Origin: Anaeromyxobacter sp.
GTDB lineage: Bacteria > Myxococcota > Myxococcia > Myxococcales > Anaeromyxobacteraceae
Length of the DNA stretch: 34,963 bases
Reading direction: 5' to 3'
Assembly (NCBI GenBank): GCA_025360965.1
Contig: JANYBC010000104.1
Location: forward strand, 1 to 34,963
Positions within the stretch are counted from its first letter, which is position 1. Every line of letters starts with the position of its first letter. This document shows positions 1 through 34,963 of the stretch, one piece after another. The position numbers and the translations under genes were made by a program. The notes beneath the pieces were generated by a model, which was not told the DNA's origin, did not search any database, and worked only from the letters and a program-made list of their open reading frames with translations.

Positions 1-1442
1 GAGTCGACCTCGTCGAAGACGTAGGTGAGGACCGGATCGCGCCGCGCCAGCGTCCGCTTCACCGCCAGCAGCAGGCGGGAAAGCTCTCCGCCCGAGGCGA
101 TGCGCGCCAGCGGCCGAGGCTGCTCGCCCGGGTTGGGTGCGAGCAGGTAGAGCGCCTGCTCAGCGCCGTCCGGGCCGAGCACCGCGCCGCCGGCCAGCAC
201 GCCCCCCTCCGGCGGCGAGAAGGCCACCTCGAGCCGGCAGCGGGCCATGGCCAGCCCCGAGAGCTCGGCCTCGACGCCGGCGCAGAAGGCCTTGGCCCCC
301 TTCTGCCGGGCCCGCGTCATCAGCCCGGCCAGCGTGGCCGCCTCGGCGCCGGCCGCGTCGATCTCCGGCGCCAGTTGCAGCAGCCGCTCACCGCCTCCGG
401 TCAGCGAGGCCAGCTCGACCGCCATCTCGGCGCGGCGCGCCAGCGCCGCCTCAAGCGAGCCGCCGTGCTTGCGGCAGAGCGCCTTGAGCGCCTCGAGCCG
501 GTCCTCGATCACCTGGAGCCGCTCGCCGTCGCCGCCGACCGTCTCGGCGTAGTGGCCCAGCTCGCGCCCTGCCTCGGTCAGCTCGATGGCGGCCGAGCGG
601 AGCAGCTGCAGCGGGCCGGAGAGGCGCGGGTCGAGCGCTGCCGCGTCGGTGAGGGCGCGGACCGCCTGCCCCACCTGCTCGCTGGCGCTGCCGTCCTCGC
701 CGTAGACCAGCCCCTCGGCCAGCCCGGCCGCCTCGCGCAGCTTCTCGGCGCTGGCCAGCACCCGCCGCTCGCCGTCGAGCGCGGCGTCCTCGCCCGGCCT
801 CGGGTCGACGGCGTCGAGTTCCCTGAGCTGGAAGGCCAGGTAGTCGGCCCGGCGGGCGCGCTCGGCCTGGTCGCGCTGCAGCGTGTCCCGCTCCCGGCAG
901 AGGGTCGAGAGCTTGCCGAAGGCCTCGCGGTAGCGGCCGAGCAACGGCGCCACCCCGCCGGCCGGGGCGTCGAGGCCGGTGAAGGCGTCGAGCAGGGAGA
1001 GGTGCGTGGCCTCGTCGAGGAGCGAGACGTGCTCGTGCTGGCCGGAGACGTCGACCACGCCGCGCAGCGCCTCGGCCAGGACTGAGGCGGTCACCAGCAC
1101 GCCGTTGACGTAGGCCCGGCCGCGGCCGCCGCGCTGGGCGACGCGGCGCACCAGCAACTCGGCCGGCTCGCCCGGGGCCGGGGCGGTCACGCCGACGCCG
1201 CCGAGGCGGGAGAAGACCGGGTGGTCGTAGGGGAGCTCGAAGAGCGCCTCCACCACCGCCTCGTCGGCGCCGTCGCGCAAGACCTCGGCGCTCATGCGGC
1301 CGCCCAGCACCAAGTGGAGGGCGTTCACCAGGATCGACTTGCCAGCGCCCGTCTCCCCGGTGAGGACGTTCAGCCCGTGGCCGAAGCGCACCTCCACCGC
1401 GTCGACGATCGCGAAGCCCGAGATTCGCAGGGTCGTGAGCAT
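1..1442 (-). CDS. recN: DNA repair protein RecN (partial, C-terminus beyond window)
   Basis: RecN is an SMC-like ATPase that acts in recombinational repair of double-strand breaks. The minus strand reads MLTTLRISGFAIVDAVEVRF at the N-terminus, followed by the Walker A motif GETGAGKS near residue 30. A long Ala/Glu/Leu/Arg-rich coiled-coil arm follows, and the signature LARIASGGELSRLLLAVKR lies near the window edge. The frame is open for 480 codons and leaves the window just after YVFDEVDS (Walker B), so roughly 80 residues of a usual 550-570-residue RecN are missing. I start it at the ATG whose first base is 1442, because the conserved N-terminus begins there. An HNH gene ends 40 bases upstream on the same strand. 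In many bacteria recN directly follows nadK; here the HNH gene and a non-coding stretch lie between them. Confidence 0.95.
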   Translation of the reverse strand, partial: MLTTLRISGFAIVDAVEVRFGHGLNVLTGETGAGKSILVNALHLVLGGRMSAEVLRDGADEAVVEALFELPYDHPVFSRLGGVGVTAPAPGEPAELLVRRVAQRGGRGRAYVNGVLVTASVLAEALRGVVDVSGQHEHVSLLDEATHLSLLDAFTGLDAPAGGVAPLLGRYREAFGKLSTLCRERDTLQRDQAERARRADYLAFQLRELDAVDPRPGEDAALDGERRVLASAEKLREAAGLAEGLVYGEDGSASEQVGQAVRALTDAAALDPRLSGPLQLLRSAAIELTEAGRELGHYAETVGGDGERLQVIEDRLEALKALCRKHGGSLEAALARRAEMAVELASLTGGGERLLQLAPEIDAAGAEAATLAGLMTRARQKGAKAFCAGVEAELSGLAMARCRLEVAFSPPEGGVLAGGAVLGPDGAEQALYLLAPNPGEQPRPLARIASGGELSRLLLAVKRTLARRDPVLTYVFDEVD

Positions 1443-1482
1443 GGGCGGAGCATGCCACCGACCCCTGACGCTGCGCAAGCAT

Positions 1483-2739
1483 TCAGTGGTGGGGGTGTTC
1501 AGGTATCCGGGTGAAATACCGCTCCTGGCACCGCGCCCCGAAGTGGCGCCTCGCCGCCACGGCGTTATGCCGACCGCAGACGACGCGAAGATTCTCCACC
1601 GTAGATGGTCCCCACTCGGCCCAGGGGATGATGTGGTCGAGCTCCAGCCGGTGCGTCGAGCCGCAACACCCTCCCCCGTCGAGCGGCCAGGTGCAGCGGC
1701 CGCTGTCGCGCTCCCAGACGGCGCGGCGGACGGCGGCGGGGGCTGGCTCGCGTGGGCCCGTGCGGCGAGACGGCAGCGGCTCCGAGGCATCCAGCGACGC
1801 AGGCGAGCTGGCGTCTGGAACTTCCACGCGAGGTGCCGCTGGTGCCAGCGTGTTCCGCGGCTTCTTCACCTGCCCCCGCGCCTTCGCCTGCTTCTCGAGG
1901 AGCAGGTCGAGCGCCGCCTCGAGGACCTGCTCCATGGTCGCGCCGGGAATGGCGTGGGAGAGCCCGTCGCGGGCGTCCTTCAGCTTTCTCACCACCTGCT
2001 TGTCGACGTTGAAGTGGACCCGGCGCACGTTCGAGGTGAGCGGCACGATCTCGTCGCGCCTGGGGAGAAGCGGCACGACTCCCCCATCAGTGCCTCCCCC
2101 ATTCGCGATTCCCGACGTCGGGAATCGCCAAGGAGGGACCACGTTTGGGCCCACGCAGGTCGCCGGCGCGGAGTGGGACGGGAGCCCCAGCGTGAGCAGA
2201 GGGTGCGCGGCGGCGGCCGTCGGGGCGACGGCCCCGCCGGGCACACGGGTCACGACCATCCTGGTGCTCGGCACCGGCCGCGGCAGCAACTCGGCGACCA
2301 GCTCCTGCGCATCACGCGACGAGAGGCCGAAGAAGCGCGGCGTGACGACGACTTCGTTCTCCGCGGTCAGTACCTTGGCCAGCTCGCCGACGGTGGAGAG
2401 GCAGAGCTTCCCTTCGCGGAGCGGCTCAATCACCCCCGGGAAGCGCTGGAGCAGCTCGGCGGCGCTCCTGCGGTAGTAGGCCGCGCTCTTGGAAAGCCGC
2501 AGGTCGGTGACCAGGAAGGCGAAGAGGTTGGCATGCCCGAGCGGCTCCCAGCCGCGACGACGGTCGAAGTCGGCCAGTGCGATGAGGAAGTCGGCCATGG
2601 CCGACTGCTCCTTCCGGAGGAGAGCGGCCAGCGCGTCGCGGAGCTGCCGGGCTTCGAGGAGTTCGAGAGGACGGCTGGCCGGAGCGTGAGCGGAAGCCGC
2701 GGACGAGGACGGGGTCGGGGTCGGGTGCGCGTTGTTCAT
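1483..2739 (-). CDS. HNH endonuclease family protein
   Basis: This 418-residue protein ends in a HNH nuclease domain (about residues 335-400). C349, C358/C359 and C388 could bind structural zinc, and the likely catalytic set is D368-H369, N383 and H391 in LELDHIIPWAEWG...ENLRVVCGRHN. The N-terminal ~150 residues are helical and resemble the DUF222-like leader of multicopy HNH genes found in actinobacteria and myxobacteria. A Gly/Pro-rich linker (about 190-230) contains a perfect 24-bp DNA palindrome (2105-2128). A second helical segment (about 235-290) precedes the nuclease. The family is generally assumed to cut DNA, but its biological role is not established. The gene sits between nadK and recN, genes that are often neighbours, so insertion is plausible. 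Start chosen at ATG 2739; in-frame alternatives are not excluded. Confidence 0.85.
   Translation of the reverse strand: MNNAHPTPTPSSSAASAHAPASRPLELLEARQLRDALAALLRKEQSAMADFLIALADFDRRRGWEPLGHANLFAFLVTDLRLSKSAAYYRRSAAELLQRFPGVIEPLREGKLCLSTVGELAKVLTAENEVVVTPRFFGLSSRDAQELVAELLPRPVPSTRMVVTRVPGGAVAPTAAAAHPLLTLGLPSHSAPATCVGPNVVPPWRFPTSGIANGGGTDGGVVPLLPRRDEIVPLTSNVRRVHFNVDKQVVRKLKDARDGLSHAIPGATMEQVLEAALDLLLEKQAKARGQVKKPRNTLAPAAPRVEVPDASSPASLDASEPLPSRRTGPREPAPAAVRRAVWERDSGRCTWPLDGGGCCGSTHRLELDHIIPWAEWGPSTVENLRVVCGRHNAVAARRHFGARCQERYFTRIPEHPHH
2105..2128. repeat. Perfect 24-bp palindrome inside the HNH gene
   Basis: The half-site GCGATTCCCGAC is followed at once by its exact reverse complement GTCGGGAATCGC. 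It lies in the low-complexity linker of the HNH protein (around residues 204-211), where coding constraint should be weak. It could be a protein-binding site, a cruciform or hairpin, or a short inserted palindromic element. Two imperfect palindromes with a similar ATTTC(C)GG...CGAAAT layout lie upstream of the same gene. Confidence 0.7.
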
Positions 2740-2765
2740 TCACGCATCGTCTCATGCTGGTCTGA

Positions 2766-2787
2766 CATTTCCGGAGACGCCGAAATG
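2766..2787. repeat. Imperfect inverted repeat upstream of the HNH gene, copy A
   Basis: CATTTCCGG and CCGAAATG flank a short AGACG centre; the arms pair apart from one extra C in the left arm. It lies 27-48 bases upstream of the HNH start codon, a position that would suit an operator. Confidence 0.45.
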
Positions 2788-2876
2788 CATAGAACCCAAC
2801 AGGGACGCACCTTCTACCCCTCGCGGCCGGAGCCCACCCCTTGTTGCCTCACGCGTCGTTCGCGGCCGGGGGCCTT

Positions 2877-2896
2877 CATTTCGGACGCCCGAAGTG
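2877..2896. repeat. Imperfect inverted repeat upstream of the HNH gene, copy B
   Basis: CATTTCGG and CCGAAGTG surround a short centre and differ by a single wobble position. It is about 110 bases from copy A and has the same arm sequence, so the two are probably related. Confidence 0.45.
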
Positions 2897-3262
2897 ACTC
2901 TGGGTACGTATCGCCACGCCCTTCCCCCGACCGTCGATGCCGATCGATCCAGGGCCAAGGCACCGCCCGCGTCCCACGGAGCCGGGCGACCCCGCGCTCG
3001 CTCATTGCGCCTCTCGATCTGCCGTCGGCACCGCCCGCCGCGAATTCCCCCTCGCAACGCCTCTCGCCCGACGGACGGCGGCGACCGCCCCCGCCTCACC
3101 TCTCGCTACGCTTCTCGGTCGGTGAACGGGACCGCTCGGGCTGGCGAGGTGACTGCACGACGAGAGCGGCGGCGGCAGCCGAGAGCGGCGGGCGAGGACT
3201 GGTCCTCCGGCAGGAGACGGGAACGCAGCTTGCGCCGCCGCTCCAGAAGCCAGCGGCGACGC

Positions 3263-4102
3263 CTATCTCTCCCCCCACCTCAGCTTCGACCGCAGGATCC
3301 CGAAGAAGTCGATGTTCGGGTTCTGCACCAGCAGCACCCGGTTGTACGACTGCTTCACCTGCACCCGGTCGCCACGCTGCAGCGCGGGCCCCTTGCGGCC
3401 GTCGAGGGTGAGGAACGTCTCGGCGTCGTTCATCAGCACGATGTCGAGGGTCTCGTCGTCGGGCACCACCAGCGGCCGCTGGGTCAGGGTGTGGGGGCAG
3501 ATGGGCGCCAGCACCACGCCGCGCATGGTGGGGAAGAGGATCGGCCCCATGGCGGCCAGCGCGTAGGCGGTCGAGCCGGTCGGCGAGGCGACGATGACGC
3601 CGTCGGCCTTGAAGGTGCAGACGTACTGGCGCGAGCAGCGCACGTCGAGTTCGGCCATCCGGCTGAACGGACTCTTGGAGATGACCACGTCGTTGAGCAC
3701 CTCGGTGTCGAGGGCCCGCTCCGGCGAGCCGCCGCGGTGCAGGTGCACCCGCAGCTTCATGCGCGGCGACATGGTGGCCCCGCCGGCCAGCACCGTCTCC
3801 AGCATCGGGTACATCTCGCTCTGCGGCGTCTCGGTCATGAAGCCGAGGCTGCCCATGTTGATGCCGAGGATGGGAGCGGCGCGCCCGCCCAGCAGCGTGG
3901 CGGCGTGGATCAGCGTGCCGTCACCGCCCAGCACCACCACCAGGTCGGCGTCGCGCCCGATGGATTCCTCCTCGGTGATGACCTCCACCCCCTTGGCGCG
4001 GAGGAATCGCGCCACGTGCTCCGAGGTCTCGGTCGCCTCGATCGAGGTGACCTTGGGGACGATGCCGACGCGCTTCGGAATCGGGCACGGGTGGCCTGCC
4101 AT
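3263..4102 (-). CDS. nadK: NAD kinase
   Basis: This 279-residue protein matches the ATP-dependent NAD kinase family, which makes NADP from NAD in the cytoplasm. The catalytic GGDGT motif is present in VVVLGGDGTLIHAA. The NE/D motif reads LNDVVI, and the conserved glycine-rich segment reads ASPTGSTAYALAAMGP. Length is typical (about 270-300). I start at ATG 4102, where MAGHPCPIPKRVGIV begins; the open frame extends further upstream, but only into the antisense of rarA. The start is 22 bases from the divergent rarA start. The minus strand has TATCAT six bases before the ATG, which leaves little or no leader. Downstream is a long non-coding stretch and then the HNH gene. Confidence 0.95.
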   Translation of the reverse strand: MAGHPCPIPKRVGIVPKVTSIEATETSEHVARFLRAKGVEVITEEESIGRDADLVVVLGGDGTLIHAATLLGGRAAPILGINMGSLGFMTETPQSEMYPMLETVLAGGATMSPRMKLRVHLHRGGSPERALDTEVLNDVVISKSPFSRMAELDVRCSRQYVCTFKADGVIVASPTGSTAYALAAMGPILFPTMRGVVLAPICPHTLTQRPLVVPDDETLDIVLMNDAETFLTLDGRKGPALQRGDRVQVKQSYNRVLLVQNPNIDFFGILRSKLRWGER

Positions 4103-4124
4103 CCCCGTATGATATCCGAAGCTG
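4103..4124. promoter_or_regulatory. Shared divergent promoter of nadK and rarA with symmetric -10
   Basis: Only 22 bases separate the two divergent start codons. The core GTATGATATC reads as TATGAT on the plus strand (4108-4113, 11 bases before the rarA ATG) and as TATCAT on the minus strand (from 4114 to 4109, six bases before the nadK ATG). Overlapping symmetric -10 elements are a known basis for bidirectional bacterial promoters. No clear -35 box was found for either direction. The spacing implies very short or absent leaders. Confidence 0.5.
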
Positions 4125-5437
<1,313 letters not shown>

Positions 5438-5441
<4 letters not shown>

Positions 5442-5928
5442 AACGCCCACCCCACGCTCGCCTGAAGCGAGAAGCCACCCAGGTCGGCCTCGCCCGAGCG
5501 GCTGGCGGAGTAGAGGGTGTACGGATTCGGACGGAGGTGCTCCCGGAGCGTCGCCTGGCTCCAGCGCCAGCGCGCCTCGACCCCGAGCAGCAGATCGCGC
5601 CAGGGGTTGCCGTCAGCGCCGAACCCGGCCTGCAGCGCCGGCCCCCACCCGGTCGCGTCGCGGGTAGGGTAGAGCGACGAGTTGTTGGTGTCGATGAGCA
5701 GGTCCGCGTAGAGGGCGCCGCCACCGGCCACCAGGTACGGGCGCATCGCCCAGGGGGCCGGCCATCGCGCCCGGACGTTGGCGCTGATCGAGGCGGTCGT
5801 CAGGCGCTGCGCCACGGTCACGGTCACCAGGGGCACCATGGGGTTGGCCGCTCCTGCGCCGCGGCCGGCAGGGCGGCGAGCAGCAGCGCGCAGGCGGTGA
5901 GGAGGGGGCGACACGGCACGGCCTCCAC
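5438..5928 (-). pseudogene. Small outer-membrane beta-barrel-like protein, apparently frameshifted
   Basis: The C-terminal 130 residues alternate polar and hydrophobic residues, with segments such as RPYLVAGGGALYADLLID and LLLGVEARWRWSQ. They end in SLQASVGWAF, a terminal aromatic typical of outer-membrane barrels. A good signal peptide, PCRPLLTACALLLAALPAAAQ, lies just upstream but in a different frame: from GTG 5928 or 5919 that frame stops at 5824. Adding one base near 5846 would join signal peptide and barrel as ...AQERPNPMVPLVTVTV. The only uninterrupted start in the barrel frame (GTG 5914) gives an unlikely Arg-rich N-terminus. I infer a one-base deletion, real or a sequence error. It lies 41 bases downstream of a small TPR-like gene and converges on rarA. 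Confidence 0.6.
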
Positions 5929-5969
5929 GCTACCGGATCACCTTGACCCACGGTAGCAGTAATCGATCC

Positions 5970-6266
5970 CTACCCCACCCAGTCGCCGCGGCCGGTGAGC
6001 CGCGCCAGCACCGGCCCGAGCCCGGGGCGCGTGGCCAGCAGGAGCTCGATCCCGTCGCCGAGATCGCCGCGCGCCTCCAGCACCCGCTGAAGCCCGTGGA
6101 AGATGCGGGTGACCGCCTCGTGCTCTCCGCGCGGCTCGGGGACGAGATCGAGGGCCTCGATGTAGCAGGCCAGCGCCTCGGCGTTCTCGGCCAGGTGGGC
6201 GTGGCGATCGCCCTCGGCCACCAGCCGGCTCACCTCGCGTCTCCACCCCGCCTGGCTCCCGGTCAC
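5970..6266 (-). CDS. Small TPR-like hypothetical protein
   Basis: This 98-residue soluble protein is not recognised by name. Residues about 10-45 (VSRLVAEGDRHAHLAENAEALACYIEALDLVP) have the helix-turn-helix pattern of one TPR unit. A second helical pair (EAVTRIFHGLQRVLEARGDLGDGIELLLA) could be a degenerate repeat. No signal peptide or membrane segment is seen. The start is GTG 6266, preceded by a G-rich GGGGGTGGGGGT stretch that may act as ribosome binding site. It probably shares a transcript with the frameshifted barrel gene 41 bases downstream. Single TPR units usually serve in protein-protein contacts; no partner can be named. Confidence 0.65.
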   Translation of the reverse strand: MTGSQAGWRREVSRLVAEGDRHAHLAENAEALACYIEALDLVPEPRGEHEAVTRIFHGLQRVLEARGDLGDGIELLLATRPGLGPVLARLTGRGDWVG

Positions 6267-6388
6267 ACCCCCACCCCCTGTCCTACAGTGACCTCCAGGC
6301 CACGCCGATGTGAGTGGCCAAAGGAGTCGAAACCCAAGGTGGCTTTGTCAGACCGGACCCATGTGCGGGAGCGCCCGGTGGTCCGAGG

Positions 6389-6394
6389 TAGGCT
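6389..6394 (+). promoter_or_regulatory. Putative -10 element (TAGGCT) of the YqiA-like gene
   Basis: TAGGCT ends exactly 7 bases before the chosen GTG start at 6402. The same word at the same distance precedes the GTG of mobA, and TAGGCA lies 8 bases before the adenosyltransferase ATG. No convincing -35 is visible here. This spacing would give a leaderless mRNA. Confidence 0.35.
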
Positions 6395-6401
6395 GGGGTG
6401 C

Positions 6402-7043
6402 GTGCTTGTCTACCTCCACGGCTTCGCCTCCGGGCCGTCCTCCAGGAAGGCCAGCGCCATCCACGACCACTTCGCCGGGCGCGGCGTGGCGGTGGAGGTC
6501 CCCGACCTGACACCGGGCGAGCGCGGCTTCGAGGGCTCCTCCCCGCGCTCCATGCTCGCGGTCGCCCAGGCGTGCCTCGGCGCCGCACCCGGGCCGCATG
6601 GCCTGATCGGCTCCTCGCTGGGCGGCTACCTGGCCGCGCTGCAGGCCTCGCAGGATCCGCGCGTGGCCCGGCTGGTGCTGCTGGCCCCCGCCTTCCGGCT
6701 CTTCGAGCGCTGGGACGCCCGGCTCAGCGAGGCCGAGCTGGCCGATTGGCGCGAGCGGGGGCTCGAGGTCGACCACTACGCCAGCAACGACAGGCGCCGG
6801 CTCGGCTGGCAGTTCCGCGAAGGGGCCGCCGCGCTGCCACCCTTCCCCGCGGTGACGGTGCCCTCGCTGGTGATCGCCGGGCGGCGCGACGAGTCGATCC
6901 CGCTCGAGGACATCGAGGCCTGGGTGACCCGGACGCCGACGGCGCGGCTCCTGGTGGTCGACGACGGCCACGAGCTGGGCGGCTCGCTCGAGCTGATCCA
7001 GCGCGAGGCCTGGGAGTTCCTGCGGCCGCTCACCGGCAGGTGA
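6402..7043 (+). CDS. YqiA-like alpha/beta-hydrolase (esterase)
   Basis: The 213-residue product resembles the YqiA/UPF0227 group of small alpha/beta-hydrolases. It opens with LVYLHGFASGPSSRKA (oxyanion region HGF). The nucleophile elbow is G70-S71-S72-L73-G74 with S72 as probable nucleophile, then D163 in VIAGRRDESIP and H190 in VVDDGHELGG complete the triad. Family members hydrolyse short acyl esters in vitro; the physiological substrate is generally unknown. I choose GTG 6402 because the conserved beta-strand begins at once and upstream in-frame sequence is not protein-like. No lid domain, signal peptide or membrane segment is evident. It faces the NtrC-type regulator gene, which ends 54 bases downstream on the other strand. 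Confidence 0.85.
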   Translation: MLVYLHGFASGPSSRKASAIHDHFAGRGVAVEVPDLTPGERGFEGSSPRSMLAVAQACLGAAPGPHGLIGSSLGGYLAALQASQDPRVARLVLLAPAFRLFERWDARLSEAELADWRERGLEVDHYASNDRRRLGWQFREGAAALPPFPAVTVPSLVIAGRRDESIPLEDIEAWVTRTPTARLLVVDDGHELGGSLELIQREAWEFLRPLTGR

Positions 7044-7097
7044 GCGATGCGGGGGAGGGGGCGGCGGCGCCGGCCAGGGAGCTGCAGGCGCCCTGGC

Positions 7098-8564
<1,467 letters not shown>

Positions 8565-8576
8565 GGCGGAATCCCC

Positions 8577-10145
<1,569 letters not shown>

Positions 10146-10305
10146 TTGGCCCCCACTTCTGCACCTGCCGGTCCACGCCGCCAGGTCGGCTGGGCCCCAG
10201 ATTCCGGGCGGTTGGTGCCACGTCCACCCGGGTTGGTTCGGCCCCGGGGTCAATCTACACCCTCCGGGGAGGCCCCAGCGGCAGCCGATTGACGCACCCC
10301 CTCCT

Positions 10306-11283
10306 TCAGAGGTGGTCGGCGTCGTACCTGTAGTTCTGGGCCTGGTAGAGGCAGATGTTGTTCCGCCCCGAGTGCTTGGCCTGGTACAGCGCCTCGTCGG
10401 CGAACTTCACGAGCAACTCGGCCGAGGTGATGTCCTTCGAGGGAAAGAAGGCCAGCCCCAGCGAGGCGGTCACCCTCACCTCGGCCACCCGCGTCTGGCC
10501 GACCGCCGGGACCTCCTGCCGGTAGACCTTCTCCTTCAGGCCCCGCCAGACCCGCTCGGCGACCGTGAGCGCGCCGGCCAGGTGGGTCTTGGGGAGGATG
10601 ACGGCGAACTCCTCGCCCCCGTAGCGGGCGCAGATGTCGGGGTCTCGCACCGAGGCCTTGATCACCTGGGAGGCGTCGCGCAGCACCACGTCGCCCATCT
10701 GGTGGCCGTGCTGGTCGTTGACCAGCTTGAAGTGGTCGAGGTCGATCATCATCAGCGAGACCGGATCGCTGTAGCGCTGGGCGCGGCGGAACTCCTCGGG
10801 GAGCCGCTCGTCGAAGAAGCGCCGGTTCTTGAGCCCGGTGAGGGCGTCGGTGACCGACTGCTCCTCGAGGCTGCGGCGCGTGAAGCGGAGCTGGTCCTGG
10901 AGGTTCTTGATGCGCAGCATGGCCTGGCAGCGGGCCAGGATCTCCTGATCGGCGAACGGCTTGGCGATGAAGTCGTCGGCGCCGATGCGCAGCCCGGCCA
11001 CCTTGGAGTCCACGTCGCTCTTCACCGAGAGGATGATGACCGGCAGGAACCGCTCGTCGGGGCGCGCCTTGACGAGCCGCAGCACCTCGAGCCCGTCCAT
11101 GTCGGGCAGGATCATGTCGAGCAGCACCAGGTCGGGGGCCTGGGTCCGGGCCTTGACGATCGCCTCGCGCCCGCTGGAGGCGGTGACCACGTCGTAGCCG
11201 TCGCGGAGCAGCACCTGCACCAGCCAGTCGAGCTGGGTGCGGCTGTCGTCGACGACCAGGATGCGGGGGCGGGGGGTGGACAC
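10306..11283 (-). CDS. Response regulator diguanylate cyclase (REC-GGDEF)
   Basis: A 325-residue two-domain protein resembling PleD/WspR-type cyclases. The receiver (about 6-125) has phospho-acceptor D56 in LLDMILPD and K108 in IAKPF. The GGDEF domain (about 140-310) has the active-site signature GGEEF (222-226), with the product-inhibition I-site RDPD (213-216) exactly five residues upstream. All features of an active, feedback-inhibited cyclase making c-di-GMP from two GTP are present. ATG 11283 begins right at the receiver. The kinase gene starts 160 bases downstream on the same strand; that gap contains the palindrome CCCCGGGG but no T-tract terminator, so co-transcription is possible. 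Confidence 0.95.
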   Translation of the reverse strand: MSTPRPRILVVDDSRTQLDWLVQVLLRDGYDVVTASSGREAIVKARTQAPDLVLLDMILPDMDGLEVLRLVKARPDERFLPVIILSVKSDVDSKVAGLRIGADDFIAKPFADQEILARCQAMLRIKNLQDQLRFTRRSLEEQSVTDALTGLKNRRFFDERLPEEFRRAQRYSDPVSLMMIDLDHFKLVNDQHGHQMGDVVLRDASQVIKASVRDPDICARYGGEEFAVILPKTHLAGALTVAERVWRGLKEKVYRQEVPAVGQTRVAEVRVTASLGLAFFPSKDITSAELLVKFADEALYQAKHSGRNNICLYQAQNYRYDADHL

Positions 11284-11378
11284 GGGGAGCGAGTATCCAC
11301 GTTAATGCACCACGACTCCACCTGAAGCGGCGATGGCTTCGGCACGCAAAGCCAACCCACGCCTGGCGGGTTCGGATT

Positions 11379-11398
11379 GCGCGGCGCAAGCGCCGCGC
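11379..11398. terminator. GC-rich hairpin just after the ATP-grasp-like gene
   Basis: Minus strand GCGCGGCG-CTTG-CGCCGCGC forms a perfect 8-bp stem with a 4-base loop (9 bp if the loop closes further), 3 bases beyond the stop of the ATP-grasp-like gene. There is no T-run after it, so it may be a weak or Rho-assisted terminator or an RNA-stabilising hairpin. Confidence 0.45.
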
Positions 11399-11401
11399 GA
11401 C

Positions 11402-12742
11402 TTACCTCAGCCGCTCGAGGACGTCCTCAGGGATGACCGGCGCCAGCCCGCCCCCGCCGAGGATGTTGACGATGGGCGAGGCCGCGGCGCGCACCACCGA
11501 GCCGCCCGGGCGCGACGGGCCCAGGCCGCAGTAGGTGGAGAGGTCGCGGTAGAGCTCGCCGCGGGTCTCCTCGTCGCCGGCGATGCGGGTGGCCGGCTTG
11601 CGCACTGCGAAGATCCGCTCCTGGGCCACGAAGCCGCCGCCGCGCAGGTCAGAGAGCGCCTCGTCGACGACCCGCTCCCAGGGCTCCTGCTCCAGCTCGG
11701 CGCCGAGCTGGACCGACTTGCCGCCATAGTCCCAGCTCCGCTTCAGCACGAAGCGGCGCCGCTCGGCCTTGACGGTCGGCACCAGCGCGGGCGTGAGCCT
11801 CCGGGTCCAGGGCAGCCGCGACGCCGCCGCCCGCTCGGCGGCGTCGAGCCCGGCCCGGGCCGCCAGCGCCTCGTCCTCGGCGCATTCGGAGAGCCGGGCG
11901 AAGAGCGCCTTGGCCTCCAGCAGCCCGTTGACCGGGTTGTAGAGCGGGTACCTGCCGGGGGCCAGCAGGGCCCGGGCGAAGGGGGCCTCACGCGGCACGT
12001 GGTGAGCCCAGACGTGGCGGTAGAGCAGGTCCCACTCCTCCGGCACGCACTCGGTGGGGAGCAGGTTCGCGACCAGATGCCCCTGCGCCCGGAAGTGGGC
12101 CTCGAGCCGGCGCAGCTCGCCGATCTGCGAGTCACCCGGCCGGGCCACGATGGCGATCGACGGCCGCGACCGGCTCCCGCCGCGGGCCCGGTAGGCCCCC
12201 ACCAGCGCCTCGCGCAGCCGCTCCATGTGGCTGCCGCAGGCCGCCACCAGCTCGCCGGCCTCCCGCGCGGTCCGGCCGCGAGCCCTGGCCGCCGCCCGCA
12301 GCCAGGCGTGGGCCGCGAGATCCGCGTAGGCCGGCATGGCCGGGATGGTGGCGTTGAGCTCGAGCGCCTGCGGCGCCCCGCCGCCCACCGGGATCAGGTA
12401 GTCGACCCGCGCCACCATCACCGGCAGCGGCGCCTCCTCGAAGAGCCGCCCCATGGCCTCGGCCTCCAGCCCGGAGAAGGGACCGACCAGCGCCTCCCGG
12501 TCGCGCTCATCGCCGCCCTGGAGCAGGGCCCGCGCCAGCTTCACGGCGCCGGAGAGGATCAGCTCCGCCTCGGCCGCCGCCGCCGCCAGCTCGGCGCGGC
12601 TGAAGACCTCCGGCTCGGCGAGCAACGGGATCGGCACCACCGTGCCGTCCGGCTTGCGGACCGTCATGCCGCCGTCCCAGGCCAGCCGCGCCGCGGCCCG
12701 GCCGACCTGCAGCAGCGCCTCGCCTTCAAAGATCGGCTCCAT
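11402..12742 (-). CDS. Putative circularly permuted ATP-grasp family protein
   Basis: I do not recognise a named member, but the 446-residue protein has ATP-grasp-like elements in the order seen in circularly permuted forms. QALELNATIPAMPAYADL (about 125-142) resembles the metal/phosphate-binding ELN segment. NPVNGLLEAKALFARLSE (269-286) comes before the nucleotide-binding part. FVLKRSWDYGGKSVQLG (331-347) resembles the ATP-binding lysine and glycine-rich loop, FVAQERI (371-377) the hinge strand, and GGSVVRAAASPIVNILGGGGLAPVI the tail. Such enzymes ligate a carboxylate to an amine, often in peptide or spermidine conjugates; the substrate is unknown here. No signal peptide. GGGGAG lies a few bases before ATG 12742. 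It diverges from the cobalamin adenosyltransferase operon. Confidence 0.65.
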   Translation of the reverse strand: MEPIFEGEALLQVGRAAARLAWDGGMTVRKPDGTVVPIPLLAEPEVFSRAELAAAAAEAELILSGAVKLARALLQGGDERDREALVGPFSGLEAEAMGRLFEEAPLPVMVARVDYLIPVGGGAPQALELNATIPAMPAYADLAAHAWLRAAARARGRTAREAGELVAACGSHMERLREALVGAYRARGGSRSRPSIAIVARPGDSQIGELRRLEAHFRAQGHLVANLLPTECVPEEWDLLYRHVWAHHVPREAPFARALLAPGRYPLYNPVNGLLEAKALFARLSECAEDEALAARAGLDAAERAAASRLPWTRRLTPALVPTVKAERRRFVLKRSWDYGGKSVQLGAELEQEPWERVVDEALSDLRGGGFVAQERIFAVRKPATRIAGDEETRGELYRDLSTYCGLGPSRPGGSVVRAAASPIVNILGGGGLAPVIPEDVLERLR

Positions 12743-12756
12743 CGCTCTCCCCGCTG

Positions 12757-12800
12757 CCCACCTGTCCCACGATCACGTCGCTGCGCCCACATGTCCCACG
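12757..12800. repeat. Pair of direct repeats in a divergent promoter region
   Basis: CCCACCTGTCCCACG (12757-12771) and CCCACATGTCCCACG (12786-12800) match at 14 of 15 positions, with starts 29 bp apart, close to three helical turns. They lie between the ATP-grasp-like gene and the adenosyltransferase operon, upstream of the putative -35 at 12810, so they could bind a regulator of either transcript. Confidence 0.5.
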
Positions 12801-12809
12801 GCCCCAGCG

Positions 12810-12838
12810 TTGCGGTGGCCCGGGCCCGGTGATAGGCA
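12810..12838 (+). promoter_or_regulatory. Putative sigma-70-type promoter of the adenosyltransferase operon
   Basis: TTGCGG (12810-12815), a 17-base spacer and TAGGCA (12833-12838) precede the ATG at 12847 by only 8 bases. No Shine-Dalgarno sequence is visible, so the transcript may be leaderless. Confidence 0.4.
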
Positions 12839-12846
12839 CGTCCTCG

Positions 12847-13407
12847 ATGAAGATCTACACGAAGAGCGGGGACGGTGGAGAGACCGGCCTGTTCGGCGGC
12901 GCCCGGGTCCGCAAGAGCGACCCCCGCGTCGAGGCCTACGGCGAGGTCGATGAGGCCAACGCCACCATCGGGGTGGCCCGGGCCGCGCTCACCGACGGCG
13001 AGCTGGACGCCGAGCTGGAGCGCGTCCAGTCGGAGCTCTTCACGATCGGCGCCGAGCTGGCCAGCCCGCACGGCGCCAGGGCCCGCGGCACGCTCCCGGC
13101 CATCGATCCGGGCTGGGCCACGCGGCTCGAGCAGGCCATGGACCGATGGGACGCCACCCTCCCCGAGCTGCGGGCCTTCGTTCTGCCGGGCGGCACGCCG
13201 GGGGCCGCCGCCCTCCAGCTGGCCCGCTGCGTCTGCCGCCGCGCCGAGCGGCAGGTGGTCTCGCTGGCGGCGCAGGCCGAGGTCGACCCGAACGCGCTGG
13301 TCTATCTGAACCGGCTCTCCGACCTGCTCTTCGTGGCGGCCAGGATCGCCAACCTGCGCGCCGGCCGGGCCGAGACCAACTGGGATCCGAAGGGCGCGGG
13401 AAGGTAG
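12847..13407 (+). CDS. Cob(I)alamin adenosyltransferase, PduO type
   Basis: The 186-residue product belongs to the PduO-type ATP:cob(I)alamin adenosyltransferases, trimeric cytosolic enzymes that make coenzyme B12. It opens with the ATP-binding signature MKIYTKSGDGGETGLFGG. It also has RVEAYGEVDEANATIG, AFVLPGGTPGAAALQLARCVCRRAERQVV and the C-terminal VYLNRLSDLLFVAARIAN, all typical of the family. Length is normal. The start is ATG 12847; another ATG 18 bases upstream would add MIGTSS but would overlap the likely -10 element. The SDR gene begins 2 bases after the stop, so they share a transcript. No cobalamin riboswitch fold was found in the short upstream region. Confidence 0.93.
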   Translation: MKIYTKSGDGGETGLFGGARVRKSDPRVEAYGEVDEANATIGVARAALTDGELDAELERVQSELFTIGAELASPHGARARGTLPAIDPGWATRLEQAMDRWDATLPELRAFVLPGGTPGAAALQLARCVCRRAERQVVSLAAQAEVDPNALVYLNRLSDLLFVAARIANLRAGRAETNWDPKGAGR

Positions 13408-13409
13408 CC

Positions 13410-14120
13410 ATGGCCGCCCCCCGTCGAGTCGCGCTGGTGACCGGGGCCGGCGTGCGCGTCGGCGAGGCGATCGCCCGCCACCTGGCCCGGCACGGCTACA
13501 CGGTGGCGGCGCACTACCACTCCCACCGGCCGCGCGGCTTCGCGGCGGCCCTGCAGGCCGACCTGGCCGAGCCGGGCGGGCCGGACGCGCTGGCCGCCGC
13601 CTTCCGCGCCCGCTTCACCCGGCTCGACCTGCTCGTCAACTCGGCCGCCGGCTTCGAGCCCCGCTCCCTCGAGGAGACCGACGCCGCGGCCTTCGACGCC
13701 CAGCTCGATCTCAACGCCCGGGCCCCGCTGCTGCTCACCCGGGCGCTGCTGCCGCTCTTGCGCCGCGCCCGCGGCAGCGTCGTCAACATCGCTGACGTGG
13801 GCGGAGGGCTGGTGGCCTGGCGCGGCTACGCCGCATACTGCGCCGGGAAGGCGGCGCTGGCCCGGCTCACCGAGTGCCTTGCGCTGGAGCTGGCGCCGCG
13901 GGTGCGGGTCAACGCGGTGGCGCCGGGGACGGTGCTCTGGCCCACCTCCACGTCGGTGGCCCAGCGCCGCTCGCTGGCGGCCCGCATCCCGCTGGGACGG
14001 GCCGGGCGGCCGCTCGACGTGGCCGAGGCGGTCTTCTACCTGGCCGAGGCCCCCTACCTCACCGGCGTGCTGCTGCCGGTCGACGGCGGGCGGCGCCTCA
14101 ACGGGAGGACCGGTGGGTGA
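13410..14120 (+). CDS. SDR-family oxidoreductase, pteridine-reductase-like
   Basis: A 236-residue short-chain dehydrogenase/reductase. The NAD(P)-binding motif is TGAGVRVGEAIA (about 11-22), NSAAG is at 77-81, and the active-site pair is Y143 and K147 in YAAYCAGKAAL. The usual catalytic serine position is occupied by aspartate (NIADVGG, D129), as in pteridine reductase PTR1 and FolM-like enzymes. The N-terminal strand TVAAHYHSHR also resembles PTR1. I infer an NADPH-dependent dihydropterin or dihydromonapterin reductase, though related SDRs act on other carbonyls. It starts 2 bases after the adenosyltransferase stop, and its own stop overlaps the start of the EAL gene by 8 bases, so the three genes are very likely co-translated. 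Confidence 0.85.
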   Translation: MAAPRRVALVTGAGVRVGEAIARHLARHGYTVAAHYHSHRPRGFAAALQADLAEPGGPDALAAAFRARFTRLDLLVNSAAGFEPRSLEETDAAAFDAQLDLNARAPLLLTRALLPLLRRARGSVVNIADVGGGLVAWRGYAAYCAGKAALARLTECLALELAPRVRVNAVAPGTVLWPTSTSVAQRRSLAARIPLGRAGRPLDVAEAVFYLAEAPYLTGVLLPVDGGRRLNGRTGG

Positions 14121-14898
14121 GCGCGCCTCCGCCGCCCCGCCCGACTCGGCCGAGCGCGAACCGCTCGAGGGGGCCCGCGCCATCCTGGCCGGCGGGCTCA
14201 TCTGGTCGGTCTACGAGCCGTTCATCGAGCTCGCCACCGGCCGGGTCAAGGGCTACGAGGCGCTGGCCCGCTTCGTGCGGCCCGACGGCGTACCGGTCTC
14301 GCCCGGCACGCTCTTCGGGCTGCTCCACGCCGACCCGGCCCTGCTCTTCGCGGTAGAGCTGGCGGTCAAACATCACCAGCTGGCGCACGCCCCGCCGGCG
14401 GGCGAGCTCTTCGTCAACCTCGACCCCGACAGCTGGGCCGCGGGGGGCGAGCGCCCGGAAAACCAGCTCCTCGACCTGCTGGCCGGCTTCTCCCGCCCGC
14501 TGGTGGTCGAGATGATCGAGAACCTCGACGTCAGCGATGCGCTGCTCTCGCGCGGCATGATGGCGGCGGTCCGGGCGCGGGGACTGCGGGTGGCCCTCGA
14601 CGACGTGGGGGCGGCCAACAGCCTCATCAGCTTCGAGTCGCTCGACGAGGCCGACGTGCTCAAGTTCGACCGGGCGCTGCTGCGGGCCCTGGGGCGGCCG
14701 CGGCGGCGGGCGGTGATCCAGGCTCTGGCCCGGATGGCGCGCCAGACCGGCGGCCTGACCATCCTGGAAGGGGTGGAAACGGCCGCTGACCTGGTGCTGG
14801 CCAGGGAGCTTGGGGTCGACTGGGTGCAGGGCTGGTACTTCGACGAGCTGATCGTCCGGTCGCCCCGACCGGCCCTGCTCACCGACCTGCGCCCCTGA
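14113..14898 (+). CDS. Stand-alone EAL-domain c-di-GMP phosphodiesterase
   Basis: The 261-residue protein is an EAL domain with a short N-terminal tail and no sensor domain. Conserved catalytic elements are present: ExLxR in YEALARF (E49), N102 in FVNLDP, E133 in VVEMIEN, D163-D164 in LDDVG, K184 in LKFDR, E219 in LEGVET and Q239 in VQGWYF. DDFG is replaced by DDVG, a mild change. I infer an active enzyme that hydrolyses c-di-GMP to pGpG. The start is GTG 14113, inside the end of the SDR gene with 8 bases of overlap. About 3 kb away on the other strand is a diguanylate cyclase, so both arms of c-di-GMP turnover lie close together. Confidence 0.9.
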   Translation: MGERASAAPPDSAEREPLEGARAILAGGLIWSVYEPFIELATGRVKGYEALARFVRPDGVPVSPGTLFGLLHADPALLFAVELAVKHHQLAHAPPAGELFVNLDPDSWAAGGERPENQLLDLLAGFSRPLVVEMIENLDVSDALLSRGMMAAVRARGLRVALDDVGAANSLISFESLDEADVLKFDRALLRALGRPRRRAVIQALARMARQTGGLTILEGVETAADLVLARELGVDWVQGWYFDELIVRSPRPALLTDLRP

Positions 14899-14976
14899 CG
14901 TCGTCCCAGGCCGGGTCCCTGGTTGCGGCCGACCCGCCCCCCGGATCCCCGCCCGAGGGGACCCCTGCCGGTTCCG

Positions 14977-15005
14977 TTGAAGCGCCATTTGGCCCCTGTT
15001 AGACT
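14977..15005 (+). promoter_or_regulatory. Putative sigma-70-type promoter of erpA
   Basis: TTGAAG (14977-14982), a 17-base spacer and TAGACT (15000-15005) precede the erpA ATG by 49 bases. The gap after the EAL stop (14899-15054) also has a weak hairpin near 14942-14964 without a T-tract. Confidence 0.5.
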
Positions 15006-15054
15006 TGGTACGTTCATTCAAGTCCGGGGCTGCCCGGAAGGAAGCGGTAGGCAC

Positions 15055-15432
15055 ATGGAAGCGACGACGGTGGCAGTTCCGAAGGCGGCCGACCTCGGCA
15101 TGGAGAACCTCATCAATCTCACGGAGAAGGCCGTGGAGATGGTGAAGGACGCGATGCAGCGCGAGGGGCTGGCCGGCTACGGCATCCGCATCGGCGTGAT
15201 GGGCGGCGGCTGCTCGGGCTTCCAGTACTCGATGGACTTCGAGAACGCGCCCAAGGACGGCGACATCACCGTCGAGCAGGACGGCCTCAAGCTCTTCGTC
15301 GACGCCATGAGCTCGATGTACCTGCAGGGCGTGACGGTCGACTACGTGGTCGGGCTGCAGGGCGCCGGGTTCAAGTTCGTCAACCCGAACGCCAAGAGCA
15401 CCTGCGGCTGCGGGTCCTCCTTCCAGGCCTGA
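15055..15432 (+). CDS. erpA: Iron-sulfur cluster carrier, ErpA/IscA (HesB) family
   Basis: A-type Fe-S carrier of 125 residues. The three cluster-ligating cysteines of the family are in place: C53 in MGGGCSGFQY, and C117 and C119 in STCGCGSSF. The body, including VDAMSSMYLQGVTVDYV, matches HesB/IscA proteins. It should receive Fe-S clusters from a scaffold and pass them to apoproteins in the cytoplasm. An N-terminal extension of about 20 residues precedes the domain. Start ATG 15055 follows GGAAG and GGTAGG. There are no isc or suf genes beside it, which favours a stand-alone carrier such as ErpA; the exact symbol is an inference. A terminator follows, so it is monocistronic. Confidence 0.9.
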   Translation: MEATTVAVPKAADLGMENLINLTEKAVEMVKDAMQREGLAGYGIRIGVMGGGCSGFQYSMDFENAPKDGDITVEQDGLKLFVDAMSSMYLQGVTVDYVVGLQGAGFKFVNPNAKSTCGCGSSFQA

Positions 15433-15456
15433 CCCGCGGCGGCGCCGGCGACCGAT

Positions 15457-15493
15457 GGGCCGGTGGGGCATCCCCGCCGGCCCGTGGTATTTT
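15457..15493 (+). terminator. Rho-independent terminator of erpA
   Basis: GGGCCGGTGGGG (15457-15468), loop CAT, and CCCCGCCGGCCC (15472-15483) form a 12-bp stem with one wobble pair, followed by GTGGTATTTT. It starts 25 bases after the erpA stop, and the T-run ends 20 bases before the next gene. Confidence 0.75.
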
Positions 15494-15513
15494 CTCGGCT
15501 GGAGCCACCCCTC

Positions 15514-16170
15514 ATGCTCATCGTTCGCAGCGTCGTGGTCGGTCCGTTCACGATGAACGCCTACCTGGCCGCCTGCTCCGAGACCGGCGAGGCCATCCTC
15601 ATCGACCCTGGCGCCGAGCTGCCGCGGGTGCTGGCGCTGCGAGAGCCCGAGGGGTTCGCCGTGAAGCGGATCCTGCTCACCCACGGCCACGTCGACCACG
15701 CCTCCGGGGCCGCCGAGGCCCGCGAGGTGACCGGCGCGCCGATCTCGATCCACGCCGGCGACCTCCCCTGGCTGGAGGTGCTGCCGCGCCAGGCGGCCAT
15801 GTTCGGCCTCGAGCAGGCCCGCCCGCTCACCCCCGACGCCCTGCTGGTCGACGGCGAGGCGGTGCAGGTCGGGAAGCAGTCGGCCACCGTGCTCCACACC
15901 CCGGGCCACTGCCAGGGGTCGATCAGCCTCTACTTCAAGGAGGCCGGGCTGGTCTTCACCGGCGACACCCTCTTCGAGGGATCGGTGGGGCGCACCGATC
16001 TGCCGGGCGGCGACTTCGACCAGCTGGCCGAGTCGATCGTGAAGCGGCTCTTCACGCTCGGTGACGACGTCCGCTTCCTGCCCGGGCACGGGCCGGGCGG
16101 GACCATCGGCCAGGAGCGGCTGCAGAACCCCTTCGTGGGGACGCGGGCCAGGCCTGGGCGGTTCGTGTAG
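15514..16170 (+). CDS. MBL-fold metallo-hydrolase (glyoxalase II-like)
   Basis: A 218-residue metallo-beta-lactamase-fold hydrolase close to the short glyoxalase-II-like group. The metal-binding signature THGHVDH gives H57, H59, D61 and H62. H132 (TPGHCQGS), D151 (FTGDTLF) and H192 (LPGHGP) complete a binuclear site. The segment GSVGRTDLPGGD is typical of this group. Members hydrolyse thioesters such as S-lactoylglutathione or act on other substrates, so the exact reaction is uncertain; the C-terminal glutathione-binding domain of classic GloB is absent. Start ATG 15514 is preceded by GGAG at 10 bases. It lies after the erpA terminator and converges on fabI. Confidence 0.88.
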   Translation: MLIVRSVVVGPFTMNAYLAACSETGEAILIDPGAELPRVLALREPEGFAVKRILLTHGHVDHASGAAEAREVTGAPISIHAGDLPWLEVLPRQAAMFGLEQARPLTPDALLVDGEAVQVGKQSATVLHTPGHCQGSISLYFKEAGLVFTGDTLFEGSVGRTDLPGGDFDQLAESIVKRLFTLGDDVRFLPGHGPGGTIGQERLQNPFVGTRARPGRFV

Positions 16171-16208
16171 GCGGGCAGCGGCACCGAGCGGAGGCGCCGG
16201 CCAGGCCA

Positions 16209-17030
16209 CTACCTCATCGACACCACGCCCATGATGTTCTGGCCGGAGTCGACGTGGAGCACCTCGCCGGTGACGTTCTTGGCGAGGTCGGAGCAGAGGT
16301 AGAGGGCAGCCCGGGCCACGTCCTCGTGGCCGATGTTGCGCCGCAGCGGCGTCTTCTCGGCGTTCTCGCCGAGCATGGTCCGCATCCCCTTGATGCCGGC
16401 GGCGGCCAGGGTCTTGAGCGGCCCGGCGCTGATGGCGTTGACGCGGATGTTGTCGGGGCCGAGGTCCTCGGCCAGGTAGCGCATCGAGGCCTCGAGCGCC
16501 GCCTTGGCCACGCCGGCCACGTTGTAGTTCGGCACCACCTTCTCCCCGCCGATGTAGCTCAGGCAGGCGACGCTGCCGCCCTTCGACATGAGGGGGCGGG
16601 CGGCGCGGGTCAGGCCGATGAGCGAGTAGGCCGAGACGTCGAGGCTGATGCGGAAGGCCTCGCGCGTCGTCACCTCGGTGAAGCGGCCGTCGAGCGCTTC
16701 GCGCGGCGTGTAGGCGATCGAGTGGATGAGGATGTCGAAGCTCTCCCACTTCTTCTTGAGCTGGGCGAAGGCGTTGTCGATCGAGGCGTCGCTGGCGACG
16801 TCGCAGTCGAGGATGGCGGCCGGCTCGAGCTGCTCCACCACCGGGATGACCCGCTTGCCCATGGCCTCGCCCGGGTAGGTGAAGGCCAGCTCGGCCCCCT
16901 CGGCGTGGAAGGCCTCGGCGATGGCCCAGGCGATGGAGCGATCATTGGCCACGCCGGCGATGAGCGCGCGCTTGCCCTTGAGGAGGCCACCGAGCGGCTG
17001 GTGGGGGTAGGTCGGGGTGTAGCTGCTCAT
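16209..17030 (-). CDS. fabI: Enoyl-[acyl-carrier-protein] reductase (NADH), FabI
   Basis: FabI carries out the last reduction of each fatty-acid elongation cycle. The 273-residue protein has the FabI-type nucleotide-binding loop GVANDRSIAWAIAEA (about 26-40) and the SIAYTPREALDGRF segment. The catalytic tyrosines Y159 and Y169 are ten residues apart, followed by K176 (Y-x6-K), and the substrate-loop region ISAGPLKTLAAAGI is present. These separate FabI from ordinary SDRs. Start ATG 17030 overlaps the stop of the upstream TPR gene within ATGA, so translation is probably coupled. It converges on the MBL-fold hydrolase gene. Confidence 0.96.
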   Translation of the reverse strand: MSSYTPTYPHQPLGGLLKGKRALIAGVANDRSIAWAIAEAFHAEGAELAFTYPGEAMGKRVIPVVEQLEPAAILDCDVASDASIDNAFAQLKKKWESFDILIHSIAYTPREALDGRFTEVTTREAFRISLDVSAYSLIGLTRAARPLMSKGGSVACLSYIGGEKVVPNYNVAGVAKAALEASMRYLAEDLGPDNIRVNAISAGPLKTLAAAGIKGMRTMLGENAEKTPLRRNIGHEDVARAALYLCSDLAKNVTGEVLHVDSGQNIMGVVSMR

Positions 17031-17395
17031 GGTGCTCCTGGCGCTGCGTGTTCGGGTGAGCGCGAGCGAAGGGCCTCGAGGGCCTCCTCCAGCTCGCCGC
17101 GTGCGTGGGGATCCGGCTTGCGGGTGGCCGCGGCCATGCCGTCCCGGTAGGCGGTGGCCGCCTCGCCGTCCCGTCCGGCCGCCTCGAGCGTCTGGCCGAG
17201 CATCAGCCAGGTCGGGATGTAGTCCGGGGATCGGGAGGCCAGCTCGGTGAAGGCGAGCACGGCCTCGGCGTGCCGCCCCATGCACCTGAGGTGCATGGCC
17301 AGCGCATACCGGGTGAAGGGATCGTCGGGCCTGGCCAGCACGAACTTCTGGAAGGCCTCGAGCCGCTGCTCGGGGGTCATCGGACCGGATTTCAT
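17027..17395 (-). CDS. Tetratricopeptide-repeat protein
   Basis: A 122-residue soluble protein with about two to three TPR units. One is TRYALAMHLRCMGRHAEAVLAFTELASRSPDY (about 28-59); the next is IPTWLMLGQTLEAAGRDGEAATAYRDGMAAA (about 60-90). The rest is an acidic C-terminal helix. TPRs mediate protein contacts; the partner is unknown. Its stop overlaps the fabI start (ATGA), so it is the first gene of a two-gene operon. The start codon ATG 17395 lies inside a short inverted repeat, TTCAT-AC-ATGAA (17391-17402), that could serve as an operator. The divergent mobA start is 50 bases away. Confidence 0.85.
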   Translation of the reverse strand: MKSGPMTPEQRLEAFQKFVLARPDDPFTRYALAMHLRCMGRHAEAVLAFTELASRSPDYIPTWLMLGQTLEAAGRDGEAATAYRDGMAAATRKPDPHARGELEEALEALRSRSPEHAAPGAP

Positions 17396-17410
17396 ACATG
17401 AATCGGCCGC

Positions 17411-17438
17411 TTGGGTCTACGACGCGGGGTGGTAGGCT
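17411..17438 (+). promoter_or_regulatory. Putative promoter of mobA
   Basis: TTGGGT (17411-17416), a 16-base spacer and TAGGCT (17433-17438) lie 7 bases before the GTG start. There is no Shine-Dalgarno sequence, so the message is probably leaderless. The -35 match is weak. Confidence 0.4.
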
Positions 17439-17445
17439 CGCCTCC

Positions 17446-18072
17446 GTGAAGGTTCCCTACCCGGAGATCACCGGGGCGCTGATCGCCGGCGGCCGCGCCT
17501 CGCGGATGGGCGGCGCCGCCAAGGGGCTGCTCTCGCTCGACGGCCAGCCCCTGCTGTCCCGTTCGCTCGATCTCTTCGGGCGGCTCTTCGGGGCCGCCCT
17601 GCTGGTGGTCAACGATCCGGAGCCATACCGGCGCTTTGAGGTTGCGCAGGTGGGCGATCGGATCCGGAACCGGGGCGCCCCGGGCGGCCTCCACGCCGCG
17701 CTCTCGGCCTCCGCCACGCCGTGGGTCTTCGCCGCCGCCGGCGACATGCCCTTCCTCTCCGCCGCAGGGATCGCCCTGCTCGCCTCGCGCCGAGGTGCGG
17801 CGCTGGCGGTGGTCCCGCGCTGGGGCGGACGGCTCGAGCCGCTCCATGCGCTCTGGTCGCGGGAGGCCCTCCCGATCCTGGAGCGGGCCCTGGCCGAGGG
17901 CCACCTCTCGATGCAGCGACTGGCGGCCCTGGTCGGGGCGGTGGTCGTCGAGGACGAAGCCTGGGCGCAGGTTGATCCGGAGGGGCGGGCCTTCCTCAAC
18001 GCCAATACCGAGGAGGAGGCGGCGCGGCTGGGGCTCACGAGGTCGCCGGCGTCGCACGTGGCAGACCGGTGA
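17446..18072 (+). CDS. mobA: Molybdenum cofactor guanylyltransferase-like protein MobA
   Basis: A 208-residue nucleotidyltransferase with the MobA signature LIAGGRASRMGGAAKGLL (about 12-29), which binds GTP, and the metal-site segment FAAAGDMPFLS. MobA joins GMP to molybdopterin to form the guanine dinucleotide cofactor used by DMSO-reductase-family enzymes. The C-terminal FLNANTEEE is also typical (NvNTPeD-like). Start GTG 17446 is chosen because an upstream ATG at 17398 would add 16 atypical residues and overlap the promoter. A DsbA-like gene starts 21 bases downstream and probably shares the transcript. No other molybdenum-cofactor genes are in the window. Confidence 0.85.
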   Translation: MKVPYPEITGALIAGGRASRMGGAAKGLLSLDGQPLLSRSLDLFGRLFGAALLVVNDPEPYRRFEVAQVGDRIRNRGAPGGLHAALSASATPWVFAAAGDMPFLSAAGIALLASRRGAALAVVPRWGGRLEPLHALWSREALPILERALAEGHLSMQRLAALVGAVVVEDEAWAQVDPEGRAFLNANTEEEAARLGLTRSPASHVADR

Positions 18073-18093
18073 ACGGACCATTACAAGAGGGGC

Positions 18094-18708
18094 ATGCCGT
18101 TGAAGGTGACCCTCTACTCCGACATCGTCTGCCCCTTCTGCTACATCGCCGAGGTGAGCAGCCTGCGCCGGCTCCAGGAGGAGTTCGACATCGAGTTCGA
18201 CTGGCGCGGCTTCGAGCTCCACCCCGACACCCCTCCGGGAGGTCGGCGGCTCGACGAGGTCTTCGGATCCGAGCGGACCGCCGCGATGCGCGACTACCTG
18301 GCCCGCTTCGCGGCCGACTTCGGCGTCACCGGCATGACCATCCGGGACGTGATGCCGAGCACGCGCCGGGCCCTCGCCGTGGCCGAGTTCGCCCGCGACC
18401 AGGGGAAGCTCCACCTCTTCCGCACCGCGGCCATGGAGGCGGCCTGGCGCCACGGTCAGGACGTCGAGGACCCGGAGGTGCTGGCCCTCTGCGCCCGCGC
18501 CGCGGGGCTCGACCCGGTCGCGGCGGTGGAGGCCTTCGACGAGCCGAAGTACCTGGCCCGCGTCATGACCATGGGGGCCGAGGCCCGGCGCACCGGCGTC
18601 ACCGGCATCCCGACCATGCTGGTGGGGAGCCGGCGGGTGGTCGGGTGCCAGCCCTACGAGGTGCTGGCGGCGGCGGCCGTGGCCGAAGGCGCGACGCGGC
18701 GGATGTAG
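18094..18708 (+). CDS. DsbA-family (FrnE-like) thiol oxidoreductase
   Basis: The 204-residue product has a thioredoxin fold with a helical insertion, as in the FrnE/2-hydroxychromene-2-carboxylate isomerase branch of the DsbA family. The active site is CPFC (C13-C16) in YSDIVCPFCY, and the cis-proline loop is TGIPTML near the C-terminus. There is no signal peptide, so it is cytoplasmic, unlike periplasmic DsbA. Such proteins reduce or isomerise disulfides; the substrate is unknown. GAGGGG lies 2 bases before ATG 18094. It follows mobA by 21 bases and converges on the helicase gene. Confidence 0.88.
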   Translation: MPLKVTLYSDIVCPFCYIAEVSSLRRLQEEFDIEFDWRGFELHPDTPPGGRRLDEVFGSERTAAMRDYLARFAADFGVTGMTIRDVMPSTRRALAVAEFARDQGKLHLFRTAAMEAAWRHGQDVEDPEVLALCARAAGLDPVAAVEAFDEPKYLARVMTMGAEARRTGVTGIPTMLVGSRRVVGCQPYEVLAAAAVAEGATRRM

Positions 18709-18710
18709 GG

Positions 18711-18734
18711 CCGGGGGCGAGCGGTCGAGCCCGG
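18711..18734. terminator. Weak hairpin between convergent DsbA-like and helicase genes
   Basis: CCGGG and CCCGG arms (18711-18715 and 18730-18734) lie in the 36-base gap between two convergent stop codons. The stem is short and there is no T-tract, so a terminator role rests mainly on position. Confidence 0.25.
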
Positions 18735-18744
18735 TGGAGCGCCC

Positions 18745-20574
18745 TCAGCCGTCGCGCGAACCGCGCTTGACCGAGTGGCCGTTGCCGCTCAGGGGGCGCG
18801 GCTTGTGCGGACCGGGCCTGAAGCCGCCCGGCTTGAACGGCGCGGAGCGACGCTCGGCCGATCGCGGCGCGGACGGACGTGGCGCGCTCGCCGCCGGTGA
18901 TGGCGGAGCCTCCTCGACGGGGCCGGGCGGGCGGGTGGCCAGCGCCTCCCCGGGCGGCCGCGCCGGCTCGATGCGGAGGCCGGGCGCCCGCGGATCGGGG
19001 ACTCGCGCCGCGGCGGCGAACCGCGAGGCGGCCACCTTGGCCACCTCGAAGCGGGTCTCGGCCGCCAGGATGACGATCTTGCCGATCTCGTCGCGGGTGA
19101 CGCCGCCGCGCCGGCAGAGGAGCGGGAGGATCCACTTCGGGTCGGCCTGCTTCTCGCGCCCGATGGAGATGCGGAACCAGGCCGCCTCGACCGGCGGCCC
19201 CTTTCGGACCGGCTTGGGCCCGCGCGGCGCCTCGCTGGCCACCCGGGTGGTCTCGGGGAGCTCCTCGGGTGCCGGCAGCGAGGCTCGGGCCCGGCGCAGC
19301 AGCGCCAGGGCCAGCGCCAGCGGGTCGCGCCCGGCCAGCAGCGCGCGGGCCGCGGTCAGCTCGTCCTCGGGGGCCTCGGAGGCGGCCGCAGACACCTCGG
19401 CTGCAAGCCGGGCCTCGTCCTGCTGCCGGATCAGGTCGGCGGCCGGCACCGGCGCCCACTCCGGCGTGACGCCGGCCTCGCGCAGCATCCGGTCGAGCTT
19501 GTAGCGCTCCTGCGGCGAGGCCAGCAGCACCGCCTGGCCCTTCTTGCCGGCCCGGCCGGTCCGGCCGCTGCGGTGCTGCAGCGCCGAGGCGTCCTGGGGC
19601 AGGTCGGCGTGGAGCACCAGCTCGATGCCGGGCAGGTCGAGGCCGCGGGCCGCCACGTCGGTGGCCACCAGCACCCGGGCCCGGCCGTCGCGCAGCGACT
19701 TCAAGGCCCGCAGCCGCTCCGTCTGGGTCAGCTCGCCGGAGATGGCCACGGTCTCGAAGCCGCGCTCGCTGAGCGAGGCGGCGGTGTGGGTGACCAGGTC
19801 GCGCCGGGCGCGAAAGACCAGCGCGCTGGCCGGCTCGAGCGCCCGCAGCACGTTGACGATGGCGTGCTCCCGCTCGCGCTGCGCCACCACGTGGGCCCGG
19901 TAGGTGATGTCCTCGTGGGCCTGCTTGGGCGGCGTGGCCGTGACCCGCACCGGCTCGCGGGTGTACGACCGCGCCAGCTCGACGATCGGCTTGGGCAGCG
20001 TGGCCGAGAAGAGGATGGTGCGGCGCTGCTGCGGCGCCGCCTTGAGGATGGACTCGAGCTCCTCGCGGAAGCCCATGTCGAGCATCTCGTCGGCCTCGTC
20101 GAGCACCAGGGCCCCGAGCGCGGAGAGGTCGAGCACCTTGCGCTCGATGTGATCGACGAGCCGGCCCGGGGTGCCGACCACGATGTGGACGCCGGCCTTG
20201 AGCGCCTGGGCCTCGCGGCGGGGATCGAGCCCGCCGACGCAGGCGGTGACGATGCCGCCGGCCGGACCGAAGAGCCAGCCGAGCTCGCGCTGCACCTGCA
20301 CGGCGAGCTCGCGGGTCGGGGCGATCACCAGCCCGAGCGGACGGCCGCCGCGACCGAAGGTGGGGGCGTCGCCGAGCAGGGTCTCGGCCAGCACCAGGCC
20401 GAAGGCCACCGTCTTGCCGGAGCCGGTGCGCGAGGAGACCAGCAGGTCCTTGCCGCGCAGCGCCGGGTCGAGGACGCCGGCCTGCACCGGCGTGGGCTCG
20501 GCGTAGCCGTGAGCGGCGAGCGCGCGCTGGAGGGCCGGATGTGCTGCCAGAGAGGCGAAGTCGGGGGCGCTCAC
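18745..20574 (-). CDS. DEAD-box RNA helicase with DbpA-type RNA-binding domain
   Basis: A 609-residue ATP-dependent RNA helicase of the DeaD/CsdA/DbpA group. It has a Q-motif region (EPTPVQAGVL), Walker A SSRTGSGKT (about 47-55), PTREL, DEAD (159-162), SAT in ILFSATLPK, and the HRSGRTGRAG motif VI. A low-complexity linker (about 390-470) is followed by a DbpA-like RNA-binding domain (WFRISIGREKQADPKWILPLLCRRG). The C-terminal tail (about 540-609) is rich in Pro, Arg and Lys and ends NGHSVKRGSRDG. Such enzymes remodel rRNA during ribosome assembly and help RNA decay, often in the cold. It lies alone, 66 bases upstream of the end of the cytochrome-fusion gene's reading strand. Confidence 0.93.
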   Translation of the reverse strand: MSAPDFASLAAHPALQRALAAHGYAEPTPVQAGVLDPALRGKDLLVSSRTGSGKTVAFGLVLAETLLGDAPTFGRGGRPLGLVIAPTRELAVQVQRELGWLFGPAGGIVTACVGGLDPRREAQALKAGVHIVVGTPGRLVDHIERKVLDLSALGALVLDEADEMLDMGFREELESILKAAPQQRRTILFSATLPKPIVELARSYTREPVRVTATPPKQAHEDITYRAHVVAQREREHAIVNVLRALEPASALVFRARRDLVTHTAASLSERGFETVAISGELTQTERLRALKSLRDGRARVLVATDVAARGLDLPGIELVLHADLPQDASALQHRSGRTGRAGKKGQAVLLASPQERYKLDRMLREAGVTPEWAPVPAADLIRQQDEARLAAEVSAAASEAPEDELTAARALLAGRDPLALALALLRRARASLPAPEELPETTRVASEAPRGPKPVRKGPPVEAAWFRISIGREKQADPKWILPLLCRRGGVTRDEIGKIVILAAETRFEVAKVAASRFAAAARVPDPRAPGLRIEPARPPGEALATRPPGPVEEAPPSPAASAPRPSAPRSAERRSAPFKPGGFRPGPHKPRPLSGNGHSVKRGSRDG

Positions 20575-20640
20575 GGCGCCGTTGTAGCAGAGGGGGATGG
20601 ATGGCGATACCCGGCGTCCCGGCCGCAGACCCTGGCCCGG

Positions 20641-22314
20641 TCAGGGGACTACCCACCCGGTGTCGGCCACCAGCTGCGTCCCCTCGGGCTTCGCGAAGTG
20701 GACGATGTACCCGCCCTTGGAGGCGAAGCGCTGGCCCGGGGCCAGCCCCAGCCGCGGGTAGTAGCCGTTGACCAGGCGGTGGCTCAGCAGCGACTCGAGC
20801 CGCTCCACCAGGTAGTCGCGGACGAAGCTGTCGAGCATGTGGCCGACCGTCTCGGAGAGGATGACGCAGGCCAGGTAGGTGTCGGTCTGCACCCGCTCGT
20901 CCACCACCTGGATGTGCCGGACGTTGAACCAGCCGAGCGGGAAGGCCATCCGGACCTTGCGCTGCTCGGGCAGGTCGAGTGGATAGGCCATGCGGGCCGC
21001 GCCGCGCCACGCCGCCGGCAGGGGGGCCTCCTCCAGCTTCCCCATCAGCCCCGACAGGTAGACCGCCGAGATCCCGGCCGGCGGGGCGGGCAGCGCGGCC
21101 AGGTCGCCGGGGCGAAGCCAGAGGACCAGCGCGTCGCCAGCGCCGGTGGCGCCCAGGGCCGCCCCCAGCCCGGTCCGCGCGGAGCCGGGCTGCAGGACGC
21201 GCGTCACGGTCTCGAGCCCGGGGATGGCGAGGGCGGCCTGGAGCGCCCCGGCCGCCGCGGCGCCGACGCCCCCCGCCTCGTAGACCTGCACCACCCGGCG
21301 CAGCCCGAGCTTCTGGCGCTGCTCGGCGAGCTGCCGGGCGATGAGCTGGGCCTCGAGCAAGACGCCCCTGGAGAAGTAGACCGGGTAGAAGTCCTGCTCC
21401 GCCGCCACCGGGAGGTCGACGTTGGGCAGCAGGCAGGGGAGCGAGGCCTGCTCGCAGAAGCGGTGCACCGGCGCCCAGTTCCTGCCGCCGAGGCCGGAGA
21501 GGACGGCGAAGACCGGCGTCGCCGCGGCGTGGTTGCGCAGTTGCTGCTCCCAGGTCTCGGCCGGCCCGGTGAGCGTCCAGACGTGGAGCTGCCACTTCCG
21601 GTTGACCCGGTACATCACCCCCCGGGTCGACTGCATGGCCGGGCTGTCGCCGCGGTAGCCGACGTTCTTGTCGGCGAAGAACTGCTGGAGCACGTCCAGC
21701 ATGCCCTGGCGCGCGATGGGATCGGCGTCGGGGGTGACGACGGTGGCGAAGTGGAGCGTGTCGCGCGTCACGCCCGGCACCGGGGCGCTGGTCAGCCCCT
21801 TCAAGTAGGCGATCAGCGACGCCATGGTGGCGTCGTCGAGCTGGTAGCGGGGCATCAGGTAGTTGAGCGCCCTCCCGGACTGGTCCCTGCCCTCGCGGAT
21901 GGCCCGGGCCAGCGTGGCGTCGGTGTAGGGGTCGCGGTGGGGGACGTAGCCCTGCACGTGGGGCAGGTCAGGGTCCTCGACGTTGCGGGCCCCGGGGCGG
22001 AACAGGTAGCGGCCGATGATGGGCGGGATGACGATCTGCCCCTCCCAGCTGCCGAGGCCGCTGCGGCGGTGGCAGGTGGCGCAGGCCGCCACCGCCCCCT
22101 CCACGCCCACCCCGCCCTCGCGGCGCCCCTGCAGCGACCTGCCGGAGGGGAGCACCCCCTCGCGATAGAGCCGCTCGCCGGCGGCCGGCGCCGCCCCGCC
22201 GGCGGATGGGGCCAGGAGCGGCAGGAGGGCGAGCAGGACCGCGGCGGCACGGCCGAGCCGGGCTCCGACCCCGCCGGCCGTCGCGGCCACCCCGCCGCCC
22301 TCCCAACAGGTCAC
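20641..22314 (-). CDS. Exported cytochrome c / periplasmic-binding-protein fusion
   Basis: A 557-residue exported protein. A signal peptide-like hydrophobic run (about 19-40) is followed by a monohaem cytochrome c domain (about 45-175). The haem site is CATCH (C78, C81, H82) and the probable axial Met is M154 in NYLMPRY. From about 180 to the end, the pattern (LHFATVVTPDADPIARQGMLDVLQQFFADKN..., PVFAVLSGLGGRNWAPVHRFCEQASLPCLLPNVD) resembles type I periplasmic binding proteins of the amino-acid/urea receptor class. I infer a ligand-linked electron carrier in the periplasm. Start GTG 22314 overlaps the SCO stop within GTGA, so translation is coupled; an in-frame GTG eight codons later is possible. 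No transporter permease is adjacent. Confidence 0.8.
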   Translation of the reverse strand: MTCWEGGGVAATAGGVGARLGRAAAVLLALLPLLAPSAGGAAPAAGERLYREGVLPSGRSLQGRREGGVGVEGAVAACATCHRRSGLGSWEGQIVIPPIIGRYLFRPGARNVEDPDLPHVQGYVPHRDPYTDATLARAIREGRDQSGRALNYLMPRYQLDDATMASLIAYLKGLTSAPVPGVTRDTLHFATVVTPDADPIARQGMLDVLQQFFADKNVGYRGDSPAMQSTRGVMYRVNRKWQLHVWTLTGPAETWEQQLRNHAAATPVFAVLSGLGGRNWAPVHRFCEQASLPCLLPNVDLPVAAEQDFYPVYFSRGVLLEAQLIARQLAEQRQKLGLRRVVQVYEAGGVGAAAAGALQAALAIPGLETVTRVLQPGSARTGLGAALGATGAGDALVLWLRPGDLAALPAPPAGISAVYLSGLMGKLEEAPLPAAWRGAARMAYPLDLPEQRKVRMAFPLGWFNVRHIQVVDERVQTDTYLACVILSETVGHMLDSFVRDYLVERLESLLSHRLVNGYYPRLGLAPGQRFASKGGYIVHFAKPEGTQLVADTGWVVP

Positions 22315-22946
22315 CGGGCGGCGACCAGGTCGCGCAGCTCCCTGGCCAGCTCGTCCGAGGACGCGAAGCCGTCGATCCGCACCCAGCTGCGCCCGTGCGC
22401 GGCGCGAAGGAACGTGACCGGCGTGTGGTTCATCTTATCGCCCCGGTAGACCTCGAAGGCGCGCTGCACCGCGACGCTGGCCTCGGTGGTGCCGGTGTAG
22501 AAGTGCCAGGTGGCGCCGGCGTGGAAGCGCCGGGCGTAGTCCGCCAGGCGCGCCGGGGTGTCCTGCTCCGGGTCGATCGAGATCGAGACCAGGTGGACCT
22601 TACCCAGCTCGCTCCCCAGCTTCTCCTGCAGCTGGGTGAAGGTCTGGCTCAGCACCGGGCAGATGGTGGTGCAGGTGGTGAAGATGAAGTTGAGGACCAC
22701 CGGCCGCCCATCGTCGAACTCCCTGGGGAGGGTCACGGTGGCCCCATCCTCCCGCACCAGGCCGACGCCGGGCAGTGGGTGGTCGGCGGTGGAGCGCGTG
22801 GCCCGCTTCAGGGTCGCCGCCGTGGCCGCCTCGCGGCAGTGGGCGTGCGGGTCGGGCGCCTCCTCGGCGAGGACGGCGGAGGCGGGAGCGAGCAGGGCCG
22901 CGACCAGCGCCAGCGCGGCGACTGGGGGCTTGGCGGGGATTCTCAT
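22311..22946 (-). CDS. SCO1/SenC/PrrC-family copper chaperone
   Basis: A 211-residue exported thioredoxin-fold protein. An N-terminal signal or anchor (about 8-27, VAALALVAALLAPASAVLA) precedes the domain. Copper ligands are C92 and C96 in TTCTTICPVLS, and H174 in DKMNHTPVTF. The ISIDPEQDTPARLADYA segment is typical of SCO. SCO proteins deliver copper to the CuA site of cytochrome oxidase or to other periplasmic copper enzymes, or reduce their cysteines. No cytochrome oxidase gene is in the window, and the neighbours are MCO-family proteins and a cytochrome, so a role in copper loading for this cluster is plausible but inferred. It overlaps the downstream fusion gene by 4 bases and begins 23 bases after the lipoprotein gene. 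Confidence 0.9.
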   Translation of the reverse strand: MRIPAKPPVAALALVAALLAPASAVLAEEAPDPHAHCREAATAATLKRATRSTADHPLPGVGLVREDGATVTLPREFDDGRPVVLNFIFTTCTTICPVLSQTFTQLQEKLGSELGKVHLVSISIDPEQDTPARLADYARRFHAGATWHFYTGTTEASVAVQRAFEVYRGDKMNHTPVTFLRAAHGRSWVRIDGFASSDELARELRDLVAAR

Positions 22947-22969
22947 GTCGACCTCGTGCGGTGAATGGC

Positions 22970-23842
22970 TCAGTTGGGCTTCCCGAAGCGGGCGTCATCG
23001 AGCTGGGGGTTGAGGGCCACCCGCTCGACCATGATTTTCTCCGAGCCCGGGACCCCTTCGACGGCGGTCTCGAGCAGGTGCGGGATCATCAGCCCGTTCA
23101 CCGGCTTGTAGTCGCGGAAGTAGGTCCAGACCAGGTGTTGCTTCCCGTCCAGGCGGCGGGTCCCACCGTCGATCTTCACCTCCAGGAAGGTCTGGGCGTC
23201 TACCCAGACGTGGCGCACCTGGCCATTGCTCAAGGTGACCTTGAGCCGGAAGGCGTCACGCCCATCCACCGGCTCGTTCCCCTCCAGCTCGACCCGGCTG
23301 CCCTTTTTGGCGTAGTCGATGAGCGGTCCGTCCAGATCGGACTGCAGCGAGGCCAGCTGCAGCTCCTCGGCGGTGTAGGGCTCCACCTCGCGGCGCCCCA
23401 AGAAGGGCCGCAGCTTCCAGCCGCTGGCCCCGTCGTAGACCTGCACCGCCGTCTGCCCCTGGAAGCGGACCTCCACCCGCGTCTTGCGTGGCCGCTCCAG
23501 CTCCATGACGAAGGGCAGCAGCACCGGCTTGTCGGCATCGGCCTGGCGGGCGTTGGCCGCGGCCTTCCTGGCCTCGACCTTGAGCTGGGTCCGGGGCCGC
23601 AGGTAGGACTCCGCAAGCCTGGCCTGGCTCATGGGCCTCCCCGCCTCCAGGCTGCCCGACAGCGACATCGACTTGACGGCGCGCCAGGCCTCCAGGCCAC
23701 CGCGCGCCGCCGCGTTCTTGTCGGCGATCGGCTCGGCCGAGCGCTCGGCGGGGGTGGCCCGGTGACAGCCGGCCGCGACCAGCGCCAAGGCGACGACCGC
23801 GGAGCGGGAGAGCGAGGGAGGCAGCGAGCGTCGTCGGTTCAT
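22970..23842 (-). CDS. Outer-membrane lipoprotein, LolA/LolB-like fold suspected
   Basis: The 290-residue product begins MNRRRSLPPSLSRSAVVALALVAAGC, a lipoprotein signal with C26 as the probable lipidated residue (lipobox AAGC, slightly atypical). The rest alternates beta-strand-like segments, such as KTRVEVRFQGQTAVQVYDGASGWKL and AFRLKVTLSNGQVRHVWVDAQTFLEVKIDGG. This is the strand/turn pattern of LolA-like half-barrel proteins annotated as outer membrane lipoprotein-sorting proteins. A role in binding a hydrophobic ligand is inferred only. Start ATG 23842 is preceded by AGGAG at 7 bases; an earlier in-frame ATG (23863) is less likely. The upstream exported-protein gene ends 20 bases away. 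Confidence 0.8.
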   Translation of the reverse strand: MNRRRSLPPSLSRSAVVALALVAAGCHRATPAERSAEPIADKNAAARGGLEAWRAVKSMSLSGSLEAGRPMSQARLAESYLRPRTQLKVEARKAAANARQADADKPVLLPFVMELERPRKTRVEVRFQGQTAVQVYDGASGWKLRPFLGRREVEPYTAEELQLASLQSDLDGPLIDYAKKGSRVELEGNEPVDGRDAFRLKVTLSNGQVRHVWVDAQTFLEVKIDGGTRRLDGKQHLVWTYFRDYKPVNGLMIPHLLETAVEGVPGSEKIMVERVALNPQLDDARFGKPN

Positions 23843-23862
23843 GGTTTCACTCCTGGGAGGCA

Positions 23863-24408
23863 TCAGTCCACCACCAGCCCCTCGGCCCGGAAGTTGCCCA
23901 CCACCAGCGTCACGCGGCCGCCGCGCTTCACCAGCCCACCCGGGTTCCCGAAGATCACGAAGTAGGTGCGGTTGGTCTCCAGCGGGGCCACTTGGCGCAG
24001 CTCGCCGATGTTCTCCATGGCCGGGACGGCGAGCGCGGTGTGGGTCGCCTCGTCGATCAGGTACGGCCTGGCCTTGCGATCGGTCAGCGCCGCCGCCTTC
24101 CCTGGATCGACGACCCGGTAGTCGAACCGCAGCATGGCGCCCGAGGAGACGCGCCGGACGCCGACGATGTCGACGCCCCAGTTGCGCTGGAAGTACTGGC
24201 TACGGGGGACGTGGCTGGTCGAGGCCACCGGCTTCGCCTTGGGCCTGGCGGCGGGTGCGGGCGACACCTTGGCCGGCTCGGCCGCGGGAGGGGTGGCCTC
24301 CTGCGCCCGGACCGGGCCCCCGGTCGCCAGCACCCCCGCGGCCACCAGGCCGGCCAGCAGCGTCGCCATCCTGGTTGGTGTCGCCTGTCTGCGCATGCCT
24401 TGCCTCAT
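23863..24408 (-). CDS. Small exported hypothetical protein
   Basis: A 181-residue protein of unknown function with a signal peptide (about 14-36, ending GPVRAQ), an Ala/Pro/Lys-rich linker (36-65) and a conserved-looking domain (about 70-181). That domain starts SQYFQRNWGVDIVGVRRVSSG and runs through VVDPGKAAALTDRKARPYLIDE to a beta-rich end (VTLVVGNFRAEGLVVD). The strand pattern suggests a small beta-sandwich. Start ATG 24408 is chosen because AAGGTGG lies 3 bases upstream; the open frame extends further but without protein-like character. It is the first gene after the internal hairpin and probably the head of the downstream sub-operon with the lipoprotein, SCO and cytochrome-fusion genes. 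Confidence 0.8.
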   Translation of the reverse strand: MRQGMRRQATPTRMATLLAGLVAAGVLATGGPVRAQEATPPAAEPAKVSPAPAARPKAKPVASTSHVPRSQYFQRNWGVDIVGVRRVSSGAMLRFDYRVVDPGKAAALTDRKARPYLIDEATHTALAVPAMENIGELRQVAPLETNRTYFVIFGNPGGLVKRGGRVTLVVGNFRAEGLVVD

Positions 24409-24454
24409 AACCACCTTCAGTCGCCTGCGCTGCACCCTGGGAGGTCCAGCAGGT

Positions 24455-24483
24455 GCGGCCTGGGAGGCACTACCCCAGGCCGC
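24455..24483. terminator. Perfect 10-bp hairpin between the giant gene and the downstream genes
   Basis: GCGGCCTGGG (24455-24464) and CCCAGGCCGC (24474-24483) pair perfectly across a 9-base loop. It sits in the only sizeable gap (131 bases) of the minus-strand cluster, between the giant gene's stop and the next start. No T-tract follows, so it may be a partial terminator, an mRNA-end stabiliser or an RNA-processing site that sets different expression levels on its two sides. Confidence 0.55.
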
Positions 24484-24539
24484 GCCCATCGAATGGCCCC
24501 CGTTCGAGGCCCGCCCACTCCCTGCCAGGGCGCTGCTCG

Positions 24540-27500
24540 CTAGTTGCTGCTTCCGGTCAGCGCCACCGTCCCCGTGACGACAGGGGTGGTTCCCCTCACG
24601 TTCAAGGTCGCGGCCTTCGCCCCCGCCGAGGTGGGGTGGAAGCTCACGACGATGGTGCAACTGGCGCCCGCGGCCAGCGTCGCCGGGGGCACCGGGCAGG
24701 CGTTGGTGGCGATGGCGAACTGGCCCGCGTTGGGACCGGTGATGGTGATGCCGGGCCCGCCGCCGCCGCCGATGATGGTCAGCGGGCCGGTCCCGGAGTT
24801 GAGCAGCGCCACGTCCTGCAGCGTGGTGGAGTTACGCAGCTGCGCGCCGAAGCCGAAGGTAGTCGGGTTCATGGCGATGGCGGGAATCAGCAGCGTGCCG
24901 GTGAGCGTCCCCCGCTGGAGGCCGCCCGGCGCCGCCAGGTTGAAGTTGAGGAAGGCCGACTTGGTGACCGGGTTGGCAGGCGGCAGGCCCGCCGGCGTGA
25001 AGGTGACGGCGACCGTGCAGAAGGCGTTCGCCGGCAGCGTTCCGGGGCAGTTGTTGCTGGTGATGGCGAACTGGCCCGGATTGAGGCCCACCCCTCCCCC
25101 GATGGCCACGTTGTTGATGACGGCGATGCCCGGCCCGGCGTTGGTCACTTTGATGGCCTGCGGAGCTGTCGTGACCTGGAGCAGGCTCGCGAAGAGCGCC
25201 GGGTTGGGCGAGAAGACCAGGTTCGGCACCAGGATGGTCCCGGTCAGCGCCACCGACGCCGAGTTGCCGGTCCCCGCGACGTTGAACTGGAGGACCGCCG
25301 TCTTGATGAGCGGCGACGCGGCGACCGGCGCGAAGGTGACGGTCACCGTGCAGCTGGCGCCCGCGGCCAGCGTCGCCGGGGGCACCGGGCAGCCGTTGGT
25401 GGCGATGGCGAACTGGCCCGGGTTGGTGCCAGCCAACGCCACGTTGGTGATGGTGAGCGACGTGGCGCCGGTGTTGCTGAACGTCACCGGGGCGCTGGTG
25501 GTGGTGTTGATCGACGTGGCCAGGTCGAGCGCGGCCGGCGAGACGGCGTCGTTGCGGAGGTAGTTGCCGAAGGCCGCCACGTTGCCGCTGGCCACCGAGC
25601 CGGAGGAGTAGAGCGGCCCGTAGCGCATGTTGACGTAGTTGTTCCCCTCGTCCTCGGTGGCCGCCACTTGCAGGTTCTTGACGCTGGGCGGGTTGATGAC
25701 GCCCGGCAGCTCGGGCACCACGCGCGAGCCGTTGCAGTACTGGCCGCCCAGCCTGAAGCCGGCGGGGCTGGTGTTGCCGGAGCCCAGGTAACCCACGGTG
25801 CTGGTCATGATGGTGAACGTCGGGTTGAGCGCCACCGCGCCCGGCACCGGGCTGCCGTCGCCGAGAGCGCCGATGTCCCAGTAGGCGGCCCCCGACGGGC
25901 ACTGGCCGGTGGTGGCCTGGTTGGCCAGCGTGGTGCAGCCGCTGCCCGCGGTCCCCACGTCGTTCCCGGCGCAGATCAGCCCTCCGACCGCGGGGGCCGT
26001 GGCCGGGGCGTAGTAGAAGGACCGGTTCTGCCAGATGATGTCCCTGGTGAGGGTCGGCTGGGAGACGGCGTTGGCTGTCCGCAGGGCCAGCGAGGCCATC
26101 TGGGCGAGCAGCTGCGCGCTGGTGGGCTCGGAGACGATGCCGGAGGGGCTGGGACGACCGCGGCCCACCACACCGGGGGTCGCCACCGGGACCACGCCGC
26201 CCGCCAGCATCACGCCCGCGATGCCGGCGCTGTCGTTGGACGCGATGGTGTCGTCGACGATGGAGGTGCGCAGCGCGTCGGAGACCGAGACGCCGCCACC
26301 CGCCCAGCCGGCCACGTTGTTGACGATCAGGTTGTTGCTGATCGTGACCCGGTACCACTGCGACGGATCGGCGGGGAAGGCGGTCACGTCGGCGCCGTTG
26401 ACCTGCTGCAGCCGGATGCCGCCACCCTGGCCGGCCTCGGCGAAGTTGCCGCGGACCAGGTTGCCGTCGATGGTGACGTCGCCCGTGCCCAGCGAGACCG
26501 TCCCGACCAGCGGCGGCTCACCGCCCACGAAGATGCCGCCGCCGTGGGTGGCGGCCGTCTGCTGGAAGCTCTGGTTGAAGAGCACCTGGTTGGCGGAGAT
26601 GGAGCCGCCCTGGCTGAGGCCGAGGTGGCCGATGCCGGCGCCGTCCGCGCTGCTGTAGTTGCCGCAGATCCAGTTGTGGTCGACGCTGTAGCCGTCGGTG
26701 CCGGAGCAGATGGAGACGCCGCCGCCGGCGCCGCCGTTGCCGAGCGGCGCCTCGACGGTGCCGTTCTTGGTGACGGCGTTGTGGTGGATCCGGACATTCT
26801 CGTCGTAGCCGAAACCGGGGATGCGCTGGCCAGCGCTGGAGGCCGGGAGCGCCACCTGCTCCAGGTAGGGAACGCCCACGCGGATGCCGCCGTTGTAGGC
26901 GCCGGCGTTGCCGTAGACCCGGTTGTTGGAGATCTCCAGGCCGTGGGCCCAGCCGTTGACGTAGATGCCGCCACCGGCGTCGCCGCCGGTGACGCTGAGG
27001 CCGTCGATGCGGGAGGGCTGGCAGATGAAGTTGCTGTCGTAGCCGACGGTGAGCCTGTCGTTGCAGCTGGTGAAGGGGAGGTTCTTGGCCAGCACGGTGA
27101 TGCCGGGGCCCTCCTCCGTGCCGAGCACCGACGGCTCGAGGATGATCACGCCGCCGGTGATCTCCTGCGTGGGCAGCGGATCGACCTGGGACGGCAAGGT
27201 CTGGTTCCCGGTGATCGAGTCGACGTTGAAGAGCTGGTTGATGCTCTTGCGCCAGGTCTCGAGCTTGGAGGTCGGGTACTTGGCGGCGTTGATGATGACC
27301 GAGGCGGCGCCGACGCCCTGCAGCCGGACCGGCTTGGACATGATCACCAGCTCGTTGTACGTGCCGGCGTCGACCATGATCAGGTCGCCCGGCTTGGCCA
27401 GGTCGACCGCCCCCTGGATGGTCTGCCCCAGGCTGGCCTGGACCAGCGTGGGCGCGGCGCCGCCCTGGGTGACCGTGACGGTGTCGACCGAGGTCAGGCC

Positions 27501-30500
27501 GGAGGCGGTGGTGATGACCAGCTCGCTCTCAGCCAGCTGCGGCGAGGGGAGGGCCGCGAGGGGCTGGACGGTGACCGTGATGCTGGTGTCGGACCAGGCG
27601 ACGGAGGCCGGAGGGAGGGTGGTGGTGGTGTAGCGCCTGGTGCCGTCGGCCGGGTTGACGATGGTGGTGACCAGCTTCACGGTGCCCTTGGCGGCGCCGA
27701 AGCCGTAGTGGCGCAGGACGGTGGGCTGGCTGGACGGGCCGCTGGCCGCGAACGGGCCGGCGTAAGCCGGGTTGGGGACCAGCTGGTCGCCCTGGGCCTG
27801 GATGGTCAGCGTGCCGCCGGCGGCCGGCAGCCAGGGGCCGATGCCGGCGCTGCCGTCGACCCGCAGGATGGCGGGCGCGTGGTCGGGCTGGGCGCAGTCG
27901 GGCGGGTTGTAGCCGGCGGCGAAGGCCGCGATGGGCAGGACCGGGGTGTCGAGGTAGGTGGTCTGCCCCGGCATGAACGGCACCGTGTAGCAGAAGTTGC
28001 TGTAGGCCGGGTTGTAGGCCGGGTCGGTGATCATCGTCCCGTTCGTTCCTGGGATGGGCCCCGGGTCGTTGATGCAGACCACCATCATGTTCGGCCCATA
28101 GCCGGACGGCGTGGGCGGGTTCACCAGCCAGCTCGAGGGCGTCATGGTGTTGTAGGCACCCCACTGGTCGCTGTAGGTGCGGCTGACCTCCATGCCGGTG
28201 AAGTCCTTGATCGACACCGGCACGAAGGGCACCGAGGCCTTCTCGCCGAAGTCCGGCGCCGCTGCGTTGAACTCCGAGGAGGCGTCGTCGAGGATGATGC
28301 CGGTGTTGTTGCTGGCCACCGGGACCTCGGTGAAGACGAAGAAGGCGGCGCTGGCCTGCTGCTGGTCGTTGAGGGCCACCAGCTTGCGGTCGCAGAGCGG
28401 ACGGTCCATGCCGGCGAAGGGCGCGACCTGCTTGGCCTGCGGGTAGAGGCTGAGGAAGTCGGGGACGCGGTGCGGGGTGCCGACGCACTCGGGGAAGGTG
28501 GCGGCGTTGGAGATGCCGTACACGCCCAGGTTGCTGGTCGGGTTGCTCTGGAACCCGGGGTCGCCGGTGGAGGGGTTGTACGGGTTGGCGTTACCGAGGG
28601 TGGCCTGGTCCGGGAGGATGAAGATGCTGCCCAGGGGGCCGAACTGCTGCGTCACCGGAGCCACGAAGGCGTCGCCGATGAGGATGTTCTTGTCCTCCTC
28701 CTTGACGACCTGGTAGCCGGGGGGGGTGACCTCCTCGACCACGTAATGTCCTGGAGGCAGGCTGACCAGGGTCGGGCACGTCGTCGTGGCGGACGGCGTG
28801 CATGGCGCCAGCGGGTTGGCGGCGATGTAGGCCGGGCTCGGGAAGCTGAAGCGGCCGTCATAGGGGGCGCCCTGCACCTGGTTCCAGTCGTGCCAGCCGT
28901 CGTAGCAGCGCTTCCGGTCGGCGGCGCCCAGCGTGTAGAGGACGAAGGGATCGCTGGGGTCCTGGCCGGGGCACTGCAGGTTGACCTGGACGCCCGCGGT
29001 CACGCCGGTGGGGGCGACGGCCCCGGTGGCCGGATCGCGCAGCGTGCCGTCGGTCCCGAGCAGGTAGTTCTTGCCGTCGGACCCCTTCACCAGGTTGACG
29101 AAGTCGTCGAAGCTGGTGGTGGTGGTGCTGTCGACCAGCGCCAGCGTCTCGGTGCCGTCGGCCAGCGTCTTCTTCTGGTAGAGGTTCACCTGCACGCGCG
29201 GGATGAGCGGCTCCCAGATGGTCTGCACGTTGAGCCGCATGTCGTCGAACGGGCGCGTCGAGGAGTAGACCACGGTCCCGAGGATGCCGCCGTTCTCGCC
29301 GGCCAGGTAGGGCGCCCGGCCCCACTCCACGCGGTTCCGCTGGCTGATGAAGCTCTGCAGGCCGTAGGTCTGCGAGCCCGGCAGCTCGGTCCGCTCGGTC
29401 GTCCCGTCGAGCGGGTAGGCGTAGTTCGAGGACCAGAGCCTGGCGCCGGGGCCGGCGGTGTCCACCTTGCCGCCGCCGTCCACGTAGACGTGGACGCCGG
29501 TCTGCTTGAAGCGGGTGGTGTCGGCCTCGGCGACGTACCAGTTGAAGAGCGGGAACATCTCGACCAGCAGGCCGTTGCCGTTGCTGTCGGTGAGCGTGGT
29601 CATCGACGGCGCGCCGTTGCGGAAGCGCACGCTGAGCGGGACGTTGGAGATGCCGGGCTCGCCGGGGTCCATCTTCCCGTTCCCGTTCAGGTCCATGAAG
29701 ATGTTCTGGTCGTACTGCGTGAACCAGCTCAGCACCGGGATGTCGCCCATGGCCACCGTGGCGGTGGCGGCGGGGACGCTCACGGCGACGGCCTGGATGA
29801 TCTGGTCGAGCCACTGGTCGAAGACCTCCACTTCGAAGTCACCGGCCGGGACGCCGCTCAGGACGAAGTTGCCGTCCGGGTCGCACTGCGCGGAGGCGAT
29901 GGCGGGTCCGTTACCGCCCTGGGAGTTGAGCACCACCTGGCAGGTGGTGGAGGAGAGCAGGTCGTACCCGCCGGAGTCCCACAAGGTCACGCTGGAGGGG
30001 TGCGACATGTGCTGGCTGGTGATCTTGCCGGTGATGGTGTGCGTGCCGGTCAGGCCCCTGGCGGTCGCGTAGGCGGCGACGTGGGCCGGGTTGACGAAGC
30101 CGATGGTGGTGTGCGGTCCGGGCGGCCCGAACTCCTGGAAGTACCCGGGCTCGTTGATGCCGACGAAGGCGTCCTGCGCCGGCGTGCCCTCCAGCGTCTC
30201 GGTCTGCCACCAGACCTCGCCGGCGGCCTCGCGCGCCGCGCCCGGGTGGGCGATGACGTCGTAGCGGGCCGGGGTCAGGTTCTTGATGAGGGCGTGGCCG
30301 GCCAGGGCGTAATTCACGCCGTCGGCCAGCGGGGTCCCGTAGTTGGGATCGCTCGGGCAGGTGTAGATCGCGCCGACCAGGTTGCCGCCCGGCGAGGTGG
30401 CCGTCCCGTTGGTCTTGCCGTTCAGCTCGTCCGGGCAGCCCGGCCTGCCGAGCAGGGCGTTGGAGAGCGGCATGTTGAAGGCGTCGTAGGTCTGCTGGCC

Positions 30501-33014
30501 CGCCGGATCGCCGGTGCGGCCGGCCGGGTCGAGGAGGATGATGTTGAAGCCGCCCAGGGGGGGCTCGATGGTCCCGTCGTTGGCCCCGTTGGTCGGGTTG
30601 TTGTCCTCGTAGATGTAGAGGCTCATCTGCGCGGTCACCAGCGGGCTCACCTGGAGCTTGATGTTCAAGGGTGCCAGGGTCTTGGTGCTGCCGGCCACCA
30701 GCTTGACCTCGCCGCCGCCCATGATGTGGCCGGGGGGGCTCCCGGCGTCGCCGGGCAGGATCGAGACGTAGTAGTGCCGGGACGGGTCGAGGGCCACCTG
30801 GGCGAGCGTCGCCTGCCGCAGGAGCGCGTCGGCGTCTGTCACCACCTTGCGATTGGTGGTGTTGTCGATCGGGCCCGCCACGTCGATCCTGGTCGACTGG
30901 CCGCTGCCGCAGCTGATGGGGCCGACGCAGCCGGTCGCCACCACCGGCATGTGGCTCCGGTGGAAGCTGGTGCCGACGGTGCGGGTGCTGACCGAGGGGG
31001 TGCCGGTGACGTCGTGCTTGAAGGTCAGGTCCTCCTGCAGCGTCCAGCGGTAGTCGGTGATGGCGACGCCGCTGATGGCGTCGGCCACCGTGACGGCCAG
31101 GCCCGAGGTGGCGCCGGGCGCGCCGAAGCTCACGGTCACGGTCGCGGGCGTGGCGCTCGCAGTGCCCTGCGAGTTGACGGCGTTGTAGGTGAACGCGCAC
31201 GAGGCCGGGGCCCCCGTCGCGGTCACGTCGAACGACCCATCCGCACGGAGCGTCACGGAGGCGCAGCTGCCCGTCGCCGCCAGACTGGCGGTGAGCGGGA
31301 AGCCGTGGGGATCGGAGTCGTTGGACAGCACGCCGGGGCGCGCCACGCTGAACGTGCTGGTGAAGGCGCTGGTGTAGCTGTCGGCGTTGGCGACCGGCGT
31401 GTTGCCGGCGCCGGTGAGCTGCGCGGCGACGGTCAAGGTCACGGTGGCGGTCAGGGCGGCGTTGCCGTTGCCGTAGTAGGTGAAGCTGTCGGGGCCGGAG
31501 TAGCCGGCGGTGGGCGTGTAGGTGAAGCTGCCGCTGCCGCCGAGGGACAGGGTGCCGTGCTGGACCAGCAGGACGTTGTTGAGCGCCACGCTGGTGATGG
31601 AGGTGTCGTTGGCCGTCACGTTGGCGCTGATGGCGGTGTTGTAGGGCACCTTGAAGGCGTCATCGACCGCCCTGGGGACGACCGCGGCGGGCAGGAAGCC
31701 CGGTGCGCCGGTGCCGACCACGCCGCCGTTGGCCGCGATGGCGGCGGCCTGGTTGATGAGCAGGAAGGCCTGCATGCCGCCGTCGGCGCGGTTGTTGGTG
31801 CTCAGGCTTAGGGAGCGGTCGAACACCGGGTAGGTGGCCGCCGCGTAGGCGTTCCCGCTGGCGGCGGGGTGCACCACCGCGTCGTAGGTCTTGCCGGCGG
31901 TCAGCAGCACCTCGCTCTGGACCTTGGGGTTCCCCTTGGCGAGGTTGCCGTCCTCGGCGACCAGCGCCATGGGCAGGCCGACGATCGACGGGATGTGCGT
32001 CCGGGAGCCGGCGTTGAGCAGCCGCACCAGCATGGTGCTGGAGGGGATGGCGTAGCTGGTCCCGTTGGCCAGGTGGAACGCCGAGTCCTCGGGAGCCGTC
32101 TTGTCGAACCAGTGGCCGTTGATGAGGAAGTAGGTCGGGGCGTAGTTGACCGCCGCCGGGTAGCAGGGCGCGGTCGGGGTGCAGAGGGGGTCGTTGAAGC
32201 GGCGGTTCACGTCGGCCCCGGCGACCGCGGCGGCGTCGACCGCCGCGTTCTGCGCCACGTCGATCTCGCTGAACAGCAGCGTGGCGTCGGCGTCGTAGCT
32301 CACGCCCGGATAGGCCGTGCCGGCGGCGCCCGGCGTCGCCGGCGAGGGGGGCGCGGTCACCACCAGCACGCCGTAGAGGCCCATGGGCACCTGCAGCGAG
32401 GGGAGCGTGCCGGTCTCGTAGAGGTAGGTGCCGGGCTTGAGGCTGCCGAAGGTCAGCGTGGCGGTGCCGGCCGCCGCCACCTCGGTGCCGAAGGAGCGGA
32501 CGCGCGGCGACTGGGCGGGCGGGATGAAGGCGTTGGGCGTGCCGGGAGGATTGACCGGGGCGTTGCCCACGAAGGTGGTGTTGTTCTGGCCGGCGTGCCC
32601 GGGGCTGGCCATCTTCACCGGCGTCCCCAGGCCGCCGCCGAGCTGTCCGAGCACGACCAGCGAGGTCGGCACCGGCAGCGCGTTGGTCAGGGCGATCTGC
32701 ACGGTGTCGCCGGCGGTCGCGTAGATGATCGGCCCAGGCGCCCAGTTGCTGCTGGTGGCGCAGGAGGCGGTCTCGCAGAAGCCCCACATCGGGGCCGGGG
32801 TCCCGTCGGGCAGGGTCGTGCTCATCCGCTTCGCCGTCAGGTTGATGACGACGCCGGGCGTGTTCTGGATTCGGGCGGCGGGACGGGCGGCGGCCGCGCT
32901 GGCCGTGGCCGAGGCGGGGCGGCTCCCCACGCCGCAGGAGACGCTGGACAGCATGAGCGCAGCGACCCCGACGGCGGTCGACAGGCGAAGGCACTTGGAC
33001 AGATGGGTTCGCAT
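24540..33014 (-). CDS. Giant secreted multidomain protein with MCO-like N-terminus and beta-helix
   Basis: The 2,824-residue product starts at ATG 33014, which has GAGGAG six bases upstream. A signal peptide with C27 (SSVSC, weak lipobox) is followed by two to three cupredoxin-like domains (about 45-450) that match the MCO in the preceding gene (GDTVQIALTNALP, YFLINGHW, VAEDGNLA) but keep none of the classic His/Cys copper motifs. Next come cadherin/Ig-like repeats (about 450-640), SdrD-B or CNA-B-like domains with DxNGxG calcium-type loops (about 790-1450; DLNGNGKMDPGEPG near 1108), an IPT/TIG-like stretch (about 1720-1845), a parallel beta-helix (about 1865-2370) and three Hydin/choice-of-anchor-D repeats (about 2485-2824). 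It has no CxxCH and no obvious C-terminal sorting signal. It is probably a surface or matrix scaffold; its function is unknown. Confidence 0.88.
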   Translation of the reverse strand: MRTHLSKCLRLSTAVGVAALMLSSVSCGVGSRPASATASAAAARPAARIQNTPGVVINLTAKRMSTTLPDGTPAPMWGFCETASCATSSNWAPGPIIYATAGDTVQIALTNALPVPTSLVVLGQLGGGLGTPVKMASPGHAGQNNTTFVGNAPVNPPGTPNAFIPPAQSPRVRSFGTEVAAAGTATLTFGSLKPGTYLYETGTLPSLQVPMGLYGVLVVTAPPSPATPGAAGTAYPGVSYDADATLLFSEIDVAQNAAVDAAAVAGADVNRRFNDPLCTPTAPCYPAAVNYAPTYFLINGHWFDKTAPEDSAFHLANGTSYAIPSSTMLVRLLNAGSRTHIPSIVGLPMALVAEDGNLAKGNPKVQSEVLLTAGKTYDAVVHPAASGNAYAAATYPVFDRSLSLSTNNRADGGMQAFLLINQAAAIAANGGVVGTGAPGFLPAAVVPRAVDDAFKVPYNTAISANVTANDTSITSVALNNVLLVQHGTLSLGGSGSFTYTPTAGYSGPDSFTYYGNGNAALTATVTLTVAAQLTGAGNTPVANADSYTSAFTSTFSVARPGVLSNDSDPHGFPLTASLAATGSCASVTLRADGSFDVTATGAPASCAFTYNAVNSQGTASATPATVTVSFGAPGATSGLAVTVADAISGVAITDYRWTLQEDLTFKHDVTGTPSVSTRTVGTSFHRSHMPVVATGCVGPISCGSGQSTRIDVAGPIDNTTNRKVVTDADALLRQATLAQVALDPSRHYYVSILPGDAGSPPGHIMGGGEVKLVAGSTKTLAPLNIKLQVSPLVTAQMSLYIYEDNNPTNGANDGTIEPPLGGFNIILLDPAGRTGDPAGQQTYDAFNMPLSNALLGRPGCPDELNGKTNGTATSPGGNLVGAIYTCPSDPNYGTPLADGVNYALAGHALIKNLTPARYDVIAHPGAAREAAGEVWWQTETLEGTPAQDAFVGINEPGYFQEFGPPGPHTTIGFVNPAHVAAYATARGLTGTHTITGKITSQHMSHPSSVTLWDSGGYDLLSSTTCQVVLNSQGGNGPAIASAQCDPDGNFVLSGVPAGDFEVEVFDQWLDQIIQAVAVSVPAATATVAMGDIPVLSWFTQYDQNIFMDLNGNGKMDPGEPGISNVPLSVRFRNGAPSMTTLTDSNGNGLLVEMFPLFNWYVAEADTTRFKQTGVHVYVDGGGKVDTAGPGARLWSSNYAYPLDGTTERTELPGSQTYGLQSFISQRNRVEWGRAPYLAGENGGILGTVVYSSTRPFDDMRLNVQTIWEPLIPRVQVNLYQKKTLADGTETLALVDSTTTTSFDDFVNLVKGSDGKNYLLGTDGTLRDPATGAVAPTGVTAGVQVNLQCPGQDPSDPFVLYTLGAADRKRCYDGWHDWNQVQGAPYDGRFSFPSPAYIAANPLAPCTPSATTTCPTLVSLPPGHYVVEEVTPPGYQVVKEEDKNILIGDAFVAPVTQQFGPLGSIFILPDQATLGNANPYNPSTGDPGFQSNPTSNLGVYGISNAATFPECVGTPHRVPDFLSLYPQAKQVAPFAGMDRPLCDRKLVALNDQQQASAAFFVFTEVPVASNNTGIILDDASSEFNAAAPDFGEKASVPFVPVSIKDFTGMEVSRTYSDQWGAYNTMTPSSWLVNPPTPSGYGPNMMVVCINDPGPIPGTNGTMITDPAYNPAYSNFCYTVPFMPGQTTYLDTPVLPIAAFAAGYNPPDCAQPDHAPAILRVDGSAGIGPWLPAAGGTLTIQAQGDQLVPNPAYAGPFAASGPSSQPTVLRHYGFGAAKGTVKLVTTIVNPADGTRRYTTTTLPPASVAWSDTSITVTVQPLAALPSPQLAESELVITTASGLTSVDTVTVTQGGAAPTLVQASLGQTIQGAVDLAKPGDLIMVDAGTYNELVIMSKPVRLQGVGAASVIINAAKYPTSKLETWRKSINQLFNVDSITGNQTLPSQVDPLPTQEITGGVIILEPSVLGTEEGPGITVLAKNLPFTSCNDRLTVGYDSNFICQPSRIDGLSVTGGDAGGGIYVNGWAHGLEISNNRVYGNAGAYNGGIRVGVPYLEQVALPASSAGQRIPGFGYDENVRIHHNAVTKNGTVEAPLGNGGAGGGVSICSGTDGYSVDHNWICGNYSSADGAGIGHLGLSQGGSISANQVLFNQSFQQTAATHGGGIFVGGEPPLVGTVSLGTGDVTIDGNLVRGNFAEAGQGGGIRLQQVNGADVTAFPADPSQWYRVTISNNLIVNNVAGWAGGGVSVSDALRTSIVDDTIASNDSAGIAGVMLAGGVVPVATPGVVGRGRPSPSGIVSEPTSAQLLAQMASLALRTANAVSQPTLTRDIIWQNRSFYYAPATAPAVGGLICAGNDVGTAGSGCTTLANQATTGQCPSGAAYWDIGALGDGSPVPGAVALNPTFTIMTSTVGYLGSGNTSPAGFRLGGQYCNGSRVVPELPGVINPPSVKNLQVAATEDEGNNYVNMRYGPLYSSGSVASGNVAAFGNYLRNDAVSPAALDLATSINTTTSAPVTFSNTGATSLTITNVALAGTNPGQFAIATNGCPVPPATLAAGASCTVTVTFAPVAASPLIKTAVLQFNVAGTGNSASVALTGTILVPNLVFSPNPALFASLLQVTTAPQAIKVTNAGPGIAVINNVAIGGGVGLNPGQFAITSNNCPGTLPANAFCTVAVTFTPAGLPPANPVTKSAFLNFNLAAPGGLQRGTLTGTLLIPAIAMNPTTFGFGAQLRNSTTLQDVALLNSGTGPLTIIGGGGGPGITITGPNAGQFAIATNACPVPPATLAAGASCTIVVSFHPTSAGAKAATLNVRGTTPVVTGTVALTGSSN
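24655..24727. repeat. Near-identical 73-bp direct repeat in the giant gene, copy 1
   Basis: It matches 25348-25420 at 71 of 73 positions. It encodes the GCPVPPATLAAGASCT core of the last Hydin-like repeat. The middle repeat of the three is clearly more divergent, so the match points to recent duplication or gene conversion rather than ancient tandem growth. Confidence 0.85.
25348..25420. repeat. Near-identical 73-bp direct repeat in the giant gene, copy 2
   Basis: Partner of the copy at 24655-24727, 693 bases away start to start, a multiple of three. Recombination between them would therefore delete two Hydin-like repeats in frame. Confidence 0.85.
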
Positions 33015-33042
33015 GGGATTCTCCTCGATCGTCCTGCGCGGC

Positions 33043-34533
33043 TTACTGCGTCTCATCGATGAACCAGACCGGCGGGTCGACCAGCAGCATCGACAGGATG
33101 CCGCCCGGGAAGACATCGTTGGTGGTGATCTCGCGCTCGTTGTGCGAGTGCCACATGTAGGCGTAGCCGGCCTGCGGGTTCTGGTTGAGCGTGCCCGGCG
33201 GCTCGTTGGTGGCCGTGAAGCCGCCCGTCTTCTGGATGCCCAGGTAGGGGGTGCCGCCGTACCACTGGCCGATGGCCACGATGGTCGGATCGGGCGGCGC
33301 CACCGGGATGGGCTTCAGGTGGTCGGCGCACCACTCCCCGTAGTTCGGGTCGGTCTTGACCGAGTGGAATCCGTTGGCGTCGGGGGTGCAGGCCACCACC
33401 GGGACGTCGCTGCGGGAGTGGTTGTAGACGTCCCAGTTGAGCCCCTTGCCGGACCAGGTGAAGATCTGGTCCTGGGTCTGGCCGGAGACGGTGGGGGTGG
33501 TGAAGAGCAGCGGCCCGGCCAGGGAGGTGCCGTCGACCGCGCTCACCATTAGGTTGCCGTCGCGCGCCAGCACGCGCGCGTGGTTGCCGTGGAAGTGGAA
33601 CGGGTGCTGCCAGCGCCCCTGGCCGATGATCCGCATCAGCAGCTTCTCCCCTGGGTGCATGTGGGGGTTGGCGTTGTAGGGCTGGTGCACGTAGCCGGGC
33701 GAGTAGGAGGTGTCCATGTCGTCGGGCATGGAGCGGCCGTTGAGCAGGAAGTAGTTGGGGTGATAGGGCTCGGTGACGACCTGGATCTGCGGGCAGGGGC
33801 CGGTGGGGCAGGCGTTGACCTGGGCCAGGGCCGCGCCGTGGATCCGCGAGTCCATCTCGCTGATCTGGAAGAGGTACTCGCGGTCGTAGCAGGTGCCGGC
33901 GTTGTCGTAGGCGGCGGCCGCCAGGGAGTAGGCGCCCTTGGCGGGGCAGCCCGCCTGCACCGCCGGCAGGACCACGATGGCGCCGTAGAGCCCCATCTCG
34001 ATCTGGAGGTCGCCCTGGGTCCCGCTGTAGTAGGCGTGCGTCCCGGGCGTGGTCGCCGTGAAGCTGTAGCTCACCGTGCCGCCGCTGGCCGCCTCCTGCG
34101 TGAGCAGGCCGGCCGCGGTGCCGGCGCCGGTGGTGGCGGTCACCGCGAACCCGGGGAACAGGATCGAGGTGTTGCCGGCCGCCGCCGGCAGCGCGTTGCG
34201 GAGGTTGACGGTGACCTTGTCGCCCTCGTTCACGATCAGCGTCGGCCCCGGCAGCTGCATGGTGGGGCAGAAGGAGGAGGGCCCGGTGCTGTTGGCGACC
34301 GGCCCGGGCAGGAAGCCGCCCGGCGCCCCATCACACCCGTAACCCCAGGCGTAGACCGATGCGCCGTCGGGCTGGCTGATGAAGCCGGGGCTGGCGACCA
34401 GGTTGAAGGTGGGGCCGGTGATGCCCGGCACCGCAGCCCGGGCCGGTGACGACGGCAGCAGGCCCACCAGGCCGACGACGGCGGTGAGGAGTCCGAGGAC
34501 CGTGCTGCGACGCTTCGGGATGGTGGGGGTCAT
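33043..34533 (-). CDS. Exported multicopper-oxidase-family protein with atypical copper motifs
   Basis: A 496-residue exported protein (signal peptide about 1-34, cut after ARA) with three cupredoxin-like domains. The third-motif sequence HPFHFHG (H310, H313, H315) is intact. The C-terminal motif reads MWHSHNEREITTNDVFPGG (H462, H464) instead of HCHxxxHxxxGM, so the type-1 copper cysteine is missing. In domain 1, the usual HxHG and HSH motifs are replaced by NTSILFPGF and HAYYSGTQ. A classical laccase-type four-copper site is therefore unlikely, though one or two coppers may bind. I recall similar HSHNE variants in bacterial proteins annotated as multicopper oxidases. AGGAGA precedes ATG 34533, 11 bases after the upstream gene's stop; the giant gene starts 28 bases downstream. 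Confidence 0.85.
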   Translation of the reverse strand: MTPTIPKRRSTVLGLLTAVVGLVGLLPSSPARAAVPGITGPTFNLVASPGFISQPDGASVYAWGYGCDGAPGGFLPGPVANSTGPSSFCPTMQLPGPTLIVNEGDKVTVNLRNALPAAAGNTSILFPGFAVTATTGAGTAAGLLTQEAASGGTVSYSFTATTPGTHAYYSGTQGDLQIEMGLYGAIVVLPAVQAGCPAKGAYSLAAAAYDNAGTCYDREYLFQISEMDSRIHGAALAQVNACPTGPCPQIQVVTEPYHPNYFLLNGRSMPDDMDTSYSPGYVHQPYNANPHMHPGEKLLMRIIGQGRWQHPFHFHGNHARVLARDGNLMVSAVDGTSLAGPLLFTTPTVSGQTQDQIFTWSGKGLNWDVYNHSRSDVPVVACTPDANGFHSVKTDPNYGEWCADHLKPIPVAPPDPTIVAIGQWYGGTPYLGIQKTGGFTATNEPPGTLNQNPQAGYAYMWHSHNEREITTNDVFPGGILSMLLVDPPVWFIDETQ

Positions 34534-34544
34534 CGGCGGATCTC

Positions 34545-34963
34545 CTAGTTGACCTGGATCTCGGTCATCATTCCGCCGAAGTTCTCGGCGTCGTTCGACA
34601 GGTGGTCGAGGTTGGTGGAGTAAAGGAAGTAGGTGCCCTGGGGGACGTTGGTGACGTCGAGGATCACGTCCGCCGACTCGCCTCCGCCCATGGTGATCGA
34701 GTTGGTCTGGTAGGTGGTGTCGCCGCCGGCCATGTCGCGCAGCAGCCGGGCGTTCTGCGCGATCACCGTCATGGGGATCCCGATGGTCCCGAGCGTCACG
34801 TGCTCGGTCACGCTCAGCATCGAGATGCGCAGCAGCGCGCGGGTCTGGCCGCCGGTCTTGTTGATGGTGATCAGGCTGGGCAGCGGCTGCGACGGGCGCG
34901 AGACGCCGTCCGAGGAGAGCGTGGAGATGGGGGCGGGGTTGACGGTGTCGGGGTAGCCGCGGC
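34545..34963 (-). CDS. C-terminal part of an MCO-fold protein (partial)
   Basis: The frame is open from the window edge for 139 codons to TAG at 34545. It reads RGYPDTVNPAPIS..., then LITINKTGGQTRALLRISML and VPQGTYFLYSTNLDHLSNDAENFGGMMTEIQVN at the end. The pattern of a ligand-binding beta-sandwich followed by a xGTYFLY...GGMMTEI terminus is that of the last cupredoxin domain of MCO-family proteins. Here too the HCHxxxH motif is absent (YSTNLDH instead). Because the N-terminal part is outside the window, copper sites elsewhere cannot be judged. An internal ATG (34820) would give only 91 residues and cut the fold, so I extend the gene to the edge. Confidence 0.75.
   Translation of the reverse strand, partial: RGYPDTVNPAPISTLSSDGVSRPSQPLPSLITINKTGGQTRALLRISMLSVTEHVTLGTIGIPMTVIAQNARLLRDMAGGDTTYQTNSITMGGGESADVILDVTNVPQGTYFLYSTNLDHLSNDAENFGGMMTEIQVN

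Follow-up and report, generated by a model that had tools for sequence, protein, structure and literature searches.

Two neighbouring genes for proteins of the multicopper oxidase (MCO) fold, carried by Anaeromyxobacter sp. in a cluster that is conserved as a set of exported copper and redox proteins, appear not to code for two enzymes but for one trinuclear copper site that is halved between both products. Judging from the conserved ligands, neither of these two proteins, MCO1 and MCO2, is able to complete a canonical trinuclear cluster (TNC) alone, from which we infer a heteromeric, probably heterotrimeric, O2-reducing oxidase that would be tethered through a third protein of the same fold, MCO3.

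Distribution of the copper ligands over MCO1, MCO2 and MCO3

A multicopper oxidase requires a type-1 copper, bound by His, Cys, His and Met, as well as a TNC, to which each of two domains contributes four of the eight histidines. Ligand columns were aligned over 93 loci for MCO1 and MCO2 and over 84 sequences for MCO3, with residues numbered as in the related genome G022. In MCO1, H174, H177, H179, H219, C220, H221, H227 and M232 are kept in 93/93 loci and all reside in the first domain, where the motifs of the relatives read HTxHxHG and HCH..PPEH.QMGM; together they make up a type-1 site and four TNC histidines. The complementary four TNC histidines, H303, H305, H450 and H452, are found in the second domain of MCO2, again in all 93 loci, and the position of the type-1 Cys is occupied in MCO2 by Ser, or by Asn in one divergent relative. 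Domain 2 of MCO1 and domain 1 of MCO2 lack the partner half-sites that ordinary type-C two-domain MCOs hold there; in a control set of such ordinary MCOs from related searches, both half-sites were present on one chain in 9/9 cases. None of the copper-ligand positions of MCO1 or MCO2 is kept in the 84 aligned MCO3 sequences. As the profiles of MCO1, MCO2 and MCO3 each match the others, the three proteins are paralogues, and an identical split of the ligands was observed in a divergent second architecture of the cluster (see below).

Among solved structures, the two-domain MCO 3g5w is closest to MCO1. Domain 1 of MCO1 aligns to domain 1 of this structure, and domain 2 of MCO2 aligns to its domain 2 with a weak score (E 0.18) and with the motifs in register. 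Trimers of two-domain MCOs hold the TNC between adjacent protomers, one of which contributes its domain 1 and the other its domain 2 (PMC13151041).

At one locus (L057), MCO1 and MCO2 lie in one frame with a TAG between them, which allowed both to be modelled as a read-through chain with AF2 (97 aligned rows; pLDDT 76, pTM 0.75). The stretches of low confidence include residues 126-130, 139-156 and 182-187, next to the MCO1 motifs at 133 and 178, and residues 929-936 at the HSH motif of MCO2, which begins at 925; confidence is good in the stretch that contains the HPFHFHG motif at 773. The top Foldseek matches of the model are ceruloplasmin, related blood proteins and MnxG (9bxa) with E values of about 1e-25 and a TM score of about 0.25, i.e., the four domains are matched singly and their overall arrangement is not. 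Relative to the gene order and to ceruloplasmin, the docking would be expected in permuted form, so that these matches neither confirm nor refute it.

The cluster in the window

The window, i.e., the whole stretch of 34,963 bp that was analysed, is the entire contig C131 of a 3.83-Mb assembly in 259 contigs. According to codon-model gene calling it carries seven consecutive genes on the minus strand (20641-34961), in the order MCO1 fragment, MCO2, giant protein with MCO3, SMALL, LolA-like lipoprotein, SCO and cytochrome, which are separated from MCO1 to the cytochrome by 11, 28, about 170, 20, 23 and -4 nt. Their GC3 of 0.85-0.98 is typical of coding sequence in this genome, and domain searches of the cluster proteins yielded Pfam or NCBIfam matches for MCO, scaffold domains, SCO1-SenC and cytochrome c. 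The features are as follows:

34545..34961, minus strand: MCO1, C-terminal 138 aa comprising the second cupredoxin domain (Pfam Cu-oxidase), cut by the contig end
33043..34533, minus strand: MCO2, 496 aa, two cupredoxin domains (Pfam Cu-oxidase_3 and Cu-oxidase_2) and a signal peptide
33580..33606, minus strand: MCO2 half-site motif HPFHFHGNH with TNC ligands H313 and H315, invariant in 10 Myxococcota sequences and in 93/93 loci
33130..33153, minus strand: MCO2 half-site motif WHSHNERE with TNC ligands H462 and H464, the ligands kept in 93/93 loci
24540..33014, minus strand: giant exported protein, 2,824 aa by translation, putative lipoprotein (LSSVSC), N-terminal MCO3 followed by scaffold domains
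31695..32933, minus strand: MCO3, two-domain MCO-fold unit without copper ligands (weak Cu-oxidase/Cu-oxidase_3 matches)
31230..31676, minus strand: bacterial Ig (Big_9)/cadherin-like domains of the giant protein (Pfam)
29574..29702, minus strand: SdrD B-like domain of the giant protein (Pfam)
26217..27419, minus strand: probable right-handed beta-helix region of the giant protein (Pfam Beta_helix just below cut-off, weak NosD-like match)
24549..25517, minus strand: three choice-of-anchor-D/ASH-type domains at the C-terminus of the giant protein (NCBIfam NF012200, E 1e-29, three stretches)
23863..24369, minus strand: SMALL, exported protein of 168 aa, conserved with the cluster in both architectures
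22970..23842, minus strand: LolA-like lipoprotein, 290 aa (weak Pfam LolA_like match, lipobox VAAGC)
22311..22946, minus strand: SCO1/SenC protein (SCO), 211 aa (Pfam E 1.7e-21)
20641..22314, minus strand: cytochrome c with a putative periplasmic binding-protein domain, 557 aa (Pfam Cytochrom_C), conserved in relatives

A sequence-only reading of this DNA had proposed seven consecutive minus-strand genes, amongst them two MCO-fold proteins of which one is partial, a scaffold of 2,824 residues with an MCO-like N-terminus, and an SCO1-type protein. All seven genes are indeed real by their GC3, Pfam places MCO domains in both 33043-34533 and 34545-34961, the partial gene is explained by the contig end, and the length of the scaffold follows from an ATG at 33014 that is preceded by a good ribosome-binding site (GAGGAG), its N-terminus giving a weak MCO match by Pfam. 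The SCO1-type assignment is borne out by the Pfam match to this thioredoxin-like family and by both sequence features of SCO1/SenC proteins, a CxxxC motif (CTTIC) and a distal His (...NHTPVTF); no other strong SCO match was found in the assembly. Of the cytochrome c that the same reading had described as fused to a periplasmic binding-protein domain, the cytochrome part is recognised by Pfam and has a single CxxCH motif (CATCH at residue 78); the binding-protein domain was not detected by Pfam in the product of 20641-22314, and plasmid AP028202 encodes a homologue that carries the annotation ABC-type substrate-binding protein. For iron oxidisers, MofC-like cytochromes with a periplasmic binding-protein domain have been described (PMC5566968), and by analogy of architecture the protein may be regarded as MofC-like, with the binding-protein domain as putative.

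Since the MCO1 gene runs off the contig, the window shows the half-site of MCO2 only, and the copper-bearing first domain of MCO1 falls outside it. Full-length MCO1 has 493-552 aa in G005, G022, G007 and G001, and the fragment matches the C-terminus of these proteins with 79-83% identity. A close N-terminal part of MCO1 is present on another contig (C8) of the same assembly; as the 109-nt overlap differs by about 16%, the two contigs were not joined into one gene. MCO2 has orthologues with 73-77% identity in related genomes; its HPFHFHGNH motif aligns to domain 2 of 3g5w, and its WHSHNERE motif to the HDH of that domain, with Ser in place of the type-1 Cys. For the LolA-like lipoprotein, orthologues are 62-68% identical. 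SMALL is predicted to be an all-beta sandwich (AF2, pLDDT 78), for which no significant fold match was obtained, the matches being Ig-like with E >= 0.009. An adjoining gene for a DEAD-box helicase (18745-20574) was considered as a further member and dropped, since it is not conserved alongside the cluster in relatives, and the boundary was therefore set at 20641.

Conservation and architectures in related genomes

In the complete or near-complete genomes G005, G007 and G022, the full set is found with its order unchanged, the best-matching regions showing 62-83% identity for each protein, whereas the genes flanking it differ. G014 carries the set with small variation, MCO1 and the start of the giant protein not being recovered intact, and in G047 there is a second LolA-like gene and SCO is placed after the cytochrome. 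With the MCO1 alignment, at least 518 confirmed relatives were obtained from named genomes, and the best 80 of them were examined as loci. MCO2 adjoins MCO1 in 80/80 of these best-matching loci and MCO3 also follows in 78, the contigs of the other two ending too early. The gene-order comparison suggested by the sequence-only reading thus came out in favour of linkage and not of scattered homologues, and its claim of one co-directional exported copper/redox set is supported by the retention of the same set in related genomes.

Amongst the best 80 loci, carriers belong to the Burkholderiales, Acidobacteriota, Gallionellaceae and Myxococcota and are mostly soil and plant-associated Burkholderiales and Acidobacteriota; they comprise Burkholderia, Paraburkholderia, Cupriavidus, Collimonas and Herbaspirillum as well as Acidobacteriota genomes and a metagenome-assembled Sideroxydans genome, whose stretch (L062) keeps the same order and ends at the LolA-like gene. 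In the complete copies among these 80, MCO3 is fused to the giant protein, mostly with a length of about 2,400-2,850 aa. The genes for SMALL, the LolA-like lipoprotein, SCO and the cytochrome are often farther off, on the opposite strand or beyond the stretch examined, and are not always adjacent in Burkholderiales; the core is therefore formed by the MCO trio and the giant protein. In one annotated copy of the cluster the genes are labelled hypothetical.

The second architecture, found in G024, G004, G077, G072, G142, G292 and G538, has the giant protein upstream and without an MCO domain, followed by MCO1, MCO2 and MCO3 as three separate genes and by SMALL, with SCO and the cytochrome where the stretch reaches that far. 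MCO3 can therefore be either separate or fused to the giant protein, and in either architecture it was found wherever the contig was long enough. No fused MCO1-MCO2(-MCO3) chain was seen in the 80 loci, in 195 phylum relatives or in 351 genomes of the Rhodoferax-locus family and 150 of the Sideroxydans-locus family, a few candidates being scored per genome.

The proposed oxidase, alternative readings and known systems

It is likely that the cluster codes for an exported multicopper oxidase made of three different two-domain cupredoxin chains in place of three identical ones, with the TNC at the MCO1-MCO2 interface, MCO3 as the anchor and SCO as the supplier of copper. In such an enzyme, domain 1 of MCO1 would dock onto domain 2 of MCO2, giving rise to a single TNC at the subunit interface, and MCO3 would close the ring and, in the form present in the window, tether the enzyme to the giant scaffold and putative lipoprotein. 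Copper would be delivered by SCO; the type-1 copper would accept single electrons, one by one, from an extracellular donor, and the TNC would reduce O2 to water. A TNC that is intact would imply O2 as the acceptor, and we therefore favour an extracellular oxidase whose donor may be a metal or a mineral, a step to which we give slightly less than an even chance; Fe(II), possibly Mn(II), would be the most plausible substrate, based on expression in one relative and on analogy. We also lean towards the view that these loci represent a widespread class of obligately heteromeric MCOs, i.e., heterotrimers of paralogous two-domain chains with one type-1 site and one shared TNC, in which a copper-free third subunit serves as anchor via fusion to a giant protein.

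The cluster itself belongs to a published kind. The sequence-only reading could not put a name to the gene set; it is of the same kind as Slit_1812-1818 of Sideroxydans lithotrophicus ES-1, which comprises three cupredoxin proteins, small proteins, an SCO1/SenC protein and a cytochrome (PMC12016527). There, Slit_1817 and Slit_1818 are treated as two proteins with canonical MCO motifs, and the large cupredoxin protein has adhesin/polysaccharide-lyase-like domains and no MCO motifs. In the window, too, three cupredoxin genes lie side by side, of which two have MCO motifs and the large one has none, together with SCO1/SenC, small proteins and a cytochrome, and no difference in kind from Slit_1812-1818 was found. 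The same source reports a higher abundance of the S. lithotrophicus cupredoxin proteins late on magnetite compared with Fe(II)-citrate, proposes a role of the cluster in solid Fe(II) oxidation, and mentions Paraburkholderia, Ralstonia, Anaeromyxobacter and Steroidobacteraceae as carrying clusters of this sort (PMC12016527). In its accessible part, no discussion of a single trinuclear site being split into complementary halves was found, and literature matches for a split or heterotrimeric MCO came only from fungal-laccase work on heterodimeric laccase. Thus, the gene cluster is already published; a site divided over two linked genes with a copper-free third paralogue as anchor was not found in the literature searched, which includes this report in part.

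Amongst known enzymes, type-C two-domain MCOs such as 3g5w (listed as 'Multicopper oxidase type 1') share with MCO1 the two cupredoxin domains and the type-1 site in the N-terminal domain, and with MCO1 and MCO2 the motifs HTxHxHG, HCH..H..M, HxHG and HxH. However, ordinary type-C MCOs form homotrimers in which every chain has both half-sites, whereas here the half-sites are on two chains (93/93) and the third chain has none. Ceruloplasmin and MnxG (9bxa) in turn resemble the trio in having six cupredoxin domains in total, one TNC and most sites lost (for the trio, as read from its sequence), but they are one polypeptide, whereas the trio is encoded by separate ORFs in all loci. The oxidase of the cluster therefore stands outside both the ordinary two-domain and the single-chain six-domain MCOs, yet probably works like both.

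Three other explanations have to be weighed against this divided oxidase. The cluster might act as an extracellular electron-transfer relay, in which only the type-1 site of MCO1 is filled, the cytochrome passes electrons on, and the TNC histidines bind copper or another metal in a structural role without any O2 being reduced. In line with this, the set does encode a cytochrome c, S. lithotrophicus is described as using its cluster on a solid electron donor (PMC12016527), and Geobacter OmpB, which has a MofC-like cytochrome and an SCO gene nearby, is required for Fe(III) oxide reduction (PMC5566968). However, the invariance of the eight canonical TNC histidines in 93/93 loci is hard to explain unless they are used together, and the cluster occurs frequently in Burkholderiales and Acidobacteriota from soil, so that we regard a relay as unlikely. 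Highly unlikely is a six-domain Mn/Fe oxidase of the MofA/OmpB or MnxG type, ordinarily a single chain and encoded here in pieces, although in such systems an MCO and an SCO are likewise combined with a cytochrome c, which there carries a binding-protein domain, and Foldseek puts ceruloplasmin and MnxG 9bxa on top for the four MCO1-MCO2 domains. In bacterial six-domain MCOs the type-1 site is reported in domain 2 and the TNC between domains 2 and 3 (PMC3600357), whereas MCO1 has its type-1 site in the first domain, as in type C, and the groups searched contain no fused MCO1-MCO2 chain.

The OmpB/MofA systems consist of an MCO and a MofC-like cytochrome, sometimes with SCO, MofA being a putative Mn oxidase (PMC5566968). 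Leptothrix MofA/MofC and Geobacter OmpB (GSU1394-1398) share with the window an MCO and a cytochrome c protein, whose periplasmic-binding domain is putative in the window, SCO1/SenC being present in Geobacter and some others; compared by description, they differ from it by a single large MCO and, in Leptothrix, the MofB isomerase, and no three-gene MCO set is described for them (PMC5566968). The least probable explanation is a periplasmic copper detoxification set (CueO/CopA-like) with an unusual surface protein. It would account for the presence of an MCO together with SCO and for several metal-tolerant carriers, e.g., Cupriavidus metallidurans CH34, which has the cluster on NC_007974.2 at about 1,331-1,347 kb, but there is no match to the CopA/CueO family near the curated cut-offs, no copper efflux or CopB/C/D genes were recognised beside the cluster in the window or in relatives, and a giant surface-type scaffold is present.

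If the site is shared between MCO1 and MCO2, either protein expressed alone would look like 'no activity', and annotating each of them as an MCO would be misleading. The divided site offers a concrete assay route, usable in laboratory strains, for a candidate extracellular metal or mineral oxidase. If true, it would furthermore reveal another evolutionary path by which a homotrimeric multicopper oxidase becomes one with a single site; as a case independent of ceruloplasmin and MnxG, the split 'six-domain' oxidase would show how one active site is left when a symmetric homotrimer decays.

MCO1 piece on contig C8

An MCO1 gene, coding for one of the cluster's three multicopper-oxidase-fold units, is represented at the end of contig C8 in the same assembly by its N-terminal portion (G000:C8:14512-15750, locus L164), and over an overlap of about 109 nt with the MCO1 fragment of the window (34853-34963) the identity is only about 84%. 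The C8 piece represents either a second copy or a mixture of two strains in the bin; a second MCO2 was not found.

Sigma-54 activator-like genes near MCO1, and a signalling block

In two related genomes, a sigma-54 activator-like gene precedes MCO1 and is a possible regulator:

Sigma-54 activator-like genes upstream of MCO1
L042 13482-14561, about 0.5-0.8 kb upstream of MCO1, genome G022
L044 13887-14840, about 0.5-0.8 kb upstream of MCO1, genome G007

The window itself carries a block of signalling genes at 7098-12742 (sigma-54 response regulator, hybrid PAS histidine kinase and GGDEF response regulator), within which a 446-aa protein (11402-12742) has no Pfam match.

Copy number and distribution

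Five separate MCO1 genes are found in the single genome of Acidobacteria bacterium AB60 (G064, source of locus L059), and two clusters in P. madseniana (L065, L125). A complete cluster, containing two LolA-like genes, is present in the metal-tolerant and much studied laboratory strain Cupriavidus metallidurans CH34 (L184, NC_007974.2, about 1,331-1,347 kb).

Within genus g4 of the window's family, only G022 (6.7 Mb, estimated contamination 6%) among nine genomes (G006, G011, G015, G017, G019, G020, G021, G022 and G023) has the cluster, which suggests its patchy gain or loss within this genus.

Follow-up and report, generated by a model that had tools for sequence, protein, structure and literature searches.

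A multicopper oxidase probably divided among three paralogous cupredoxin subunits encoded by adjacent genes in Anaeromyxobacter

The stretch of DNA analysed here (34,963 nucleotides; hereafter the window) is the entire contig C131 of an Anaeromyxobacter genome of 3.83 Mb in 259 contigs. At its right end lies a minus-strand gene cluster that encodes, in order, three cupredoxin proteins (A, B, and the giant protein C), two exported proteins (D and E), a SCO1/SenC-type protein, and a cytochrome c (Table 1). We compared the cluster with 80 loci that contain B, drawn from Myxococcota, Pseudomonadota, and Acidobacteriota, and the sequences of the window and of a second contig of the same genome, C8, were added for the counts reported below.

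Table 1. Features of the gene cluster at the right end of the window
Feature	Position	Strand	Remarks
Gene A, C-terminal fragment, 138 aa, cut by the contig end	34545..34961	-	PF00394; second cupredoxin domain, without copper ligands
Gene B, secreted two-domain cupredoxin protein, 496 aa	33043..34533	-	First domain (D1) ligand-free; second domain (D2) a predicted half trinuclear copper site
HPFHFHG of B, residues 310-316	33586..33606	-	Motif
HSHNERE of B, residues 462-468	33130..33150	-	Motif
Gene C, giant; probable start at about 33014 (inferred)	24540..33014	-	Ligand-free cupredoxin unit plus surface-type domains
N-terminal two-domain cupredoxin unit of C, paralogue of B, no copper ligands	31740..32870	-	PF00394 above cut-off
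Gene D, small exported protein, start inferred	23863..24408	-	No Pfam match
Gene E, exported protein	22970..23863	-	No Pfam match
SCO1/SenC-type copper chaperone gene	22311..22946	-	PF02630, 77 bits
Cytochrome c, one CATCH heme motif	20641..22314	-	

The genes that follow C recur in relatives. D lies downstream of C in all 48 loci with room for it on the contig, E is present in 29 of 29 such loci, and the SCO1/SenC gene is present in two of three (the exception is L030). We take the presence of SCO1/SenC in the cluster to point to copper loading. Only three loci reach beyond SCO1, too few to judge whether the cytochrome is linked to the cluster. The cytochrome itself (20641-22314) is an odd combination of a single CATCH motif and a long domain that follows it; in a relative, the gene in this position carries the annotation ABC transporter substrate-binding protein. 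An open reading frame of 2452 aa on the plus strand (24453-31811), antisense to the giant gene, was taken as an artefact of high GC content and set aside.

Protein B matches PF07732 at residues 93-190 and PF07731 at residues 289-327, both above cut-off. A first-pass annotation of this DNA had described it as a multicopper oxidase (MCO) that keeps HPFHFHG, has HSHNERE in place of HCHxxxH, and lacks both D1 histidine motifs. This description of B is correct, and the motifs are not there by chance: HxxHxH is found in 81/81 rows of B and HSH in 80/81, the remaining row (L080) being cut by a contig end. The two D1 motifs are replaced by, approximately, SILFPG and AYYSGT. D2 retains four histidines in HPFHFH and HSH, namely, H313, H315, H462, and H464, which we predict to be trinuclear-site ligands. 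By its place in the sequence, H310 is the leftover position of a type-1 histidine, and S463 and E468 occupy the places of the type-1 cysteine and histidine. The B protein of L101 has lost even the leftover type-1 histidine (FPFHPH) and has kept all four trinuclear histidines, as HxH and HNH. Other residues conserved in B are H293, H318, and H405 and cysteines 196, 215, 382, and 402.

The fragment of A in the window was also said to lack the motifs. As a description of the fragment this is correct, but it is an effect of truncation, because D1 of the protein lies beyond the contig end. Complete homologues, such as those of Anaeromyxobacter oryzae (L006), Sideroxydans (L009), and Acidobacteria (L035), have both D1 motifs and the type-1 cysteine; the motifs read HTVHFHG or HTIHFHG and then WHCHITPPEHLQMGM. 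The notion that all three genes had lost their motifs is therefore an artefact of the contig end, as complete A has the D1 ligands. HTVHFH and HCHITPPEHLQMGM together amount to a full type-1 site plus the four trinuclear histidines that B is without. From the structures of MCOs, we take the first motif to supply, in order, the type-1 histidine and two trinuclear histidines, and the second to supply a trinuclear histidine, the type-1 cysteine, a trinuclear histidine, the type-1 histidine, and the type-1 methionine. The roles assigned in this way to these positions agree with the published trinuclear site, which uses eight histidines, four from each of two domains (as given in part of PMC3600357).

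The N-terminus of A missing beyond position 34963, to which the first-pass annotation had drawn attention, has a counterpart in the same genome, since the end of contig C8 encodes a matching N-terminal part. The overlap with the end of the window (34855-34963) spans 109 bases inside gene A with an identity of only about 86%, and thus the C8 piece would come either from a variant strain mixed into the bin or from another copy of the cluster, rather than being a perfect continuation. Among other A sequences, A' of L098 matches PF07732 and PF00394, both above cut-off, and L098 is the one A sequence with a stray HTTHLH in its second domain.

Protein C is about 2.8k aa long. Its N-terminal cupredoxin unit, which had been called MCO-like without the motifs, indeed matches PF00394 above cut-off, is 30% identical to B, and has no ligand motif; it is fused to cadherin-like, SdrD-like, beta-helix, and choice-of-anchor D domains. 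Ligand motifs occur in 0/77 real C rows, a count that leaves out L008, L036, and L083, where the best "C" match is the B frame itself at a contig edge. Two histidines of C are nearly invariant despite the missing ligand set, H174 in 72/72 and H374 in 77/77 of the rows with a residue at that place, and H374 falls at the leftover type-1 histidine position.

Relatives at the order and phylum level (G097, G024, G104, and G109) encode A', B', and C' in small genes of their own, next to a giant gene that is likewise separate. The C' of L103 is 34% identical to the N-terminal unit of C in the window and already has a cadherin-like tail, and the body of the window giant shares 29% identity with the giant of L104. 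Given the stand-alone C' and the separate giant in these relatives, the giant in the window would most simply have arisen when C' was fused to a giant gene of surface type. The minimal operons also contain subtilisin-like protease genes, recognized by eye (L099, 1924-3555; L100, 2699-4267; L101, 311-2500; L104, 14164-15642), of which there is none in the window. These proteases might process the giant or the subunits.

In a joint alignment of the three proteins, all eight D1 ligand columns (H, H, H, H, C, H, H, and M) hold in 13/13 A sequences, the four D2 trinuclear histidines hold in 14/14 B sequences, in which the D1 ligand set is absent, and no ligand set is found in 14/14 C sequences; the columns of the second D2 HxH are gaps in A and C, where absence was read from the sequences rather than from aligned residues. 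The type-1 ligands H, C, H, and M are present in D1 of A (13/13) and not in B or C. The trinuclear histidines of A, B, and C add up to 4 + 4 + 0 = eight, i.e., to one trinuclear site in all. No single chain has four of them in both of its domains, as A has the D1 half, B the D2 half, and C neither. None of the ligands of A and B varies in any untruncated homologue from the 80 loci and three phyla. For A, HxxHxHG is present in 76/79 rows, the exceptions being the window fragment and two rows that start downstream of the motif, and HCH is present in 78/79, the window fragment again being the exception.

Judged from sequence, A and B jointly hold all 12 canonical ligands and neither does so alone, and the motif pattern is a division of labour, not a loss. 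Of the possibilities raised by the first-pass annotation, the sharing of sites between subunits of adjacent genes is thus strongly supported. The ligands of A exactly complement those of B, the two sets match D1 and D2 of a two-domain MCO, and the fold family places its trinuclear site between subunits. Binding of copper in some different way finds no support, as the combined ligand set is canonical.

The fold of the proteins points to the same family. In searches of the PDB with phmmer, 3G5W was the best match for both A' (1.9e-14) and B' (2.5e-13) of L098, with the motifs of A' aligned to the domain-1 motifs of 3G5W and those of B' to its domain-2 HxxHxH and HDH. The predicted structure of B from the window (pLDDT 81.7, pTM 0.84; residues 384-423 poor) most closely matches 2ZWN (Z 28.6, rmsd 2.7, 275 residues aligned; Foldseek E 2.3e-16) and 3G5W (Z 28.2, rmsd 3.0, 278 aligned). 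The model of B spans both structures nearly end to end, in keeping with two cupredoxin domains per chain, as are the two Pfam matches of A' of L098. When A and B of L011 were modelled in a single chain with AlphaFold2 (45 rows), the result had low confidence (pLDDT 64, pTM 0.50) and is uninformative on the contact between them.

The three genes also travel together. A is directly upstream of B in 77/80 loci and C downstream in 76/80, and in all seven exceptions (three for A and four for C) B is at a contig edge. Among 195 Myxococcota genomes searched at E <= 1e-25, 14 have B and 13 have A, and all 13 genomes with A also have B. The only genome with B and without A is G027, in which B starts at base 1 of its contig. 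Where both are present in Myxococcota, A and B adjoin, except in G000 and G014, where they are on different contigs. In a phylogenetic tree that spans Myxococcota, Pseudomonadota, and Acidobacteriota, A, B, and C each form one clade (supports 100/100, 99/89, and 97/89, respectively); the tree has no C row from Acidobacteriota, and L101_A, L101_B, and L103_C are long branches of unsure placement. A, B, and C are paralogues, all related to the trimeric two-domain oxidases (2ZWN and 3G5W). The genome of the window also encodes, at L004 (G000:C38), a second large MCO, a canonical one (HTIHFH, HCHLLGHEEEDM) that is joined to repeat domains and is reminiscent of MofA.

Based on these findings, we consider it probable that one multicopper oxidase is assembled from three paralogous subunits, each with two cupredoxin domains: A, B, and the N-terminal part of C. 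The most likely form is an A:B:C ring. Two-domain MCOs are trimers in which the trinuclear site lies between D1 of one chain and D2 of the next (as described in part of PMC13151041), and the ring would be built like these homotrimers. D1 of A would carry the blue type-1 copper (H, C, H, and M) together with four trinuclear-site histidines, and D2 of B would carry the other four. The contact between A.D1 and B.D2 would then be the sole place where an active trinuclear site forms; the ring's two remaining contacts, B.D1/C.D2 and C.D1/A.D2, would be dead. An electron donor would reduce the type-1 copper on A, and electrons would travel via the His-Cys-His path to the A/B site, where O2 would be reduced to water. 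C would contribute a structural subunit and, through its fusion, link the enzyme to a giant protein of surface or adhesin-like type; copper would probably be loaded by SCO1. The basis for this reading, computed here, is the complementarity of the ligands, their invariance, the co-occurrence of the genes, the paralogy of the proteins, the fold of B, and the occurrence of C as a separate gene in relatives. From it we infer the assembly, the order of the ring, its stoichiometry, its copper content, and O2 reduction. The hetero-complex of MCO-type folds from adjacent genes that the first-pass annotation had envisaged thus stands as a prediction.

The place of C in the ring is, on homology and gene order, the most likely role for this protein. 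Were C outside the ring, A and B would still share one trinuclear site, as a heterodimer or as (AB)n, and C would be a paralogous anchor or scaffold. Such an arrangement would suit a protein that is ligand-free and that, in the window, is merely the start of a 2.8k-aa surface-type protein. We nevertheless think it unlikely, as C is the third gene wherever the contig allows (76/80), is a paralogue of B, and has stand-alone two-domain counterparts in relatives, as expected of a third subunit; the trimeric state of two-domain MCOs (in the same part of PMC13151041) also argues for a third chain.

It is considerably less probable still that A and B act separately, with A as a blue-copper carrier or a NirK-like enzyme and B as a copper-binding accessory protein or chaperone. 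A alone does have the complete type-1 site, and a SCO1/SenC copper gene lies within the operon. However, separate action leaves unexplained why four further histidines in A and four in B are invariant at trinuclear positions, and why the two genes co-occur so strictly. B was furthermore rejected as a copper nitrite reductase (NirK), as its score against the NCBIfam equivalog TIGR02376 is far under the cut-off (40.2 versus 296.3 bits). That the fold is used without copper, in a purely structural assembly, is a suggestion of the first-pass annotation that fits only C, and B is without the type-1 cysteine and one histidine, but for the assembly as a whole we give it almost no credence, given ligand columns in A and B that are invariant across three phyla and the SCO1/SenC gene within the operon.

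If A, B, and C do form one divided oxidase, multicopper oxidases can exist as obligate hetero-oligomers in which different gene products each supply part of the trinuclear site. The cluster would then represent an extant intermediate on the route that has been proposed to lead from two-domain homotrimers to ceruloplasmin and other six-domain proteins. A further consequence would be for annotation, as genomes annotated one protein at a time would have each subunit labelled a broken or partial MCO.

A cluster of this type has been published. In Sideroxydans lithotrophicus ES-1, Slit_1812-1818 encode a cytochrome, SCO1/SenC, two small proteins, a large cupredoxin protein, and two further cupredoxin proteins, of which Slit_1817 and Slit_1818 were described as having MCO motifs and Slit_1816 as lacking them (in part of PMC12016527). 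The order and content of these genes are like those in the window, a match made by order and content rather than by sequence. The same part of the source reports higher abundance of the Slit_1812-1818 proteins on magnetite than on Fe(II)-citrate, suggests a role in the oxidation of solid Fe(II), and mentions clusters of similar type in Paraburkholderia, Ralstonia, Anaeromyxobacter, and Steroidobacteraceae. A comparable run of genes also occurs in Paraburkholderia largidicola (AP028202). In the part of the published account considered here, both motif-bearing proteins are regarded as ordinary carriers of MCO motifs, and there is no mention of a shared site, of a trimer, or of an origin of the giant by fusion. 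The protein abundances in Sideroxydans offer a lead to the substrate, which may be a mineral or dissolved metal (Fe(II)), and the divided oxidase, if real, would supply a mechanism for a cluster whose proteins Sideroxydans produces in greater amounts on magnetite.

Among known enzymes, the two-domain MCOs (2ZWN and 3G5W) are the best sequence and fold matches. The shared features are two cupredoxin domains per chain, a type-1 site in D1 (here that of A), and trinuclear ligands on D1 and D2. Unlike in those enzymes, no single chain here has both halves of the site, and three diverged paralogues hold one ligand set among them. MnxEFG is likewise a multisubunit bacterial MCO encoded by adjacent genes and tied to metal oxidation, but MnxG is its sole MCO, and MnxE and MnxF resemble no characterized protein, so that its site is not divided between subunits of the MCO fold (in part of PMC5622069). 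In the open-license PMC papers we found no account of a trinuclear site divided between paralogous subunits. Six-domain MCOs of the ceruloplasmin and MnxG types have at most one trinuclear site (PMC3600357, in part). If A:B:C is the unit, it would resemble them in having six cupredoxin domains, one trinuclear site, and the other sites lost, whereas its domains are spread over three chains and genes rather than arranged in tandem on one chain. As a tentative and rather doubtful extension, this divided oxidase might stand between the homotrimeric two-domain and the single-chain six-domain MCOs, with three paralogous subunits, one working interface of three, and a giant surface protein, fused to one of the subunits, that keeps the enzyme against solid Fe(II) or Mn minerals, which would be oxidized extracellularly. 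Whatever its substrate, the predicted shared site is what appears to be new in an already published cluster, and we would place it as a variant of the two-domain MCOs, outside any single-chain class.
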